This document shows, piece by piece, positions 1-64,000 of a stretch of DNA of 64,000 bases (position 1 is its first letter; each line of letters starts with the position of its first letter). The notes under the pieces were generated by a model that was not told the origin of the DNA, made no database searches, and saw only the letters and a list, made by a program, of their open reading frames with translations. Source of the DNA: Vallitaleaceae bacterium 9-2 (GTDB taxonomy: Bacteria; Bacillota; Clostridia; Lachnospirales; Vallitaleaceae); contig CP121691.1 in assembly GCA_038396585.1 (NCBI GenBank), positions 992,001 through 1,056,000 on the forward strand. Reading direction: 5' to 3'. A program made the position numbers and the translations under genes.

Positions 1-1
1 A

Positions 2-994
2 ATTATTAGCTTTGTGGCTGTTGCATGTGTTGATGACGAACCAAAAGAACGAGGACTCGTCATCTATTCCCCGCATCCTATTGAATTTATTGACCCGATT
101 ATTGCAGAATTTGAAAAAGAAACGGGTATTCTTGTGGAGATTGTTCGAAATGGTACGGGAGAATTAATCTCAAAAATACAACATGAACAAGAAGAAGAAA
201 ATTATATTGGAGATGTGCTATGGGGTGGATCAATAGCTACGTTGATGAATAAAAAAGAGGTCCTGTTTGAACCCTACCAATCACAAAATGAAGCTTTTTT
301 GCGGTTTAAAAATACGGATGGATATATGACGCGGTTTTCACTTATGCCAAGTGTTATTATGGTTAATTCTCACTTGGTTGGTCCAGGTGAAATACAAGGA
401 TATCAAGATTTGCTTAAGCCGGAGTATAAAGGGGAGATAGCTTTTGCTAATCCGGAGCTATCAGCATCTTCATATGAGCAGTTGCTTAATCAGCTATGGG
501 CAATGGGGGATATGGAACCGGATGCTGGATGGGACTATGTAAAGGCTTTAATTGATCAACTGGATGGTCAACTTCAAAGCCGTTCGCAAGATGTCTATAA
601 TGGGGTCACAGAGGGCAAGTATAAGATTGGATTAACTTTTGAAGAACCGGCAGCTAAGTTTAAGGACAATGGAGCTCCGGTGGAACTGATTTATCCTATT
701 GAAGGGACAATAGTCAGACCGGATAGTGTTGCCATAATTAAGCATAGTGATAAAGTGGACGAAGCGAGACAATTTATCGATTTTGTCACAAGTTATGAGA
801 TTCAAGAGCTTATCGCCACAGAGTTGAGTCGAAGACCTGTGCGACAGGATGTGGAGGCGTCGGCAACATTGTTAGATTTTGACGCTATGATTGTGATTAA
901 TGATGACCTGGATTGGTCTGCAAGCCAAAAAGAAACGCTGGTGAATCGATTCCTAAGCTTATATGAAGAGACGCTAAGTTCCAAAGAACAATAA
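2..994 (+). CDS. Solute-binding lipoprotein of the iron/polyamine type (5' end missing)
   Basis: The reading frame is open from the left edge, so the true start and most of the signal peptide lie outside the window. The visible start, IISFVAVAC, looks like the end of a lipoprotein signal with Cys as the first mature residue. The mature part begins GLVIYSPHP and continues with a GELISKI segment, as in bacterial extracellular solute-binding proteins of the AfuA/FbpA class, which bind ferric iron, phosphonates or polyamines outside the membrane. The stop is 21 bases before a YesM-type kinase gene, and no permease or ATPase follows. It may therefore feed a ligand signal to that kinase rather than drive transport. 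The ligand is not readable from the sequence. Confidence 0.8.
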   Translation: MISFVAVACVDDEPKERGLVIYSPHPIEFIDPIIAEFEKETGILVEIVRNGTGELISKIQHEQEEENYIGDVLWGGSIATLMNKKEVLFEPYQSQNEAFLRFKNTDGYMTRFSLMPSVIMVNSHLVGPGEIQGYQDLLKPEYKGEIAFANPELSASSYEQLLNQLWAMGDMEPDAGWDYVKALIDQLDGQLQSRSQDVYNGVTEGKYKIGLTFEEPAAKFKDNGAPVELIYPIEGTIVRPDSVAIIKHSDKVDEARQFIDFVTSYEIQELIATELSRRPVRQDVEASATLLDFDAMIVINDDLDWSASQKETLVNRFLSLYEETLSSKEQ

Positions 995-1015
995 GTCGGC
1001 AAGGATGGTGCCCAT

Positions 1016-2695
1016 TTGAAAAAGCATATATATCGCGATGAGCTTCGCCATTTGCTAATTACATATACCATTGTTTTTATTCTCGTGAGTATAGTGCTGA
1101 TGATTATTTTTGTTGGTGTTTATACTAATATTATTGTGCGTAGACAAACCGTTGAATCCAATGATGCCATTAGCGAGGTGTTAACTTATGAGATGGAAGC
1201 GTATGTTCAATTTTTGGAAAATGTGGATGCCCATTCAAGTGTTGTTCAATTATTTGAAGACGGACGTACGGAACCGATTTATGAAAGCTTATATGACTTT
1301 AATAACAGCCGCGAGATTCAAAGCGTCTTTTATATTGTAAACCCAGCCGGAGAAACAATCATCTCCAATAACAACAATAATTCACCCTATAATTCTATCG
1401 ATATTTTTTTGTCGGGCATTTTTAAAGAGATGTCAGAGACAAGGGATATCGTCTTTGATAATAACAAAGTACAAATTGATTTATCAAAGCGTACGGTATA
1501 TTCTCTTGGAAAAGCGATATACATAGATGATACGCTGCAAGGGTATCTTTTGTTTGAATTAATCGAGCAAGATCTTTTGAATAACATCGAAAACTTATCT
1601 GTAGATATCTTTACCATTACAGACCAATATTATAACAGCATACTAACGAACAATGCTTCAATTCTAGATGATATCGGTAAACTTACGATTGTGAAAAAAT
1701 ATGAAGATAAGATTACATTTAAAAATACGGATTATTATTTTTATGAAGCTCAATACTTAGAGTATAATATTCGGGTATTTACCTTTTCACAACTGAATTT
1801 TATCAATGAATTGCTGGTGACAACGTCACTTTTTATGATGTTGGCTATGATTATTGTGGTAATAATTGTTGTCAAAATCTCGGATATTTTAGCCCAAAGA
1901 AAAACAAAATCTATTCAAGAGATTATCCAGTTTATTGATATTGTCAAGGAAGGGAACTTAGATGCACGGATTGAGCTTAAAACTAACGACGAGTTTGAGA
2001 TTATTGCTAATCAACTTAATCGCATGCTTGAACGCATAGGGCGCCAAGTCAAGGTGAACGAAGAACTGGGAGAGCGCAATAAGACGGCGGTTATCAAGCA
2101 GTTAGAAGCACAGTTTAATCCACACTTTATTTTTAATACATTAGAAACATTAAAATATTTAATCCAATTTGATGCGGGAAAATCGATGGAAATGATTATT
2201 CATTTTGCCAAAATCCTTAGATACAGCATTGATTATGAACAGGACAACATACAGCTAAAAGATGACCTAGATTATCTGCGAAGCTATTTGCAGATTCAAA
2301 AATATCGCTATAATAAACGACTGACATATACTATTAAATATGATGATGAATTGGCTCAGGCAATTGTACCGAAGTTAATTTTACAACCGATTGTAGAAAA
2401 CTGTATTGTACATGGGTACAAAAACAAAGAAAACCTACACATTGACATTATGATTGAAGAAATCGATAAAGCCATGGTGATGTATGTAAAAGATAATGGG
2501 GATGGTATCAGTGAAGAGTCCATGCAACAGATCAAAGCCAATATACAGCAGGTAAATAATCATTCGAGTAGCATTGGCGTGAATAATGTCCACCAACGTT
2601 TGCAATTATTGTATGGTGGAAATTATGGAGTGGACATTAAGAGCGTGTTTGGAGAAGGTACTATAGTCGTTGTTCGTATTCCGATAGAAATGTAG
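1016..2695 (+). CDS. YesM-type membrane sensor histidine kinase
   Basis: A 559-residue kinase. A membrane segment near residues 13-35, an extracellular sensor region of about 220 residues and a second membrane segment near 262-287 are followed by a HAMP linker. The His_kinase domain of the LytS/YesM family comes next, with the phospho-acceptor in QFNPHFIFNTLE, and then the ATP-binding domain (N box IVENCIVHG, G box KDNGDGIS). The start is TTG with AAGGATGG seven bases upstream. The gene sits between a binding lipoprotein and a response regulator with short gaps (21 and 9 bases), so the three are probably one operon. The lipoprotein may touch the extracellular domain; this is inference from gene order. 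Confidence 0.9.
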   Translation: MKKHIYRDELRHLLITYTIVFILVSIVLMIIFVGVYTNIIVRRQTVESNDAISEVLTYEMEAYVQFLENVDAHSSVVQLFEDGRTEPIYESLYDFNNSREIQSVFYIVNPAGETIISNNNNNSPYNSIDIFLSGIFKEMSETRDIVFDNNKVQIDLSKRTVYSLGKAIYIDDTLQGYLLFELIEQDLLNNIENLSVDIFTITDQYYNSILTNNASILDDIGKLTIVKKYEDKITFKNTDYYFYEAQYLEYNIRVFTFSQLNFINELLVTTSLFMMLAMIIVVIIVVKISDILAQRKTKSIQEIIQFIDIVKEGNLDARIELKTNDEFEIIANQLNRMLERIGRQVKVNEELGERNKTAVIKQLEAQFNPHFIFNTLETLKYLIQFDAGKSMEMIIHFAKILRYSIDYEQDNIQLKDDLDYLRSYLQIQKYRYNKRLTYTIKYDDELAQAIVPKLILQPIVENCIVHGYKNKENLHIDIMIEEIDKAMVMYVKDNGDGISEESMQQIKANIQQVNNHSSSIGVNNVHQRLQLLYGGNYGVDIKSVFGEGTIVVVRIPIEM

Positions 2696-2704
2696 GGGGT
2701 TAAT

Positions 2705-3508
2705 ATGATAAAAGTGCTGATAGTTGAAGATGAAGATCTTATTCGCAAGGGATTAGCCTATGCCTTTGATTGGCTAAAATATGATTGTGTCATTGTTGGG
2801 GAAGCGACCAATGGTCAACAAGGGATTGAGCGGATTAAAGAATGTCAACCGGACATTGTTATCACAGATATCCGTATGCCGATTATGGATGGCCTGGAAA
2901 TGATCAAGTATTTTACAGATAGAAAGTTTGAAGTGGTCATTGTTAGTGGATATGCGGAGTTTGAATATGCAAAAAAAGCAATCGAATATAATGTGAGCGA
3001 GTATCTATTAAAACCAATCGACCATAGTAAGCTTGAAGAAACAGTTCAGCTTTTGGTTGAACAGATTAACAAAAAAAAGATTATAGAGCATATCCAGGAA
3101 AGAATGAGAAAAATTGAAGAATTTCAATTAATGGATATGGAGATTTATGTTTCTGCCAATAAACATATTCATAAAGAAACAAATGAAATTATTGCATATA
3201 TCAAAGAAAACTATTATAAAAAAATATCACTTGATCAACTTGCAGAAGGTATCGAGATTAGCACATCAAAAGCAAAGGCGATATTTAAAGAAGATACAGG
3301 ACATACGTTTAATGATTTTTTGAATAAATATCGAATTCAAATGGCTTTAAAGCTAATCAATGAATCTAGCTTAAAGATATACGAAATAGCCGATGAGGTG
3401 GGCTTTGCAGAGTACAAATACTTTTCCAAAGTCTTTAAAAGTTATACGGGATTTTCGCCAAGTGAATTTTTAAATCAAAAGGTTATTCTACATACATTGA
3501 ATCAATAA
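2705..3508 (+). CDS. YesN-type response regulator with AraC DNA-binding domain
   Basis: A 267-residue protein. The N-terminal receiver domain (about residues 1-120) carries the acidic pocket EDED, the phospho-acceptor in ITDIRMP, and the conserved Lys in LLKPID. The C-terminal AraC-type double helix-turn-helix (about 165-262) ends with the family signature around VGFAEYKYFSKVFKSYTGFSP. It is the partner of the kinase nine bases upstream. At 267 residues it is a compact member, lacking the long middle region seen in the regulator at 30254-31825. The target is unknown; an upstream transporter outside the window is the likely regulon. Confidence 0.9.
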   Translation: MIKVLIVEDEDLIRKGLAYAFDWLKYDCVIVGEATNGQQGIERIKECQPDIVITDIRMPIMDGLEMIKYFTDRKFEVVIVSGYAEFEYAKKAIEYNVSEYLLKPIDHSKLEETVQLLVEQINKKKIIEHIQERMRKIEEFQLMDMEIYVSANKHIHKETNEIIAYIKENYYKKISLDQLAEGIEISTSKAKAIFKEDTGHTFNDFLNKYRIQMALKLINESSLKIYEIADEVGFAEYKYFSKVFKSYTGFSPSEFLNQKVILHTLNQ

Positions 3509-3528
3509 AAAACTTGCTTAGCTAACTA

Positions 3529-3563
3529 TTGATTTTTTCATATAGCTATGTTATTATTATAAC
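3529..3563 (+). promoter_or_regulatory. Promoter and candidate operator of the OsmC operon
   Basis: A -35 TTGATT (3529-3534) and a -10 TATTAT (3552-3557) are separated by 17 bases. The imperfect palindrome GTTATTATTATAAC (3550-3563) covers the -10 box and is placed where a MarR/OhrR repressor could block RNA polymerase. The operator assignment is inference from position and symmetry. Confidence 0.5.
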
Positions 3564-3588
3564 AAACATATGAAAAGGAGATAAAACC

Positions 3589-4026
3589 ATGGAAACTTTT
3601 AAGGCAGTAGTGAAAAAAACAAAAACAGGATTACAGTGTGAAGCAAATTCAAGAGGATTCAAAATGATCTTAGATGAGCCAGAAGAATTAGGCGGAACAG
3701 ACACAGGAATGAATCCAGTAGAAGCAGTTATCTGTGCACTTGGTGGATGCCAAGCAATTGTTGCAGCAGCATTTGCAGAAGGCGAAGGCTTTGAGTTTGA
3801 AGAGTTTTATGTTGAGATAGAGGGAGATCTTGATCCAGCTGGATTTATGGGAGATGAAAGCATCCGACCTGGATATCAAGAAATTCGTTACAAAATGCAC
3901 TTTAAAACAAATGAAACACAAGAACGTGCAGAAGAATTTGCAAAATTCATTGAAAAAAGATGCCCAGTTGGTGATTGCTTAACTAATGGTGTCAAGATGG
4001 TATCTACAGGGGTAGTAAGAGACTAA
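3589..4026 (+). CDS. OsmC/Ohr-family peroxidase
   Basis: A 145-residue cytoplasmic protein of the usual OsmC length. The family's two catalytic cysteines are visible as Cys54 in LGGCQA and Cys125 in KRCPVGDC, and an Arg typical of the active site is in SIRPGYQE. OsmC/Ohr proteins reduce organic and fatty-acid hydroperoxides, and their characterised electron donor is a dihydrolipoyl group. The next genes encode a lipoyl-domain E3 and a lipoate ligase, which fits that donor chain. AAAGGAG precedes the ATG at good spacing. An extra Cys (130) lies five residues after the second catalytic Cys. Confidence 0.88.
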   Translation: METFKAVVKKTKTGLQCEANSRGFKMILDEPEELGGTDTGMNPVEAVICALGGCQAIVAAAFAEGEGFEFEEFYVEIEGDLDPAGFMGDESIRPGYQEIRYKMHFKTNETQERAEEFAKFIEKRCPVGDCLTNGVKMVSTGVVRD

Positions 4027-4034
4027 AGAGATTT

Positions 4035-4060
4035 AAGGGGATTGCAGATGCAATCCCCTT
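4035..4060 (+). terminator. Hairpin between osmC and the E3 gene
   Basis: An 11-bp perfect stem (AAGGGGATTGC with its complement) around a 4-base AGAT loop lies 9 bases after the OsmC stop. It has no clean T run, so it probably acts as a partial terminator or mRNA-stabilising element giving more OsmC than downstream products. Confidence 0.55.
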
Positions 4061-4083
4061 CAGTTTGAAGGAGATATGGCGTT

Positions 4084-5778
4084 ATGGAAATAAAAATGAC
4101 AAAAATTCCAGGTGGAAAAAAAGGTACTGTTGGTAAGATAAGCGTTAAAATTGGTGAAACGGTTGAACCCGGAGCGGTATTAGCTCAAGTAGAAACCGCT
4201 AAAGGCAATAAGCAAGTTAAAGCTGCTGAGGCTGGAAGTATCGTAGAGATTTTTCATGAAGAAGGACAAGAGGTCGCGTCAGAAGAGACCATGTTTATCA
4301 TGCAAGCAGATGTAGCTGCACAAGATACAGAAGTATCCCCAGTTTTAGATGAAGAGACAGCTAAGACAGGAAACGCTGCAGAAGAAGTAAAAGCAGATGT
4401 ATTGATTATTGGTGGTGGCCCAGGAGGCTATGTGGCAGCTATTAATGGAGCAAAGCGTGGCTTAAAGGTTATCCTTGTTGAAAAGGATAGTTTAGGTGGA
4501 ACCTGCTTAAATCGAGGATGTATCCCTACAAAAGCCTTAGTAAAATCTTCGGAAATCTGTCACAATGTAAAACATGCTGAACTATTTGGCATTGAAGGGG
4601 AAACGTCACCGATCGTTAATATGAAAAAAGTGATAGCCCGTAAAAATGATGTTGTCGATAAATTGGTCTCAGGTGTTGAATATTTAATGGAAAAAAATAG
4701 TATTCAAGTGATTAAAGGACATGCTCGGTTCATATCCGAGACTTTAGTAGCAGTCTCAGGAGAAAAAGACTATACAATTGATGCAAAGGATATTATCATT
4801 GCCACCGGTTCAAAATGCTCAAAAGTAAATATTCCTGGAATCGATCTTCCTTTTGTGATGAACAGTACGACGGCTTTAGAATATGATGAATTACCAAAAT
4901 CCATAACAATTATTGGTGGTGGAGTTATTGGGATGGAGTTTGCATTTATTTATCGTAATTTTGGTGTAGAGGTACATGTTATCGAATTTATGGATCGATT
5001 ATTGACAATGGTCGATGAAGAAGTTTCAGAAGAAATTAAAAACATTGCGATTGAAGCAGGCATTGATGTATGTACAGGAGCAAAAGTTACGAATATCCAG
5101 AACTCGACAGATGGAAAAGCCGTGGTAACGTATGAATGTAATCAAGGTAGCAAGCTTGTCGTTAGTGAAAAAGTTATTGTAGCTATTGGACGCGAGCCAA
5201 ACATTGAAGGGCTTGACGTTGAAAAAGCAGGGGTTAAGTTCAATGGAAATGGTAGAGGTATTCAGGTAGATGGACATATGCGTACCAATGTAGAACACAT
5301 CTATGCAATTGGTGACGTGAACAATATCATGCAATTAGCCCATGTAGCTTCACATCAAGGAATAGTAGCTATTGATAATATACTTGGTGAAGATAAGTCA
5401 ATGGATTATACAGCTGTTCCCAATGTTATCTTTACTGAGCCAGAGATTGCAAGCGTCGGATTGACAGAAGATGTATGCAAAGCGCAAAGCATAGACTATA
5501 AAGTAGGGCGATTTGACTTTATGGGAAATGGGAAAGCCTTGACAATGGAACAAACTAAAGGTTTTATCAAACTAATTAAAGATAAAGAGACAAATAAAAT
5601 TATCGGAGGAACAATTATTGGAGCAGAAGCTTCATCCCTTATCTCTGCGGTGACAGTTGCTATTGCCAATGGATTGACCGATGAAAATATTCGTGAGACA
5701 ATTTTTGCCCATCCAACAACAGCAGAAGTGATTCATGAAGCTGCATATGGCCTTGGAATAGGAGTGTTGCATCAGTGA
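4084..5778 (+). CDS. lpdA: Dihydrolipoamide dehydrogenase with N-terminal lipoyl domain
   Basis: A 564-residue FAD enzyme that reoxidises or reduces lipoyl groups with NAD(H). Residues 1-74 form a lipoyl domain with the candidate lipoylated Lys40 in VETAKGN. A hinge (75-102) leads to the FAD-binding GGGPGG motif, the redox disulfide Cys141/Cys146 in TCLNRGCIPTK, an NAD-binding IIGGGVIG motif, and the C-terminal His543/Glu548 dyad in AHPTTAEVIHE. Fused lipoyl-E3 proteins normally belong to 2-oxoacid or acetoin complexes, but no E1 or E2 gene is nearby. The neighbours are OsmC and lipoate ligase, so the protein could carry its own lipoyl arm to the peroxidase. That role is inferred. Confidence 0.92.
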   Translation: MEIKMTKIPGGKKGTVGKISVKIGETVEPGAVLAQVETAKGNKQVKAAEAGSIVEIFHEEGQEVASEETMFIMQADVAAQDTEVSPVLDEETAKTGNAAEEVKADVLIIGGGPGGYVAAINGAKRGLKVILVEKDSLGGTCLNRGCIPTKALVKSSEICHNVKHAELFGIEGETSPIVNMKKVIARKNDVVDKLVSGVEYLMEKNSIQVIKGHARFISETLVAVSGEKDYTIDAKDIIIATGSKCSKVNIPGIDLPFVMNSTTALEYDELPKSITIIGGGVIGMEFAFIYRNFGVEVHVIEFMDRLLTMVDEEVSEEIKNIAIEAGIDVCTGAKVTNIQNSTDGKAVVTYECNQGSKLVVSEKVIVAIGREPNIEGLDVEKAGVKFNGNGRGIQVDGHMRTNVEHIYAIGDVNNIMQLAHVASHQGIVAIDNILGEDKSMDYTAVPNVIFTEPEIASVGLTEDVCKAQSIDYKVGRFDFMGNGKALTMEQTKGFIKLIKDKETNKIIGGTIIGAEASSLISAVTVAIANGLTDENIRETIFAHPTTAEVIHEAAYGLGIGVLHQ

Positions 5779-6698
5779 TTGGACGTATCTATATATCCGA
5801 TGAAAATGACCCATACTTTAATGTGTCGAGTGAGCATGCACTGTTTTTAAAATCAACAGAAACAACGCAATTATATTTGTGGCAAAATAGCTCATGTATA
5901 GTCTGCGGACGTAATCAAAATGTTCATGCAGAGTGCAACATGGAATTTTTGAAGAAAAATAATATCTTGCCTGTGCGAAGATTTTCAGGTGGTGGTGCGG
6001 TTTATCATGACCTTGGTAACCTAAACTTTACTTTTATTACACGAGAAAAAAATGCAGATGTAGATAAGTACCTTCGTGTTATTAAGAAAGCGATGCATTC
6101 TATAAATGTTCACTGTGAATTTAGTGGAAGAAATGACTTGCTTACGGATGGAAAGAAATTTTCAGGGCATGCATATTACTCCGATGAGGGGAATTATCTC
6201 TATCATGGCACGATTATGGTAGATGTGGATATGGAGACGTTAACTCAGGCGCTTAATCCTTCAAAGTTGAAGATGAAGTCCAAGGGAATTGATTCTGTTC
6301 GAAGCCGTGTCGTTAACTTAAGACAAATCCGTGAAGACATTACAATTGATACCGTTAAAAATGCTATGATTCAGGCTTTTCAAGAGATTTTTCACGGAGA
6401 ATACAACCTAGAGCACATCAACAAAGACAATTTTACACCACCATTGTATGAAAAAATACAAAGCGATGGATGGATTTTTGGTGAATCGCCTGAATTTAGT
6501 CTTGGAGTCGAGCGTAAATTAGCTCAGGGCAATGTAGCTATTTCTGTAGATGTTTTGGACGGGAAGATTAATCATATGACCATTCAGACAGACAGTCTAG
6601 AGCCATATGACTTTGCAGATTGCATAAACGGGTTAATAGGAACTTTTTATGATGAAGATCTTGTATTTGAACATGTAGAAAACTTCATGATGCAGTAG
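5775..6698 (+). CDS. lplA: Lipoate-protein ligase A
   Basis: A 307-residue ligase that activates free lipoate with ATP and attaches it to a lipoyl-domain lysine. The family motif RRFSGGGAVYHD and the catalytic-lysine region GRNDLLTDGKKFSG are intact, and a C-terminal accessory domain is present. The start is GTG overlapping the upstream stop by four bases (GTGA), so translation is coupled to the lipoyl-E3 gene. The obvious substrate is Lys40 of that neighbour, making a local modify-and-use pair. Confidence 0.92.
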   Translation: MIGRIYISDENDPYFNVSSEHALFLKSTETTQLYLWQNSSCIVCGRNQNVHAECNMEFLKKNNILPVRRFSGGGAVYHDLGNLNFTFITREKNADVDKYLRVIKKAMHSINVHCEFSGRNDLLTDGKKFSGHAYYSDEGNYLYHGTIMVDVDMETLTQALNPSKLKMKSKGIDSVRSRVVNLRQIREDITIDTVKNAMIQAFQEIFHGEYNLEHINKDNFTPPLYEKIQSDGWIFGESPEFSLGVERKLAQGNVAISVDVLDGKINHMTIQTDSLEPYDFADCINGLIGTFYDEDLVFEHVENFMMQ

Positions 6699-6784
6699 TT
6701 AAGTCGGTGGTGGATTGTTAATAAATGAAAAGTATGATAAAATAAGTAACTAGATTAACAAAGATTAGTTTGGTTGGTGAGAAT

Positions 6785-7216
6785 ATGTTTAATTTAGATG
6801 ATTGCTTTGCTCTTATTATCAGTCGTAGTGGAAAAGTATTTGCAGAAGCTTTAGAAAAAGATTTAAAACCCCATAATATTACAAGACCTCAATGGATTGC
6901 TATGTACTATATCTACGATAGCACTACCTTAACACAAAAACAACTTGCAGATAAGATGGCAACAAAAGAACCCACAGTTGTTCGTTTATTGCAAAAGCTA
7001 GAATATGAAGGAATGGTTCGAAGAGAGACGAGTAAGGAAGATAAGAGGGTTAATTTTATTTATCTTACTGAAAGCGGAACAAAACTATGTGTCAAACTGA
7101 CACCTATCGTTGAAAAGTTCAAGGATAATATCATTCGCGGAATCAGTTTAGATGATCTTGAGATTCTTAAAAGATCTTTGGATAAAATGGTTGAAAATGC
7201 GACTAATGATGTATAG
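6785..7216 (+). CDS. MarR-family regulator, OhrR-like
   Basis: A 143-residue winged-helix regulator. I chose the ATG at 6785 over a TTG five codons earlier because a GGTGAG-type site precedes it. The winged helix is around residues 45-95 (LADKMATKEPTVVRLLQKLE then the KEDKRVNFIYLTESG wing). Cys7 in LDDCFALIISRSGK lines up with the peroxide-sensing N-terminal Cys of OhrR (LxNQLCFxLY in Bacillus). Together with the OsmC neighbour this suggests a redox-sensing repressor of the operon. The alignment was made by eye; without it, MarR is certain but the ligand is not. Confidence 0.82.
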   Translation: MFNLDDCFALIISRSGKVFAEALEKDLKPHNITRPQWIAMYYIYDSTTLTQKQLADKMATKEPTVVRLLQKLEYEGMVRRETSKEDKRVNFIYLTESGTKLCVKLTPIVEKFKDNIIRGISLDDLEILKRSLDKMVENATNDV

Positions 7217-7256
7217 CTTTTACAACGGCATAAGAAGGACAAGCGAACAAAGATGC

Positions 7257-7293
7257 AAAATCCCATACGCAGTTATCTGCGTATGGGATTTTT
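7257..7293 (+). terminator. Rho-independent terminator after the MarR gene
   Basis: A 16-bp stem (AAAATCCCATACGCAG and its complement) around a TTAT loop, ending in TTTTT. It closes the OsmC-lipoate operon. Confidence 0.93.
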
Positions 7294-7370
7294 ATGTACT
7301 AAATGATATTAATTATTCATATATTTACATTCAAAAACATGAAAAAAATGAACATATTGCACTAAAATAA

Positions 7371-7399
7371 TTGAACTTGGAGTATAAAAATGTTATAAT
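7371..7399 (+). promoter_or_regulatory. Promoter of the AOR operon
   Basis: TTGAAC (7371-7376) and TATAAT (7394-7399) with a 17-base spacer. Transcription would begin near 7406, a few bases before the Moco-type aptamer. Confidence 0.75.
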
Positions 7400-7412
7400 T
7401 ATATCAAGTGAA

Positions 7413-7507
7413 CAAATCCGAGTTAGCGTATCTAAGGCTGTGCTATGAGCGTTAACCGATGGGTATTAGAGAAATCGAATTGCCTCCCGCTATTTGGAAA
7501 GGGTTTG
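7413..7507 (+). promoter_or_regulatory. Moco-type riboswitch, copy 1
   Basis: The leader shares ordered blocks with the copy at 10577: TCCGAGT-AGCG, CTAAGG, CGATG, AGAAATC, GCCTCCCG and TTTGGAAAGG. These blocks match my memory of the Moco RNA motif, which senses molybdenum or tungsten cofactor. The closing helix is CAAATCC (7413-7419) with GGGTTTG (7501-7507). In the other copy the closing helix has a different sequence but still pairs. It precedes an AOR-family pterin enzyme, the expected target. I see no strong terminator after it, so control may be at translation or through a weak wobble-rich stem (7513-7534). Confidence 0.8.
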
Positions 7508-7573
7508 ATTGACGGTGTTGTTTTTTCAATGTCGTTTATTCGGCTGTCTTTTAAATTAAAGGAGGTATTTTTT

Positions 7574-9313
7574 GTGAACAAATTTATTCGGGTTAACATG
7601 GAGACACTAGAAGTAACCGTTGGAACAGTGCCCGAGAAGTACGCGGGACTGGGAGGAAGAGCGTTAACATCCAACTTTGTTAATGATGAGGTAAAGCCAA
7701 CATGCCATCCACTAGGAAAAAATAACAAGGTGATTATTGCTCCGGGATTATTAAGTGGAACCACAGCGCCAAACTCAGGAAGGCTCTCAGTAGGAGCAAA
7801 AAGTCCGTTGACAGGAACCATCAAAGAATCCAACACAGGAGGATCTTCATCACAAATGCTGGCTAAGATGGGAATTAAGGCTTTAGTCATTGAAGGAATG
7901 CCTAAAGAAGATAAGTTCTATATTATTAAGGTCACCATGGATGGAGTTACTATTGAGGAAGCCCCTAGCCAAATACTTGGTGGATGTGGCAATTATGAAG
8001 CGATTAAAGTGCTCAATGAAAAGTATGGCAACCATGTGGGTATGGCATTAACGGGACCGGCAGGAGAGTATCGTCTGCCATCAGCTAACATATCATTTAA
8101 AGATCCTGATGGAAATATTCGTAGTGCCGGACGTGGTGGTTTAGGTGCAGTTCTTGGCTCGAAAAAGGTGAAGGGAATCGTCATTGATTCTACAGGAGCT
8201 TCTTCAGTACCTATCGCTGATCCGGAAAAATTCAAAGCAGCATCCAAAGTCTTTGCAAAAGCATTGCTAGACCATCCGGTTGCGGGACAAGGGCTAGCCG
8301 CATATGGAACCGATGTACTTGTTAATATTTTAAATGAGGCAGGAGGTCTTCCGGCGAACAACTTTACAGCAGGTCGTATTGATCATAATGACAATATATC
8401 CGGCGAGACAATGAACGCAACGATTACAGAACGAGGTGGAGAAGGAAAAGTCTCCCATGGATGTCATAAGGGATGTATTATTCGATGCTCCCAATGGTAT
8501 CCGGATAAGCAAGGAAAATACATCACCAGTGGTTTTGAATACGAGACCATTTGGGGATTAGGTGCTGATGGCGGAATTAAAGATTTAGATATTATTGCCT
8601 ATATCGACCGGGCAATGGATGATGTCGGAGTCGACAGTATTGAGACAGCTGTAGCGGTAGCAACTGCAATGGACGGAGGCTTGATTCCTTGGGGGGATGG
8701 AGAGGCAGTTCTTAAAATTGTTCAAGAGATGGCAAAGCCAACACCGCTTGCACGAATTATTGCCAGTGGAACGTCTGTGGTAGGTAAGGTATGTGGATTA
8801 TTTAGAGTTCCTGTGGTTAAAGATCAAGGAATACCCGCATATGACCCACGTTCAGTCAAAGGGATTGGATTAACATATGCCACAACAACAATGGGAGCCG
8901 ATCATACGGCAGGTTATTGTATTTCAGGGAATATCCTAAAAGTTGGTGCAGACATTGATCCGCTAAAAAAAGAAGGTCAAGTTGAATATGCAAGAGCCAT
9001 GCAGATTGGAACAGCGGCAATTGACAGTTCGGGAATGTGTCTATTTGTATACTTTGGAATCGCAGACAATCCGGGTGGATATCAAGCATTGATTGATATG
9101 ATTAATGCCCAATATGGATTGGAATTGACTGCCGATGATTTGGATACATTAGGAAAAGCTGTACTTAAAGTAGAAAAAGATTTTAATACACGTGCCGGGT
9201 TTACTAATCATCATGATCGACTTCCTGAATTTATGGAGTATGAGCCTTTGCCACCACATAATGAAGTGTGGAACTTTACACCGGAAGAGATTGACGAAGT
9301 CTGGAACTTTTGA
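7574..9313 (+). CDS. AOR-family tungsten/molybdenum-pterin oxidoreductase
   Basis: A 579-residue member of the aldehyde:ferredoxin oxidoreductase family, which oxidises aldehydes to acids with a bis-pterin W or Mo centre and passes electrons to ferredoxin. GGRALTS near the N-terminus and the following Gly-rich region contact the pterin. The [4Fe-4S] ligands are in SHGCHKGCIIRC plus the later DSSGMC. The start is GTG at 7574 with AAAGGAGG nine bases upstream. Longer in-frame starts fall inside the riboswitch and are not credible. It is followed at four bases by MoaD-like and MoeB-like genes. The physiological aldehyde cannot be read from the sequence. Confidence 0.9.
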   Translation: MNKFIRVNMETLEVTVGTVPEKYAGLGGRALTSNFVNDEVKPTCHPLGKNNKVIIAPGLLSGTTAPNSGRLSVGAKSPLTGTIKESNTGGSSSQMLAKMGIKALVIEGMPKEDKFYIIKVTMDGVTIEEAPSQILGGCGNYEAIKVLNEKYGNHVGMALTGPAGEYRLPSANISFKDPDGNIRSAGRGGLGAVLGSKKVKGIVIDSTGASSVPIADPEKFKAASKVFAKALLDHPVAGQGLAAYGTDVLVNILNEAGGLPANNFTAGRIDHNDNISGETMNATITERGGEGKVSHGCHKGCIIRCSQWYPDKQGKYITSGFEYETIWGLGADGGIKDLDIIAYIDRAMDDVGVDSIETAVAVATAMDGGLIPWGDGEAVLKIVQEMAKPTPLARIIASGTSVVGKVCGLFRVPVVKDQGIPAYDPRSVKGIGLTYATTTMGADHTAGYCISGNILKVGADIDPLKKEGQVEYARAMQIGTAAIDSSGMCLFVYFGIADNPGGYQALIDMINAQYGLELTADDLDTLGKAVLKVEKDFNTRAGFTNHHDRLPEFMEYEPLPPHNEVWNFTPEEIDEVWNF

Positions 9314-9317
9314 CCCA

Positions 9318-9653
9318 ATGACCGATGAAAAAAAACAATTGGAAATTCGTGGGTTTTTGCAATTAGATGCTTTTCTTAAAAAGAAATATGGAACAATGCC
9401 TGTGTTTTATGAGATTGACGGACCGATAACAGGAATAGAATTGGCAAAAGAACTGGGAATTAAACGAGAAGACATCGAAGTGATTTTTGTTAATGGGTTT
9501 GTCCAGGAGGTGAACTATACCTTAAATCCCGGAGACCGTATGGCTTTTTTACCTCCGGGGTGTCCTGGACCCTATAGAATTGCACTGGGATTTTATGGTA
9601 AGAATCAAGACAATGCAGCAAATTTTAAGATTCAGCGAAAGGATTCCAAATAA
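9318..9653 (+). CDS. MoaD/ThiS-like protein lacking the Gly-Gly tail
   Basis: A 111-residue protein whose N-terminal half is not ubiquitin-like by eye, while residues from about 35 onward resemble MoaD/ThiS folds found in AOR operons (VIFVNGFVQEVNYTLNPGDRMAFLPP). It extends past the usual end with GCPGPYRIALGFYGK and finishes KDSK rather than Gly-Gly, so it cannot be adenylated in the normal MoaD way unless processed. The start ATG is four bases after the AOR stop, and no good ribosome site is visible, so translation is probably coupled. A structural or chaperone role for the AOR cofactor is possible. Confidence 0.65.
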   Translation: MTDEKKQLEIRGFLQLDAFLKKKYGTMPVFYEIDGPITGIELAKELGIKREDIEVIFVNGFVQEVNYTLNPGDRMAFLPPGCPGPYRIALGFYGKNQDNAANFKIQRKDSK

Positions 9654-9877
9654 TGAAGATTACAGTCAAGCTATTTGCAACCTTAAGAAACTATGGTGAG
9701 AACATATGTGAGATGGAGGTTAGTGACGATGCAACGCCGTTATCGGTGATGCATATGATGCGCATCCCTCCTCAGGAAGTATCGATTGTCATGATTAACG
9801 GCAAGCGAGTGAACGAACAGACGCCGTTAAAGCAGGCAGATACCGTTGCGTTATTCCCACCAGTAGGAGGTGGATGA
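9653..9877 (+). CDS. moaD: MoaD-like sulfur carrier
   Basis: A 74-residue ubiquitin-fold protein ending VALFPPVGGG. The C-terminal Gly-Gly is the site that MoeB adenylates and that is then thiocarboxylated to supply the dithiolene sulfurs of molybdopterin. The ATG overlaps the preceding stop by one base, and its own stop overlaps the MoeB-like start, so the three genes are co-translated. No MoaE, MoaA or MoaC is seen in the window. Confidence 0.85.
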   Translation: MKITVKLFATLRNYGENICEMEVSDDATPLSVMHMMRIPPQEVSIVMINGKRVNEQTPLKQADTVALFPPVGGG

Positions 9878-10560
9878 TGCGCTATGCTCGTAATGGTATC
9901 TTCACAGAGCAAGAGATGGTACGACTAAAGCATGCCCGTGTATGCATTGTCGGATGTGGAGGTCTGGGAGGATATATACTTGAGATGATGACGCGAGTGG
10001 GCGTTGGATATCTTAGGGTTATTGATGGGGATTGCTTTAGTCCAAGTAATCTTAACCGTCAAATACTCTCACGAGAAGATAATATGGGGCAGGCAAAAGT
10101 ACATGCTGCAAAAGAACGGGTTCAAGAGATTAACAAAGAAGTTGAGATTGACTGTATCGCAGACTATCTGGATGAGCAAAATGCAGAGACAATGCTAGAA
10201 GGGCATGATCTTGTTATGGATGCACTGGATTCTATAGCAAGTAGATATGTATTACAAAAAACTTGTGAAGCATTAGAGATTCCTCTGGTCCATGGAGCTA
10301 TTGCCGGATGGTATGGTCAAGTTGCAGTTATCTTTCCAGGCGATAGACTATTAGATTTAGTCTACAAAAGTCCGTTTGATGGAGTACAGCCCCCCGGAAT
10401 AGAAACAAAACTTGGCAACCCTTCCTTTAGTCCGGCGACGATAGCATCTATTCAAGTATCAGAAGGATTAAAGGTTTTGCTTCAGAGGGGGACGGTTTTA
10501 AGAAAAAAATTATTGTATATTGATCTTTTAGATAATGAATTTCATATTATAAACTTATAG
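9874..10560 (+). CDS. MoeB/ThiF/HesA-family adenylyltransferase
   Basis: A 228-residue E1-like enzyme. The nucleotide-binding GCGGLGGYI, the DGDCFSPSNLNRQ signature and the LVMDALDSIASR segment are intact. Such proteins adenylate the C-terminal glycine of MoaD or ThiS. The adjacent MoaD-like gene with a Gly-Gly end is the obvious partner. It lacks the rhodanese domain found in some homologues. ThiF for thiamine is the alternative, but the Moco-type riboswitches on both sides and the AOR gene favour pterin cofactor work. Confidence 0.85.
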   Translation: MMRYARNGIFTEQEMVRLKHARVCIVGCGGLGGYILEMMTRVGVGYLRVIDGDCFSPSNLNRQILSREDNMGQAKVHAAKERVQEINKEVEIDCIADYLDEQNAETMLEGHDLVMDALDSIASRYVLQKTCEALEIPLVHGAIAGWYGQVAVIFPGDRLLDLVYKSPFDGVQPPGIETKLGNPSFSPATIASIQVSEGLKVLLQRGTVLRKKLLYIDLLDNEFHIINL

Positions 10561-10576
10561 TAATTAAATAGTATAA

Positions 10577-10663
10577 TTCCGAGTCAGCGACCCTAAGGGA
10601 AACTATGGATCGATGACCTGGGTTAGGGGAGAAATCCGCTAGCCTCCCGTGTTTGGAAAGGAA
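10577..10663 (+). promoter_or_regulatory. Moco-type riboswitch, copy 2
   Basis: It has the same ordered blocks as copy 1 at 7413 (CCGAGT-AGCG, CTAAGG, CGATGACCTG, GGAGAAATC, GCCTCCCG, TTTGGAAA). The closing helix is TTCC (10577-10580) with GGAA (10660-10663), different bases from copy 1 but still complementary. It sits 16 bases after the MoeB-like stop and before the ECF/lipoprotein operon. Confidence 0.8.
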
Positions 10664-10673
10664 GACTTGTTAA

Positions 10674-10707
10674 GGGTACTTCTATGTCTGAAGTACTCTT
10701 TTTCTTT
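10674..10707 (+). terminator. Riboswitch expression-platform terminator
   Basis: Nine paired bases (GGGTACTTC with GAAGTACTC, one G-T pair) around TATGTCT, followed by TTTTTCTTT. It lies 10 bases after the aptamer, so cofactor binding probably controls read-through into the import operon. Confidence 0.8.
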
Positions 10708-10727
10708 ATATTATAGGAAGGAGGAGT

Positions 10728-11219
10728 GTGTTGAAACGAGGGATATTCATAATAATCTGTATACTTTTGGGTCTTTGGACAACAGGGTGCCAACAACAAG
10801 AAGACTTTGGCAACAATACGGTGAATACATATATATTAGACCTTGATGAAAACTTTGAGCGTGTAGAAGAAAAAGAAGATGAAAATATTTTAAGAGTATA
10901 TGACTTAGGCAAGCAGACATATAGTGTTGTAACTAAGGTTATGGGATTTGAAGGCATGATTTTCATAGATGTGAGACTGGAAGACCAAGCAATCCATGAA
11001 GTGAAGATTATTCATGAAAATGAATCGGAAGGTTATGGACATTATATTGTTGAATCTTGGTTTTTGGAACGGTTTCAAATATCTGGTTATGAAGAACTTA
11101 AGTTGACAAAGTATTTTAAAGAGCAGGAAGATGAAGTTGTTGCAGTTACAGGTGCGACAATTTCAAGTCAAGCGGTACTTGATGCAGTTAATAATACATT
11201 GGATATTATAGGAGGGTAG
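10728..11219 (+). CDS. FMN-binding-domain lipoprotein
   Basis: A 163-residue lipoprotein with lipobox LWTTGC. The C-terminal half is an FMN-binding domain as in RnfG/NqrC, ending VVAVTGATISSQAV. The TGATxSS motif is where ApbE-type enzymes attach FMN covalently to Thr. GGAAGGAGG precedes overlapping GTG (10728) and TTG (10731) starts; the TTG has the better spacing. As the first gene of the Moco-riboswitch operon on the outer face of the membrane, it may pass electrons to or from a bound cofactor. No ApbE gene is in the window. Confidence 0.82.
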   Translation: MLKRGIFIIICILLGLWTTGCQQQEDFGNNTVNTYILDLDENFERVEEKEDENILRVYDLGKQTYSVVTKVMGFEGMIFIDVRLEDQAIHEVKIIHENESEGYGHYIVESWFLERFQISGYEELKLTKYFKEQEDEVVAVTGATISSQAVLDAVNNTLDIIGG

Positions 11220-11222
11220 TCT

Positions 11223-12806
11223 ATGCAAATGGGTAAGAAGGTACTAATCATATTTTTTACGATGGTGTTGATAATGACAGGATGTAAGTCAGGCTCAGCA
11301 GAACAAGAAGCGATAACAGATGTGGATCAAGGGTCGGCTAGTGGAGGACAAGAGCAGGAACAGGCGCTAACATATGAGGGAGAACTGTCTTTTGAAGGAG
11401 AAGCTGAGTTTTCCATAGCATATGATGAGATTTATGGAATGGACGCAGTGGAAAGAACCGTCAAACATATTTCCTCGAGTGGAGAAGAGACCACCAATAC
11501 GGTAAAAGGGGTCTTGCTTTCGGAGATTCTATCAGCGCATGGAATTGACCAGCAAATGTTGGGCTCCATACGATTTAGTGCAGGTGATGGGTATGCAATT
11601 GATGTTCCTCAAGATATTGTTCGCGAAAAAGAGATTGTATTAGCGTGGATGTTTGATGGAGAAATGCTTGATGAACGAAAAATGCCTCTTCGTGTGGCAA
11701 TTGATGATGTGCGCTCTATGTATTATGCTTCGAATTTATCCAAAGTAATCCTTGGAGAAGCAAAAGAAGTTGTCGAAGAACAAAATGAAGCAATAGAGAA
11801 AAAAATCGTGATGCTCGATACGGCCATCGCAGGCTTAGAAAAACTTCCATATGTATATTATGAGAGTCAAGACATGGCGATTAATGTCAAAGAGCTTTTT
11901 GGTGCATTTAGTTCAAACCCCTCGGATACAGTGTCTTTTGTTGCCATAGACGGATATGAAAAAACAGAAAGTTATGATGTGGTTAGTGAAGGGTTCATCA
12001 AATATACAGGTGAGGACGCACCACTTTTTACAGGACGAGATCTTCCCAAAGGAATGAATGTAAAATATATCTTATCTCTTAGTACAGAAGATGTAACCTA
12101 TCTATCTGTAATGGGGGCTATGGATAAGCTAAACGTCGAGATGATTGATGGGAATATGGGCGTTAATCTAAAAGAAGTCGTGGACTTGATTGGGTGGTCG
12201 GCACAGACATATATTTTGACAGCGGCAGACGGCTATGAAAAGCAAGTGAGTGCACAAGATCTTGAGATAGGCATCGCATACCTTGAGGAGGATGCAACGG
12301 TAACAGCCATATTTAATGTGGATAATCCGGGAAAATCAAAGGTCAAGGAGCTTATATCTATTCGAGCAGAAAATAGTGAAAAAGCTGACACTTTAACAGA
12401 AGATGAGAATCAGATGGAAGGTGTCAATTGGGTCGTTACCATTGATGGATTAAGCGATGGTTCCTTTGAATTTGATCGAGAACGAGCTGAACGAAAATTA
12501 ACATTAATTGACCTCCATACAGAAAAAATGAAAAATGATGAAAAAATTCCTGAGGACTGGCAGGGATATCGAGTTTTAGACATCCTTGAATTTTTAAAGG
12601 TAGACGATTTTGAGAGCATTGTTGTTACTGCGCAAGATGGATATGAAGTAGAACTATCTAAAGATTTAGTGGATGGCGAGACGATTCTTGCCGTTGTAAA
12701 AGATGGAGAAGCGATGACTGAAGAAGATAATTTGGTTCAGTTGGTACAAAACACAGAGTTTGCAACAACTTGGGTGAAGGGTGTTGCAAGGATTACGGTC
12801 AAATAA
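11223..12806 (+). CDS. Surface lipoprotein with four sulfite-oxidase-like pterin-binding-type domains
   Basis: A 527-residue lipoprotein (lipobox LIMTGC) with an acidic, Gly/Ser/Gln-rich linker. It is built of about four repeats, each about 110-130 residues and each with a DGY core: SAGDGYAIDVP, VAIDGYEKTES, TAADGYEKQVS and TAQDGYEVELS. Around these are patterns such as GVLLSEILSAHGI and LRVAIDDVRSMYYASNLSKVILG, which recall the molybdopterin-binding domain of sulfite oxidase/YedY. The catalytic Cys of that family is not visible. It may bind pterin cofactor at the cell surface for the ECF importer encoded downstream. The domain match is by pattern only. Confidence 0.6.
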   Translation: MQMGKKVLIIFFTMVLIMTGCKSGSAEQEAITDVDQGSASGGQEQEQALTYEGELSFEGEAEFSIAYDEIYGMDAVERTVKHISSSGEETTNTVKGVLLSEILSAHGIDQQMLGSIRFSAGDGYAIDVPQDIVREKEIVLAWMFDGEMLDERKMPLRVAIDDVRSMYYASNLSKVILGEAKEVVEEQNEAIEKKIVMLDTAIAGLEKLPYVYYESQDMAINVKELFGAFSSNPSDTVSFVAIDGYEKTESYDVVSEGFIKYTGEDAPLFTGRDLPKGMNVKYILSLSTEDVTYLSVMGAMDKLNVEMIDGNMGVNLKEVVDLIGWSAQTYILTAADGYEKQVSAQDLEIGIAYLEEDATVTAIFNVDNPGKSKVKELISIRAENSEKADTLTEDENQMEGVNWVVTIDGLSDGSFEFDRERAERKLTLIDLHTEKMKNDEKIPEDWQGYRVLDILEFLKVDDFESIVVTAQDGYEVELSKDLVDGETILAVVKDGEAMTEEDNLVQLVQNTEFATTWVKGVARITVK

Positions 12807-13361
12807 ATGATAAATCTAAAACGTTTTTCAGTTTTTGAACTTGTAGTTATGGCCTTGCTTGCGTCCATTGGTCTTGCTGCAAAACCAGTTGTTGTACCCT
12901 TAGCACATATGATTACAGTACCTCTGGGAATTCCCGGAGGTGCAATTGCCGGGGGGCTATATATGTTTTGGATTGTACTGGCAGGTGGTTTGGTAAAAAA
13001 AAGAGGCGCAGCGACAATAACGGCTTTCACCCAAGCAATTATTGTTATGGTGACGGGACTTATGGGAAGTCATGGGCTATTAAGTATTATTACCTATACA
13101 TTGCCCGGTTTAATCATTGATGTGTACTTAATTATTTTTCGAAGACACTTAAGTACGTCAACAGATTTTTTTGTTGCAGGTATCCTTGCTAATATGGCGG
13201 GAGCCTATATGACGATATTAGTATTTTTTCGCTTACCTTTAATTCCTACGTTAACTAGCCTTTCAGCAGCTGTTTTTTCTGGAGGGATTGGCGGTTTGAT
13301 TGCCTATCGGCTATATCTAAGTATTATGAGTACGGGGGTGATTTCAAGTGATGATACGTAA
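12807..13361 (+). CDS. ECF transporter substrate-specific (S) component
   Basis: A 184-residue, very hydrophobic protein with about five or six membrane helices and the small-residue-rich first helix typical of S components (FELVVMALLASIGLAAK). The genes for two ECF ATPases and a T component follow in the same operon, so this is probably the dedicated substrate-binding membrane subunit. It resembles ThiW/HMP-type S components only loosely. The Moco-type riboswitch and MobB neighbours suggest a pterin-cofactor or precursor substrate. Its ATG follows the previous stop directly. Confidence 0.75.
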   Translation: MINLKRFSVFELVVMALLASIGLAAKPVVVPLAHMITVPLGIPGGAIAGGLYMFWIVLAGGLVKKRGAATITAFTQAIIVMVTGLMGSHGLLSIITYTLPGLIIDVYLIIFRRHLSTSTDFFVAGILANMAGAYMTILVFFRLPLIPTLTSLSAAVFSGGIGGLIAYRLYLSIMSTGVISSDDT

Positions 13362-14739
13362 GTTTTTAGGTCTTATGCTATTGGCCGGGCTACTAACGGG
13401 ATGTCAAAGGGAAGTTGCAACAGAGCCATTTGAGGTTAAAGGGGATATCGAAACATGGACAATTATTGAAGATACAACGAAGCCTCTAGATACCATGGAG
13501 TTGATTAACGCACTGACGCCTTTATATGGGACATTTGATCTGGTGATTAGTTCAAGAGATGGATTTTCCATCCGATTAAGTGGAGAGACCATTGATAATA
13601 CATCCCTTAAGTATTCACCTTCAACAGGCTGGATGTTTGTCTCTGAGCATCATCCGGTCAATAGCCGCGTGAAGTGGATTAGTGAAGTTATCGTGGTCAA
13701 GAAAAAACAGGAGGAGCCTAACTTTAGCGCAGGTCTTAATATTATCCGAGACGATCAAAACATCCATAAATCTTTAGGTGAGCTTTTATCAATGGAGTAT
13801 GGTATGCGCTTTCATATTGACGGAACAACAGAGCAAGAAGGCAATTCAATTGATGTTATGAAGAAAGTGCGTTTTTTCCCGTTAAAAACATGGATAGAAG
13901 AAGGCTATGACTGGCTTTTAGTTATGGATGGAAGTGGAGAACATCACTATATCCGAGAAGGGGACTACTCGATCGAAATGCAAAATAGGCAATTGAACTT
14001 ACGCGGTGTTCATGGACAGGAGATAGAGGATGTGGTTGGAGTCATCGTTGACCCACCTGCACAGACAGTGATGGATAATTATTATGATGCAATGAATTAT
14101 ATAGAAAAAGGGATTCCCGTGCTCACAATCTTTATTGATGGATTTGCTTTTGAACAATGGGAACAAGTAAAAGAAGAATATCCAAGCTTATACATATCCA
14201 AGCAGAAATTTTCAAAAGCGAGTACAGTATATACACCGGTAACAAATGCGGGATTTGCAGCGATGATATCTGGACAAGTTCCAAAGCAAACAGGAATTAT
14301 GGACCGTTCGGTTCGTCGTCCGGCATGTGATACGATATATAATCAGGTGGAAGAAGGTGTTCTTATAGATGGTCTTGTCAAAATTCTAGATGTTCCTTGT
14401 AAACTATATTTAGAAAATGATGAAGATGATGATGGGTACACAGATGAAGAAGTATATGTAAAAGCCCTGGATATTCCAAGTGAGAAATATATGCTCGTAC
14501 ATTTTAATGGTGTTGATGAAGCGGGACATGATTATGGACCGTATGATGAAAAAACAATAAATAAAATTATTGAAGTGGATGGTTATGTCGAGGAACTTGC
14601 CAATCGCTGGCCTGGAAAAGTGATTATCCTTGCAGACCATGGCATGCATAAGACAAGTGAAGGCGGCGATCATGGGGAGTTTCGAGTGGAGGATATGTTT
14701 ATTCCTTATCTGATAATTGATGGAGGACAATATGAGTAA
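13348..14739 (+). CDS. Surface phosphodiesterase/nucleotide-pyrophosphatase-like lipoprotein
   Basis: A 463-residue lipoprotein (lipobox LLTGC). The N-terminal part includes a DGF core (ISSRDGFSIRLS, then VKWISEVIVV) related to the repeats of the upstream lipoprotein. From about residue 255 an alkaline-phosphatase-superfamily domain of the NPP type carries every expected metal site: FIDGFAFEQW, a TPVTNAGFAAMISG nucleophile region, GVDEAGHDYGP, ILADHGM and GGDHGEF. NPP enzymes cleave nucleotide phosphodiester and pyrophosphate bonds. Placed outside the cell next to an importer, it could strip GMP or CMP, or phosphate, from dinucleotide forms of the cofactor before uptake. The start is GTG 13348 or ATG 13351, overlapping the S-component gene. 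Confidence 0.72.
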   Translation: MMIRKFLGLMLLAGLLTGCQREVATEPFEVKGDIETWTIIEDTTKPLDTMELINALTPLYGTFDLVISSRDGFSIRLSGETIDNTSLKYSPSTGWMFVSEHHPVNSRVKWISEVIVVKKKQEEPNFSAGLNIIRDDQNIHKSLGELLSMEYGMRFHIDGTTEQEGNSIDVMKKVRFFPLKTWIEEGYDWLLVMDGSGEHHYIREGDYSIEMQNRQLNLRGVHGQEIEDVVGVIVDPPAQTVMDNYYDAMNYIEKGIPVLTIFIDGFAFEQWEQVKEEYPSLYISKQKFSKASTVYTPVTNAGFAAMISGQVPKQTGIMDRSVRRPACDTIYNQVEEGVLIDGLVKILDVPCKLYLENDEDDDGYTDEEVYVKALDIPSEKYMLVHFNGVDEAGHDYGPYDEKTINKIIEVDGYVEELANRWPGKVIILADHGMHKTSEGGDHGEFRVEDMFIPYLIIDGGQYE

Positions 14740-15253
14740 ACAGATGAAAGGTATTGTGATAGTTTTAGTTATCGTAGGGCTTGTATTAGGGGTAAGCATC
14801 TATATGGGCAAGGACGATTTGGCACTTAGGACACAATTAAATAATGATGCAGTATTTGAGATTTTTGACCAAGGCAATGCGGTAGCTACGTATACAATGG
14901 AAGAGATAGAAGCATTAGGCGCATCAGAGTTTAAGGCGCATCTAAAATCTAGTGGTCAGGCTGCAGTTGAATATACCTATCAAGGGGTTCTGATGAAAAC
15001 GATTTTAGAGGATGCAGGAGTGGATTTTGAAGGAAAAGATTCAGCCATCGTTACAGCGGTAGATGGATATGCTGTATCGGTTGGCATGGATAAGTTAATG
15101 GATGATGATAATGTATATCTAGCATATATGCGTGAAGGGGAACTGCTTGGAACGTATGAAGATGGCGGAAGGGGACCTTATATGATGATTATACGTAAAG
15201 ACCAGTTTAGCCAATATTGGTGTAAGTATGCCTACCGAGTGGAGTTACAATAA
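14732..15253 (+). CDS. Membrane-anchored single pterin-binding-type domain protein
   Basis: A 173-residue protein with an N-terminal membrane anchor (residues about 5-23) and one outer domain carrying GVLMKTILEDAGVDF and TAVDGYAVSV. This is the same DGY domain that is repeated in the lipoprotein at 11223. It ends GRGPYMMIIRKDQFSQYWCKYAYRVEL, close to the end pattern of sulfite-oxidase-fold domains. GGAGGA lies four bases before the ATG at 14732, which overlaps the previous stop. A single-domain partner of the ECF transporter is the simplest reading; its ligand is unproven. Confidence 0.62.
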   Translation: MSKQMKGIVIVLVIVGLVLGVSIYMGKDDLALRTQLNNDAVFEIFDQGNAVATYTMEEIEALGASEFKAHLKSSGQAAVEYTYQGVLMKTILEDAGVDFEGKDSAIVTAVDGYAVSVGMDKLMDDDNVYLAYMREGELLGTYEDGGRGPYMMIIRKDQFSQYWCKYAYRVELQ

Positions 15254-15873
15254 TGATTGTACTTAATAGAGTTGCTTTTTCATATAAAAAAGTACAACCG
15301 CTTTTGCGAGAAATCAATCTTGTGATTAATCGAGGTGAGCATATTGGTATAATGGGCTCAAGTGGTTCGGGTAAGTCAACACTTTTAAAAATCATTAATG
15401 GAACGATTGACATTCAAAGGGTTCAAGGAGAATATCATCGACCGGATGAGCTGACCTTTGGAAGTGTGTATCAAAATTTAGATAACCAGATTATTTTTCC
15501 CAACGTGTTGGATGAGATTGTATTTGGCATGGAGAACTTGTGTTATTCGAAGAAGCAAATGGATGAAAAACTCATTGAAGTTACACAGATACTTGATATT
15601 GAGCATTTGCTCGCAGAAGAGACGAGGCATTTATCCGGGGGCGAAAAGCAATTGGTTATAATGGCATCGATTCTTTGTCTAGATGTAGATGTACTGATTT
15701 TAGATGAATGCATGAGCCAAGTAGATGAACGAGGCAAGGCATTGATTTTAAAGGCGATTGATGCACTAAAAATAAAGGCAACGACGGTTATTATGGTGGA
15801 TCATGAGAAGGCGCATCTAGAAAATATGGACCGGTTGTACCAAGTGAAGGATGGCCAGTTAATGATTATATGA
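15253..15873 (+). CDS. ECF transporter ATPase, first subunit
   Basis: A 206-residue ABC ATPase with Walker A GSSGSGKST, Q-loop YQNLDNQIIF, signature LSGGEKQL and Walker B VLILDECMSQVDE. Walker B has Cys where most have Pro. It is shorter than the typical 280-residue EcfA because the C-terminal extension is missing. The ATG overlaps the stop of the preceding gene by one base. It pairs with the second ATPase immediately downstream to drive the S/T complex. Confidence 0.88.
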   Translation: MIVLNRVAFSYKKVQPLLREINLVINRGEHIGIMGSSGSGKSTLLKIINGTIDIQRVQGEYHRPDELTFGSVYQNLDNQIIFPNVLDEIVFGMENLCYSKKQMDEKLIEVTQILDIEHLLAEETRHLSGGEKQLVIMASILCLDVDVLILDECMSQVDERGKALILKAIDALKIKATTVIMVDHEKAHLENMDRLYQVKDGQLMII

Positions 15874-15884
15874 GAGGTGTATAT

Positions 15885-16550
15885 ATGGAAGCAATCATCC
15901 GATTAGATGGAGTATCCTATAGAGTAAAAGAAAAAGATATCTTATCGAATATCAACCTATCCTTATATAAAGGAGAGATTGTTGCTTTGACAGGTCCTAA
16001 TGGTGCCGGTAAAACTACGCTCTCAAAAGTTATGATGGGGGTATTACAGCCAACACAAGGAAAAGCATATATTGAAGAGCAAGATTTAGAGACGATGAAG
16101 CTATTTGAAGTAGGGCGTAAGATAGGCTATATGTTTCAAAATCCTACACACCAGATTTTTATGGCGACGGTGAAAGAGGAACTGAGTTTTGCTATGCGAT
16201 ATAACAAGTGCTCCAAAGAGAAGATAAGAGAAGAAACAAATACTATGATGAACGTATTTAACTTGAATATCATACAAGAGCATTTGACCTATCATTTGAG
16301 TCAAGGGGAAAAGCAGCGTGTAGCGCTTGCAACAATATTGATGAACAGACCACAATACCTAATACTTGATGAACCGTTTAAAGGATTAGACGAAGAACAT
16401 AAACATCAAATGATAAACTACTTAAAGACAATCCATAGACAGGGGGTTGGGATTTTGATTATTACCCATAATCAATACATCATTAAGACATTGGCAGATC
16501 GAGTGCTTTTTATGGGAGGTGGTTACATTGAGCATGACAAAAGTGTTTGA
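15885..16550 (+). CDS. ECF transporter ATPase, second subunit
   Basis: A 221-residue ABC ATPase: Walker A TGPNGAGKTT, Q-loop MFQNPTHQIF, signature LSQGEKQR, Walker B YLILDEPFKGLDE. The QNP Q-loop and the short C-terminus match cobalt/vitamin-type ECF ATPases. I take the ATG at 15885 (GAGAGGTG upstream) rather than an in-frame ATG five codons earlier that overlaps the previous stop. Confidence 0.88.
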   Translation: MEAIIRLDGVSYRVKEKDILSNINLSLYKGEIVALTGPNGAGKTTLSKVMMGVLQPTQGKAYIEEQDLETMKLFEVGRKIGYMFQNPTHQIFMATVKEELSFAMRYNKCSKEKIREETNTMMNVFNLNIIQEHLTYHLSQGEKQRVALATILMNRPQYLILDEPFKGLDEEHKHQMINYLKTIHRQGVGILIITHNQYIIKTLADRVLFMGGGYIEHDKSV

Positions 16551-17262
16551 TCCTCGAACAAAGATTATTTTCGTCTTTTTCTTTACAGCGGTTGCGATTT
16601 TCTTTGGAAATATGATGGTGTTAAATATTACCTTAGTGATTGGCGTTTGCTTTGCATTATTTTTTCGCGTTCGCCTTGTTCCTCTGTTCAAACGTATGCA
16701 GAAGTTCCTTCGCTTTTTTTTGGTATTGATTATTATTCAAAGTATTTTTGTTGCCGAAGGAGAGGTCATCTTTCGGCTCTTTGGCGTGAAACTATTGACG
16801 GATGTGGGGATTATCCGTGGTGTTCAGTATCTTTATCGGATGTTGGTAGTTATCCTATCTGGAGCCATTATCTCAACATCAGGTCTTAAAGATAACTTAC
16901 AAGCCTTAGTCCAGCTAGGACTTCCCTATGATGTAGGGTTTATGTGTGCTATTGGCATTCGATTTTTGCCGATTTTCATGGAAGATATTAAAAATACTCA
17001 GATGGCTCTAGGGTTACGAGGGATTGATTTTGAATCGTTAAAGCTTACGGACCGTATTCAAATGGTCACGACACTTTTTTTGCCAACGGTTGTAGGTGCA
17101 CTACAAAGAGCCAAAGAACTATCATTATCAGCAGAGGCTAGAGGCTATAAGATACAAAGCAAGCGAAGCTATTATCGATGGTTGAAGTTTTCGGCCATGG
17201 ATTATGGAATGATTGTGATGGTTATGGTTCTATTTATTGGTTTAGTGGTTTGGAAAGGATAA
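16528..17262 (+). CDS. ECF transporter transmembrane (T) component
   Basis: About 244 residues with four or five membrane helices. It opens with FDPRTKIIF, the usual start of EcfT/CbiQ proteins, and ends its cytoplasmic coupling region with LSAEARGYK, the Ala-Arg-Gly motif that contacts the ATPases. GGGAGGTGG precedes a TTG at 16528 by seven bases; ATG 16534 is the alternative. It overlaps the end of the second ATPase gene. Confidence 0.9.
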   Translation: MSMTKVFDPRTKIIFVFFFTAVAIFFGNMMVLNITLVIGVCFALFFRVRLVPLFKRMQKFLRFFLVLIIIQSIFVAEGEVIFRLFGVKLLTDVGIIRGVQYLYRMLVVILSGAIISTSGLKDNLQALVQLGLPYDVGFMCAIGIRFLPIFMEDIKNTQMALGLRGIDFESLKLTDRIQMVTTLFLPTVVGALQRAKELSLSAEARGYKIQSKRSYYRWLKFSAMDYGMIVMVMVLFIGLVVWKG

Positions 17263-17266
17263 AAAG

Positions 17267-18028
17267 ATGAAGGTGTTTTCAGTATGTGGATTTACATCAA
17301 CAGGAAAAACAACAACAGTTGAAGGAATTATCAAAGAACTAAAGCGACGTAACTATTCAGTAGGCTCGGTCAAAGATATTCATTTTGAAGACTTTCGAAT
17401 AGATACTCAAGGAAGCAATACCCATCGACATCGTATGGCAGGTGCAGAACTAGTGACAGCTAGAGGGCTTCACGAGACGGATATTTTATTTCCAAGGCAG
17501 TTGAATATTTATGAGATACAAGCGTTTTATGATGTGGATTATTTGGTAATAGAAGGAATGTGTGATGCAAATATTGCGCATATACTTACAGGTAAGACAA
17601 AGCAGGACTTAGAGAATAAGTATAATGACCGCGTCTTTATGATTTCAGGGAAAATAGCTGATACGATTACAGAATATAAAGGACTTCCGGCAATAAGTAT
17701 TTTTGATGACCCTAAGAGAATGGTAGACTTGATTGAGGAAAAAACGTTTGAATTGTTGCCTGATTTTGATGAAAAATGTTGTGGAGCTTGTGGAATGGAT
17801 TGCAGACAGTTTTGTGCATCTGTAATACACGAAAATAGAGATATAAGAGAGTGTGTGCTTTATTCTAGTGATGTTCAGATGAAAATTAATGGTCAGTCCA
17901 TAGAGATGGTTCCCTTTGTACAGAAAATATTAAAAAATGCTGTGATAGGTGTTGCAAGTGAACTTGATGGATGGACGTCTAATGGCAAATTAGAGATTAC
18001 TATAGGTAGGGATTATGCAGATAGATAA
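17267..18028 (+). CDS. MobB-like GTPase with C-terminal cysteine cluster
   Basis: A 253-residue protein. It starts like MobB, the GTP-binding partner of MobA in molybdopterin-dinucleotide synthesis, with P-loop GFTSTGKTT, SVKDIHFEDF and QGSNTHRHRMAGA. Unlike the short E. coli MobB, it carries a C-terminal extension with Cys171, Cys172, Cys175, Cys179, Cys183 and Cys196 (CCGACGMDCRQFC), which looks like an iron-sulfur site. The ATG is four bases after the T-component stop, within the ECF operon. Its presence is the best protein-level link between this transporter and pterin cofactor chemistry. Confidence 0.82.
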   Translation: MKVFSVCGFTSTGKTTTVEGIIKELKRRNYSVGSVKDIHFEDFRIDTQGSNTHRHRMAGAELVTARGLHETDILFPRQLNIYEIQAFYDVDYLVIEGMCDANIAHILTGKTKQDLENKYNDRVFMISGKIADTITEYKGLPAISIFDDPKRMVDLIEEKTFELLPDFDEKCCGACGMDCRQFCASVIHENRDIRECVLYSSDVQMKINGQSIEMVPFVQKILKNAVIGVASELDGWTSNGKLEITIGRDYADR

Positions 18029-18599
18029 AAACTTTCATTCTAAAAGAAACTGTGTTAGGCTAATTCAAGATAATGAACATATATATGTAGAGAAGAAGTT
18101 TTTTAACCTCATGGATTATAGAACAGAGTGTGAATGGTATATGATGCTTAGAAAAAGGGGGTTTTATATTCCGAAGCTTCTAAACAGCAACACAGATACA
18201 TTGACACTTCAGATGGAATATATTCAAGGGATAACGTTATTAGAACATTTGGAGATTCTGGAAGCTATGAATGACCAAGAAGGTGCCATACTTTGGATGA
18301 GTCGTTTGTTTGAGAACTTTAAGAGGCTTAACCAACAAGTGGGATGCTATTATTCAGATGTGAACTTGCGTAATTTTTTAGTTCTTGGGGATCGATTATA
18401 TCTTTTGGACTTTGAAGCGATCCGTAGTGGTAAAGAATTGCCCATTGCAAAGACATTAGCATTTTATCTTTTATATAGACCGATGAAGACTTCATTTAAG
18501 CAAAAGGTAGTTAAAATGTGCCTTTGCAATAACATGCAAGGGCACATAGAACCCAAAGTGTGGGAATGGGTTGAACATATAGAACAAAGGCGTCTGTGA
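18015..18599 (+). CDS. Small kinase-like protein
   Basis: A 194-residue protein with a reduced protein-kinase/phosphotransferase fold. It has an ATP-lobe Lys (YVEKKFF), the hinge-like LQMEYIQG, a catalytic loop YYSDVNLRNFLV with Asp and Asn in the right spacing, and a metal Asp in LYLLDFEA, similar to RIO/Bud32/Kdo-kinase proteins. It overlaps the MobB-like gene by 14 bases and is the last gene of the operon. It might re-phosphorylate an imported, dephosphorylated substrate; this is inference from the paired surface phosphodiesterase. A protein kinase role is the alternative. Confidence 0.6.
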   Translation: MQIDKNFHSKRNCVRLIQDNEHIYVEKKFFNLMDYRTECEWYMMLRKRGFYIPKLLNSNTDTLTLQMEYIQGITLLEHLEILEAMNDQEGAILWMSRLFENFKRLNQQVGCYYSDVNLRNFLVLGDRLYLLDFEAIRSGKELPIAKTLAFYLLYRPMKTSFKQKVVKMCLCNNMQGHIEPKVWEWVEHIEQRRL

Positions 18600-18615
18600 G
18601 GTGACCTAAGTTATA

Positions 18616-19110
18616 TTATACTTTCGTTAGTTTGTGTTCGGATATTATGTAGGATACGCCGTTAATGATGACAAAAACAGCAAGAATTTTTGCCAATGTA
18701 TTGGCAGCAGTGATCGGTCTAAAGAGCATAATAAAGCCATAAAGGACAGCTAAGCTTGCAATGATGATATAGAGAATATTGGTTTTTTCCCTGTTATGCA
18801 TAAAATTATAAAGAGATAAAATGGAAGTCGCTAAAAAGGCAAAGATAAAAATCCAAAGAATAATTCCTAGAGATAGTAAAGGCAACGAAAGGATTACGAT
18901 GCCTATGAGTGCAGATATTATAATGCTGGCATATGGAATCGGCTTCATTTTATTGGTAACAAAAACAATGAGGGCTACAATGGCTGTCGTAAGTTGAATA
19001 AGACCAAGATATAGTGAGTATGATATGAGTGTTTCAGCAGGATGTGTCCACAAATAAATACCAAAAATGATAAAAAGTGCACCAACGATGATTCGTAATA
19101 ATTTTAACAT
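18616..19110 (-). CDS. DUF308/HdeD-like membrane protein
   Basis: A 164-residue protein with six predicted membrane helices in short hairpins (GALFIIFGIYLWTHPAETL and repeats), typical of the DUF308/HdeD family. The molecular function is not known. I chose the ATG at 19110 because AAGGAGAGG lies just upstream on the minus strand; a longer in-frame start has no ribosome site. It converges with the kinase-like gene. The 19111-19375 interval holds only AT-rich promoter-like DNA. Confidence 0.78.
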   Translation of the reverse strand: MLKLLRIIVGALFIIFGIYLWTHPAETLISYSLYLGLIQLTTAIVALIVFVTNKMKPIPYASIIISALIGIVILSLPLLSLGIILWIFIFAFLATSILSLYNFMHNREKTNILYIIIASLAVLYGFIMLFRPITAANTLAKILAVFVIINGVSYIISEHKLTKV

Positions 19111-19375
19111 ATTATCCTCTCCTTTAATCAATATCATGGATGTTGACAGGCAGTATTTTATTACTATTTTCATTTTATAGCATAATAAAAAGCGAGAATA
19201 TAGGTATATATGTCTATATATGTACTAGAAAAGACTTAATGTAAAAAAGTATAGTCGAATAGACATTTACACGTATATCTTAAAGTGGTAGAATGATTTT
19301 AGCAATTTCATGTGTGTTATTAAAATTTATCTGTAGGCAAGAGTGCACATAATTATTTAGCGGAGGTAAGCCTAG

Positions 19376-20962
19376 ATGAAGATATATCAGTTAAAATATT
19401 ATATAGGTTCATTTGTGGTGTTTTTTATACTGTCTTTTTTTGTGCTATTTTTTTTAGAGCAAGAAGTACGTAAAGCCCATATTGAAGAGTTACAGAACCA
19501 TGAAATCAATGTCGTCAAATTAGAAAGTGATTTTTTAGGACGAGAATTTGGTATGTTGGTTTCAGACTTAAACTATCTACATCATGCGTATAACGAACAG
19601 TTCATTGGAGGTAATAGCTTTGATGAGTTGACGAATCATTGGATTGAGTTTTCAACACATAGACGTGTCTATGATCAGATACGCTATATTGATGTTCATG
19701 GAGATGAAAAGATACGCATTAATTTTGATGGTAACCATGGATATGCAGTACCAACACAAGAACTTCAAAATAAAAGTGATCGAACGTATTTTACAGAATC
19801 TATTGGTCTTGAAGAAAACCTTGTCTATATCTCTCCGGTGGATTTAAATATAGAACAAGGACAGGTGGAAGAGCCCTATAAACCGATGATACGACTAGCG
19901 ACGCCGATATACGATGATATGAAGAATGTACAAGGTGTGCTTGTATTAAACTATCTTGCAGAAAATACGTTGTTAAACTTTAGACAATTAGCAGAAAACA
20001 GTCGTGGCGAACTTATTTTAATTAATTCCGATGGATACCGATTATCTTCAGCCGATCCGATCCAGGATTGGAATTTTATGTTTGAAGAAAAAAAGGGCGA
20101 CACTTTCAAAAAAGAGTATCCAAAGGAATGGGAATGGATTGAGACAAACAGTGAAGGACAGACCAATACAGACAATGGTTTGTTTACAACTATGGAAGTT
20201 GACTTGAGTCAAAAATACGCAATCAATTCAAAAAACATGACGGAGAGTGGCGTTGTATTTGGGGATGGAAACTGGCAGATCGTGTCTGTTTTTTTGCGAA
20301 ATGAAGAAAATAGTGCCTATTTTAATGACAATGCGCTAATGATTATGCGTGATGTATTGAAGCAAAATATGTCCTACTTTATATTATTGGCGCTTGCCTC
20401 TGGCGTGATCGGGTTTTTAATTCACGTCAATCGAAAGACTTATCTACGTATAAAATACTATTCAGAGTATGACCCATTAACCAAAGCGTTGAATCGGCGG
20501 GCCGGAATCGCTAAACTGCAAAAACTAACTCCTGTCAGTGAGCGAAGGGATATTCAAGTTAGTTTGTGCTTTTTAGATATTAATGGATTAAAAGAAGTTA
20601 ATGATACATTAGGGCATGCCATAGGAGATGAGCTGATAAAAAGTGTCTCGGATACCATTTATTCAGAAATACGCGAACAAGACTTTTTGATTCGCTTAGG
20701 TGGAGATGAATTTTTAATTGTCTTTGAAGGAATTGGTGAAGACAAAACAGAAATTATATGGAAACGTATTGTCAACTGTTATGACCAGATTAACCAAAAT
20801 GAAGCAAGAAAATATAACATTAGTGTCAGTCACGGAATCGTGGTCTTTGAAGGTAAAGGTAAAACCCATTTGGATGATTTGATTAGCGAAGCCGATGAGA
20901 AAATGTATCAAGAGAAAAAGATTATCAAAGCCGGATTAAACATTATCAAAGAAATTACATAA
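19376..20962 (+). CDS. Cache-type membrane diguanylate cyclase
   Basis: A 528-residue protein. A membrane helix (about 8-28), an extracellular ligand-binding region of about 290 residues with the pattern of a Cache/PAS-like sensor (SDRTYFTES, YISPVDLN), a second helix (about 333-353) and a GGDEF domain. The active-site RLGGDEF is intact, so it should make cyclic di-GMP. The usual RxxD product-inhibition site is not obvious. The ligand is unknown. GCGGAGG precedes the ATG. Confidence 0.9.
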   Translation: MKIYQLKYYIGSFVVFFILSFFVLFFLEQEVRKAHIEELQNHEINVVKLESDFLGREFGMLVSDLNYLHHAYNEQFIGGNSFDELTNHWIEFSTHRRVYDQIRYIDVHGDEKIRINFDGNHGYAVPTQELQNKSDRTYFTESIGLEENLVYISPVDLNIEQGQVEEPYKPMIRLATPIYDDMKNVQGVLVLNYLAENTLLNFRQLAENSRGELILINSDGYRLSSADPIQDWNFMFEEKKGDTFKKEYPKEWEWIETNSEGQTNTDNGLFTTMEVDLSQKYAINSKNMTESGVVFGDGNWQIVSVFLRNEENSAYFNDNALMIMRDVLKQNMSYFILLALASGVIGFLIHVNRKTYLRIKYYSEYDPLTKALNRRAGIAKLQKLTPVSERRDIQVSLCFLDINGLKEVNDTLGHAIGDELIKSVSDTIYSEIREQDFLIRLGGDEFLIVFEGIGEDKTEIIWKRIVNCYDQINQNEARKYNISVSHGIVVFEGKGKTHLDDLISEADEKMYQEKKIIKAGLNIIKEIT

Positions 20963-21048
20963 TTCTATCACAAAGTCGTCACATAAACTTTCTACACTAT
21001 ATATATAATCAATCAGTCAAACATATAGGATATGAAAGGAAGATGACA

Positions 21049-21594
21049 ATGAAAAAGATAGGAAAAGTATTTGGAGTAGCATTATTGATAATGAGTTTTT
21101 TTACAGTAGCCAGTTGGGCTCAAGAAGAAAGTATTGGCTCAGCCGCAGCCTTTGAACAAGACACATTTACATTAGAGCAGATGTTGACATATGCACTTGA
21201 AGACGAAGTGATGGCAGAAGCAGAATATGCTGCGATTATCAAGGAGTTTGGTGTTGGGACGCCATTTACTAATATTATTAAGGCGGAGGTGACGCATCAA
21301 GAAGCGGTATTAAGTTTGTTTGAGGCGAGAGATATTGAAATTCCTGAATTTGAGGAAGAAGACTATATTGTGTTGCCGGATACATTGGCAGAAATATATA
21401 CAGTTGGAATCCAAGCTGAGATCAATAATATTGCCATGTATGATATGTTTCTTGAACAAGATTTAGATATGGATGTACGTCAGGTTTTTGAAGCGTTGCG
21501 TAATGCTTCTCTAAATCATCAAGCAGCTTTTGAACGTGCAAGCCAACGTAGTGCAGGCATAGGATATGGGAATCGGAATCGAAAGTTTCGTTAA
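21049..21594 (+). CDS. Exported ferritin-like protein (DUF2202 type)
   Basis: A 181-residue protein with a signal peptide (MKKIGKVFGVALLIMSFFT, cleavage near ASWA-QE) and a four-helix ferritin-like domain. Glu/His pairs spaced as in di-metal sites are visible: EDEVMAEAEY, EVTHQEAVL, EINNIAMYD and LNHQAAFE. Such DUF2202 proteins are secreted and poorly understood; metal or oxidant handling is likely. The ATG at 21049 is better spaced from AAAGGA than an ATG two codons earlier. Confidence 0.8.
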   Translation: MKKIGKVFGVALLIMSFFTVASWAQEESIGSAAAFEQDTFTLEQMLTYALEDEVMAEAEYAAIIKEFGVGTPFTNIIKAEVTHQEAVLSLFEARDIEIPEFEEEDYIVLPDTLAEIYTVGIQAEINNIAMYDMFLEQDLDMDVRQVFEALRNASLNHQAAFERASQRSAGIGYGNRNRKFR

Positions 21595-21700
21595 TCTAAG
21601 AATAATATCTCGTTGAGATAACGTGACATAGTTTCTGTGTTCTGTTAAAATAAAAAAGAAATTTATTTGCAGTAAAAATAGTATAGCGAAAGAGGACAAC

Positions 21701-22555
21701 ATGGATATTGAAAGAATGCGAACACTGATGAAACGGATTATCATGATATTTATAGGAACCTTAATTTCAAGTATAAGTATCAATGGGCTATATATTCCCA
21801 ATAATATTCTCTCGGGAGGATTTACAGGAATTGCTATTTTATTAAATCTTTCATTAGGATTTGACATTTCACTGAGTATCATTCTTTTAAATATTCCTAT
21901 TTTCATTCTTGGGTATAAGCTGATTAATCGTGAATATATTTTTTACAGCTTGGTTGGGATGATGTCGCTCTCTCTTTGTCTGACATTGACAAAAGGAGTG
22001 TCGTTTCATTCGGACCAGATGCTAACAACCCTACTTCTAGGTGGGATCTTAAATGGAGTGGGGTTTGCCCTTGTTTTTAAGTCAGAAGGTTCTACAGGCG
22101 GCAATGACATTATTGCAAAGATTGTCCATAAGCGGTATATGTACAGTATTGCTTCCGTAGGCTTTGGATTTAACATTATTATTATTAGTTTATCGGCCAT
22201 TTTTTTTGGAATTGATATTGCAATCACAACGCTAGTTGCAATGTATGTTACGTCAACGACGATTAAGTACTTGATGGAAGGATTAAACTATAAAAGGACT
22301 GTGTTTATTATTACAAGCCAAGAACATGCCGTATCAAAAGCAATTAACCGTGAGATGCGACGTGGATGCACACTTATTAAAGGGATGGGTTCATATACCA
22401 AGAAAAACACTTATGTGCTATATACGGTCATAAGTATCGGCCAACTTGGAGCACTCAAACGGATTGTTAGCGATATTGATCCGAAAGCTTTAATTAATGT
22501 AATGGAATCACATATGGTGTTTGGTAATGGTTTTCTTAATATTCATGATGAATAG
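21701..22555 (+). CDS. YitT-family membrane protein
   Basis: A 284-residue protein with five or six N-terminal membrane helices (DUF161/YitT: GLYIPNNILSGGFTGIAILL and GFALVFKSEGSTGGNDIIAK) and a C-terminal soluble DUF2179 domain that ends VMESHMVFGNGF. The function of the family is unknown; transport of a small molecule has been suggested. AAAGAGGA lies before the ATG. A diguanylate cyclase gene starts 12 bases downstream, so they may be co-expressed. Confidence 0.85.
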   Translation: MDIERMRTLMKRIIMIFIGTLISSISINGLYIPNNILSGGFTGIAILLNLSLGFDISLSIILLNIPIFILGYKLINREYIFYSLVGMMSLSLCLTLTKGVSFHSDQMLTTLLLGGILNGVGFALVFKSEGSTGGNDIIAKIVHKRYMYSIASVGFGFNIIIISLSAIFFGIDIAITTLVAMYVTSTTIKYLMEGLNYKRTVFIITSQEHAVSKAINREMRRGCTLIKGMGSYTKKNTYVLYTVISIGQLGALKRIVSDIDPKALINVMESHMVFGNGFLNIHDE

Positions 22556-22567
22556 GAGAAAGCAATT

Positions 22568-24238
22568 ATGCTAGAGAGGCTTCGAAAGCAATTTGATGTG
22601 AATAAGGTTTATATTGTAACGATTATAGTCATTTGTGTAATCGTGATTTTAGCGTTTTTTTCTCCGGAGAAAACGTTGTTTTTGGTGGATAAACCTGTAT
22701 ATGAATTGAATACACCATGGACGGTATCTACACAACATAGGACCTATGAGGATGTAAAATTGCCCTATCGTTTTGTAAAAGATGAGCGCAGTGCCTTGTT
22801 TACAGCATCCACAAGGCTTCCAAAGGATTTGGGGCAAGGGCAGTCCCTTTTAATTAGAGCTTCGATGCAAGATATTACAGTGTATATTAATGATGAGGTT
22901 ATTTTTGAGAACAAACGTGTCCGTGAAGGGCTTTTAACCTATCCAGAAGTCAGCATGTGGCATTTGATTACACTTCCAGTAGATGCACAAGGACAACAAC
23001 TTAGACTTGAGTATTATAGTCAGGTGAATGTATTCCAAGGTGTCATCAATGAAGTGCGTTACGGAACCGGAGATGCATTAGTATTTGCGGTTATGGATGA
23101 ACATTTGATTGGACTTATTGTAGCAGGATTTATGATGCTCATAGGGCTTATCGTTATTGTGGCTTCCTTTTTTTTAAAGAACTTAGGGGATCAGCGTTTG
23201 TTTTACCTAGGGGGCTTTTCTATTGGAACGAGTATATGGATGATATCGGAAATGCGGGTTTTGCAGTGGGTTACAGGCAACCGATTTATCCTTGGAGGTA
23301 TTAGTTACTTGATGATTGCCCTGTTCCCGCTGGCATTGATTCGTTACCTTGAAGTCGCGGTTTTAAGTGCATATAAAAAAGCGATTGACCGATTTGTTCG
23401 CATCTTCTATATCCTGTTTTGGGGAACGTTAGTTCTTCAGATGTTAGGAGTCGTTCCGTTTATACAATCGGCTTTAGTGGTCAATGGAGTGATGGGCGTG
23501 AGCATTATATGGGTTGGTCTGACGCTGGTATTTGAGAGCTTTGTTAGACGTAGCCGTGTCGCAAAAAAATATTTTATGTATTATAGTGTCCTATTGATGA
23601 CGGGCTTTATAGAAATTATTTTTTTCTTTAGCCAGGATTTTGATAAAATTATGCAATACAACAAAATAGGATTTGCTTTGTTTTTGACCTTTCAATTTAT
23701 TGAGACAGTTCTATATGTCAAGAATCTTCTCATAATACAAAATGAGGCGAATTATCTTGAACAAATGGCCTATCAAGATGCTTTGACAAAAGCGAAAAAT
23801 CGAGCAGCCTATGAAAAAGAGTTGGATAGGCTTTTACTTAAAGAAAATACAGACAATTTTCGACTGGTTCTTGCAGATATTAATCAGTTAAAAATCATTA
23901 ATGATACATATGGGCACACCATGGGTGATGCGGCTATTATAGCATGTTATGAATGCCTGGTGATAGCCTTTGGTGATATGGGCTCTTGTTATCGCTTAGG
24001 TGGAGATGAGTTTGCCTGCTTGTTGATTGACATTGATCAAGAGCGTTTTATAAACGCCAAAAGGCACTTTTACCAATTGGTTGATGAAGTAAATCTAAAA
24101 TGTGAATATCCGTTTAGTGTAGCTTTAGGACACGAGCTCTATCCACATACGACGTATGCAAGAGGCGAAAACTTTGGGGAGTTTTTTCATTGTGTCGATA
24201 CGATGATGTATGATATGAAAGCAAAAATGAAATGTTGA
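22568..24238 (+). CDS. 7TM-sensor diguanylate cyclase
   Basis: A 556-residue protein with an N-terminal anchor, an extracellular beta-rich domain (about residues 40-175) like 7TMR-DISM sensors, seven membrane helices (about 178-390) and a C-terminal GGDEF domain with intact YRLGGDEFACLL. It should synthesise cyclic di-GMP in response to an external ligand. It is the second cyclase within 5 kb, and no EAL phosphodiesterase or PilZ gene is in the window. Confidence 0.88.
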   Translation: MLERLRKQFDVNKVYIVTIIVICVIVILAFFSPEKTLFLVDKPVYELNTPWTVSTQHRTYEDVKLPYRFVKDERSALFTASTRLPKDLGQGQSLLIRASMQDITVYINDEVIFENKRVREGLLTYPEVSMWHLITLPVDAQGQQLRLEYYSQVNVFQGVINEVRYGTGDALVFAVMDEHLIGLIVAGFMMLIGLIVIVASFFLKNLGDQRLFYLGGFSIGTSIWMISEMRVLQWVTGNRFILGGISYLMIALFPLALIRYLEVAVLSAYKKAIDRFVRIFYILFWGTLVLQMLGVVPFIQSALVVNGVMGVSIIWVGLTLVFESFVRRSRVAKKYFMYYSVLLMTGFIEIIFFFSQDFDKIMQYNKIGFALFLTFQFIETVLYVKNLLIIQNEANYLEQMAYQDALTKAKNRAAYEKELDRLLLKENTDNFRLVLADINQLKIINDTYGHTMGDAAIIACYECLVIAFGDMGSCYRLGGDEFACLLIDIDQERFINAKRHFYQLVDEVNLKCEYPFSVALGHELYPHTTYARGENFGEFFHCVDTMMYDMKAKMKC

Positions 24239-24254
24239 TATATAAATAAAAACC

Positions 24255-24316
24255 TTGACAAAACAGCGATTACAGATGTAATATTTAATAAAGATTACAT
24301 CTGTAATCGCTGTTTT
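24255..24316 (+). promoter_or_regulatory. Promoter with double BlaI/MecI-type operator in a 23-bp inverted repeat
   Basis: TTGACA (24255-24260) and TAATAT (24279-24284) form the promoter. A perfect 23-bp inverted repeat (24260-24282 and 24294-24316, 11-base spacer) carries one ATTACAGATGTAAT operator in each arm, matching the TACA-NN-TGTA core of BlaI/MecI sites. The arms cover the -10 region and the start point. The right arm ends in a short T run, so the element may also terminate transcription from the cyclase gene. Confidence 0.85.
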
Positions 24317-24346
24317 TATATGATGACATTAAAATGAGGTGAAATA

Positions 24347-24712
24347 ATGCAAGAGAAGATATCGCCTTCAGAATGGAAGGTTATGGAAATATTGTGGCAA
24401 CAACCCGGAGCATTGGCAGCAGAAATCGTTGAGGCATTAGAAGAGACAGCGTGGCAAGAAAAAACTATAAAAACACTGATTAATCGTTTGGTAAAAAAAG
24501 GGAATGTACGCTTTGAAAAAGATGGAAAGGCGTACCGCTATTTTCCGGTGACAGAGCGTGAGGTTATTCGAGCGAAGGAGAGCCAAGACTTTATTCAACG
24601 TATTTTTGGGGGATCAGTTAAAGCCTTTATGACAAATATGATAAAAGCAGAAGCCCTTAGTGAGGAAGAGATTAGTGATCTCAAACGCTTGCTGGATAGA
24701 GGAAAGGATTGA
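24347..24712 (+). CDS. BlaI/MecI-family repressor
   Basis: A 121-residue winged-helix repressor: ISPSEWKVMEILW at the N-terminus, recognition region around KTIKTLINRLVKKG, wing KAYRYFPV, and a helical dimerisation tail. In this family the partner M56 metalloprotease cleaves the repressor to switch on its operon. The partner gene starts one base after the stop, and the operator upstream fits autoregulation. Confidence 0.92.
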   Translation: MQEKISPSEWKVMEILWQQPGALAAEIVEALEETAWQEKTIKTLINRLVKKGNVRFEKDGKAYRYFPVTEREVIRAKESQDFIQRIFGGSVKAFMTNMIKAEALSEEEISDLKRLLDRGKD

Positions 24713-24713
24713 T

Positions 24714-26558
24714 ATGGAAATACTTAGAGGAATACTTGAACGCTTGTTTTATATTTCGTTGGTAAGTTCAATGATGTTTGGTATTATCGTCATAGTACGC
24801 TTGCTTTTTTTACGAAGAATTAAGGCGAAATTCATGTATTTTTTATGGATTTTATTTTTAATACGATTAATTTTTCTATGGGAGATACCCCTTCAAACCA
24901 GTATCGAAAATTATGTGCCTATCGTCTTTGAAGAATTCCAAGAATCAAGAGAAATTATTGCAAATCCACAGGTGAATCAGAAGTTAATTACATATGGAGC
25001 GCTGGAAAAAGAAGTCTATCAAAGTCCTAATTGGAGTACAAGAGTGATGGATATACTTGTATATATATGGCTGTTTGGTGTCTTTTCTATTATGTTGTTT
25101 CCATTGGTCAGTTATTTAACCTTGATGAAGGCACTTGAAGATGATGAATGTTCAACAGACCCACGCATCGATGTGTTGGCATATCGAGCGGCAAAACATG
25201 CAAAAGTTGAGCGACTGCAAATAAGGTATAGTTATTATATGGATACGCCGGCCCTTATTGGTGTCATCCATCCGATGATTATATTACCCTATGAAGTCTT
25301 AGACTATGATGATGAAGTGATCTATCAGATTCTTCTTCATGAGTTAGTCCATTTTGGCAGTCAACATCTGATTATGCAATGGGGATTTTGGATTGTCAAA
25401 GCCATATATTGGTTTAATCCTATTATATGGATCGCGCATGAATGGATGAAGATGGATGCTGAATATGCGTGTGATGATGAAGTCATCGCGATCATGGGAG
25501 AAAAAAAATACCAAAACTATGGCAATACATTAATTCAATTAGCATCTCATCAAGGAAAAAAGAATTATGCCATCCATGCTTCAGGACTTGTCAATAGTAA
25601 AAAAGAATTGTATAGAAGGATAGGACGCATCAGTAACGGCAAAAAAAACTGGCGAGGACTAGAGTATGTCACGGTAATTGTCCTTATTGTGATGCTTCCG
25701 ATTTTTTTTACGGTTGAAGCCCAAAATGTGAAGATGAATGTCTGGAGAATTGAACAAGCCATGAATAAAAAAGTAAGTGTAGGTGATACACTTTCTCTTG
25801 AAGCGAAGGGGTATAGTTATGATAGTTTGACAAAGGAGTTTCGCATTGTTATGGACTATACTATTGCAAAGTGGCTTAGAGAAGAAATCGACAATAATGC
25901 ATATGCGTTAAGTTTTGGGCTGATTTTTCCTGAAAGTTATAATAAACAAATTCGAGAAACAGCGGCACTAGAAAGAGTAGAGCTTAGTGAAACGATGCAA
26001 TCGGGGGAACCGTTTGTGTTGACATTTAATATTGACGATTACAATCTAGAGGGGCATGGACGACCTTTGCTTGTGTTTTTAGGGTATGAATTTAGTTATA
26101 ACCTTATGGAAAACGAGCAGATTCAAGTGAATCTACTTCAAGAAGAGTTCCCTATAAAGATTGAGGTGAATCAATATTTGACACTTGAAATCATAGATGC
26201 AGACATTACTCAAGATAATAGTTATGAAATCCGCTATGCTTATGAGGCGGATGCGCCAATTTTATTAGACACAGATACACCTGCATATATTAGCCTTTGG
26301 GATGAACTTTATATGTATAATTCTCAAGGAGAAGAAGTAAAAACAAGTGGAAGCTCCGGTTCAAGTAATGATAAGTATATTACAAAAACAATTCACTTGC
26401 GCGAAAGTGCTGATGTTAATACGGTGATTCTAGCAATCTATGGATATCAGATATATCAAGAGAATCATTTGCTATATGGAACAAGAAGCTATCAAGACAT
26501 TCCCCAAAGGCATACATGGAGCTTACCTATTAATGAGGAGGATATAATTTATGAATAA
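24714..26558 (+). CDS. BlaR1/MecR1-like M56 membrane metalloprotease with unusual outer domain
   Basis: A 614-residue protein. Four membrane helices enclose the M56 zinc protease with HELVHF (the HExxH site) and the downstream acidic region AEYACDDEVIAIMG. After the last helix (about 315-333) an outer domain of about 280 residues follows. It lacks the penicillin-binding STxK/SxN/KTG motifs of MecR1 and does not resemble a beta-lactamase. It probably senses something other than beta-lactams. The start is ATG 24714 with GGAAAGG upstream; an earlier in-frame start lies inside the repressor gene. Confidence 0.85.
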   Translation: MEILRGILERLFYISLVSSMMFGIIVIVRLLFLRRIKAKFMYFLWILFLIRLIFLWEIPLQTSIENYVPIVFEEFQESREIIANPQVNQKLITYGALEKEVYQSPNWSTRVMDILVYIWLFGVFSIMLFPLVSYLTLMKALEDDECSTDPRIDVLAYRAAKHAKVERLQIRYSYYMDTPALIGVIHPMIILPYEVLDYDDEVIYQILLHELVHFGSQHLIMQWGFWIVKAIYWFNPIIWIAHEWMKMDAEYACDDEVIAIMGEKKYQNYGNTLIQLASHQGKKNYAIHASGLVNSKKELYRRIGRISNGKKNWRGLEYVTVIVLIVMLPIFFTVEAQNVKMNVWRIEQAMNKKVSVGDTLSLEAKGYSYDSLTKEFRIVMDYTIAKWLREEIDNNAYALSFGLIFPESYNKQIRETAALERVELSETMQSGEPFVLTFNIDDYNLEGHGRPLLVFLGYEFSYNLMENEQIQVNLLQEEFPIKIEVNQYLTLEIIDADITQDNSYEIRYAYEADAPILLDTDTPAYISLWDELYMYNSQGEEVKTSGSSGSSNDKYITKTIHLRESADVNTVILAIYGYQIYQENHLLYGTRSYQDIPQRHTWSLPINEEDIIYE

Positions 26559-27930
26559 AGATAAGGCAAAAGAGGAACTTCAAAAAAAAATTAGAAGAAA
26601 TATAAAGCTTGTATTAAAAATAATTGCCATATTAATTATTGTTATAGCAGTCACGAACTTTTTTTGGCAAAAATTTCGTGAAGAGATCTATGAAGATAAA
26701 GAAAAAATCATGCAAATGAATCAGGTGCTTGTCCAAGAGGGGCTTGATAGTCTAGAAAACCTTAATACCTTGATGAAGGGATTAATCTATGAGGTTAAAC
26801 CGGAAGCATATTTGCTAGAACAAAGGTTTCTGTATTATGATCAACTGCTTCGCTTAACGGAGTTTCGTTATAATTATAAAGACTATCAAATAGACACTTG
26901 GAAGCTTCGTGACATCATTTATAATGAACGTGAAGCCATTGAATATGCCCTTAACCAACAAAGACTGTCACCAGAGGCCAAAGAGGGACTTGCAAACCTT
27001 ATCATATTTAATCAACATATCATTGATGATATTAATGGGATTCAAAAAGAATATATATATCAAGAAAAAGATGACGACAAAAAGAAGACGATTCAATATT
27101 TATATTTCTATGAAGGCGAATTGTTTTATCTGTTATATAATGCAATGGAAACATATAAAGCACATATTGATTTTGGATTTATTCAGTATGATGATACACA
27201 GGAGCTGATACGCGATACACATATTGATCGCGTGGCAAGTGAAGACGATTTTTATTATCTAAGTATTCTAAGTCAATGGGTTTATGGGGAAACTGTTGAA
27301 TTTGCATTGAATACGCAGGAGAGTTCTTATGAAGAAGGTGAGGTAGACACAAGCCTAAAACGCTACGAGACTGTTGGTGAACCCGAGGGTAGTGTAAGTA
27401 TCTACGAACATCAGACCTTGGATTATTCTAGAAATTTACGGACAGAAGATATTAAAGATAAACCGATTCTTACCCAGGATAAAGTGCGCCGATTGGCAGA
27501 TGAATTTATACAACAGCTAGGGATGAAGACATTGACACTCGATAGTGCAAGAGCAAATGTAGCTGTGAAAATCGATGGAGAGTTTGTTGAAGAAGGATAT
27601 TATTTTTCCTATATGATCAATGAACCACACTATTTGGACCAACAGGCAGTGATAAATCTTGGTTACCATACATCCGGTACGCTATCGACAATTAGTATAG
27701 GTGACATGCGGCTAATGGATGGGCAATATAATTCTGAGGCGATTGCCAAAGCATTTATAACAAAAGAAGAAGCACTAAAGGCGATGCCGCATGAGGCTAT
27801 AGAAGACGTTACCGGGATTTGGCTGGACGTAACGGCAAATCCTGTGTATAAGGTCACTGTACATGCATATGAGCAAGAGTTTGTTTTTATTATTGATGGT
27901 ATGCGTAAAGAGCTACTCCGCGTTGAATAA
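26551..27930 (+). CDS. YpeB-like membrane-anchored PepSY protein
   Basis: A 459-residue protein with one N-terminal membrane helix (about 17-39), a long helical region (40-200) and a C-terminal part whose blocks look like PepSY domains (LTQDKVRRLADEFIQQLG, FITKEEALKAMP, PVYKVTVHAYEQEFVFIIDG). Length and layout match YpeB, the spore-germination partner of SleB, but no SleB gene is present here. The ATG overlaps the protease stop and has GAGGAGG upstream, so it is part of the BlaI/M56 operon. It may be an outer-face inhibitor or partner of that signalling pair. Confidence 0.5.
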   Translation: MNKDKAKEELQKKIRRNIKLVLKIIAILIIVIAVTNFFWQKFREEIYEDKEKIMQMNQVLVQEGLDSLENLNTLMKGLIYEVKPEAYLLEQRFLYYDQLLRLTEFRYNYKDYQIDTWKLRDIIYNEREAIEYALNQQRLSPEAKEGLANLIIFNQHIIDDINGIQKEYIYQEKDDDKKKTIQYLYFYEGELFYLLYNAMETYKAHIDFGFIQYDDTQELIRDTHIDRVASEDDFYYLSILSQWVYGETVEFALNTQESSYEEGEVDTSLKRYETVGEPEGSVSIYEHQTLDYSRNLRTEDIKDKPILTQDKVRRLADEFIQQLGMKTLTLDSARANVAVKIDGEFVEEGYYFSYMINEPHYLDQQAVINLGYHTSGTLSTISIGDMRLMDGQYNSEAIAKAFITKEEALKAMPHEAIEDVTGIWLDVTANPVYKVTVHAYEQEFVFIIDGMRKELLRVE

Positions 27931-27955
27931 AAAGATGGCATATAGTATAAAATTT

Positions 27956-27974
27956 AAAAGTATGATATACTTTT
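27956..27974 (+). terminator. Weak terminator
   Basis: AAAAGTAT and ATACTTTT pair around a 3-base loop after the YpeB-like gene. The stem is AT-rich, so termination strength is doubtful. Confidence 0.4.
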
Positions 27975-28008
27975 TGGTGAAATTATTAATGCATCACGAG
28001 GAGGGCGT

Positions 28009-28500
28009 ATGACGCGTAAAGCAAAGATTGAGGATATCGCTCAAGTGTTAGCCATCTATAATGCAAATATTGATGCGGGTACAGCTTCTTTTGAAGAAGA
28101 ACCCTTTACATATGAAGAAGGTATGGAATGGTTTCTTGAACATCAAGGAAACTATCCGTTATGGGTATTTGAAAGTGAAGGTAACATCCGCGGATTTGCA
28201 ACGTTATCTAGATATGGGCATCGACGCGAGACGGCATATCGATGTGCAGAAGTTTCTATATATGTCGATCAACAGGCGCAAGGACAAGGTGTCGGAAGTC
28301 GTTTGATGGACACACTTATTGAAGAAGCCAAGGCATTACCTAAGATAGATCAACTTATTTCTTTAATCACTAAAGGAAATCAAGGAAGCATTGCACTCCA
28401 CGAAAAAAAAGGGTTTCGCTATATGGGGGAACTTACAAACGTGGCACAAAAATATGGTCATCGACTGGGGCTTGTATTTTATCAAAGGAATGTAGAGTAA
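28009..28500 (+). CDS. Phosphinothricin-acetyltransferase-like GNAT enzyme
   Basis: A 163-residue GNAT acetyltransferase. The acetyl-CoA pyrophosphate loop is QGQGVGSRL, preceded by AEVSIYVDQQ and followed by GNQGSIALHEKKGF, a pattern typical of the Pat/YncA group that acetylates amino groups of phosphinothricin, methionine sulfoximine or similar amino acids. GAGGAGGGC precedes the ATG. The true substrate is unknown. Confidence 0.85.
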   Translation: MTRKAKIEDIAQVLAIYNANIDAGTASFEEEPFTYEEGMEWFLEHQGNYPLWVFESEGNIRGFATLSRYGHRRETAYRCAEVSIYVDQQAQGQGVGSRLMDTLIEEAKALPKIDQLISLITKGNQGSIALHEKKGFRYMGELTNVAQKYGHRLGLVFYQRNVE

Positions 28501-28530
28501 GACAAACAATGACTAATAAAGGAGACAGTT

Positions 28531-28908
28531 ATGGCGATGAATAATTTCCCGTCTGAGGGAGAAAAAATGCGGATTGTTCAAGAAATCGTACCTGGAAAAC
28601 AGATTACATTGGCACATATTATTGCTAATCCAGATGAAGTTATCTATCAAAAGCTAGGATTAAACCCAGATATAGATTACTCAAAACTAGCTATTGGAAT
28701 ACTAACAATGAGCCCGGCAGAGACTGCGGTTATCGCAGGAGATGTTGCGATTAAAAATGCAAATGTAGAGCTTGGCTTTGTTGACCGATTTAGCGGAACA
28801 TTAATTGTGACGGGGTTAGTGTCAGAAGTCGAAGCAGCGATGCATGCAATCGTAAACTATTGTGAAGAAAAGCTTAAATTTACCATCTGCGACGTAACGA
28901 AGACGTGA
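28531..28908 (+). CDS. eutS: EutS/PduU-type microcompartment shell protein
   Basis: A 125-residue protein with the circularly permuted BMC fold of EutS. The N-terminal strand region (RIVQEIVPGKQITLAHIIANP) is followed by the BMC core (AAIL-like IGILTMSPAETAVIAGD and SGTLIVTGLVSEVEAAM). EutS hexamers form part of protein-shelled compartments for ethanolamine or diol breakdown. No other shell or enzyme gene is present here. It is eight bases upstream of the EutP-like gene, a pairing found at one end of eut operons. Confidence 0.88.
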   Translation: MAMNNFPSEGEKMRIVQEIVPGKQITLAHIIANPDEVIYQKLGLNPDIDYSKLAIGILTMSPAETAVIAGDVAIKNANVELGFVDRFSGTLIVTGLVSEVEAAMHAIVNYCEEKLKFTICDVTKT

Positions 28909-28915
28909 TTATGGG

Positions 28916-29371
28916 ATGAAGAAAATGAATAAACGAAAAATCATGTTAGTTGGACGAAGCGAAAGTGGTAAGACAACCCTAAAACAAGCTCTTCGAGGAG
29001 AAAAAATTCATTACCATAAAACCCAATATGTCAATCACTATGAGCAAGTCATTGATACTCCAGGAGAATATGCTCAAAACAGTAATTTAGGCGGAGCGTT
29101 GGCACTTTATTCTTATGAGGCGGATATGATAGGGCTGCTTATGAGTGCGGTGGAACCTTTTTCTCTATATCCACCAAATGTAACGGCGATGGCCAATCGT
29201 GAAGTTATTGGTATTGTAACGCAGATTGACCGAGAAGGAGCCAATATACATCAAGCTATTGAGTGGCTCAAACTAGCAGGATGCCAAAAGATTTTTCAAG
29301 TGAGTGCACATCAGCACAAAGGAATTGATGAGCTCATTGCATATATTAATAAAGTAGAATACACAGGATGA
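28916..29371 (+). CDS. eutP: EutP/PduV-type small GTPase
   Basis: A 151-residue Ras-like GTPase. P-loop GRSESGKTTL, switch-II region VIDTPGEYAQN and TQID (the base-recognising NKxD position) are intact. EutP/PduV proteins are linked to microcompartment positioning or acetate kinase activity. It follows eutS directly. The start is ATG 28916 or ATG 28925; neither has a strong ribosome site, which suggests coupling to eutS. Confidence 0.85.
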   Translation: MKKMNKRKIMLVGRSESGKTTLKQALRGEKIHYHKTQYVNHYEQVIDTPGEYAQNSNLGGALALYSYEADMIGLLMSAVEPFSLYPPNVTAMANREVIGIVTQIDREGANIHQAIEWLKLAGCQKIFQVSAHQHKGIDELIAYINKVEYTG

Positions 29372-29392
29372 TGACTAAATAGGAGGCTGTAT

Positions 29393-29776
29393 ATGTATTA
29401 TTCAAATCCATTGGAAAGTTTTATGTTTGGTGGAGGATTTAGTATTATATTTTTCTTAGTTTTTTTTATTGTTATTACCATGTTTGTTGTGATCTTGGTA
29501 AAAGGAATTACTCAATGGAATAAAAATAACCATTCCCCCCGTTTGGCTGTTAAAGCAACGGTGGTCTCAAAGCGTCAAAATGTCAGTCGACATCATCATG
29601 GCAATAACCATCATACCTCTTCAAGTACATCCTATTATGTGACGTTTGAATTTGAAAGCAGAGATAGACTTGAATTGCATGTAAGTAGCCAAGAATATGG
29701 ATACTTAGTTGAAGCAGATGTAGGGACACTGACGTTTCAAGGAACAAGGTATCTAGGTTTTGAAAGGAATATATAA
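29393..29776 (+). CDS. DUF2500 membrane protein
   Basis: A 127-residue protein with one long membrane helix (about 14-38), a His/Asn-rich loop (RHHHGNNHHT) and a C-terminal beta-rich segment (YYVTFEFESRDRLELHV). These match the DUF2500 family, which has no known function. The His-rich loop could bind metal. AGGAGG precedes the ATG. Confidence 0.75.
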   Translation: MYYSNPLESFMFGGGFSIIFFLVFFIVITMFVVILVKGITQWNKNNHSPRLAVKATVVSKRQNVSRHHHGNNHHTSSSTSYYVTFEFESRDRLELHVSSQEYGYLVEADVGTLTFQGTRYLGFERNI

Positions 29777-29777
29777 T

Positions 29778-30257
29778 ATGTTCAGAGATTTACGTCGGAA
29801 AAAGCAACAAATGTCTATTGAACTTACGCATAAGGTTTTAAGCAATGGATCCCATGGGATTTTGGCATGTCATGGTGAGGATGGGTACCCCTATACTGTT
29901 GCACTCAACTATGTCTATACGGATGGAAAAATTTATTTTCACTCAGCTAAAGAAGGACATAAAATTGATGCGATTCAAAAAAACAGTAAGGTCGCCTTTA
30001 CAGTTGTTGGCGAAGATACCATTGTGAGTGAAGAGTATACATCCTATTATCGAAGTGTTGTTGCATTTGGAAGAGCGCGAGTGGTGGAGGATGAACAAGA
30101 ATGGTTTGAAGCCTTTGAAATCCTTGTAGAAAAATATGCAAAAGATCGACCAACAGATGAAAAAATGCGAACGATAAAAGGATGTAACCGAGCTTTGGTT
30201 ATTGCAATTGATATTGAGCACATGACGGGAAAACAAGCAAGAGGACTAGCACATTAG
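29778..30257 (+). CDS. NimA-like flavin-binding (PNPOx-fold) protein
   Basis: A 159-residue split-barrel protein of the pyridoxamine-phosphate-oxidase superfamily. HGILACHGEDGYPYTVALNYVY and KIYFHSAKEGHKIDAI are the flavin-binding signatures of NimA-type proteins, which reduce nitroimidazoles or other small molecules. The ATG at 29778 has GAAAGGA upstream and is preferred over an in-frame TTG inside the previous gene. It overlaps the convergent regulator gene by four bases. Confidence 0.85.
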   Translation: MFRDLRRKKQQMSIELTHKVLSNGSHGILACHGEDGYPYTVALNYVYTDGKIYFHSAKEGHKIDAIQKNSKVAFTVVGEDTIVSEEYTSYYRSVVAFGRARVVEDEQEWFEAFEILVEKYAKDRPTDEKMRTIKGCNRALVIAIDIEHMTGKQARGLAH

Positions 30258-31825
30258 TGTAATAGTCCTTTTTTATATTCGGATGGAGTCATATGCATAT
30301 ATTGTTTGAATTTTTTTGAGAAATATTTTTCACTTTTATAGCCGACCATTGTTGCAATATCATAGGTTTTTAATGTTGTATCTTTGAGTAAAGTACAGGC
30401 GTTTTCGATGCGGATAATATTAAGGTAATCGACATAATTGACTTCCATGACCTGCTTAAATAATTGACTTAGATATCCAGGCGAGATGTGGGCGATGGAG
30501 GCAACTTTTTCTAAGCTGATATTACTATCGTAGTTTTCTTTGATGTATTTTACACAAATATTAATGGTATTATTCGTGTGCTGACGTTTATGTATTTCTT
30601 CGTGGGTCATTTGTATTAATGAGGATGTCTTTTCAACGACCTCGTACTTTTGAGATGCACCGGTATCAGATAGAAAATTCAAAGCAAAATTATGAATATC
30701 ATCACTAAGGACAAGGCTTCGCTCACTGCAAACTTGAAAGATAGAAAGTATTAGTGTATAACAATGTTGATTAAACATACCATTATGAAGAGCGGTTTCT
30801 TTTAGTGATGCGATAAAACGCTTAAAATGATAACTAACATCTTCTGGAGTGCCATTAAACAAAGCATTAATGAGTTCAGACTGTATTGTGATGGGATAAT
30901 CGAGCTTTTTAAGATGATCTGAAAAGTCGAGTTGATATTGAACAATGCTTTGTTTTCCCATAAAATAGCACTGATCAAGAGCCATAGAAGCTTGTCGATA
31001 GGATGGAGCCATATTGGAAAGGGTAGCTTTGTCACGGCTGATACCTATAGAGACAGAGATATCAAACTGTTTTTTTAAATATAATTGAAGATGGCGAAAC
31101 TGAGGAATGATTTCACATTGCAATTTGTTTATCTTGTCATTGCACAGTAAGATAACCTGTTGATTGTAGGTTATAATTTCACAAGGATAAGCATGCAAAA
31201 AGATTTCCTCTGCAATATTTATGATACAAAAATTAATGAGGCTCATATCTTGTCCAATAACATTTTCCTTGGTATCTAATCCAAGAATAAATACCAAAAT
31301 ATTCTCGGGATGGATAGATAGATTGATTGACGGGATGTGAACGGGTGGATTGCCTTCAATACATTGAATGAGGTAACGGTCTTTTAAGAGAGAATTCTTG
31401 TGCTTGACTTGGTTATATAGCTCAGCTATTTTTTGCTCTTTTGCACTTGCCGATTCAATGGAAGCAATTATTTTTAATACGGCATCCAGTATCTGGGCTG
31501 GACGGCTGGGTTTAAGCAAGTAAGATTGAACACCAAGAGCCATTGCCTGTTGAGCATAGCTAAACTCATCATAGCTAGAAAGGACAATAGCATGAAATGG
31601 CGTGTTTTGTTCTTTCAATACTTTTAACAGTTCCAAACCATCCATTTTAGGCATTCGTATGTCAACAAGAATAATATCAGGGCGAATCTCATCAATTAAA
31701 CTTAAGGCTTCAATTCCGTTAGAAGCCTCTGCGCAAACCGTGATGTTATTTGCCTCCCACTGTATTACATTTTTTATCCCTTTTCTTATCTCGGGCTCGT
31801 CATCAATGATTAATAGTTTGTACAT
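30254..31825 (-). CDS. YesN-type response regulator with AraC domain
   Basis: A 523-residue regulator. The receiver domain (1-120) has IDDEPE, the phospho-acceptor in LVDIRMPKMDG and Lys in YLLKPS. A long middle region (about 130-400) resembles the degenerate cyclase-like segment of large YesN proteins (VSIGISRD). The C-terminal AraC domain ends TMVGYKSEKYFSKKFKQY. AAGGAG precedes its ATG. It overlaps the kinase gene upstream by 23 bases. The pair is divergent from the sugar ABC operon at 33767, its probable target. Confidence 0.9.
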   Translation of the reverse strand: MYKLLIIDDEPEIRKGIKNVIQWEANNITVCAEASNGIEALSLIDEIRPDIILVDIRMPKMDGLELLKVLKEQNTPFHAIVLSSYDEFSYAQQAMALGVQSYLLKPSRPAQILDAVLKIIASIESASAKEQKIAELYNQVKHKNSLLKDRYLIQCIEGNPPVHIPSINLSIHPENILVFILGLDTKENVIGQDMSLINFCIINIAEEIFLHAYPCEIITYNQQVILLCNDKINKLQCEIIPQFRHLQLYLKKQFDISVSIGISRDKATLSNMAPSYRQASMALDQCYFMGKQSIVQYQLDFSDHLKKLDYPITIQSELINALFNGTPEDVSYHFKRFIASLKETALHNGMFNQHCYTLILSIFQVCSERSLVLSDDIHNFALNFLSDTGASQKYEVVEKTSSLIQMTHEEIHKRQHTNNTINICVKYIKENYDSNISLEKVASIAHISPGYLSQLFKQVMEVNYVDYLNIIRIENACTLLKDTTLKTYDIATMVGYKSEKYFSKKFKQYMHMTPSEYKKGLLH

Positions 31826-33572
31826 TATTATCTCCTTTGTAGGGAATCTTTAGTATAACGCGGGTTCCAGAAGGTTGGTTGGGGTGAATGGTCAATTCAT
31901 AGCTTGGATAGATAAGGGACAAACGCTCCTTAATATTGTCAATAGCGTATCCGGAACTTGTTTTTTGTGTCTTGGTATCTGGTGTATATCCAACCCCGTC
32001 ATCAATGATTTTAAAGATGATCTGATCATTGGATAGATAACCTTCAACACAAACTTTTCCGGGAGTATCTAGCGGCTCAATACCGTGTATAATTGCATTT
32101 TCAACAAAGGGTTGAATAATAAGTTTGGGAATCATTTGCTCTTTTATCGTATCATCAAGATGAATGGTATAATTTAGCTTATCGTTAAAGCGCATTTTTT
32201 GAAGCGTAAGATAATGTCTTACAAGTTCGAATTCCTTGGTGATCTGTATACGATCATTGCCGCGACTTAGCGATAATCTAAAAATCTGTGATAGCGAAAA
32301 GAGCATCTCAGCGATAACCTCTTGGTCATTTGACAATGCCTTCCAGTAGATGGAATCTAAAGCATTGTATAAAAAGTGTGGGTTGATTCCTGCTTGCAAA
32401 GCCTTAAGTTCGGCTTCTTTTTCTTGGAGTTTAAGAACATAGACTTCATCAATAAGCGACTTTATATTTATAACCATTTTGTTATAGCTCTCACTTAATA
32501 TACCGATTTCATCGTAGGTTTTTACAGGAACACTGACACTAAAATCCCCTTCTTCAAAATGCTTCATTGATTGCAAGAGGCGTTTAATAGGGGCACTGAT
32601 ATAGGTGGATAAAACGAGGGATAAGGGCAATGTAATGGCAATACATGCTATAATAATAAATAGCCAAACCGTTGAATCTCTCGTATAAGATTCGGTATAA
32701 TAATCTCTGTTGGTGATGGAATAGATGGTCCAATCAGTTTGTGGCAAGTGCTGATTTGAAACAATAAACTGTTTGTCGACATATTGTGTATCTTCAGTCA
32801 TTGTTTGAAGCCAATCAAACTCCGTGTTTTCATTTTCATAAGATGCGCCAAAGGCATATATTTTTTCGCCGGAATCAGAGTAAATGACGATACGTTCTTG
32901 CTCGGTATTAATAATAGATGATAAACTCTTATCAATCACATCATGATTAAATGTAATGGTTAAAAATCCATGATAATAAAACTCTTTACTTAGCGGATTG
33001 ACAATGACGCGAGATAGGGCAAATTTGTCAAAGGAATTATTCAGAATGATATCCTTGTTGTTGGTATCAAGCAGATGCCAATAGGGCTTACCATTAAGAT
33101 TCTTACAGATGTTGTATAAATCGGTAGATTTAATCTGGCTAAACGCATTGTTATCGGTGCTTTCATCGGTATATACAAAAAATAAAGGTGCTTCACGATG
33201 TCCATAGATAATAACAGAAGAAATGTATGACTTTGAAGCGATGAGTTTATAGATGAATTTAAGGTTGTTTTGATTATATAATGTGTCAGTCTCAACTTCA
33301 CGATTGGCTTCTATGACATTTTGCAGATCAGAATTAATAATCAGATAAGTGGAGATATCTCTTAGATCATCTTGAATAAACGATAGGTCGGATGCAATTT
33401 GATGAAGGGTGGTTGAGTGTTGCGTGGTAATAATATCGGTCAAACGCTGGTTATGTCGATTTTGAAAATACAAAGAAATAAAGATTGTGACCATTAGGAT
33501 AATACTATAAAAAAAGAGTAAAATTTTGTTGCGAATACTTAGACGATTGATTTTATTGATTAATAATTTCAT
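31803..33572 (-). CDS. YesM-type sensor histidine kinase
   Basis: A 589-residue membrane kinase. A first helix (about 15-37), an extracellular dCache-like region (about 38-295), a second helix (about 300-322), HAMP, and a His_kinase domain with the acceptor in INPHFLYNALDSIYW and ATP-site boxes FVENAIIHG and DDGVGY. It probably senses an extracellular glycan, by analogy with YesM-like kinases next to sugar importers. GGAGAAAT precedes the ATG. Confidence 0.9.
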   Translation of the reverse strand: MKLLINKINRLSIRNKILLFFYSIILMVTIFISLYFQNRHNQRLTDIITTQHSTTLHQIASDLSFIQDDLRDISTYLIINSDLQNVIEANREVETDTLYNQNNLKFIYKLIASKSYISSVIIYGHREAPLFFVYTDESTDNNAFSQIKSTDLYNICKNLNGKPYWHLLDTNNKDIILNNSFDKFALSRVIVNPLSKEFYYHGFLTITFNHDVIDKSLSSIINTEQERIVIYSDSGEKIYAFGASYENENTEFDWLQTMTEDTQYVDKQFIVSNQHLPQTDWTIYSITNRDYYTESYTRDSTVWLFIIIACIAITLPLSLVLSTYISAPIKRLLQSMKHFEEGDFSVSVPVKTYDEIGILSESYNKMVINIKSLIDEVYVLKLQEKEAELKALQAGINPHFLYNALDSIYWKALSNDQEVIAEMLFSLSQIFRLSLSRGNDRIQITKEFELVRHYLTLQKMRFNDKLNYTIHLDDTIKEQMIPKLIIQPFVENAIIHGIEPLDTPGKVCVEGYLSNDQIIFKIIDDGVGYTPDTKTQKTSSGYAIDNIKERLSLIYPSYELTIHPNQPSGTRVILKIPYKGDNNVQTINH

Positions 33573-33766
33573 TATTTCTCCAAGCCGATTGTCATATAGT
33601 GTTGAAAAAATTCTTACATAAGAGTATCTTAAATCATATCATTTTTGGTGTCAATCGCGTAGAGATTAATATATAAAAAAAGGGACGAATCTAAAAAATG
33701 AGCCCTAGTTCTATGTTAAATCCTAGGATATGATGAGAACACAAATCAAATAGGAGGATAAGTATT

Positions 33767-35158
33767 ATGAAAAAGCAAATGAAACATGTATTGACCATGT
33801 TCTTACTTGTTGCAATGTTAACAAGTCTTGTAGCATGTGGAGCACCAGAGGGGGATACAGCAGAGGGGGAACAATCTGGAGCAGCTCAATCCGAGCAAAG
33901 TGATGCGAAAGAAACAGAAAGTGAATCAAGTGATAGTGATGATGCAGTTGAAGAAATTGAACTTTCAGTATTTACTCACTTACCAGACAGAACAACGGGG
34001 TTAGGACTTTTGGAGCAAACGGTTTTTGACCAGTATACTGCTGAAAACCCACATGTAAAGTTGAAAATCGAAGCATTAGAAGGTGAAACATATAAACAAA
34101 AGATTACAGCATACCTATCATCAAATGAATTGCCTGATTTGTTCAATGCATGGGGAAGCTCGACATTTTTTGACCCAATTACAACCAATGGATATGCAGC
34201 GGAATTAAACATTGAAGATTTTGAAGATTATAATTTTATTCCGGGATCACTTGATGGATTCATGAAAGATGGAAAATTATATGGTCTTCCTAAAATCTTG
34301 GACTTTATGGTTTTATACTATAATGAAGACCTTCTTGCAAGCAACAATGTTGAAGTTCCAGGTACATGGGAAGACATTATCGAATCAGTACCTGCTTTTC
34401 GTGAAGCGGGACTTTCTCCGGTATCTTTTGATGGTCGTGATGGATGGCCGCTGGGTGTGTTATTACAAGAGATATTAGTTAAGCAAACAGGTAATCAGCA
34501 GTTAATTTATGATATTGTAGACCAAAAAGTAGATGTGACAACATCAGAAGAGTTTTTAAAGGCAGCAGCTACATTACAAGATATAACAGCTAACAATGTT
34601 TTCCAAGATTCGTATTTAAGCGCAGATTATGGTGCGGCACTGAATCTATTTGGTCAGGAAAAAGCGGCGATGTACTATATGGGTTCTTGGGAAGTTGGTC
34701 TAGCTAAAAGTGAAGCTTACAGTGAGAGCTTTAGAGAAAATGTTGCAGTAATGCCTGTACCTGGATTTGAAGATGGTGAAGGCTCAATTGAGAACTTGCT
34801 TTGTTGGTATGGTGGTGGATTTGCAGTTTCAGAACATTCTGAAAATAAAGAAGAGGCTATTAAAATGCTAAAATTCATTATGCAGCCAGAGGTATGGGCA
34901 AAAGCTGCATGGCAAACAGGCATTGCAATGCCGGCTCAAGAATTTAGTGGGTATTTTACAGGTGATGAGACACAAATGCAAAAAGATGTTGTTGCCATCT
35001 TAGAAAATGGTGTCGACACAAGTGGTACGGTTTGGATAGATTATTCCTCGCCTTCTTTTAAGACAGATGTTATGAATCTTACACAAGAGCTTGCTGTTGG
35101 AGTAATCTCTCCAGAAGAATATGTGGAAGGTATTGCTAAAGCTATTGAGGACAGATAA
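33767..35158 (+). CDS. ABC sugar-binding lipoprotein (family 1)
   Basis: A 463-residue lipoprotein with lipobox SLVACG and a Ser/Glu-rich linker, then a family-1 extracellular solute-binding domain (LDGFMKDGKLYGLPK, GSWEVGLAK, WYGGGFAVSEHSENKEEAIKML). It delivers an oligosaccharide to the two permeases encoded downstream. The hexosaminidase gene at the end of the operon suggests an N-acetylhexosamine-containing glycan. TAGGAGG precedes the ATG. Confidence 0.92.
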   Translation: MKKQMKHVLTMFLLVAMLTSLVACGAPEGDTAEGEQSGAAQSEQSDAKETESESSDSDDAVEEIELSVFTHLPDRTTGLGLLEQTVFDQYTAENPHVKLKIEALEGETYKQKITAYLSSNELPDLFNAWGSSTFFDPITTNGYAAELNIEDFEDYNFIPGSLDGFMKDGKLYGLPKILDFMVLYYNEDLLASNNVEVPGTWEDIIESVPAFREAGLSPVSFDGRDGWPLGVLLQEILVKQTGNQQLIYDIVDQKVDVTTSEEFLKAAATLQDITANNVFQDSYLSADYGAALNLFGQEKAAMYYMGSWEVGLAKSEAYSESFRENVAVMPVPGFEDGEGSIENLLCWYGGGFAVSEHSENKEEAIKMLKFIMQPEVWAKAAWQTGIAMPAQEFSGYFTGDETQMQKDVVAILENGVDTSGTVWIDYSSPSFKTDVMNLTQELAVGVISPEEYVEGIAKAIEDR

Positions 35159-35196
35159 GCGTTACTGTAATGAAGTTGTTTTTTAAATGAAGAAAG

Positions 35197-35221
35197 AAAG
35201 GGAGGGGATTTCCCTCCCTTT
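35197..35221 (+). terminator. Hairpin between binding protein and permease genes
   Basis: A 10-bp GC-rich stem (AAAGGGAGGG and complement, loop GATTT) followed by only a short T stretch. This arrangement usually lowers downstream expression and stabilises the abundant binding-protein message. Confidence 0.75.
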
Positions 35222-35236
35222 AATATAGAGGTGTAT

Positions 35237-36118
35237 ATGAAAAAAGTATTAGAAAACAAATGGGTGATAGCATCGCTGTTGATTCCTGGAATGCTCTTAT
35301 TTGCTTTTGCTGTGATTATTCCAATTATCTATAGTGTCTATCTTGGATCAACGGATTGGAAAGGTATTGGAAAAGCAAATTTTGTTGGAATTGAAAATTA
35401 TATTGAGATTTTGACGGATGATAAAGTATTTGTTAAGTCGGTGCTTAATGCAATGCTTTTAGGGGTGGTCTTAATCGTCGTACAGCATCCTTTTGCAATA
35501 TTTATGGCAGCGTTGGTAGATAAAGTCGGAGGACGTTGGGAACGGATTTTTAGAACAATTTTCTTTATTCCGTGTGTTATTTCTATTGTTGTAACAGCAA
35601 AGATGTGGGTATCTTTTTTAGATCCACAATATGGATTTGTTAATGCAATCCTTGGTTCGGTCGGATTGGGAGATCTTGGTCGGGCATGGTTATCAGATCC
35701 GCTTACTGCGCGTTGGTCCATTATCTTTATAGTTATGTGGCAAGGGTTTGGATGGGCATTTTTGTTTTACTATTCCGGGCTTAAAGGGATTGGTGTAGAG
35801 ATGTATGAAGCGGCAAAAATTGATGGGGCTAATCCGTTACAAGTCTATATACATGTAGTCTTGCCGCTAATTAAGCCGATTATAAAAGTATGTATGCTTA
35901 TAGCAATTATATCCGCTTTTAAACAAATGGAAACGGTTTACCTGACTACCAATGGCGGACCGGGAAATATGACGCAATTTGTTGCAAATTATCTATATAT
36001 TACAGCATTTAATTCCTATGAATATGGTTATGCGAATGCGATTTCAGTTGTATTTGTTCTTATTTGTTTGATAGTTACTGGTGGATTTAACAAGATATTT
36101 AAGACAGAAGATTATTAA
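35237..36118 (+). CDS. ABC sugar permease, MalF/UgpA type
   Basis: A 293-residue permease with six membrane helices and the EAA loop YEAAKIDGANPLQVYIHVVLP that docks the ATPase. I prefer ATG 35237 over GTG 35231 because AGAGGTG is then better spaced. No ATPase gene occurs in the operon, so a shared MsmX-type ATPase elsewhere must energise it. Confidence 0.9.
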   Translation: MKKVLENKWVIASLLIPGMLLFAFAVIIPIIYSVYLGSTDWKGIGKANFVGIENYIEILTDDKVFVKSVLNAMLLGVVLIVVQHPFAIFMAALVDKVGGRWERIFRTIFFIPCVISIVVTAKMWVSFLDPQYGFVNAILGSVGLGDLGRAWLSDPLTARWSIIFIVMWQGFGWAFLFYYSGLKGIGVEMYEAAKIDGANPLQVYIHVVLPLIKPIIKVCMLIAIISAFKQMETVYLTTNGGPGNMTQFVANYLYITAFNSYEYGYANAISVVFVLICLIVTGGFNKIFKTEDY

Positions 36119-36132
36119 GGAGTGATGGAACA

Positions 36133-36990
36133 ATGAGAACAATATCAAATAGTCGATCGGTTCAACAAAAAAGGATAAACAAAAGTGTAACATTTATTAT
36201 TTTGATGCTAATTACAATTGGTCAGTTATTTCCCTTAGTATGGCTAGTGGTTTTCTCGTTAAACAAAAGTGGGGATTTATTCGGTTCACATCTATTGAAG
36301 TGGCCTAATCCACCTCAGTGGATTAACTATGAGTTGGCATGGACACAGGGGAATATACCGTCGTATTTATTTAATAGTATTTTAGTTACATTCTTTACCA
36401 TTAGTCTTACGGTTATTTTGTCAAGTATGCTTGGTTATGTGTTTGCTAGAATGCAGTGGAAGCTTAAGGAAGTTGTCTTTACTATTTTGCTTCTGGGAAT
36501 GATGATTCCGATTCACGCAACGTTATTACCGAACTTTGTTATCTTTAAAAATATAGGTTTATATGATACGTATTCAGGGTTAATTATTCCTTATGTTGCT
36601 TTTCAGTTACCGATATCTACCCTTATTATGCGTGGATTTATGTCGACACTTCCCAAAGCACTAGAAGAAGCGGCGGTTATTGATGGATGTAATATTTACC
36701 AGATTATCTTTAAAATTATATTGCCGATAACAAAACCGGCTATGGTCACAGTTTCAGTGATGACATTTATTGCAGCGTGGAATGAATTCATCATGGCAGC
36801 GACTTTTTTAGGGAGTGAAAATAAAAAGACGTTAGCTTTTTCCGTATTTAACTTTACAGGGCAATATAGTTCAAATTATGCGGTTCAGTTTGCCGTGATG
36901 ACATTAGTAGCGATACCATCGGTTATTGTGTATATTATTCTAAGTGAACAAGTGGCGCGTGGTGTGACAGAAGGCGCTGTGAAAGGATAA
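36133..36990 (+). CDS. ABC sugar permease, MalG/UgpE type
   Basis: A 285-residue permease with six helices and EAA loop LEEAAVIDGCNIYQIIFKI. It begins 14 bases after the first permease with AAGGAG upstream. It completes the membrane channel of the importer. Confidence 0.9.
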   Translation: MRTISNSRSVQQKRINKSVTFIILMLITIGQLFPLVWLVVFSLNKSGDLFGSHLLKWPNPPQWINYELAWTQGNIPSYLFNSILVTFFTISLTVILSSMLGYVFARMQWKLKEVVFTILLLGMMIPIHATLLPNFVIFKNIGLYDTYSGLIIPYVAFQLPISTLIMRGFMSTLPKALEEAAVIDGCNIYQIIFKIILPITKPAMVTVSVMTFIAAWNEFIMAATFLGSENKKTLAFSVFNFTGQYSSNYAVQFAVMTLVAIPSVIVYIILSEQVARGVTEGAVKG

Positions 36991-36994
36991 GATT

Positions 36995-38905
36995 ATGAGG
37001 CTTCAGTTAATAGGTGAGATACAACATTTAATACAAGGATGTCGATACCTTGCAGATGAGCTGGGAATTGATATCATTGCGCAAGACAAAGGGGACATCT
37101 CAGCCGATAAAGTCTATGTATATGAAGTTCAAGGGGACTTGGAAGTGGTCAAGGAACGAGAGGGAACCTACATTATCAAATACGAAAAAGCCCATCATTT
37201 TTTTAGAGCGCTGGGGATTTTGGTTGAACATAGTCAACAAAGCACATTTCACATTGTAGAACACCCTAGATTTGAACGTATGGGTCCTATGGTTGACGTG
37301 TCAAGAAATGCCGTGATGAAAGTAGAAACCATACAGCAGTTTTTGCGTAAAATGGCACTTATGGGGCTTAATCAATTTGCATTATACATGGAAGATACAT
37401 TTACAATTGAAGAACGGCCATATTTTGGATATAAACGGGGAAGATATTCCTATGATGAATTAAAAGCATGTGATGATTATGCCCATGCGTTAGGGATTGA
37501 AATATTCCCTTGTATTCAGACATTGGCACATTTAGGAGAAGTGCTTAAGTGGGATTGGACGCAATCTATTAAAGATACACCTAAAAACCTTCTTGTTGGG
37601 GAAGCAAAAACCTATGCGTTTGTAGAACAAATGATTGTCGCAGCAACAAAACCCTTTAGATCCAATAGAATCAATATAGGTATGGATGAAGCGCATTTAC
37701 TAGGTACAGGTAAGTACCTGGAAAATAATGGCTATCATACACGTACCCATATTATGCGTCGGCATCTAAAAGCTGTTATGGAGATTGTTCAAAAGCATAA
37801 GCTTTGTGCGTCCATGTGGAGTGACATGTTTTTTCGAGCATTGACAGATACGGAGAATCACTATGTTCTAGATAAAGAAGTATCTCAAGAAATTGTTGAG
37901 AGTAAACCCAAAGATATACGATTAGTCTATTGGGATTATTATCACCACAATCAAGAGTTCTATGAGCAGTGTATTGATCGGCATATGGCTTTTGGTGAAG
38001 TACCGATTTTTGCCGGTGGAGTCTGGACTTGGAATGGGCCTGCTGTCAATTACAATAAAGTTTTTTTGACAGCCAATGCATATATGGAGGCATGTAAGAA
38101 AAAAAAGGTGCAGGAAGTTTTAATTACTGCTTGGGGAGATGACGGCAATGAAGCCAATATCTTTGGAACGTTGCTTGGGATGCAATTGCATAGTGAGCAT
38201 GGGTATACGGACACCGTTGATACGGAGCATTTAAAACGAAGGTTTGAAGCCTGTGTAGGCGAGTCTTTTGACGCGTTTTTGGCGATGGGTCAATTTGATG
38301 GGACACCGGGTACGGATTATACCGCGAGTCATACATCTGTATACAATCCTTCAAAATACATTTTGTGGCAAGAGTTGCTTGGCGGTCTTTTTGATTGTCA
38401 TGTGCAAGGGCTTGATTTGCCTAAACATTATGAACAACTCAAGGAGACGCTTGAAAAACATACGACAAAATCTCAGTATCCTTTACTTATGGAGTTTTAT
38501 AAAAACTTGGCAGAAGTATTAAGCATTAAAGCTGAACTAGGCATACATATATCTAAGGCGTATAAAGCTAAAGATATGAAAGGTTTACGTAAGATGATTG
38601 ATAGGGAACTTCCGGACTTACGTGAAGCAATAGAGCGCTTAAATGTAAGTCACCGTGAATTATGGTATAGTACTTATAAAGCATTTGGATTTGAAGTGTT
38701 AGATATACGCTATGGTGGGTTAAAGCAAAGAGTAGATACAACCATATATAGACTGGAAGGTTTTATCGAAGGACGTATTACAGCGCTTGAAGAAATTGAA
38801 GAGGAGAGTTTAATCTTTGACGGTGGAGAAAAAGAACCAGGGGTAGAGTTGATAAATTTCAACCAATACCTAAGAATTGCATCAGCTGGCGTTATGGGAT
38901 TTTAA
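36995..38905 (+). CDS. GH20-type beta-N-acetylhexosaminidase
   Basis: A 636-residue cytoplasmic glycosidase without a signal peptide. A short N-terminal GH20b-like region precedes the catalytic barrel. The catalytic Asp-Glu pair is in NIGMDEAHLLG, with FPCIQTLAH, SMWSDMFFR and VWTWNGPAVNYNK lining the site. The layout and length match GcnA-like exo-hexosaminidases that remove terminal GlcNAc or GalNAc from imported oligosaccharides. The gene starts four bases after the second permease, so import and hydrolysis are coupled. A rarer hexosamine substrate cannot be excluded. Confidence 0.85.
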   Translation: MRLQLIGEIQHLIQGCRYLADELGIDIIAQDKGDISADKVYVYEVQGDLEVVKEREGTYIIKYEKAHHFFRALGILVEHSQQSTFHIVEHPRFERMGPMVDVSRNAVMKVETIQQFLRKMALMGLNQFALYMEDTFTIEERPYFGYKRGRYSYDELKACDDYAHALGIEIFPCIQTLAHLGEVLKWDWTQSIKDTPKNLLVGEAKTYAFVEQMIVAATKPFRSNRINIGMDEAHLLGTGKYLENNGYHTRTHIMRRHLKAVMEIVQKHKLCASMWSDMFFRALTDTENHYVLDKEVSQEIVESKPKDIRLVYWDYYHHNQEFYEQCIDRHMAFGEVPIFAGGVWTWNGPAVNYNKVFLTANAYMEACKKKKVQEVLITAWGDDGNEANIFGTLLGMQLHSEHGYTDTVDTEHLKRRFEACVGESFDAFLAMGQFDGTPGTDYTASHTSVYNPSKYILWQELLGGLFDCHVQGLDLPKHYEQLKETLEKHTTKSQYPLLMEFYKNLAEVLSIKAELGIHISKAYKAKDMKGLRKMIDRELPDLREAIERLNVSHRELWYSTYKAFGFEVLDIRYGGLKQRVDTTIYRLEGFIEGRITALEEIEEESLIFDGGEKEPGVELINFNQYLRIASAGVMGF

Positions 38906-38928
38906 TGATAAAACGTGCTAAAAATATG

Positions 38929-38964
38929 AAAAGCTGTAATCAATATAGTGATTACAGCTTTTTT
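38929..38964. terminator. Bidirectional terminator
   Basis: A 14-bp stem (AAAAGCTGTAATCA and complement, loop ATATAG) with T runs on both strands. It serves the GH20 operon and the convergent TetR gene. Confidence 0.9.
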
Positions 38965-38982
38965 ATGTGCTTTTTGAATGCG

Positions 38983-39549
38983 CTAGTTATCAATGCGTTC
39001 AAAATAACTGACGAGAGTATTAATGTCAACAGGTTGATGGTTAAGTAACCACCACTTGGTCAAGGAAATGAGTGCACCGGTATAGTAGAGTGAGATAATG
39101 TGTATAGGCACATCAAAGTGAACATTATAATGCGTTGAATCATTTTCCAGACGCTTAATCAGATACGAAGAAACTGTTTTTTCAAACACTTGATTGACAT
39201 AGTTGTTTTCTTGATAAAAAATCCCATTTAAAAAAAAATCGTTTTCTTGGGAGATAAATTCAAGGATAGAACGAAAGGCATTAAGATAATACGACTTTAT
39301 ATCAGACATGGCAGCGTCATATGCAGGGAAAAAGTCATCAAATTTTTGTTCGATATCTAATAATGTAAATTCAAGTAATTGATATTTATCTTCGAAGTGT
39401 TTGTAAAAAGTTGTACGATGGATTTGTGCTTGTGTACAGATATCTATAACGGTTATCTTTGAAAAAGCTTCTTTTTTCATTAAATCAATTAAAGCTTTTG
39501 TAATCATTTTTTGAGTTGTTCGAATACGGATATCTTGTGGTTTAGACAT
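38983..39549 (-). CDS. TetR/AcrR-family regulator
   Basis: A 188-residue regulator. The N-terminal HTH (TVIDICTQAQIHRTTFYKHFEDKYQLL) is typical TetR, and the C-terminal half is a helical ligand domain. It is divergent from the RND pump genes and probably represses them. The ATG at 39549 has GGAGG eight bases upstream; an in-frame TTG five codons earlier does not. Confidence 0.88.
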   Translation of the reverse strand: MSKPQDIRIRTTQKMITKALIDLMKKEAFSKITVIDICTQAQIHRTTFYKHFEDKYQLLEFTLLDIEQKFDDFFPAYDAAMSDIKSYYLNAFRSILEFISQENDFFLNGIFYQENNYVNQVFEKTVSSYLIKRLENDSTHYNVHFDVPIHIISLYYTGALISLTKWWLLNHQPVDINTLVSYFERIDN

Positions 39550-39567
39550 AATAAATACCTCCAAAAT

Positions 39568-39607
39568 CTACAGTTTCAACAATATGTAGTTTTAATATAC
39601 ATATGTA
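39568..39607. promoter_or_regulatory. Candidate TetR operators
   Basis: Two symmetric elements lie between the divergent genes: CTACA-N12-TGTAG (39568-39589) and the perfect palindrome TACATATGTA (39598-39607). Their position upstream of both the regulator and the pump fits autoregulation and pump repression. The assignment is by symmetry only. Confidence 0.5.
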
Positions 39608-39706
39608 GAAATCTGATTCTTGTTTTGTCCTCAAGAGTATTTTATACTAAAAATCATCATGTGTAAAGTTAAACTACAGGTGTATATTTAAGGAGGACAT
39701 AATGCT

Positions 39707-41023
39707 ATGAAAAAAAATCAAAGACACATAAAAAACATATTGGTACTAGGCTGCATATTTTTGCTGATGGGGTGTGCAAAGCATCCCAATGCTCAAATAG
39801 TGGATAAAAAAACAGTGGGCATTGAGACGGTGGATACTACGGTGAGTGCACATCAAGTGACAATGAGCGGTAATGTGAAACCTGTGGAAACCATGAAACT
39901 TTCTTTTGAATTAGCAGGAGTTGTGGAGAATGTTTTATTTGAAGAAGGGGAACGTATACAGACAGGCGATGTTATAGCAAAGCTTGATACGGTGAATTAC
40001 CAATTAGCTGAAAATGTAGCACAGGCTGACTTGCATATGGCAGGCATCAGTGTCAATAACGCTCAGCTACAATATGAAATTGCAAAAGCAGAATATGAAG
40101 CTGTAAAGCTTCAGGCTGATACGGAGATTCCATCAAAAATTGAACAGGCAAAAGCACAATATGACTTGTTGGAGACCAATTATCAGCGAATGCAAGAATT
40201 ATATGATGAAGGTGCTGTGGCAAAAAGTGAATTGGAACAAATGTTGACAAAGTATACCGTGGCAAAAGAGACTTATCAACAAGCACTTGATGCTCAAGAG
40301 ATTACTCAGGTCAAGCTTAATGGAGCGAAACAAAAAGTGGATGCCTATGCGCTTCAGATTAATGCTTCGGTGGAACAAGAGAACAAAGCGCAAAATTCAA
40401 TCCAAAAAGCTTCTAATGATATGGAGGATACATTTTTAAAAAGTCCGATTGAAGGGGTTATATTAAAAAAAGTTGTCAATACCAATGAAACAGTAAGTGC
40501 GGGATACCCGATTGTTGTTGTAGGACGCACAGACCAGATGTATGTAGAATTTGGTGTATCGGATGCTTATATTAATAAAATAAAAAAAGGACAAAAAGTT
40601 GCGGTTAAAGTCTATGCAAGTGATCAGCTAATGGAAGGCAGCATTGAACAGATTGGCATGATGTCAGATCCGGCAACACGTATGTTTCCGGTAAAAGTGC
40701 TTCTAGACAATAAAGATGAGATGTTAAAAGCAGGCATGATTGTTGAGGTTGCATTAGAACTGAATGAAGAGGATGTTGTTTTGGTACCCATCGAAGCAGT
40801 TATTCGATTATCAGCGGCAGATAAAGTATTTATCTACAATAAAGAAAATGAAACAGTGGAAGAAAGAATAGTCAAAACAGGCGAAATCCTAGAGGACCGT
40901 ATCCAGATTCTTGAAGGACTTGACACGGGAGAAATATTGGTGGTCGAAGGCAACTTCTTGCTCAATGATGGAGATAAAGTTCTTGTGGAAGGAGGCGAAG
41001 ACAGTGGCGAAGTGGAGTATTAA
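39707..41023 (+). CDS. RND efflux membrane-fusion lipoprotein
   Basis: A 438-residue lipoprotein (lipobox LLMGCA). A split biotinyl-lipoyl domain (VKPVETMKLSFELAGVVENVLFEEGERI and FLKSPIEGVILKK) flanks a long coiled-coil hairpin (about 105-230), followed by beta-barrel domains (AGMIVEVALE). In Gram-positive cells it acts as the extracellular adaptor of the RND pump encoded next. AGGAGG lies ten bases before the ATG. Confidence 0.9.
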   Translation: MKKNQRHIKNILVLGCIFLLMGCAKHPNAQIVDKKTVGIETVDTTVSAHQVTMSGNVKPVETMKLSFELAGVVENVLFEEGERIQTGDVIAKLDTVNYQLAENVAQADLHMAGISVNNAQLQYEIAKAEYEAVKLQADTEIPSKIEQAKAQYDLLETNYQRMQELYDEGAVAKSELEQMLTKYTVAKETYQQALDAQEITQVKLNGAKQKVDAYALQINASVEQENKAQNSIQKASNDMEDTFLKSPIEGVILKKVVNTNETVSAGYPIVVVGRTDQMYVEFGVSDAYINKIKKGQKVAVKVYASDQLMEGSIEQIGMMSDPATRMFPVKVLLDNKDEMLKAGMIVEVALELNEEDVVLVPIEAVIRLSAADKVFIYNKENETVEERIVKTGEILEDRIQILEGLDTGEILVVEGNFLLNDGDKVLVEGGEDSGEVEY

Positions 41024-44000
41024 TCATAAAAGTATATTAGCTTTATTATCAATTATTGTATTGATTTTTGGTGGGTTTTCTCTAGTTCAAATGGAACGTC
41101 AGGAAAACCCGGCGGTTGTTAGTCCAATCTGTACAATTAAAACGATATACCCAGGAGCAAGTTCGCAAGATGTTGAAAAGCAGATTATCAAACCCATAGA
41201 AGATGAAGTGGGGACATTAAGTGAAATCAAACACATAGAAAGCTATGCCATGGATTCAGTTGGTATTATCAAGGTCACATTAAAAGATATGAGTGATGCT
41301 GATATAAATACTTCATGGGATAAAGTACGAGAAAAAGTGGATTTGGTTAAAACAGAGCTGCCTGCTGCGGCTGAAGAACCCAAAGTGGAAACGGACTTTA
41401 CAAGTTCATATGGCTTGATTATCGGTATATCTTCGGAGCAATATCACTATAAAGATATGATTGATAATGGGAATATGCTTGCAGATGCCATAAAAAAAAT
41501 TGATACTGTAAAAGCGGTGGATATTGATGGTGCTGTAGAAGAGCAGATTGTTGTAGAATTGAATATGACAAAACTCATGACGTATAAAATCTCACCTAAA
41601 ACCATTCAACAAGTTATTCAGGCAAGAAATATTAATATCCCGGGCGGTAATCTAAAGGTAGATGAGAATAAAGTTCCTGTTCAGATTACGGGAGAATATG
41701 AATCGATAGATGAGCTGAAAAACACTATTGTCGATGTCTCGAGAGAATCAGGGACGCCTGTTTATCTAAAAGATATTGCACAGATTAACATCGTAGAAGA
41801 GTCGGATGTAGCAACAACTTATATTAATGGAGAAAAAGGAATCCTTGTAGGGGTTCAGTACATGGATGGGGTCAATGTTATAAGAGAAGAACAACGAGTT
41901 CAAGAGGTGGTTCAATCTTTTATAGACACGCAGTTGTACGCTGGAATGCATATGAATGAAGTGTATAATGAAGTGGATTTTGTTCAAGAATCCATTAGCC
42001 TATTTTCCAATAACCTTTTATCCGCAATTTTCTTAATACTTATCGTTGTATTAATCACAATGGGAGTTCGAAGTGCTATTGTTGTAGCGCTCCCGATTCC
42101 GCTAATTACATGTATCGTTCTTGGGTATATGTATATAAGCGGCATTCCGTTACACCAAGTTTCAATTGCTTCTTTGATTATATCCCTAAGCTTAATGGTA
42201 GCTAACGGAATTGTGGTTAATGATAATATACAGTTATACTTACAAGAAGGAAAAACTAGAGAACAGGCATGTACAGATGGTGTAGAAGATGTAAAAATAC
42301 CTATTCTTACCTCCACATTAACGACGATTGCTTCCTTCTTGCCGTTAGCGATGATGCAAGGATCAGCCGGAAAATTTGTTAATTCCCTTCCAATTCTCGT
42401 TGCAGTTGCATTAATAGGTTCTTTAGTAACATCCATATCTATTGTTCCTGCACTTGGATATTCACTGACAAAATCAGAGAGTGAAGTGAACATTCAATGG
42501 ATGGCTAAAATAAAGGAACGATTGCACCTAGACCATGTCATGAACCGATTTCAAAAACGTTATGGGCAGGTGTTAAAACGTTCATTGGCACATCCTAAAA
42601 AAGTGCTTTTACTTTTCGGGGGGATTTTTATCCTGTCGCTAGTGATCATAAAAACACTCAGTATACAACTTTTTCCTCCGGTAGAACGCGAACAATATGT
42701 GTTGAATATAACGACAAGCAACAGCGCAACCATATCAAATACTGAAAATATTTGTCAAGAAATCGCCCAAGTACTTGATCAGGAATCATCGGTCAATGAC
42801 TTTTCGTATAAAGTGGGAGATGGGTATATGAAATACTATATTACTTTTTTCCCAAATGACTTGGCAAGTAACAAGGCGCAGTTCTTAATTGATGGGACAC
42901 GCAGTGAAGCAAAAAATGTTGAAAAAAGAATTCAAGAAGCGGTTCCGGGAGTACTGACCAATATAAAATATCTGGAGATTAACTTACCATCCAACTATCC
43001 GATAGAGGTGCGCATATCCGGTCCGGACATCAATCAGCTACGTCATATTGCCGAAGACATGGAGCCGTATTTTCGTAGTGTTGAAGGATTAAAAAATATA
43101 GAGAATAACTTTGGATACAATGGGTACAAGCTTAATATACAAGTAAATGAAGAAAAAGCAAATATGGTAGGTATCTCAAATTATGAAATCGCATCGACGG
43201 TTCGAATGGCAGTTAATGGCTTGGAAATATCTGAGCTTAAACAAAAAGATATCAAAAAAGACCCCTTGCCTATCATTTTAAAAATGGAAGAAGAAAATAA
43301 AGGGGAAGTTGAACGGCTACAGACAATTTTTATTTCTTCACAATTGACCAATGAGAACATACCGTTAACAGAGATTGCGACAATTGATACCGATACATCT
43401 TTTGGAAAAATTATTCGTCGTGATGGCGAACGAACGATTACAGTTGGAGCGTTCGTTAATGAAGGATATAATACTAATAGCTGTATGCAGCAATTACAGG
43501 CAAAATTAGAGACATACTCTCTACCCGATGGATATTCTATGGTCTATGGTGGTGAAAATGAAACAAGTGAAGAAGCATTTTCTTCAATGAAAGTGCCTAC
43601 AGTCATCGCCTGTATACTCATATATTTAATTTTAGTCTTCCAGTTTGGAGATTTAAGGGAGCCTTTTCTTATCATGGGCACAATACCATTATCCTTTATC
43701 GGAATCATCTGGGGATTAAAAATTATGAAATATCCAATTGGATTTATGGCACTTCTTGGAGGTATAAGTCTGATGGGTGTGGTAGTAAACAATGGAATCG
43801 TACTTCTTGATTATATTAAAGTCAAGGTGCAACAAGAAGATAACCGGGTGGATGCAATTACACAAGCGTGTAAAACACGTCTTCGACCCATTATGATTGG
43901 TATGATTACTACGGTCATCTCTTTATTGCCACTAATGATCTCAGGAGGAGCATTATGGGCACCGATGGCGACATCGATTATTTTTGGAATGCTTCTGTCT

Positions 44001-44057
44001 TCGGTATTGACACTCATTGTTATACCATGTGGATATTTAGTGTTGGTCAAAGAATAA
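41004..44057 (+). CDS. RND-family efflux pump
   Basis: A 1017-residue AcrB-like proton-driven exporter. Twelve membrane helices are arranged as one N-terminal, five central, one mid-protein and five C-terminal, with two large outer porter domains. Conserved helix-4 residues are seen in LMVANGIVVNDNIQLYLQEGK and the equivalent GVVVNNGIVLLDYIK in the second half. The start is GTG 41004 with AAGGAGG eight bases upstream, overlapping the adaptor gene by 20 bases. No outer-membrane channel gene is present, as expected for a monoderm. The substrate is unknown. Confidence 0.92.
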   Translation: MAKWSINHKSILALLSIIVLIFGGFSLVQMERQENPAVVSPICTIKTIYPGASSQDVEKQIIKPIEDEVGTLSEIKHIESYAMDSVGIIKVTLKDMSDADINTSWDKVREKVDLVKTELPAAAEEPKVETDFTSSYGLIIGISSEQYHYKDMIDNGNMLADAIKKIDTVKAVDIDGAVEEQIVVELNMTKLMTYKISPKTIQQVIQARNINIPGGNLKVDENKVPVQITGEYESIDELKNTIVDVSRESGTPVYLKDIAQINIVEESDVATTYINGEKGILVGVQYMDGVNVIREEQRVQEVVQSFIDTQLYAGMHMNEVYNEVDFVQESISLFSNNLLSAIFLILIVVLITMGVRSAIVVALPIPLITCIVLGYMYISGIPLHQVSIASLIISLSLMVANGIVVNDNIQLYLQEGKTREQACTDGVEDVKIPILTSTLTTIASFLPLAMMQGSAGKFVNSLPILVAVALIGSLVTSISIVPALGYSLTKSESEVNIQWMAKIKERLHLDHVMNRFQKRYGQVLKRSLAHPKKVLLLFGGIFILSLVIIKTLSIQLFPPVEREQYVLNITTSNSATISNTENICQEIAQVLDQESSVNDFSYKVGDGYMKYYITFFPNDLASNKAQFLIDGTRSEAKNVEKRIQEAVPGVLTNIKYLEINLPSNYPIEVRISGPDINQLRHIAEDMEPYFRSVEGLKNIENNFGYNGYKLNIQVNEEKANMVGISNYEIASTVRMAVNGLEISELKQKDIKKDPLPIILKMEEENKGEVERLQTIFISSQLTNENIPLTEIATIDTDTSFGKIIRRDGERTITVGAFVNEGYNTNSCMQQLQAKLETYSLPDGYSMVYGGENETSEEAFSSMKVPTVIACILIYLILVFQFGDLREPFLIMGTIPLSFIGIIWGLKIMKYPIGFMALLGGISLMGVVVNNGIVLLDYIKVKVQQEDNRVDAITQACKTRLRPIMIGMITTVISLLPLMISGGALWAPMATSIIFGMLLSSVLTLIVIPCGYLVLVKE

Positions 44058-44133
44058 TTTGGGGAAAATTGGACATAGCTACAGATATAGATTAGAATAG
44101 AAAGGAGTAAAATTTTGTAAGGAGGGGAGAGAA

Positions 44134-45177
44134 TTGGAAGAGGAACAACAGGCTTTTTATCCAGGGCGACGTTTTTTTGCACGTATGTTTGACTTGACGC
44201 TATATTCAACCTTATGGTCGATGATACTTGCCCTTGGATTTCGCATCAATATATCCAAAAGAAGTAGTGGAGGAGAATTTTTAGATTTAGTGGTAACAAT
44301 GGTGATAATGCTTGCACTAGAGCCTCTTTTACTACAGTTGTTTGCAACAACACCAGGAAAGGCTATTCTTGGACTTCGCCTGACACAAAAAAATGGCGAA
44401 AAGCTTTCATACGCCCATGCAGTTGAACGCATGTGGAAGGTTTTTGGAAGTGGAATGGGGTACCATATACCTATTTATAATTTAATTCGACTTTGGAAAA
44501 GTTACAAACTATGTGCGCAAAAAATAATATTGCCCTGGGATGAAGAGGTTGCATACACCATTAAGGACAGGAAAACATACAGAACGATTCTCTGGATAGC
44601 TTTATATGTGGGAATAATTGTCGGACTTTTTCTGACCATGTTATCACAACTTATTGCACCAAACACTGGGGCGTTGACGATTAAAGAATTTGCAGAAAAT
44701 CATAATTATTATGCAGCGTACTACGGAATAGATTTTGACAATTCTTTTTTAGATGAAAATGGAAAGTGGACTAAGAAGCCATCGTATGGAAGCGTAGAGA
44801 TTCAAATCGGACATACCCAAAATCCGGAGTATCATTTTGAACTTCGTGAGGGAAAAATCACTCAGGTCTCCTATTCCGTGAGCCAAACACCGGGGGAACA
44901 GTGGGTTGGCGGATATACTAACCATATGATTATAGATACGCTTGCCTTTGTCGGTGCATTAAATGATGAAATAATGTTTTCCAAGGTGACCCAACGCATT
45001 GTAACACATATTCATCAGAATCCTTTTGAAGATTTTTCGTTTGTTGAATCAGGGGTGAGGGTTACCGGTGATTATGAATATAAAGGTTATGAACATGCTT
45101 TTGACAACCTGCTAGTACTAGAAGAAGAGGCAGATGAAAGTTATTTTGAACTAAACTTTTCTATGAAGATAGAGTAA
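44134..45177 (+). CDS. RDD-family membrane protein
   Basis: A 347-residue protein. The N-terminal RDD domain (PGRRFFARMFDLTLYSTL) has about three helices, with TTPGKAILGLRL marking its end, then another helix (about 150-172) and a C-terminal outer domain of unknown type. TTG 44134 has AAGGAGGGG seven bases upstream. Function is unknown; some RDD proteins act in ion transport. Confidence 0.75.
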   Translation: MEEEQQAFYPGRRFFARMFDLTLYSTLWSMILALGFRINISKRSSGGEFLDLVVTMVIMLALEPLLLQLFATTPGKAILGLRLTQKNGEKLSYAHAVERMWKVFGSGMGYHIPIYNLIRLWKSYKLCAQKIILPWDEEVAYTIKDRKTYRTILWIALYVGIIVGLFLTMLSQLIAPNTGALTIKEFAENHNYYAAYYGIDFDNSFLDENGKWTKKPSYGSVEIQIGHTQNPEYHFELREGKITQVSYSVSQTPGEQWVGGYTNHMIIDTLAFVGALNDEIMFSKVTQRIVTHIHQNPFEDFSFVESGVRVTGDYEYKGYEHAFDNLLVLEEEADESYFELNFSMKIE

Positions 45178-45196
45178 AAGGAAAGAAGGGATTTAT

Positions 45197-46237
45197 GTGA
45201 GTAAAGCAATTGTTACGGTAACTGGTGGAAGTGGCTATATCGCCTCTTGGATTATCCATGATTTGCTACAAGAAGGACATGAAGTGCGTACGACAGTTCG
45301 AGACAAATCCAAAGTAGAAAAATACAAACATCTTTTAGCACTGGAAGAACAATCACCTGGTACGTTAAGGGTCTATGAAGCCAACTTAACTCATGAAGGT
45401 TCTTTTGACGAAGCGGTTGCAGGAGCACAAATCGTTATACATACAGCGTCACCTTTTTTCTTAGATGATAAGAATGACCCACAAAAAAATTTGATTGATC
45501 CTGCAGTTGAGGGAACGAAGAATGTACTTAATGCGGTGAACAAATCAGATACGGTGACGAGAGTAGTGCTTACAAGTAGCCTTGCAGCAATATATGGGGA
45601 TAACCAAGATTTGCACAATAGCCGAATGGGTGCCCTTAATGAAGAAATGTGGAACACAACAAGTACACTTAAACACAATGCGTATAGTCTATCAAAAACG
45701 GAAGCGGAAAAAGTGGCATGGGCAATGGAGAAAGAGCAGCTTCGATGGCGATTAGTCACGATTCATCCGGGATTTGTGCTAGGTCCATCATTGACCACGC
45801 GAAAAGATTCAACGAGTATAGAAACCCTTCTACGTATGTTACGCGGAGACATCAGTATGGGGGCGCCTGAATTGTCTTTTATCTATTCGGATGTGAGAGA
45901 TGTGGCAAGAGGACATGTGTTAGCAGCCTTTTCATTAGAAGCAAAAGGACGCTATATTATTGCAAATGAGGCAGGCGATTTACTCGATCTTAGTCGAATC
46001 ATCGAGAAAAATTATCCCGCACAATATAAATTGCCAAAGCGATATGTTGCAAAGTGGATTCTGTGGATTATCGCACCAACAATTGGTTTTTCTAGGACAT
46101 ATGTTACGAAAAATGTCGGTTATCCATTGGTTTGTGACCATTCAAAAAGTGTCAAAGATTTAAAAATACAGTATATCCCATTGGAAAAGACAGTTGTAGA
46201 TCATATTGAACAATTAAAAAGAGATAAACTGATATAA
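45197..46237 (+). CDS. NAD(P)-dependent short-chain reductase, dihydroflavonol-reductase-like
   Basis: A 346-residue extended SDR. The Rossmann motif TGGSGYIAS, the catalytic YSLSK (Tyr-x-x-x-Lys) and HPGFVLGP after it match dihydroflavonol/cinnamoyl-CoA or aldehyde reductases. The start is GTG 45197 with GAAAGAAGGG upstream. The substrate cannot be predicted. Confidence 0.85.
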   Translation: MSKAIVTVTGGSGYIASWIIHDLLQEGHEVRTTVRDKSKVEKYKHLLALEEQSPGTLRVYEANLTHEGSFDEAVAGAQIVIHTASPFFLDDKNDPQKNLIDPAVEGTKNVLNAVNKSDTVTRVVLTSSLAAIYGDNQDLHNSRMGALNEEMWNTTSTLKHNAYSLSKTEAEKVAWAMEKEQLRWRLVTIHPGFVLGPSLTTRKDSTSIETLLRMLRGDISMGAPELSFIYSDVRDVARGHVLAAFSLEAKGRYIIANEAGDLLDLSRIIEKNYPAQYKLPKRYVAKWILWIIAPTIGFSRTYVTKNVGYPLVCDHSKSVKDLKIQYIPLEKTVVDHIEQLKRDKLI

Positions 46238-46242
46238 AGTAG

Positions 46243-46281
46243 CAAGGAACTTCTGATGAGGAGAGGTTCCTTGTTTTTTTG
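46243..46281 (+). terminator. Rho-independent terminator
   Basis: A 12-bp stem (CAAGGAACTTCT with AGAGGTTCCTTG, one G-T pair) and a T run immediately after. Confidence 0.92.
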
Positions 46282-46376
46282 ATATATAATTCTTTAGAAG
46301 AAGTTGATGGTTGAGTATAAAGTGCATAAATATTACGGAATAATTCAATAAAATCAGGTGAAAACACACATAATGA

Positions 46377-46434
46377 TGAACAAATGTTCATAAAAATATA
46401 TAAAGTGGACAAATATTCTTTGCGTTGATATAAT
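46377..46434 (+). promoter_or_regulatory. Promoter of the PTS operon with paired operators
   Basis: Operator 1 is TGAACAAATGTTCA (46377-46390), a palindrome of TGAACA and TGTTCA halves. Operator 2 is the weaker TGGACAAATATTCT (46406-46419), starting exactly 29 bases later. Operator 2 overlaps the -35 TGGACA (46406-46411), which is 17 bases from the -10 TATAAT (46429-46434). The same layout recurs at 50195. The SorC-type regulator at 54043 is the likely binder. The remaining leader to 46540 shows nothing further. Confidence 0.75.
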
Positions 46435-46539
46435 ATTTTTAAATAAAATGTTTTGTTGACATTACGTGTATGGAAAGGAGGATATATCAATTTTTGAAAG
46501 TTATTTAAGTAAAATTTAATATGCAAAAGGAGAAATAAA

Positions 46540-46992
46540 ATGTTAAAACGTTTGCAAGAAAATGATTTAGTACTCTATGCGCAAGAACAGCCAGAATCAT
46601 GGGAAGATGCAATCAAGGTGAGCTGTCAAAAACTAGAAGAAAAAGGTATTGTAACAAAAGAATATGCACAAGATATTATTTTATCATTAGAAGAACATGG
46701 TCCATATATAGTATTAATTCCAAATGTGGCGATGCCTCATGCTCCAACAACGAGTAAAGGGATAAAAGGAACAGGGGTTTCGCTAACAGTATTTAAAGAT
46801 TGTGTTGTCTTTTATGATAAAGAAGAAGAAAAAAAAGCTAAATTATTTTTTACCATTGTTGCAGATAATGCAGAAAAACATTTAGAGAATATAACGGGTT
46901 TAATGGATGTTTTGCAAAATGATGAATTGTTACAAGCGCTCTTAGAAACAAAATCATTAGATGATTACAATCAGCTAATTAATTTACTTTAA
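46540..46992 (+). CDS. ulaC: PTS EIIA component, ascorbate type
   Basis: A 150-residue PTS_EIIA type-2 domain. The phospho-acceptor His is in VAMPHAPTTSKGIKG. It takes phosphate from HPr and passes it to the IIB protein encoded downstream. AAAAGGAGA precedes the ATG. The two following genes complete a UlaA/B/C-type permease. Confidence 0.88.
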   Translation: MLKRLQENDLVLYAQEQPESWEDAIKVSCQKLEEKGIVTKEYAQDIILSLEEHGPYIVLIPNVAMPHAPTTSKGIKGTGVSLTVFKDCVVFYDKEEEKKAKLFFTIVADNAEKHLENITGLMDVLQNDELLQALLETKSLDDYNQLINLL

Positions 46993-47010
46993 AATAATGG
47001 AGGAACACTT

Positions 47011-48417
47011 ATGGATATTGTAATTGGTATTTTTCAAGCAGTTTTTGATACTATAATTTCTTTTCCACCTTTTTTGATGGCTATTTTAGTTGCACTAGGA
47101 TACACATTAATGAAAAAGACAGTTTGGGAAGCGATAGCAGGGGGAATAAAGGCTGCTGTTGGTTACATGATATTACAAGTTGGGGCCAAAGGAATGATAA
47201 CTTCATTTGCTCCGATTTTACAAGGATTAATGGATAGGTTTAAAATTAATGCAGCAGTTATTGACTCAAATATTGGATTTGCAGCAGCGAATCAAGCGAT
47301 TCAAGATATCGGACAATCTTTATCTTCAACAATGTTTGTTTTACTTATTGGATTTGCAATGAATATAAGTCTAGTAATGCTCATTAAAATCACAAAAATT
47401 AGAACAGTATATACAACAGGTCATATTATGGTAAAGCAAGCGGGCTTTATAACCTGGATGATTTTTTATGCTTTACCGGATTTTCAAAATACAATCGGTA
47501 TTATAATGATTGGACTACTTATTGGTGTTTATTGGTCGGTTTTTTCAAATCTTACGGTAGAAGCAACACAACGTTTGACTGATGGAGAACGAGTGTTTGC
47601 GGTTGGACATTCACAAATGTTTGGAATATGGTTAACGGATAAGTTTGCACATAAATTTGGTGATGCTGAAGATAGCGTTGAAAGTGTAAAACTTCCAGGA
47701 GTACTAAGTGTTCTTTCGGATAATATAGTTGGATCGAGTGTATTAATGTTGATTATGTTTGGATCGATCTTAGCTATTGTCGGATCTGATGCTATGAACC
47801 AGTTTGATCCAAATGTAGCGAAAAGCTCCTATACATCGTATGTCATACAAAAAAGTTTGTCATTTACAGTTAATTTTATTATTCTCCAAACAGGTGTGAA
47901 AATGTTTGTTGCGGAAATTACGGAGTCATTCCATGGTATTTCTGAAAAGCTGTTAAAAGGTGCAGTACCGGCAGTAGATTGTGCTGCGACATATGGATTT
48001 GCTTCGTCAAATACGATTTTACTTGGATTTGTTTGTGGATTCCTAGGACAGTTGATTGCGATTTTAGGATTGTTAGTATTTAAGTCTCCGATTTTGATGT
48101 TAACAGGCTTTGTTCCGGTTTTCTTTGATAATGCAACCTTAGCTGTCTATGCGAACAAGCGAGGTGGACGAAAAGCTGCAATGGGGATACCCTTTATCTC
48201 TGGAATTATGCAGGCGTTACTTGGAGCGGTCGGAGTTATGCTCTATGGTTTAGCTAAATATGGCGGTTGGTATGGCAATCTAGACTTATCAACTGTGTGG
48301 CTTGGTATTGGAGGGATTGTGAAAAGCTTTGGAATCTTTGGAGTCATATTGTCCTTAATATTAATGCTTTTGATTCCACAATTACAATATAAGAGAAACA
48401 AGGAAAATTATTTTTAA
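47011..48417 (+). CDS. ulaA: PTS EIIC component, UlaA/SgaT type
   Basis: A 468-residue membrane protein with about eleven helices in the inverted-repeat layout of UlaA, the ascorbate permease. Characteristic stretches include LVALGYTLMKKTVWEAIAG near the N-terminus and DCAATYGFASSNTILLGF in the second half. It moves an ascorbate-like substrate inward with phosphorylation. TGGAGG precedes the ATG. Confidence 0.9.
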   Translation: MDIVIGIFQAVFDTIISFPPFLMAILVALGYTLMKKTVWEAIAGGIKAAVGYMILQVGAKGMITSFAPILQGLMDRFKINAAVIDSNIGFAAANQAIQDIGQSLSSTMFVLLIGFAMNISLVMLIKITKIRTVYTTGHIMVKQAGFITWMIFYALPDFQNTIGIIMIGLLIGVYWSVFSNLTVEATQRLTDGERVFAVGHSQMFGIWLTDKFAHKFGDAEDSVESVKLPGVLSVLSDNIVGSSVLMLIMFGSILAIVGSDAMNQFDPNVAKSSYTSYVIQKSLSFTVNFIILQTGVKMFVAEITESFHGISEKLLKGAVPAVDCAATYGFASSNTILLGFVCGFLGQLIAILGLLVFKSPILMLTGFVPVFFDNATLAVYANKRGGRKAAMGIPFISGIMQALLGAVGVMLYGLAKYGGWYGNLDLSTVWLGIGGIVKSFGIFGVILSLILMLLIPQLQYKRNKENYF

Positions 48418-48435
48418 AAAGAAAGGAAGATGACA

Positions 48436-48723
48436 ATGTATAAAGTACTTGTAGCGTGTGGAGCAGGAATTGGTTCCAGTATGATTATGAAAAGGAATGT
48501 AAAACAGATTTTTGATGAGTTAGGTGTCCCATGTGAGATTACCCATGAGAGCATTGGTACAGCAAAATCAAAAGTCAATCAGTTTGACTTGGTTTTTACC
48601 TTAAGTTCAATGGTCACGAACTTTTCAGCAGCAGATCATCCAGAAAAAATCATTGGTTTGAAAAATGTTGTTGCAAAAGAAGAAGCAAGAAAAGCTATTG
48701 AGACCTTTTTAGGAGGCCAATAA
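48436..48723 (+). CDS. ulaB: PTS EIIB component, lactose/ascorbate type
   Basis: A 95-residue IIB protein with the phospho-cysteine P-loop ACGAGIGSSM. I use ATG 48436, which is well placed after AAAGGAAG; an ATG two codons earlier is too close to it. It transfers phosphate from IIA to the substrate. Confidence 0.9.
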   Translation: MYKVLVACGAGIGSSMIMKRNVKQIFDELGVPCEITHESIGTAKSKVNQFDLVFTLSSMVTNFSAADHPEKIIGLKNVVAKEEARKAIETFLGGQ

Positions 48724-48724
48724 A

Positions 48725-50104
48725 GTGAAAAAATACAATGTTTTATATGTGCATACCCATGATAGTGGAAGATACTTCAGTCCTTATGGATATAAACTAG
48801 ATACACCAAATCTTGAAAAGTTTTCGAAGAATGCGCATGTTTTTAATCAGGCGTTTTCAGTGTCTCCAACATGCTCTCCCAGTCGATCTGCTTTGTTATC
48901 GAGTCAGTATCCTCACCAAAATGGTATGATTGGATTAGTAAATAGAGGCTTTAAAATGCAGGATTATCAGCATCACTTGGTTAATACTTTCAATCAAGCA
49001 CAGTATGATACAGTTTTGTGTGGAATTCAACATGAAGCAGGCCATTATAAAGAAGCAGATAAAGCCGCAGATATCATAGGTTATTGTGAAAATATAACAA
49101 CAACATTAAATTTGGATGACTTAATAGACAAACGCCCTTGGGATATTGACAATGTGAGTAACGCAATTGCTTGGCTGAAAAAACATAATAATAAATCGCC
49201 ATTTTTCATGTCTATGGGTTTTTTTGGGACCCATCGTCCATATCCTCCCATGTCTTTAGAGGGTTTGAAAGTAAATCATGGTGTTCCCGAAGGAATGGCC
49301 AATGTTATGCCAATTCGTCACGACTTTTCACAATACAATACGAGTGTGGAATGTGTGGATACACTATTTGGTCAGATTCTTGATACATTGGAAGAAGAAA
49401 AACTATTAGAAGATACAATTATTGTATTTACAACAGATCATGGCATTGCTGTTCCTCATGGAAAAAGTAATCTAACAGATCTTGGTTTGGAAGTCGCATT
49501 GATGTTTTACTTGCCGTGGAGTACGCAAGGAAGAAGCTATGAGGGATTGGTCAGCCACTTGGATGTGATGCCGACTCTGTGTGATTATTTGAAGTTAAAA
49601 CCCGAACATAAAATGGAAGGGAAATCCCTTGTTCCTATGTTAGAAAAAAGAGAAGAACATGTGCATGATGCTCTATTTTTTGAAATGAATTTTCATACGT
49701 CTTTTGAACCGGCTCGTGCAATTCGGACCCAGCGATATAAATATATTGAATATTTGGATGATTATGCCTTGTATCAGTTATCAAATATTAATGATTCGCC
49801 AACGAAAGATTTTTTGGTAGAGAGTGGACTTAAACAAAAAGAAAAGCCTTTATATCAATTGTATGATTTGTATCATGATCCCCATGAAAAGAATAATTTA
49901 GTTGATAATCTAAAGTATAACGAAATTTTAGAAGAACTACGTAGGCAATTGAATCAATGGCGAAAAGCGACACAGGATATTTTGTATGAAGAGGGGGTTG
50001 AGTTGAAGCCTGAATGGGTAATCAACAAAAAAGAAAGTACAACGCCTAATGGCTCTTCAAAAGACGATTTTCTTGAAGGTCATATTCATAAAAAATGGAT
50101 GTAA
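48725..50104 (+). CDS. Cytoplasmic sulfatase
   Basis: A 459-residue sulfatase of the alkaline-phosphatase superfamily. The formylglycine site is Cys-type, CSPSR in VSPTCSPSRSALLSSQ. The metal ligands appear as HTHDSGRYFSPYG at the N-terminus and FTTDHGIAVPHGKSN. It resembles N-sulfoglucosamine and choline-sulfatase-type enzymes, and has no signal peptide. The start is GTG 48725 with AGGAGG upstream, two bases after the IIB stop, so it is co-translated with the PTS. That suggests the imported sugar acid is sulfated. A formylglycine-making enzyme must be encoded elsewhere. Confidence 0.88.
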   Translation: MKKYNVLYVHTHDSGRYFSPYGYKLDTPNLEKFSKNAHVFNQAFSVSPTCSPSRSALLSSQYPHQNGMIGLVNRGFKMQDYQHHLVNTFNQAQYDTVLCGIQHEAGHYKEADKAADIIGYCENITTTLNLDDLIDKRPWDIDNVSNAIAWLKKHNNKSPFFMSMGFFGTHRPYPPMSLEGLKVNHGVPEGMANVMPIRHDFSQYNTSVECVDTLFGQILDTLEEEKLLEDTIIVFTTDHGIAVPHGKSNLTDLGLEVALMFYLPWSTQGRSYEGLVSHLDVMPTLCDYLKLKPEHKMEGKSLVPMLEKREEHVHDALFFEMNFHTSFEPARAIRTQRYKYIEYLDDYALYQLSNINDSPTKDFLVESGLKQKEKPLYQLYDLYHDPHEKNNLVDNLKYNEILEELRRQLNQWRKATQDILYEEGVELKPEWVINKKESTTPNGSSKDDFLEGHIHKKWM

Positions 50105-50111
50105 AAGTATT

Positions 50112-50150
50112 AAAAAGGTCGGCCAATCAATACAGATTGACGACCTTTTT
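50112..50150 (+). terminator. Rho-independent terminator
   Basis: AAAAAGGTCG (50112-50121) pairs with CGACCTTTTT (50141-50150), with an inner AATC/GATT helix. It ends the PTS-sulfatase transcript. Confidence 0.88.
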
Positions 50151-50194
50151 AGATAAATTTATAAGTCTATAAGTATGAAAAAAATATATATTAA

Positions 50195-50252
50195 TGAACA
50201 AATGTTCAAAAATGCATAAATTATGTACAAATGTTTATAAAAGATGTAATAT
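50195..50252 (+). promoter_or_regulatory. Promoter of the ula catabolic operon with paired operators
   Basis: Operator 1 TGAACAAATGTTCA (50195-50208) is identical to that at 46377. Operator 2 TGTACAAATGTTTA (50224-50237) starts 29 bases later and overlaps the -35 TGTACA, which is 17 bases from the -10 TAATAT (50247-50252). The two promoters are therefore built alike and probably form one regulon. Confidence 0.75.
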
Positions 50253-50284
50253 AGAGGCAATAGTTCGAAAGGAGATGAAGAATT

Positions 50285-51310
50285 ATGAATAAACAAATCA
50301 TTGATGAAATTTTTAAGTGCTATTCAGTCAATGCTGTTGAAATATACGGAGAGACTCACTTGATTTATGCAGCGGAAGGAGTTGGTTCATGCCAAATCTA
50401 TTCAGGAAAGAATTTTGAAAATAAAAAAGTGCTTTGGGAAGGTGGCGGAGGTACGATGTCCATTGTTGCTGTACCGGATTATGAAGGATACTTTTTTGCT
50501 TCAAAAGGATTTTACTCTATGGTGGACTCAGAGACCAGTGCAGTCTATCTTATTCGCTATCATCAAGGAAAATTTAGTGAAGTCAAACTTTTTGACATTC
50601 CATATTTACATCGGTTTGACGTGATTGATGGACCGGAGTGTCGATACTTTATAGGATGTACCCTGCATTCAGGGAAAAAAGATAAAGAAGATTGGACTCA
50701 ACCAGGAAAGATATATGTAGCTCAATTACCAAAAGCATTAGAAAAACCAATCAAAGTAGAACTAGAAATTTTAAAAGAAGGATTAACCCAAAATCATGGA
50801 TTTAACCGAGGAAAGTGGAAAGGACAAGACGCTGTTTTTGTGGCTTCCAAAGAAGGAGTTGCTGTTGTGATGCCGCCAATTCAAGCAGAATCTTGGAAGA
50901 TGGAACAGATTTTTGAGCATCCGGTAAGTGATGTCGCAGCTATTGATCTTGATGGAGATGGCGAATTAGAATTTGCATTACTTAGTCCTTTCCATGGTAA
51001 CAAAATGAATATCATGAAAAAAATAGGAAACGGATATGAAAGTGTATATAGCTATCCTGTTCCCATGGATTTTTATCATGCGATTTTTGCAGGTATTATT
51101 GGAGGAAAACCAAGTTTTGTACTTGGAGCCCGAAAAGACTCACAACAACTATATCTCGTTCAATATGATAAAGAACATGGGTATTTATCCACCCTCATTG
51201 ATGAAAATGTAGGATCTAGTAATGCTAGAATTATACAGATTAAAGACAAGAGTTATATTATGTCAGCCAATCGTCAAATTGGCGAAGCTGCTCTATACAC
51301 CATGGATTAA
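50285..51310 (+). CDS. FG-GAP/beta-propeller-like cytoplasmic protein of unknown role
   Basis: A 341-residue protein without signal peptide or membrane helix. Repeated blade-like segments (YFFASKGFYSMVD, AVFVASKEGVAVV, PSFVLGARKDSQQLYLVQY) and one Ca-binding-type loop AAIDLDGDGELEFAL suggest a beta propeller. It is the first gene of the operon that also holds UlaG, UlaE and UlaF, with AAAGGAG before the ATG. A lactonase or isomerase acting on the sugar acid, or a sensor, are possible; I do not recognise a specific function. Confidence 0.6.
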   Translation: MNKQIIDEIFKCYSVNAVEIYGETHLIYAAEGVGSCQIYSGKNFENKKVLWEGGGGTMSIVAVPDYEGYFFASKGFYSMVDSETSAVYLIRYHQGKFSEVKLFDIPYLHRFDVIDGPECRYFIGCTLHSGKKDKEDWTQPGKIYVAQLPKALEKPIKVELEILKEGLTQNHGFNRGKWKGQDAVFVASKEGVAVVMPPIQAESWKMEQIFEHPVSDVAAIDLDGDGELEFALLSPFHGNKMNIMKKIGNGYESVYSYPVPMDFYHAIFAGIIGGKPSFVLGARKDSQQLYLVQYDKEHGYLSTLIDENVGSSNARIIQIKDKSYIMSANRQIGEAALYTMD

Positions 51311-51352
51311 ATAAAAACAATATATTATAAAAAATGACAAAGGAGAATATAA

Positions 51353-52417
51353 ATGAGTAAAATTAATGAAATTACAAGAGAGAGTTGGATCTTAAGCACA
51401 TTTCCTGAATGGGGGACATGGTTAAATGAAGAAATTGAAAATACAAAAGTAGAACATGGAACTTTTTCAATGTGGTGGCTTGGATGTACAGGTATCTGGT
51501 TAAAGTCAGAGGGCAATGCGAATTTATGTGTGGATCTTTGGGTAAAAACAGGTAAGAAAAGTCATGGAAATGGCTTGATGAAAGAACAGCACCAACATCA
51601 GCGAATGATTGGATGTGTTGAACTCCAACCAAACCTTAGAAATGTTCCGGTTGTGATTGATCCGTTTATGATTAAAGAAATTGACGCTGTACTTTCAACA
51701 CATGACCATGGCGATCACATTGATGAAAATGTTGCGGCTGCAGTTTGTCAAAATACAGATGCATCTGTAAAATTTATCGGGCCCAAAGCGTGTACTGACT
51801 TGTGGAGAGCATGGGGAGTGCCAGAGGAACGTTTAGTTACGTTAAAACCGGGAGATACTTATAAAGTCAAAGATGTTGAGATTGTTGCATTGGACTCTTT
51901 TGATCGAACAGAATTAGTTACAGCGCCTAAAGGAGTAACACTTAAAGGGAAAATGCCACAAGAGATGGATGATTTAGCGTTGAATTACCTATTCAAAACA
52001 CCAGGAGGCAATCTTTATCATAGTGGCGATTCGCATTACTCCAATTACTTTGCAAAGCATGGAAACGATCATGAGATTGACGTAGCCCTAGGTTCATTTG
52101 GCGAAAACCCACGAGGAATGACGGATAAATTAACGGCAGAAGGTATTTTGCGTATGGCGGAGTGCTTAAAGACCAAAGTTGTTATACCGATTCATCATGA
52201 TATTTGGACAAATTTTATGGCGGACCCCAAAGAGATTACAACCTTGTGGCACATGAAAAAGGACCGATTAAAGTACAAGTTTAAACCCTATATTTGGCAA
52301 GTAGGAGGTAAGTTTACTTGGCCAATCGATAAAGATGGAATGGAATACATGTATGACAGAGGTTTTCACGATGCATTTGCGATTGAACCGGACCTGCCAT
52401 TTAAGACATTGTTATAA
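51353..52417 (+). CDS. ulaG: L-ascorbate-6-phosphate lactonase
   Basis: A 354-residue metallo-beta-lactamase-fold enzyme, the normal UlaG length. The metal site [10 protein letters not shown] (HxHxDH) and [14 protein letters not shown] are intact, along with [12 protein letters not shown] near the C-terminus. It opens the lactone ring of ascorbate-6-phosphate made by the PTS, giving 3-keto-L-gulonate-6-phosphate. Its neighbours are UlaE and UlaF. AAAGGAG precedes the ATG. Confidence 0.92.
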
Positions 52418-52434
52418 AGTATGATGGAGGTATT

Positions 52435-53298
52435 ATGTATAGTCTAAGTAATAATCCGATGGGAATTTATGAAAAAGCCATTCCAAATAAATTTGATTGG
52501 GCTACAAAAATAAAAATTGCAAAAGCAGCAGGATATGAATTTATCGAAATGTCTATTGATGAGAGTGACGAACGCCTATATCGTCTTGATTGGAGTAAAG
52601 AAAAGCGTGAATACATCAAAAAACTTTTAGCAGACAATGATTTTTATATCAATTCTATCTGTCTAAGTGGACATCGGCGATATCCTTTTGGCAGTCGCGA
52701 TAATCAGATTCGAAAAAAAGCTTTTGATATGATGGATAAAGCTATCGCATTGGCAAAAGACCTTGGGGTTCGAAACATTCAATTAGCAGGGTATGATGTT
52801 TACTATGAAGCATCAGATGATGTGACAACTCAACTCTTCATTGATGGACTTAAGTATGCAACAAAAAAAGCTGCGAGTGCAAATGTCATGCTGTCCATAG
52901 AAATTATGGATACAGAATTTATTGGGACCATTACGCGCTGCATGCGCTTTATTAAAGAAGTCCAATCACCTTGGCTACAGATTTATCCGGATTTTGGAAA
53001 TTTAAGTCAATGGACGGATGAACCGGAGGAGGAATTAGCAAAAGGGATTAATCATATTGTTGGGATTCATTTAAAGGATACAAAAAAAGGAGTGTTCAAA
53101 TGTGTACCTTTCGGAGAAGGAACAGTAGATTTCCAAAAATTATTTCGGAAATTGGACCAGCTAGAATTTCAAGGTCCCTTTTTAGTGGAGATGTGGGTGG
53201 ATAACTCTATGGACTTGACTTTTGAAGAAAGTGTAAGTTATATAAAAAAAGCAAAAGTGTGGTTGACGAAGAAAGCGGGGAACCGATTTGATACATAA
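52435..53298 (+). CDS. ulaE: L-xylulose-5-phosphate 3-epimerase
   Basis: A 287-residue xylose-isomerase-type TIM barrel. [18 protein letters not shown] at the N-terminus, [24 protein letters not shown] and [19 protein letters not shown] are UlaE/SgbU hallmarks. It converts L-xylulose-5-P to L-ribulose-5-P. ATGGAGG precedes the ATG. Confidence 0.92.
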
Positions 53299-54010
53299 TC
53301 AAATTAATGAACGTATAAATATTTTAAAGCAACAAGTTTTTAAAGCAAATATTGAATTAGTAAAGCAAGATTTAGTTATATACACATGGGGAAATGTCAG
53401 CGGAATTGACTGGGAAACAGGACTTGTCGTCATAAAACCAAGTGGTGTGGACTATGAAAAAATGCAAGTTGAAGATATGGTTGTTATGAATTTGGAGGGT
53501 GAAATTGTTGAAGGTAAGTTGAAACCTTCATCAGATGCACCAACACATCTTGCTCTTTACAGAAAATATGATAAAATAAATAGTATAGTACATACACATT
53601 CACAGTGGGCCACTTCATGGGCCCAGGCAGGTAGAAGCATTCCGTGTTATGGAACGACGCACGCTGACTATTTTTATGGTGAGATTCCTTGTACAAGAGC
53701 GTTAAATGATGAAGAAATAGCAAAGGACTATGAACATAATACAGGAAAAGTAATTATAGAAACATTTGAGCAACGTTGTATTTTCCCGTTGGAAGTGCCT
53801 GGAGTTATTATTTCGAATCATGGACCATTTACTTGGGGAAAGCATCCATTAGATGCGGTTCAAAATGCAAAAGTACTAGAAGAGGTTGCAAAGATGGCTT
53901 ACCGATGTGAACAACTAAATCCGAAAATAAGGCCAGTTAAAAAGGAACTTTTAGAAAAGCATTATTTGAGAAAACATGGTAAAAATGCCTATTATGGACA
54001 AAAAAATTAA
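53288..54010 (+). CDS. ulaF: L-ribulose-5-phosphate 4-epimerase
   Basis: A 240-residue class-II aldolase-family epimerase. Zinc ligands lie in [11 protein letters not shown] and a distal SNHGPFTWG, and [13 protein letters not shown] matches AraD/UlaF. It makes D-xylulose-5-P for the pentose phosphate route. The start is TTG 53288, overlapping the UlaE stop by 11 bases. Confidence 0.92.
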
Positions 54011-54042
54011 TGCAACATACATTAGGTAATTGAGGTGAAATA

Positions 54043-55026
54043 ATGGCAGACAAAGACGAACAACAATTAATGATTGATGCATCTGTTCTATACTATTTGG
54101 AGGGAAAGACGCAAAATGAGGTGGCGAAAGCTCTTTTCCTATCTCGCCCCAAAATTTCGAGACTTTTAAAAAAAGCTCGGGATTTGCATATTGTTGATAT
54201 TACCATTAATTACAATAATGAACAGATGGAAGAACTGCAAGGTGAAATACGAAGAACATTTAATGTGCCTAATGTTGTGATTGTCAAAACATTGTCTGAT
54301 GAACAAGAAACCATTAATGAAGTTGGAAAAGCAGCGGCTAAAGAATTAGGGATGGTGTTACACGATGATATGACCTTAGGTATATCTTGGGGGAAACATG
54401 TACGTGTTTGCACATCTTATCTAAAAAAACATAGTTACTCAGGTATTCGTATAGTCGAGCTATTTGGTGCGATTAGTTATGACATGAACAAACTTGATAT
54501 GTTAAGTATTGGACGAAGTATATCCAGTAAATTAGATGGTAAATTGTATCCATTGCCTTCACCGATATATATTCATGATGCTCATGCTAGAAAGGCAATT
54601 GTTGAAACACCATTAATTCGAGACACATTAGCTATGATTGAAGGGTGTGATCTAATCTTAAGTGGTATTGGAGCCGTTGATAGTGAAACATCAACATTTC
54701 AGACACTTTGGGATAATCATGTCGAGTCAAATATTAAAGAGCAAGTTATAAACCATGGTGGAATTGGATTTATTCTAGCCCATTTTTTTGATCAAAAGGG
54801 AGAATTCTTGGACATACCGGCAAATGATTCGGTCATAGGGATTCGAACTGATACTATTAAAGAAAAGAAAATCTTTGCTATTGCCGCTGGTGAGAAAAAA
54901 GCAAAAGCTATCTTTGCGGCACTCAGGGGGGGGCTTGTTCACACCATTGTATCGGATGAAGACACGCTGCGACTTGTGTTAAAGTATGGAAAAAAACTTA
55001 AAGAAATAGAAAAGGGAGGTTGCTAA
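54043..55026 (+). CDS. SorC-family sugar-responsive regulator
   Basis: A 327-residue regulator. The N-terminal HTH (YLEGKTQNEVAKALFLSRPKI) is of the SorC/DeoR type, and the rest is the sugar-phosphate-binding domain (LGISWGKHVR, ILSGIGAVDSE, IFAALRGGLVHTIVSDE). It is encoded inside the ula operon and is the natural binder of the TGAACAAATGTTCA operators. The effector is probably a phosphorylated pathway intermediate. GAGGTG precedes the ATG. Confidence 0.9.
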   Translation: MADKDEQQLMIDASVLYYLEGKTQNEVAKALFLSRPKISRLLKKARDLHIVDITINYNNEQMEELQGEIRRTFNVPNVVIVKTLSDEQETINEVGKAAAKELGMVLHDDMTLGISWGKHVRVCTSYLKKHSYSGIRIVELFGAISYDMNKLDMLSIGRSISSKLDGKLYPLPSPIYIHDAHARKAIVETPLIRDTLAMIEGCDLILSGIGAVDSETSTFQTLWDNHVESNIKEQVINHGGIGFILAHFFDQKGEFLDIPANDSVIGIRTDTIKEKKIFAIAAGEKKAKAIFAALRGGLVHTIVSDEDTLRLVLKYGKKLKEIEKGGC

Positions 55027-55027
55027 T

Positions 55028-56746
55028 TTGATACATGGAATTGGTGCGAGCGAAGGCATATGCATAGGCAAGATATTTAAGTACGATCATGTCGATGTGC
55101 AAGCAAAAACAAACACAGTGGAAGATTGTGGAGCAGAGATAGAACGGTTTAAGCAAGGCGTAAGCCAAAGCATTGTTGATTTAGAAGGAATCAAAGAGCA
55201 TGCGCAAGAAAACATCAGCCCGGAGACAGCGGCGATTTTTGAAGCACATATAGAAATCCTAAAAGACCCGGAGTTTATCGGTCAAGTCAAAGAAGTGATA
55301 GAGACAGAAAAGATCAATGGAGAATATGGGCTAGAGAAGGTCAGCCAACAGTTTGTGGCAATGTTTGAAAGTATGGATAACGAATATCTGCGGGAACGTG
55401 CGGCAGATATAAAGGATGTATCCCGACGTGTGCTCATGCATATGAAAGGGCTAAAAAGTCATGACTTAAGCGAGATCAATTCAGAGGTCATCTTAGTGGC
55501 AAGAGATTTGACGCCATCAGACACAGCGCAGTTAAACCGCCGATGGGTCAAAGGATTTATAACGGATATAGGCGGGCGAACCAGCCATAGCGCCATTATG
55601 GCAAGAACCCTTGAGATTCCGGCAGTAGTAGGTACAATGACAGGATTTGAGAGCTTAAAGGATGGCGAGCAGGTCATTCTAGATGGGAACGAAGGCATCA
55701 TCTATCAGAACCCGGAACAAGAGCGATTGGAAGAATATGCAGAGAAAATACAAGAGCTTGAACGGCAAAAGAAACTTCGAGAGACCTATATAGATAAAGC
55801 CAGCGTAACTGCCGATGGAGTGCATATCGAGATTGGAGCCAATATCGGAAGTCCAGAAGATATCGAAGGAGCATTGTCCCATGGAGCAGAGTGTATAGGA
55901 CTATACCGAACAGAATTTTTATATATGGGCAAGAAAAACTTCCCTACAGAAGATGAACAATTCGAGGCGTATAAAAAAGTGCTGGAAGCCATGGAGAACA
56001 AACCGGTGGTAGTAAGAACACTCGATATCGGAGGAGACAAAGAGCTGGATTATATGACAATGGATAAGGAGTTGAATCCATTTTTAGGAAATCGTGCGAT
56101 ACGTCTGTGCCTGTCGAATGAGGAGTTGTTCTTGACCCAGTTAAAAGCATTATTGCGAGCGAGCGTCTATGGGAATCTGCATATCATGTTCCCGATGATA
56201 GCAACGTTAGAAGAGTTGCGCCAGGCAAAAAGATTGCTTGAAGTGGCCAAAGAAGAGCTACAACAAAACACAAAGTATAGTGAAGCCGAGTTTAAGTATA
56301 AGATTGGAATCATGGTAGAGATACCGTCAACAGCCATAATGGCGCCGGTATTTGCAAAAGAGGTGGACTTCTTTTCCATAGGGACCAATGACTTGATTCA
56401 GTATACATTTGCAGCAGACCGTATGAATGAGAACGTATCCTATCTATATCAACCGTTTAATCCGGCGATCTTGAATCTAGTACATATGGTAATAGAGGCG
56501 GCCCATAAAGAAGGTAAGTGGGTCGGCATGTGCGGAGAGATGGCAGGAGAACCCTTGGCCCTTGGATTACTGATTGGTTTGGGGTTAGATGAGTTTAGCA
56601 TGAGTGCGCCAGGAATCTTAAGAGCGCGCCAGCAAGCCGCAAGGATTGATAGCCGCCAGGCAAGTAAGATAGCCAAGGAGGCATTAACATTAACCAGCCA
56701 AGAGGATGTCTTGGCACTTGTAAAAAATGTGCAATGGTCAATATAA
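55028..56746 (+). CDS. ptsI: PTS enzyme I
   Basis: A 572-residue full-length enzyme I. The phospho-His is in GGRTSHSAIMARTLEIPAVVG, and the PEP-binding domain has IGLYRTEFLYM and FSIGTNDLIQYTFAADR, with CGEMAG near the end. It starts the phosphate relay from PEP through HPr to the UlaC-type IIA. TTG 55028 follows GGGAGG; the gap from the SorC stop is one base. Having enzyme I inside a substrate operon, without HPr, is unusual. Its codon use (more AGC, GCC, GCG) looks GC-richer than the AT-rich PTS genes upstream. Confidence 0.93.
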   Translation: MIHGIGASEGICIGKIFKYDHVDVQAKTNTVEDCGAEIERFKQGVSQSIVDLEGIKEHAQENISPETAAIFEAHIEILKDPEFIGQVKEVIETEKINGEYGLEKVSQQFVAMFESMDNEYLRERAADIKDVSRRVLMHMKGLKSHDLSEINSEVILVARDLTPSDTAQLNRRWVKGFITDIGGRTSHSAIMARTLEIPAVVGTMTGFESLKDGEQVILDGNEGIIYQNPEQERLEEYAEKIQELERQKKLRETYIDKASVTADGVHIEIGANIGSPEDIEGALSHGAECIGLYRTEFLYMGKKNFPTEDEQFEAYKKVLEAMENKPVVVRTLDIGGDKELDYMTMDKELNPFLGNRAIRLCLSNEELFLTQLKALLRASVYGNLHIMFPMIATLEELRQAKRLLEVAKEELQQNTKYSEAEFKYKIGIMVEIPSTAIMAPVFAKEVDFFSIGTNDLIQYTFAADRMNENVSYLYQPFNPAILNLVHMVIEAAHKEGKWVGMCGEMAGEPLALGLLIGLGLDEFSMSAPGILRARQQAARIDSRQASKIAKEALTLTSQEDVLALVKNVQWSI

Positions 56747-56767
56747 CTATATAAAATAAGCATTCAC

Positions 56768-56800
56768 AATAATCCTGAGTCTTGTACTCAGGATTATTTT
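56768..56800 (+). terminator. Rho-independent terminator
   Basis: A 13-bp stem (AATAATCCTGAGT and complement, loop CTTGT) followed by TTTT. It closes the ula operon. Confidence 0.92.
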
Positions 56801-56898
56801 CGTTGACAAATCAAATAATAAAAGTTAGAATAAAACTGTTGAACATAAATGAGATGTATTATCAATACGAAAAGATAAAGGTATATTTTTTTAACGTT

Positions 56899-56954
56899 AC
56901 AATGAGAATGACTACCGATATCAATAAAAAGAGGTGATATCGGGGACGGATTGT
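56899..56954 (+). promoter_or_regulatory. Structured leader before the second ECF operon
   Basis: An outer ACAAT/ATTGT helix (56899-56903 with 56950-56954) encloses an inner 9-bp helix CCGATATCA/TGATATCGG (56915-56923 with 56935-56943). The asymmetric internal loop has 11 bases left (GAGAATGACTA) and 6 right (GGACGG). It could be a small-ligand RNA switch. The left loop also resembles half of an iron-box sequence. No known class is recognised. The rest of 56801-57012 is AT-rich without a gene. Confidence 0.4.
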
Positions 56955-57012
56955 TAAAAATACTACTTTTTTTCTTTTACAACAATACAATAAACAGCAG
57001 AAAGGATTAAAT

Positions 57013-57594
57013 ATGAAACAACAAAAAATGCACACAAAAGATTTAATTACGACAGGAGTTTTTACAGCAATATACTTTGTCTTGTTCTTTGCTATGGGGA
57101 TGCTTGGTTATATACCAATACTTTTTGTCTTGATACCGCTATTATTACCTATGGTTTCAGGGATTCCATTTATGCTTTTTTTAACAAAAGTCGACAAGTT
57201 TGGAATGGTTACGATTATGGGAACTATACTTGGAGGCTTAATGATGTTGACAGGGCATTCGTATACACCAATTGTTACAGGCGTTGTCTTTGGTGTGTTG
57301 GCAGACTTGATTTTTAAACTGGGAAATTATAAGAGCAAAAAACTTTCTGTAGTAGGTTATGGAGTATTTAGTATGTGGTTATTAGGCATGCTGTTACCTT
57401 TTTGGATTATGAAAGATGCATTTGAAAAAACGATGACAGATAGTATGGGCGCTGATTATACACAGGCAGTATTAGGTCTTTTTGAAAAGGCAGCATGGAC
57501 TTTTCCGTTGATGGCATTTTGTGGCGGAGTTATTGGTGCAATCTTTGGTTTTAAAATGCTCAAAAAACATTTTGAAAAAGCAGGAATTGCCTAA
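57013..57594 (+). CDS. ECF transporter S component, Trep_Strep type
   Basis: A 193-residue membrane protein with five or six helices. KDLITTGVFTAIYFVLFF at the start and PMVSGIPFMLFLTKV in the middle match the Trep_Strep family of S components. Some relatives are reported in heme or iron-related uptake, but the substrate here is open. The T component and double ATPase genes follow. AAAGGA precedes the ATG. Confidence 0.78.
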   Translation: MKQQKMHTKDLITTGVFTAIYFVLFFAMGMLGYIPILFVLIPLLLPMVSGIPFMLFLTKVDKFGMVTIMGTILGGLMMLTGHSYTPIVTGVVFGVLADLIFKLGNYKSKKLSVVGYGVFSMWLLGMLLPFWIMKDAFEKTMTDSMGADYTQAVLGLFEKAAWTFPLMAFCGGVIGAIFGFKMLKKHFEKAGIA

Positions 57595-57615
57595 GAGGAT
57601 TAAAGGAGGAACGTT

Positions 57616-58341
57616 GTGGAAAAAAGCTATATGCAAGTAACACTTGATCAGGAGCAACAAAAGCTTGACCCACGCACAAAGATTATGATTTTACTCATTA
57701 TTAACATGTCTGCATTTACAGTTAATGCATGGTATGTTATGGCGCTGGCTGCAGCAATACCCTTATCTTTATTATGGTTAACTAAGCAATATCGACAAAC
57801 AATGTTGCTGACAATGGTATATGCGAGCTCACTTGTTTTATATATTTTATTGCTGGATACTGCTCATGGAAGTGTTAGTATAGTGATTGCAATGTTAACA
57901 AGTGTTATTAATCGTATGGGGCCAGGGCTTTTAATGGGATATTATCTGTTACGGACAACTACAGTGAGTGAATTTATTGCGGCAATGGAGAGATTAAAAA
58001 TCCCAAAACAAGTGACCATTCCTTTGTCAGTAATGTTTAGGTTTTTTCCGACAATCAAGCAAGAGCATACATCAATCAATGATGCGATGAAAATGCGAGG
58101 GGTCAGCTTTGGAAGCTCAAAAGGTAATATATTAACATTAATGGAATATAGATTAATTCCTTTATTTATCTCTTGCGTAAAAATAGGGGAAGAACTTTCA
58201 TGTTCTGCATTAACAAGAGGTCTGGGTGCAGAGACGAAAAGAACCAATGTATGTCATATTGGTTTTGCCTGGAGGGACTATCTGTATACACTTTTTGCAC
58301 TGGTAACATTGGTATTGCTGATTTACTCAAAAGGAAGGTGA
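57616..58341 (+). CDS. ECF transporter T component
   Basis: A 241-residue membrane protein with four or five helices. It begins LDPRTKIMILLI and carries the coupling motif CSALTRGLGAE near the C-terminus. GTG 57616 has AAAGGAGG upstream. Confidence 0.88.
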   Translation: MEKSYMQVTLDQEQQKLDPRTKIMILLIINMSAFTVNAWYVMALAAAIPLSLLWLTKQYRQTMLLTMVYASSLVLYILLLDTAHGSVSIVIAMLTSVINRMGPGLLMGYYLLRTTTVSEFIAAMERLKIPKQVTIPLSVMFRFFPTIKQEHTSINDAMKMRGVSFGSSKGNILTLMEYRLIPLFISCVKIGEELSCSALTRGLGAETKRTNVCHIGFAWRDYLYTLFALVTLVLLIYSKGR

Positions 58342-58345
58342 GCAT

Positions 58346-59827
58346 GTGATTGAGTTAAAAAAAGTATCGTTTCAATATGATAACCACCAACAAAGCAATG
58401 GAATTATCGATATTGACTTAACCATTCAAAAAGGAGAAGTTGTATTGCTATGTGGCGAGTCAGGGTGCGGAAAAACGACATTGACCCGTTTAATTAATGG
58501 GTTGATTCCACACTACTATAATGGCACACTATTAGGTGAAGTGCGAATTGATGGTAAAGATATGTGTCAGATGGATTTGCATGAGATTTCCCAGCATGTG
58601 GGAAGTGTCTTTCAAAACCCACGTTCACAATTTTATTGTATGGATACTTGTTCAGAGATGGCTTTTGCGTGTGAAAATCAGGGGATGTCGGTAGAAGAAA
58701 TAAAGACACGCATACAACGCACAGCGTCAGAGTTAAATATGGAAAAGTTGATGCAACGTAATATTTTCCATCTCTCAGGAGGTGAAAAACAAAAAATAGC
58801 ATGTGGATGTGTACATACAGCGTCACCAAATATTATCGTGCTAGATGAGCCATCCTCTAATCTTGATACTGAAGGGACGCAAATCTTAAAAAATATTATT
58901 CGCCATTGGAAGGGGGAAGGTAAGACAATTATTATCGCTGAACACCGATTACATTACTTAAGCGACTTGGCAGATCGTATGATTTACATGCAATCAGGAA
59001 AGATAGAGAAAATCCTTTCGATGGAAGATGCGAAAAAAATAGAAGGACATGTGTTTAAAAAATTAGGATTGAGACCATTGAACCTTACAAAATTGTCCAT
59101 GAAAGAGAAAATAAATGAAGATGTGGAAACGAAGATACAGCTGAAAAACTACGTCTATAGCTACAAGAAAGAAAAAGTAAAGGCATTAAATATTGATGCT
59201 CTAGATATTCCGAAAGGTAAAATTGTTGGAATTGTAGGGCATAATGGGGCAGGTAAATCCACGTTTGCTCGTTGTCTTTGTGGATTATCTAAGAAGTTTA
59301 AAGGAAAGATACAGATAGAAAGTCAAAGTTACAATCAAAAACAATGTGTAGGCAAAACATATATGGTTATGCAGGATGTCAATCATCAGCTTTTTACTGA
59401 AACGGTTCTAGACGAAGTTATGTTAAGTATGAAAGAAGATAATACTCACCGTGCACAGCAAATACTTAAAAGCTTGAATCTATTGGACTTACAGCAGCTA
59501 CATCCCATGTCCCTTTCAGGCGGTCAAAAACAAAGAGTCGCCATAGCAGGGGCAATTGCTTCTGAAAAAGATATCATTATTTTTGATGAGCCTACAAGTG
59601 GCTTGGATTTAAAGCATATGATGCAGGTGTCTCAAAATATTAAGCAATTAAAAACCATGGGAAAAACAATGATTATCATTACCCATGATTTAGAATTTAT
59701 TATGGAAACGTGTGATTATATCGCATACTTAAAAAATGGAGAAATTAAAGATTTTTATAAGTTGACGAAAGCAAAGCTATCTAAATTAATCGCTCATTTT
59801 AGTGTAAAAGAAGCTATAGGTACATAA
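58346..59827 (+). CDS. ECF transporter double ATPase
   Basis: A 493-residue fusion of two ABC ATPases. Domain 1 has CGESGCGKTT, LSGGEKQK and IIVLDEPSSNLD; domain 2 has GHNGAGKST, LSGGQKQR and IIIFDEPTSGLD. A single fused subunit replaces the two ATPases used by the other ECF system in this window. GTG 58346 has AAGGAAGG upstream. It overlaps the convergent agrC-like gene by 14 bases. Confidence 0.9.
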   Translation: MIELKKVSFQYDNHQQSNGIIDIDLTIQKGEVVLLCGESGCGKTTLTRLINGLIPHYYNGTLLGEVRIDGKDMCQMDLHEISQHVGSVFQNPRSQFYCMDTCSEMAFACENQGMSVEEIKTRIQRTASELNMEKLMQRNIFHLSGGEKQKIACGCVHTASPNIIVLDEPSSNLDTEGTQILKNIIRHWKGEGKTIIIAEHRLHYLSDLADRMIYMQSGKIEKILSMEDAKKIEGHVFKKLGLRPLNLTKLSMKEKINEDVETKIQLKNYVYSYKKEKVKALNIDALDIPKGKIVGIVGHNGAGKSTFARCLCGLSKKFKGKIQIESQSYNQKQCVGKTYMVMQDVNHQLFTETVLDEVMLSMKEDNTHRAQQILKSLNLLDLQQLHPMSLSGGQKQRVAIAGAIASEKDIIIFDEPTSGLDLKHMMQVSQNIKQLKTMGKTMIIITHDLEFIMETCDYIAYLKNGEIKDFYKLTKAKLSKLIAHFSVKEAIGT

Positions 59828-61088
59828 GTACTTTTGTACTAAAGGTGGTTTCATCATAATGAATTTTCATAACACCATCGAATTTCTTGATGGAAGTTTG
59901 AATACTTTTTATCCCTAGCCCATGACTGCTTTTATCTTCTTTACGTGTTTGAATACCTTCAGAATTATTGTGAATAACACCGTCAAAAGAATTTTGTATT
60001 TCTATAATTAGCCGACCTTTGGTATAGTTTATTTTTATGTCAATCCAACGTTTAGGACTACGTACAGTGGCTTCTAGAGCGTTATCTAGAAGATTGCCTA
60101 TGATGACAGCTATATCAAAGGTCGGCATCTCTAGTTTTGGAGGTAGTAATATATCTGTCGTAATAGCTATACCCTGAGCTTCAGACTGTTGGAGCTTAAA
60201 GTTTATAATACTATCAACAGTTGAATTTCCTGAGTTGGCGTACTCTTTGCTAATGTTACAGATGTCTGTCAGCTCGCTAAGACGTTCAAGAAGTTCATCC
60301 TTACGTCCGGCAACAGCTAAGGGGTAGAGCGGTGACACACGATTTTTAAGATCATGACGTAAAGTTCGCATCTTTTCTAGGGTGACTTTCATCATGTGGA
60401 CTTGATATTCATAGTAACGGTTTTGCTCTTCTGCAATTCGTTTATTCATTTGTGAAACTAATAAGTCCGATATCTTGTCATACAGATAGAAGGTGAAGGT
60501 ATTGATGAGTAATGCACTGACGATACTTAACAAAATTGTAGGTCGTGATAGAGAGGTATTCATAAAAATAGCAAAAAGCATTATGATTGTTCCTACCGGA
60601 ATACATAATAAACTAAGCCAGTAGACGTTAGATATCGGATATTCATTACGTACGTTTTTAAAGCCTTGAACAGCAAAAACCAATGCCAAAGAAGCGATAC
60701 GTATAACAATGATTCCAAAAGCAGATTCGTATTGAAAGGGAACGAGAAGATTAAGCTGTAATACACTCGTTAATACGACAAATATAGTTTCAATACTCAT
60801 TAAGGAGAAGTAAATCATTAATACGGATAGCATGGACTTTTTAATTCGTCCTTCATACAAAAGGGTCAGTAAAAAAAGTAAAATAATATTGGCAACCATA
60901 ACAATAATAGGTAACTTCAAAAAAACATGGGTAATCGTAATAAGAATAAAATAGCTAAAATATGCAGTAAGTTCAATAAAGACACTGACTTTGCGGGTAG
61001 TATAAAATATATGCATAAACTTAAAAATAACATAAGCCATAAAAAAATTGCCAAGTACATAGATGATATCATAGTTTTGCAATGCCAT
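59814..61088 (-). CDS. agrC: AgrC-like peptide-sensing histidine kinase
   Basis: A 424-residue membrane kinase with six or seven N-terminal helices (to about residue 215), the AgrC/ComD arrangement for sensing cyclic peptides. The acceptor His is in LRHDLKNR. The GHKL ATPase domain has IIGNLLDNALEA and SSHGLGIKSIQ. It lies 11 bases after the agrA-like gene with AAGGAGG before its ATG. The AgrD-like peptide at 61971 is the probable ligand. Confidence 0.88.
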   Translation of the reverse strand: MALQNYDIIYVLGNFFMAYVIFKFMHIFYTTRKVSVFIELTAYFSYFILITITHVFLKLPIIVMVANIILLFLLTLLYEGRIKKSMLSVLMIYFSLMSIETIFVVLTSVLQLNLLVPFQYESAFGIIVIRIASLALVFAVQGFKNVRNEYPISNVYWLSLLCIPVGTIIMLFAIFMNTSLSRPTILLSIVSALLINTFTFYLYDKISDLLVSQMNKRIAEEQNRYYEYQVHMMKVTLEKMRTLRHDLKNRVSPLYPLAVAGRKDELLERLSELTDICNISKEYANSGNSTVDSIINFKLQQSEAQGIAITTDILLPPKLEMPTFDIAVIIGNLLDNALEATVRSPKRWIDIKINYTKGRLIIEIQNSFDGVIHNNSEGIQTRKEDKSSHGLGIKSIQTSIKKFDGVMKIHYDETTFSTKVLMYL

Positions 61089-61099
61089 AGAAATCCTCC

Positions 61100-61807
61100 T
61101 TATAAGTCATGAAGCTGTCGGTTGCGAAATGAGCGACGCTTTGTTTTACCGATAGGTAATACTTCATCATTGGTCATTACAACTTCGGAATAACGCAAGA
61201 CTTTTGCATGATTATAGTTAATAAGATACGAGCGATGAATTTGAAAAAATTGATAATCGCCCAATGTTTCAAAGACATCTTCAATCGTACTATAAAAAGC
61301 GTCTTTTGAGGTTGTGGTTACAATAATAATCTCTCGCTTGCGACTTTCAAAATAGAGAATCTCACTGATAGGGACATTATAGATTTCATGCCCTTTTTGA
61401 TATTTAAAGTATTTTTCGGTAAGCTTCATACGATCAAGAGCAAGTTTAAGGTCATCAATAACGACGGATTCATCAATAGGCTTGGGGATAAAGTGCAATG
61501 GCTGCACATCAAATAGCTGACGGTCATATTCGTCATTTCCTGAGATGTATACGATTTCAGTTTTATAGTCTTTTAAAACTTGGCGAATCTGTTTACCCAC
61601 TTCAACACCATTCATTTTTCCAAGTTCAATATCTAGATAGATAAGGTCAAACATGTTTTTTTGACGAAGGTACTCTATGAGACTCTCACCGTTATAAAAA
61701 ACACTAATCTCCATTTTCAAATGCGTTGCACTTGAATAGCTGTTGAGTATATTTTCTATTTGAGAGCATATGAACGTATCGTCATCACAAATCGCAACAT
61801 TAATCAT
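61100..61807 (-). CDS. agrA: AgrA-like LytTR response regulator
   Basis: A 235-residue regulator. The receiver domain has AICDDD, the phospho-acceptor in LIYLDIELGKMNG and Lys in HFIPKPID. The C-terminal LytTR DNA-binding domain (about 135-232) includes ILYFESRKREIIIVT and QIHRSYLINYNHAKVL. LytTR proteins bind paired direct repeats about two helical turns apart, which occur just upstream of this gene at 61874-61909. Confidence 0.92.
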   Translation of the reverse strand: MINVAICDDDTFICSQIENILNSYSSATHLKMEISVFYNGESLIEYLRQKNMFDLIYLDIELGKMNGVEVGKQIRQVLKDYKTEIVYISGNDEYDRQLFDVQPLHFIPKPIDESVVIDDLKLALDRMKLTEKYFKYQKGHEIYNVPISEILYFESRKREIIIVTTTSKDAFYSTIEDVFETLGDYQFFQIHRSYLINYNHAKVLRYSEVVMTNDEVLPIGKTKRRSFRNRQLHDL

Positions 61808-61844
61808 ATAAAAAATCTCCTAATCATTTAAAATATCTACAGAT

Positions 61845-61938
61845 ATTATAACCCATAATTACATTTTTTGCCATTCGTTACATCAAGAAGTACTGTTCGT
61901 TACATCAAGGCGTTTTTGCAATTTTTTTTTGTTATAAT
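61845..61938. promoter_or_regulatory. Divergent agrA/agrD promoter region with LytTR direct repeats
   Basis: Two perfect copies of TTCGTTACATCAAG (61874-61887 and 61896-61909) begin 22 bases apart. On the plus side a TATAAT (61933-61938) has no good -35 where repeat 2 ends, as at activator-dependent promoters. On the minus side TATAAT (61850-61845) and TGGCAA (61873-61868) form a promoter for agrA directly next to repeat 1. Phosphorylated AgrA probably binds here and drives agrD. Confidence 0.8.
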
Positions 61939-61970
61939 ATGCAAAGCGCCACTGAAAGGAGGAATTCAGT

Positions 61971-62114
61971 ATGAAACGAATTGTATTAAAATCAAGTGCG
62001 GTATTAGCAAGCTTGGCACTAATGTTTACGGCGTTCAATGTCAACACAGCGTGTATGTTATTTGTACATCAGCCAAAGTTGCCAGATAATGCTAAGAGAT
62101 TACGCAGTTTTTAA
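61971..62114 (+). CDS. agrD: AgrD-like cyclic-lactone autoinducer prepeptide
   Basis: A 47-residue peptide. The amphipathic leader MKRIVLKSSAVLASLALM is followed by the core NTACMLFVHQPKLPDNAK and ends KRLRSF. The pattern Cys-x4-(H/Y)QPK-x-P matches clostridial cyclic-lactone autoinducers. AgrB would cut after the core, giving a thiolactone ring that most likely joins Cys28 to Val32. AAAGGAGG lies eight bases before the ATG. The gene is on the opposite strand to agrA, agrC and agrB. Confidence 0.88.
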   Translation: MKRIVLKSSAVLASLALMFTAFNVNTACMLFVHQPKLPDNAKRLRSF

Positions 62115-62202
62115 GAGGGGTTCTAATATACTGAAATCTTTGCATCAAAGTAACAAAATGCAACAAAACATAATGAGTGGAGATATTTTAAATATATCGC
62201 AT

Positions 62203-62236
62203 AAAATAGGATAACAGCATACTGTTATCCTATTTT
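62203..62236. terminator. Bidirectional terminator between agrD and agrB
   Basis: A 15-bp perfect stem (AAAATAGGATAACAG and complement, loop CATA) with T or A runs on both sides. It overlaps the agrB stop codon and serves both convergent transcripts. The 62115-62202 interval shows no gene. Confidence 0.92.
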
Positions 62237-62799
62237 CGTGTATGGACAAGCTGTCCAAGAACAACCATAAAACCGACACAAATGAGGGAAATACTTAGAC
62301 AATATGTCAAGCTGTCCAACCCTAAAAACAAGAATATCCCGGTTAGCAAAAGCAAAAAGGATAAAATAATTCGAGAACGTTTTTTATAGACCTGCTTTTC
62401 TAATCCATCTAAAGGCTTATTAGCATCCTCAACAGGTGCAAGGATGAAGATGAAAAGGGAAGCGAGGCCAACAAGGGGTAAAAAAATCCAAGGGATCCAT
62501 GGAACATACGATAAAAAACTAAGGACAACGATGATCATAGCAATAGAAAAAATATAGCAGTTTCGCTGTGTACGTGCATGATATCCGCCGGCAACAATTC
62601 GAAGCAAGCCATAAGCTGTGGTGAAGACAAGTGCTTGCCAGAGCATCCTAAACAAGAGACCGACAACGACAACGGATAAAAGGTTACCTATAAAAATAGT
62701 ACCTTGCCAAAAGCCGTAAGTATATAGGTCCTTGTCTTCGCTTTTAATGATTTCCCATTCGATGAGTTTGTTGGTAAAGCGTTCGGCTAATTGATGCAT
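62230..62799 (-). CDS. agrB: AgrB-like peptide protease/exporter
   Basis: A 189-residue membrane protein with about six helices. The catalytic His and Cys of AgrB are in GGYHARTQRNCYIF, seven residues apart. It trims and cyclises AgrD. It is transcribed from its own promoter away from agrA and agrC and converges with agrD. A ribosome site (GGGAGGAAA) lies upstream of the ATG on the minus strand. Confidence 0.92.
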   Translation of the reverse strand: MHQLAERFTNKLIEWEIIKSEDKDLYTYGFWQGTIFIGNLLSVVVVGLLFRMLWQALVFTTAYGLLRIVAGGYHARTQRNCYIFSIAMIIVVLSFLSYVPWIPWIFLPLVGLASLFIFILAPVEDANKPLDGLEKQVYKKRSRIILSFLLLLTGIFLFLGLDSLTYCLSISLICVGFMVVLGQLVHTRK

Positions 62800-62853
62800 C
62801 TTTATTTTTCCTCCCAGTTTATAATAGAATAATTATATCATAAATTTTAACAC

Positions 62854-62882
62854 TTGACATTATTACTAATTAGTAATATAAT
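62854..62882 (+). promoter_or_regulatory. MarR promoter with palindromic operator
   Basis: TTGACA (62854-62859) and TATAAT (62877-62882) are 17 bases apart, a consensus promoter. The spacer is filled by an 18-bp perfect palindrome TATTACTAATTAGTAATA (62861-62878). A related site lies upstream of the quinone reductase gene. The start ATG is only six bases after the -10. Confidence 0.85.
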
Positions 62883-62888
62883 AAGCCT

Positions 62889-63338
62889 ATGAAAAAGAAT
62901 AATAGCTATGGAGAACATAATGATTTAAATTTGAAAACCCTGATTGCATTATCCAGAAGTTTTCAATCCGTTCGCAAGCGTGAAGTCACAACGATTCGAA
63001 AGGGAGGCTTGACCATTGCCCAATTTGCAGTTCTTGAAATCCTCTATCACAAGGGGGCGTTAAGAATTGCAGAGATTATTGACGGAACGCTTTCAACCGG
63101 AGGCAACATGACAGTAGTTGTTGAAAACCTTAGAAAAGAAGGGTTTGTCACCCGAAAAAAAGACCCTGATGACGGAAGAGCTTGTTTGGTCGAGATTACG
63201 AAAAAAGGAGAGCAATACATTGAAGCCATTTTTCCAGAGCACGTCAAAAATATTAGTCAGATTTTTGATGCCTTATCGACACAAGAAAAGCAACAGCTGA
63301 TTCAATTACTAAAAAAATTAAGTGATGGCGCAAATTAA
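62889..63338 (+). CDS. MarR-family regulator
   Basis: A 149-residue winged-helix regulator. Helix region LTIAQFAVLEILYHKGALRI, recognition helix around STGGNMTVVVENLRKEGF, wing KKDPDDGRACLVEITKKG. The promoter -10 ends six bases before this ATG and no ribosome site fits, so the message is probably leaderless. It likely represses itself and the downstream quinone reductase through TTACTA-NN-TAGTAA sites. No cysteine is near its N-terminus; one Cys is in the wing. Confidence 0.9.
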   Translation: MKKNNSYGEHNDLNLKTLIALSRSFQSVRKREVTTIRKGGLTIAQFAVLEILYHKGALRIAEIIDGTLSTGGNMTVVVENLRKEGFVTRKKDPDDGRACLVEITKKGEQYIEAIFPEHVKNISQIFDALSTQEKQQLIQLLKKLSDGAN

Positions 63339-63350
63339 GCGCCATTATTT
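63325..63350 (+). terminator. Terminator after the MarR gene
   Basis: ATGGCGC (63325-63331) pairs with GCGCCAT (63339-63345), loop AAATTAA, then ATTT. The T run is short. Confidence 0.65.
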
Positions 63351-63361
63351 CAAAATATATA

Positions 63362-63375
63362 TTACTAACTAGTAA
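63362..63375 (+). promoter_or_regulatory. Second MarR-type operator
   Basis: TTACTAACTAGTAA matches the operator at 62863-62876 at 13 of 14 positions. It lies 46 bases before the quinone reductase start. No convincing -35/-10 pair is visible by eye. Confidence 0.75.
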
Positions 63376-63420
63376 CAAAAAACAACAAAAAAACAACACA
63401 AAATTAAGGAGTGTAATCTA

Positions 63421-64000
63421 TGAAAAATGTAAAATTAGCAATTGTTTATTATACGATGAGTGGTTCAAATGATCAATTGGCACGATGGGCCAAAGAAGCT
63501 GGCATTGAAGCAGGGGCACAAGTGAGAATGGTTAAAGTTCCAGAACTTGCACCACAAGAAGTTATTGAGGCGAATCCAGCATGGAAAGCTACGGTGGAAG
63601 CGACCAAAGAGGTGCCGATTGCTTCTCTAGAAGACCTTGAGTGGGCAGACGCAATTATCTTTAGTACACCGACCCGCTTTGGTGTCATGGCAGCCCAGAT
63701 GAAACAGTTTTTAGACACAACCGGCGGACTATGGGCCGAAGGGAAAACGGTTAATAAAGTTGTGAGCGCCATGTCATCTGCAATGAATCCACACGGCGGT
63801 CAAGAAGCAACAATATTATCGTTATATACAATGATGTATCATTGGGGAGCTATTGTTGTGGCACCGGGATATACAGATCCTGTTATCTATGGAGCCGGAG
63901 GCAACCCTTATGGAACATCGGTTTCAGTTAATCAAGATGGACAAATGGTTGAAGATGTTGAAGCGGCAGTGAAGCATCAGACAAGACGTACATTGGACAT
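63421..64000 (+). CDS. wrbA: WrbA-like NAD(P)H:quinone oxidoreductase (3' end missing)
   Basis: The first 193 codons are present; the frame runs off the window end, close to the usual full length of about 200. Flavodoxin-fold features are the FMN phosphate loop YYTMSGSNDQLA, the WrbA signature IIFSTPTRFGVMAAQMKQFLD, and HWGAIVVAPGY with YGAGGNPYG. WrbA reduces quinones by two electrons, avoiding semiquinones. TAAGGAG precedes the ATG at 63421. The MarR regulator upstream with matching operators suggests induction by quinones or electrophiles. Confidence 0.92.

Follow-up and report, generated by a model that had tools for sequence, protein, structure and literature searches.

The window, by which we mean the whole 64,000-nucleotide stretch of DNA that was analysed, carries ten same-direction open reading frames between positions 10728 and 18599, which overlap or lie only a few bases apart. 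They are headed by a riboswitch, and a cluster with an aldehyde ferredoxin oxidoreductase (AOR) gene lies immediately upstream. The features are:

7404..7520, +: P3-lacking Moco/Tuco riboswitch ahead of the AOR gene (RF01055, 48.8 bits; P3 absent)
7571..9313, +: AOR family protein, tungsten-type (PF02730 E 7e-59, PF01314 E 5e-70)
9318..9877, +: two ThiS/MoaD-like small proteins, 9318-9653 and 9653-9877 (PF02597, 21.8 bits, just under the 22.5 cut-off, and 39.2 bits)
9874..10560, +: ThiF/MoeB-like adenylyltransferase (PF00899 E 6.7e-55; MoeB models match under their cut-offs)
10565..10679, +: P3-lacking Moco/Tuco riboswitch heading the importer operon (RF01055, 65.3 bits, E 1.8e-13; P3 absent)
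10672..10706, +: intrinsic terminator-like hairpin (-13.4 kcal/mol)
10728..11219, +: FMN-binding lipoprotein, RnfG-like (PF04205 E 3.2e-13; lipobox TTGC; flavinylation-type motif GAT)
11223..12806, +: SUOX1, lipoprotein with SUOX domain(s) (PF00174 E 4.9e-11, two stretches)
12807..13361, +: S component (substrate binding), YkoE/PF09819 superfamily (PF09819 43.6 bits, cut-off 25.2; orthologue alignment, tree)
13348..14739, +: PDE, lipoprotein phosphodiesterase/nucleotide pyrophosphatase of the alkaline-phosphatase superfamily, type I (PF01663 E 2.3e-15)
14732..15253, +: SUOX2, membrane-anchored SUOX-domain protein (PF00174 E 2.7e-8)
15253..15873, +: ECF ATPase A1 (PF00005; best NCBIfam match TIGR04520, under cut-off)
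15870..16550, +: ECF ATPase A2 (PF00005; best NCBIfam match TIGR04521, under cut-off)
16519..17262, +: ECF transmembrane T component, CbiQ family (PF02361 E 4e-22)
17267..18028, +: MobB-like GTPase with C-terminal Cys cluster (PF03205 E 7.9e-17, 61.8 bits, cut-off 26.6)
18015..18599, +: small kinase-like protein, candidate cofactor kinase (PF03109 23.7 bits, cut-off 22.9; weak, ABC1/Bud32-like)

Both leaders exceed the RF01055 covariance-model gathering score of 36 bits; they are the sole Rfam gathering-level matches across the window and the only RF01055 matches in the complete genome. Their lack of P3, which is shown, places both in the proposed "tungsten" subtype, while the tie of this RNA class to the tungsten cofactor comes from earlier work (Regulski 2008, PMC2408646). 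In the predicted leader fold, the U-run of the terminator-like hairpin pairs with the 3' strand of the aptamer. Matches to PF09819, PF02361 and, twice, PF00005 show that S, T and two ABC ATPases are encoded together in an ECF architecture, from which ATP-driven uptake is inferred. The original prediction, made from sequence alone, was of a tightly packed operon with a complete ECF importer behind a Moco-type riboswitch with its own terminator; all of this held, and both leaders passed the RF01055 search it had proposed. Its start at 10577 was corrected, the riboswitch beginning at 10565.

The gene set recurs across Bacillota. Counting RNA matches at E up to 1e-5 and leaving out weak upstream matches at two loci (L080, L081), a riboswitch lies upstream of S on the same strand in 54 of 80 named loci, and in 35 of the 41 that have at least 9 kb of upstream sequence, the remaining six having none there. 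Ten named loci carry it more than 6 kb upstream of S, where a shared operon is not established. Among 20 neighbourhoods outside the named set, 12 have the riboswitch upstream of S and four more only downstream. The recurrence of gene set and riboswitch in dozens of loci speaks against a chance arrangement. Across 36 loci, SUOX2 is found in 35, the kinase in 22 and the FMN lipoprotein in 15. In addition, ApbE-like proteins occur at six loci and 4Fe-4S/FMN_bind membrane proteins at 12. A compact form, distantly related to the main operon and with relatives of its own, is present in genome G113, where a P3-containing riboswitch, S, a SUOX-like protein and MobA adjoin formate dehydrogenase. A clean split, with P3-lacking RNA going with AOR and P3-containing RNA with formate dehydrogenase, is not upheld: four main-type operons have RNA with the P3 hairpin in the Rfam alignment (L178, L180, L181 and L182).

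The S component and thiamine transporters

The S component falls within PF09819 (43.6 bits), the family to which we take YkoE to belong, and a PF09819 control search matched in Bacillus subtilis. The YkoE structure holds thiamine, with contacts from Trp49, Glu77 and Gln95 (PMC5037267). Family and structure together support a first rival, in which S serves a YkoE-like thiamine or HMP transporter and the Moco riboswitch stands ahead of it by coincidence. Against this, a 100/100 branch parts the S clade from eight TPP-riboswitch members of PF09819 (79 rows, labelled sets of 41 Moco and 8 TPP-riboswitch sequences; L144 and L146 left out). Where the TPP clade has its W, E and Q columns, the main Moco clade shows Y52, V80 and P100, so that the thiamine contacts are apparently replaced, with the caveat that the YkoE residues were matched to columns by spacing only, without the B. 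subtilis YkoE sequence. Rfam returned no TPP riboswitch for the S neighbourhoods submitted to it, and no Moco RNA was found in 29 PF09819 loci including the TPP clade. A search of PDB sequences with the S alignment profile gave no match up to E 1. On tree, riboswitch and contact columns we reject thiamine transport, and consider this rival all but excluded. The original prediction was to fall if S grouped with a family of different substrate, which it does not do with the TPP-riboswitch members.

Surface proteins and intracellular accessory proteins

Pfam matches, the SUOX2 structure model and the Cys lists show that SUOX1 and SUOX2 have the SUOX fold without a Mo-ligating Cys. The only Cys of SUOX1 is that of the lipobox, and SUOX2 has Cys164 alone, close to the C terminus; among 50 SUOX2 sequences no Cys was found in the expected metal-ligand region, the sole frequent Cys column lying near the C terminus (33/50). 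The SUOX2 model (pLDDT 91.8) has an N-terminal helix at residues 3-38, and its best Foldseek matches are sulfite oxidases and the pterin-binding PruR. That both proteins are exported is an inference from the lipobox of one and the N-terminal helix of the other. The ligands of PruR are small reduced pterins, and according to a review it is probably too small to hold Moco (PMC13259868), a point against uptake of the finished cofactor.

The PDE lipoprotein was modelled with pLDDT 92.5; its top Foldseek match is Xac NPP 7n1s, and catalytic-type D/T/H residues are kept in 35-38 of 38 aligned sequences. A SUOX domain suspected by eye in its N-terminal part remains unproven, being absent from Pfam, with all 50 Foldseek matches being phosphodiesterases or PorX. 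The MobB-like protein has an Fe-S domain match (PF04060) below cut-off and misses the NCBIfam equivalog cut-offs (TIGR00176, 71.7 versus 76.2; PRK14494, MobB/FeS, 124.6 versus 418). In the kinase-like protein, K27, E38, D115, N120 and D132 are invariant among 28 aligned sequences.

Three surface proteins sharing a "DGY domain" had been predicted, and this was only partly borne out: the domain is the PF00174 SUOX domain, present in the proteins starting at 11223 and 14732, while the third (13348-14739) is the PDE lipoprotein, overlooked at first reading. The FMN-binding lipoprotein, MobB-like GTPase and kinase-like protein were upheld by Pfam, the last by a weak match.

The AOR neighbour and unmatched cofactor-synthesis genes

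In the genome, PF01314 matches only the AOR at 7571-9313, which is likely the client enzyme of an imported cofactor. MoaA, MoaC and MoeA gave no match at E 0.001 in this complete, one-contig genome (G000), which thus shows no sign of its own cofactor synthesis. All three are likewise unmatched in six further S carriers (G056, G175, G238, G396, G408 and G113), 7 of 40 in total, and all seven of these moa-less carriers retain an AOR or a PF00384 (molybdopterin oxidoreductase) gene. Such genomes had been put forward as a check on the prediction, and they exist. Some losses may reflect incomplete assemblies; no completeness value is given for G396, G408 or the named MAGs. MoaE (PF02391) was dropped as a pathway marker, as it is also missing from many MoaA/MoaC-positive carriers.

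AOR occurs in 18 of 21 genomes with S as compared with 34 of 370 without (Fisher p 9e-15). MoaC is present in 33 of 40 carriers; most carriers keep moa genes, so that often there is no auxotrophy that would call for the system. Among AOR-positive genomes of the class sample, MoaC loss does not differ significantly between those with S (4/18) and those without (3/34, p 0.22), nor when named genomes are included (11/44 versus 3/34, p 0.08). One genome (G244, 100% complete) has AOR and lacks both S and MoaC; therefore another cofactor route may exist.

These genomes bear on a second rival, in which the ECF complex exports cofactor (Moco/Tuco or FAD). The SUOX and FMN_bind surface proteins would receive it and work as a redox system outside the cytoplasm. 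There is precedent in Listeria, where EetB/FmnA export flavin for flavinylation through an ECF-type complex, and in Firmicutes exporters of this kind are located close to flavinylated proteins (PMC9973259); the ApbE-like and 4Fe-4S/FMN_bind proteins at some loci also speak for it. However, moa-less genomes have no evident cofactor to export, the SUOX proteins lack Cys where a metal ligand is expected, the FMN lipoprotein is far less constant than SUOX2, and the compact form ends in MobA and, in G113, adjoins a formate dehydrogenase. We regard export as very unlikely.

A third rival retains uptake and changes the substrate: precursor Z/cPMP, metal-free MPT or another pterin (e.g. monapterin) would be imported and the metal added inside. 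In its favour, SUOX2 matches PruR, a SUOX-fold protein for small reduced pterins, and the MoaD/ThiS-like and MoeB/ThiF-like proteins adjoining AOR could act on a precursor. Against it, the usual metal-insertion enzyme, MoeA, is unmatched in all seven moa-less genomes, and the proposed ligand of RF01055-class riboswitches is the cofactor with its metal, these RNAs being held to distinguish Mo from W (PMC2408646). Since MoeA is absent, the finished, metal-loaded cofactor is favoured over precursor Z, and this rival appears unlikely.

Proposed uptake of finished cofactor and comparison with known systems

We consider it likely (about 0.78) that the operon serves to take up and salvage finished metal-pterin cofactor, here probably the tungsten form; substrate, direction and accessory roles are inferred, without transport, binding or growth data. 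The SUOX surface proteins, whose fold is shown, would catch the cofactor. The PDE lipoprotein, shown in fold and catalytic-type residues, may then trim the nucleotide, perhaps the phosphate, from dinucleotides such as MGD and MCD, and the FMN lipoprotein may keep the cofactor reduced or aid its release. YkoE-type S with T, A1 and A2, an architecture that is shown, would pump it inward, where the kinase-like protein may re-add phosphate and MobB may pass the cofactor on, AOR being the putative user. With cofactor plentiful, the riboswitch is predicted from the leader fold to stop transcription early; this feedback, including its dependence on ligand, is inferred. The original prediction that the operon scavenges an external pterin cofactor or precursor is thus supported and refined to the finished metal-loaded form, transport remaining inferred. 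It had also held that no bacterial importer of the finished cofactor is described, and we found none in the part of the open-access literature that was searched.

Moco is labile. The prevailing view is that Moco-requiring cells must make it, C. elegans being an apparent exception (PMC9793310). A bolder reading, which we hold more likely than not, is that there are free-living anaerobes that have lost all Moco/Tuco synthesis and supply AOR or formate dehydrogenase with metal-pterin cofactor scavenged from other cells via a dedicated ECF importer. This importer would exist in at least two forms: the large SUOX-PDE-ECF system (in the window with P3-lacking, tungsten-type RNA and AOR) and the compact S-SUOX-MobA system (P3-containing, molybdenum-type RNA and formate dehydrogenase). 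If so, the finished metal cofactor would be a traded good in microbial communities. Already a dedicated bacterial importer, if confirmed, would overturn the usual view. It would account for Mo/W enzymes in moa-less genomes, turn Moco/Tuco into a resource shared by communities much as B12 is, and correct metabolic predictions in which these enzymes count as dead. It would also supply candidate Moco-binding surface proteins and cofactor delivery tools. The moa-less carriers make the importer question testable through growth alone.

The operon shares its RNA class, and the link of the P3-lacking form to tungsten genes, with the Moco/Tuco regulon, for which P3-lacking RNAs before "sulphite oxidase" genes were already noted in Syntrophomonas wolfei (Regulski 2008, PMC2408646). 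The regulon described here additionally takes in a whole importer; a word search of the main text of that paper found none of ECF, importer, cobalt or lipoprotein. The PruR periplasmic pterin-binding proteins (PDB 7kou, 7kom, 7kos) likewise have an extracytoplasmic SUOX fold without a Mo-ligating Cys; PruR acts in c-di-GMP signalling, while the SUOX domain here is tied to an importer, its pterin binding being inferred. Nucleotide pyrophosphatase/phosphodiesterases (Xac NPP 7n1s, ENPP1/3) share the catalytic-domain fold and conserved catalytic-type residues with the PDE, which in contrast is a lipoprotein with an extra N-terminal region, sits in a cofactor operon and has an inferred substrate. 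Listeria EetB/FmnA also places ECF-type parts beside FMN_bind proteins, but the direction proposed here is opposite and the FMN protein is optional. Dietary acquisition by C. elegans likewise draws Moco from outside, though in an animal and without a bacterial importer. YkoE-type vitamin importers have S, T and two ATPases, the same S superfamily and riboswitch control; the present operon differs in its Moco/Tuco rather than TPP riboswitch, its extra surface proteins, and an S in a separate clade with replaced thiamine-contact columns. Finally, queuosine/preQ1 salvage by QueK-QrtT-QueL (PMC11477304) combines a riboswitch and an ECF S component with enzymes that trim and rebuild the salvaged compound, although substrate and protein families are different and trimming in the proposed cofactor system would be extracellular.

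The riboswitch-led operon and its proteins

The operon and its RNA class are shown directly. In the genome of the window (3,813,169 bases, single contig) a search with RF01055 returned two matches only, one preceding the gene of an aldehyde ferredoxin oxidoreductase (AOR) and the other heading, as the original prediction had it, the operon that encodes the ECF importer.

Features of the window (protein families from Pfam/NCBIfam)
7404-7520: Moco/tungsten riboswitch, RF01055 48.8 bits (gathering score 36), precedes the AOR family gene
10565-10679: Moco/tungsten riboswitch, RF01055 65.3 bits (gathering score 36), heads the ten-ORF run
10728-18599: ten tightly packed ORFs behind the 10565-10679 riboswitch, comprising:
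FMN_bind protein: lipoprotein, lipobox present
SUOX1: lipoprotein with a PF00174 SUOX (sulfite-oxidase-fold) domain, lipobox present
S: substrate-binding component of the importer, PF09819
PDE: PF01663 phosphodiesterase/nucleotide pyrophosphatase lipoprotein, lipobox present
SUOX2: second PF00174 protein
A1, A2: two ABC ATPases
T: transmembrane component, CbiQ-type
MobB: with a Cys-rich tail, PF04060 under its cut-off
Kinase-like protein: weak family recognition

The leader of the 10565-10679 riboswitch contains a terminator-like hairpin, and in the predicted fold the 3' strand of the aptamer pairs with the U-run of this hairpin. This modelled layout is consistent with possible ligand-induced termination, while it does not prove it.

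The families and folds of the encoded proteins are likewise shown. The structure model of PDE (pLDDT 92.5) matches the fold of Xac NPP (7n1s, E 9.7e-8), and D264, H385, D390, D430, H431 and H442 are kept in all 38 aligned sequences, with H394 kept in 37/38 and T299 in 35/38 (Ser in the other three); these conserved positions we take to be the catalytic and metal residues of NPP. In the kinase-like protein K27, E38, D115, N120 and D132 are invariant (28/28 aligned sequences). SUOX2 (model pLDDT 91.8) matches the folds of sulfite dehydrogenase (2ca3, E 9.3e-7) and of the pterin-binding PruR (7kou, E 1.0e-6). The only Cys of SUOX1 is that of the lipobox and SUOX2 has a single one, close to the C terminus; thus both lack the sulfite oxidase metal ligand.

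Elsewhere in the window, a second ECF-type set (S-like, T and a fused double ATPase; 57013-59827) was assigned by eye from ORFs, and the Rfam scan of the window gave no gathering-level riboswitch match near it.

Recurrence of the operon and relatives of S

Recurrence of the operon is shown. A search of 391 genomes from the class gave the S component in 21, that of the window counted, and an alignment of 18 S sequences retrieved 262 relatives in named genomes, the best 80 loci being retained (two of these share sequence). With 20 others, six of them on the same contigs as named loci, they make up the 100 neighbourhoods compared. Genes were labelled by phmmer (E 1e-4) in the 36 named-genome loci that have 7 kb or more on each side. 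The counts there are 35 for SUOX2, 32 for each of A2 and T, 31 for each of A1 and MobB, 29 for SUOX1, 26 for PDE, 22 for the kinase-like protein and 15 for the FMN protein. Since labelling was done in this way, A1 and A2 are possibly confused with other ABC ATPases.

Using a model built from 19 RF01055 matches (E up to 1e-5), we found a Moco RNA upstream of S and on its strand in 54 of the 80 named-genome loci. Where at least 9 kb of upstream sequence was available the count is 35 of 41, and none was found upstream of S in the other six (L064, L080, L081, L089, L105, L108). The median RNA-to-S distance is 2.25 kb, with 36/54 RNAs within 3 kb and 10/54 beyond 6 kb; for distant RNAs a shared operon is not established. 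Among the 20 other neighbourhoods, 16 carry RF01055 according to Rfam; in 12 the RNA precedes S on the same strand. Rfam reported none in L031, L033, L040 and L044 (upstream DNA just 4.4 kb for L031 and 0.4 kb for L033). At L029, L034, L035 and L043 the Moco RNA lies only downstream of S, by about 4.3-7.8 kb, and presumably heads genes other than the importer.

Further families recur near the importer. A cluster in 38 neighbourhoods is represented by L117:662-1825, which carries SUOX and S-layer (SLH) domains; the representative alone was scanned. A 4Fe-4S/FMN_bind membrane-type protein (L056:8271-9446, cluster in 12 loci) and ApbE (L037:6082-7155, 6 loci) stand alongside some operons, a hint that electrons could be passed to the surface proteins. 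Clusters of 6 loci each, also near some operons, comprise a DUF364/DUF4213 'heavy-metal chelation' protein (L036:6586-7347), a PF01497 binding protein (L066:8100-9194) and a 249-aa family without Pfam match at 1e-4 (L031:3616-4362).

A compact form of the locus was found in genome G113, whose S is 35% identical to that of the window. Its RF01055 match (137 bases, 87.6 bits) starts 128 bases ahead of that to S. Behind S come a small SUOX-like protein (custom HMM, 33 bits; unreported by Pfam) and a MobA-like one (PF12804; under cut-off with MobA models), with a formate dehydrogenase on the opposite strand (TIGR01591 841.9 bits, cut-off 666). The order S, SUOX-like, MobA recurs in L167, L168 and L172, while S has MobA nearby in L169 and L170 and a SUOX-like protein in L173. 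RF01055 is present at L167-L170 and was unreported by Rfam at L171-L173; L167 adjoins a molybdopterin oxidoreductase.

A rival reading is that S transports thiamine. PF09819 members occur in 44/199 genomes of the phylum, and eight of the 30 loci kept have TPP riboswitches. In a 79-row tree, however, a branch with 100/100 support parts the eight TPP-riboswitch members from 41 S with Moco RNA, 30 rows carrying neither label. YkoE contacts thiamine through Trp49, Glu77 and Gln95 (PMC5037267); where the TPP clade has W, E and Q, the main Moco clade has Y52, V80 and P100, columns being matched by spacing. The main Moco clade has invariant residues of its own, with K26 and Q76 common to the compact form; the comparison covers 24 sequences of the main clade, 7 of the compact form and 8 of the TPP clade. 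Thiamine transport is thus unlikely. In other families of the phylum, L147-L155 form a third PF09819 clade of long S proteins, mostly with an adjacent ECF ATPase; searches of 3.3 kb at these loci gave neither a Moco nor a TPP riboswitch. SUOX-like proteins lie near S in several of them, for instance L149, L150 and L152-L155, and also in L146.

Association with AOR and carriers without matches to cofactor synthesis genes

The AOR gene of the window is the only PF01314 match in its genome. In the class sample AOR is present in 18/21 genomes with S vs 34/370 without (Fisher p 9e-15), so that S is strongly tied to AOR, relatedness being uncorrected. Besides, 26/28 named carriers have AOR, which was not found in G396 and G418.

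In order to assess cofactor synthesis, MoaC, the MoaA C-terminal domain and the MoeA N-terminal domain were searched in 40 S-bearing genomes, 38 with the main family and two with distant relatives (G030, G113). They were matched in 33, 32 and 31 carriers, respectively; MoaE, in 11/40, is an uninformative marker. The absence of pathway matches is shown for seven carriers, in which all three are unmatched: G000 (the genome of the window, complete), G056 (98% complete), G175 (92%), G238 (88%), G113 (100%), and G396 (Anaerosalibacter, genome of L063) and G408 (genome of L122), completeness unstated. A single marker is unmatched in three others, MoaA in G240 and MoeA in G030 and G397. All seven retain cofactor-using enzyme families: AOR in G000, G056, G175, G238 and G408, and PF00384 proteins, which may also take in non-Moco proteins, in G056, G113, G396 and G408. 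In a search for MoaC alone, only 2/9 further carriers had it, and six of the remaining seven are titled MAGs; one of the nine, L046, has an S 98% identical to that of the window and is not independent of it.

Twelve of 15 long PF00384 matches with 890-931-aa frames contain one in-frame TGA each, possibly selenocysteine in formate-dehydrogenase-like genes; the enzyme of G396 (G396:C8:8558-9829) sits in a genome without MoaA, MoaC or MoeA matches.

MoaC is present in 31/34 AOR-bearing genomes without S, and unmatched in G069 (a weak AOR fragment), G244 and G381. Among AOR-bearing genomes, those with S show no significant excess of MoaC loss (4/18 vs 3/34 without S). G244 is 100% complete and has AOR, no S (E 1e-5) and no MoaC; the source of its AOR cofactor is unexplained. 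The auxotrophy argument therefore rests on individual genomes, chiefly the complete G000.

The P3 hairpin of the RF01055 model is absent from both window RNAs and from the 17 RNAs in the first two sets of neighbourhoods scanned with Rfam, while all five compact-form RNAs, that of G113 included, have it. RNAs without P3 were proposed by Regulski et al. to sense the tungsten cofactor and those with P3 the molybdenum cofactor (PMC2408646); the window, with its AOR, and G113, with its formate dehydrogenase, agree with this proposal. Main-type operons carry P3 in L178, L180, L181 and L182 and lack it in L183-L186. The split between tungsten-AOR and molybdenum-formate dehydrogenase is only suggestive, enzymes in the genomes of L178 and L180-L182 being unexamined, and P3 in these four slightly reduces the odds of a bolder reading, in which anaerobes without Moco or Tuco synthesis run AOR or formate dehydrogenase on cofactor scavenged through the importer.

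Proposed uptake route and known systems

We consider it likely, with a probability of about 0.78, that the operon imports finished Mo/W cofactor; substrate and direction are inferred. The SUOX domains would capture the cofactor. Trimming by PDE is a step that we hold as probable as not, and re-phosphorylation by the kinase-like protein is a more doubtful one; MobB and the FMN protein may take part, which is put forward with little confidence. Cofactor-bound riboswitch would end transcription, giving feedback.

Export through the ECF complex has a precedent in the flavin system of Listeria (PMC9973259) and would account for the FMN protein and for the ApbE and 4Fe-4S/FMN_bind proteins near some operons, but it is unlikely, being at odds with genomes that show no means of making the cofactor. 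Import of a precursor or another pterin is compatible with PruR and with the MoaD/MoeB-like genes next to AOR; it is at odds with the missing MoeA and the riboswitch class, and also seems improbable. These genes encode two MoaD/ThiS-like proteins and a MoeB/ThiF-like protein (9318-10560, after AOR), present despite the lack of MoaA, MoaC, MoaE and MoeA matches, and perhaps serving AOR maturation.

For import of finished cofactor, no bacterial Moco or Tuco importer was found described in the open-access literature searched (subscription papers and preprints lay outside). Uptake of cobalamin or molybdopterin has been suggested as a possible role of some T11SS proteins (PMC12282271), and 'molybd' and 'sulfite oxidase' are absent from the main text of two flavinylation surveys (PMC8238504, PMC11334425). 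The parts are of known kinds, while their combination, substrate and ecological role are likely new. SUOX1 and SUOX2 resemble PruR, a pterin binder of the periplasm, in being without the metal-ligand Cys of sulfite oxidase.
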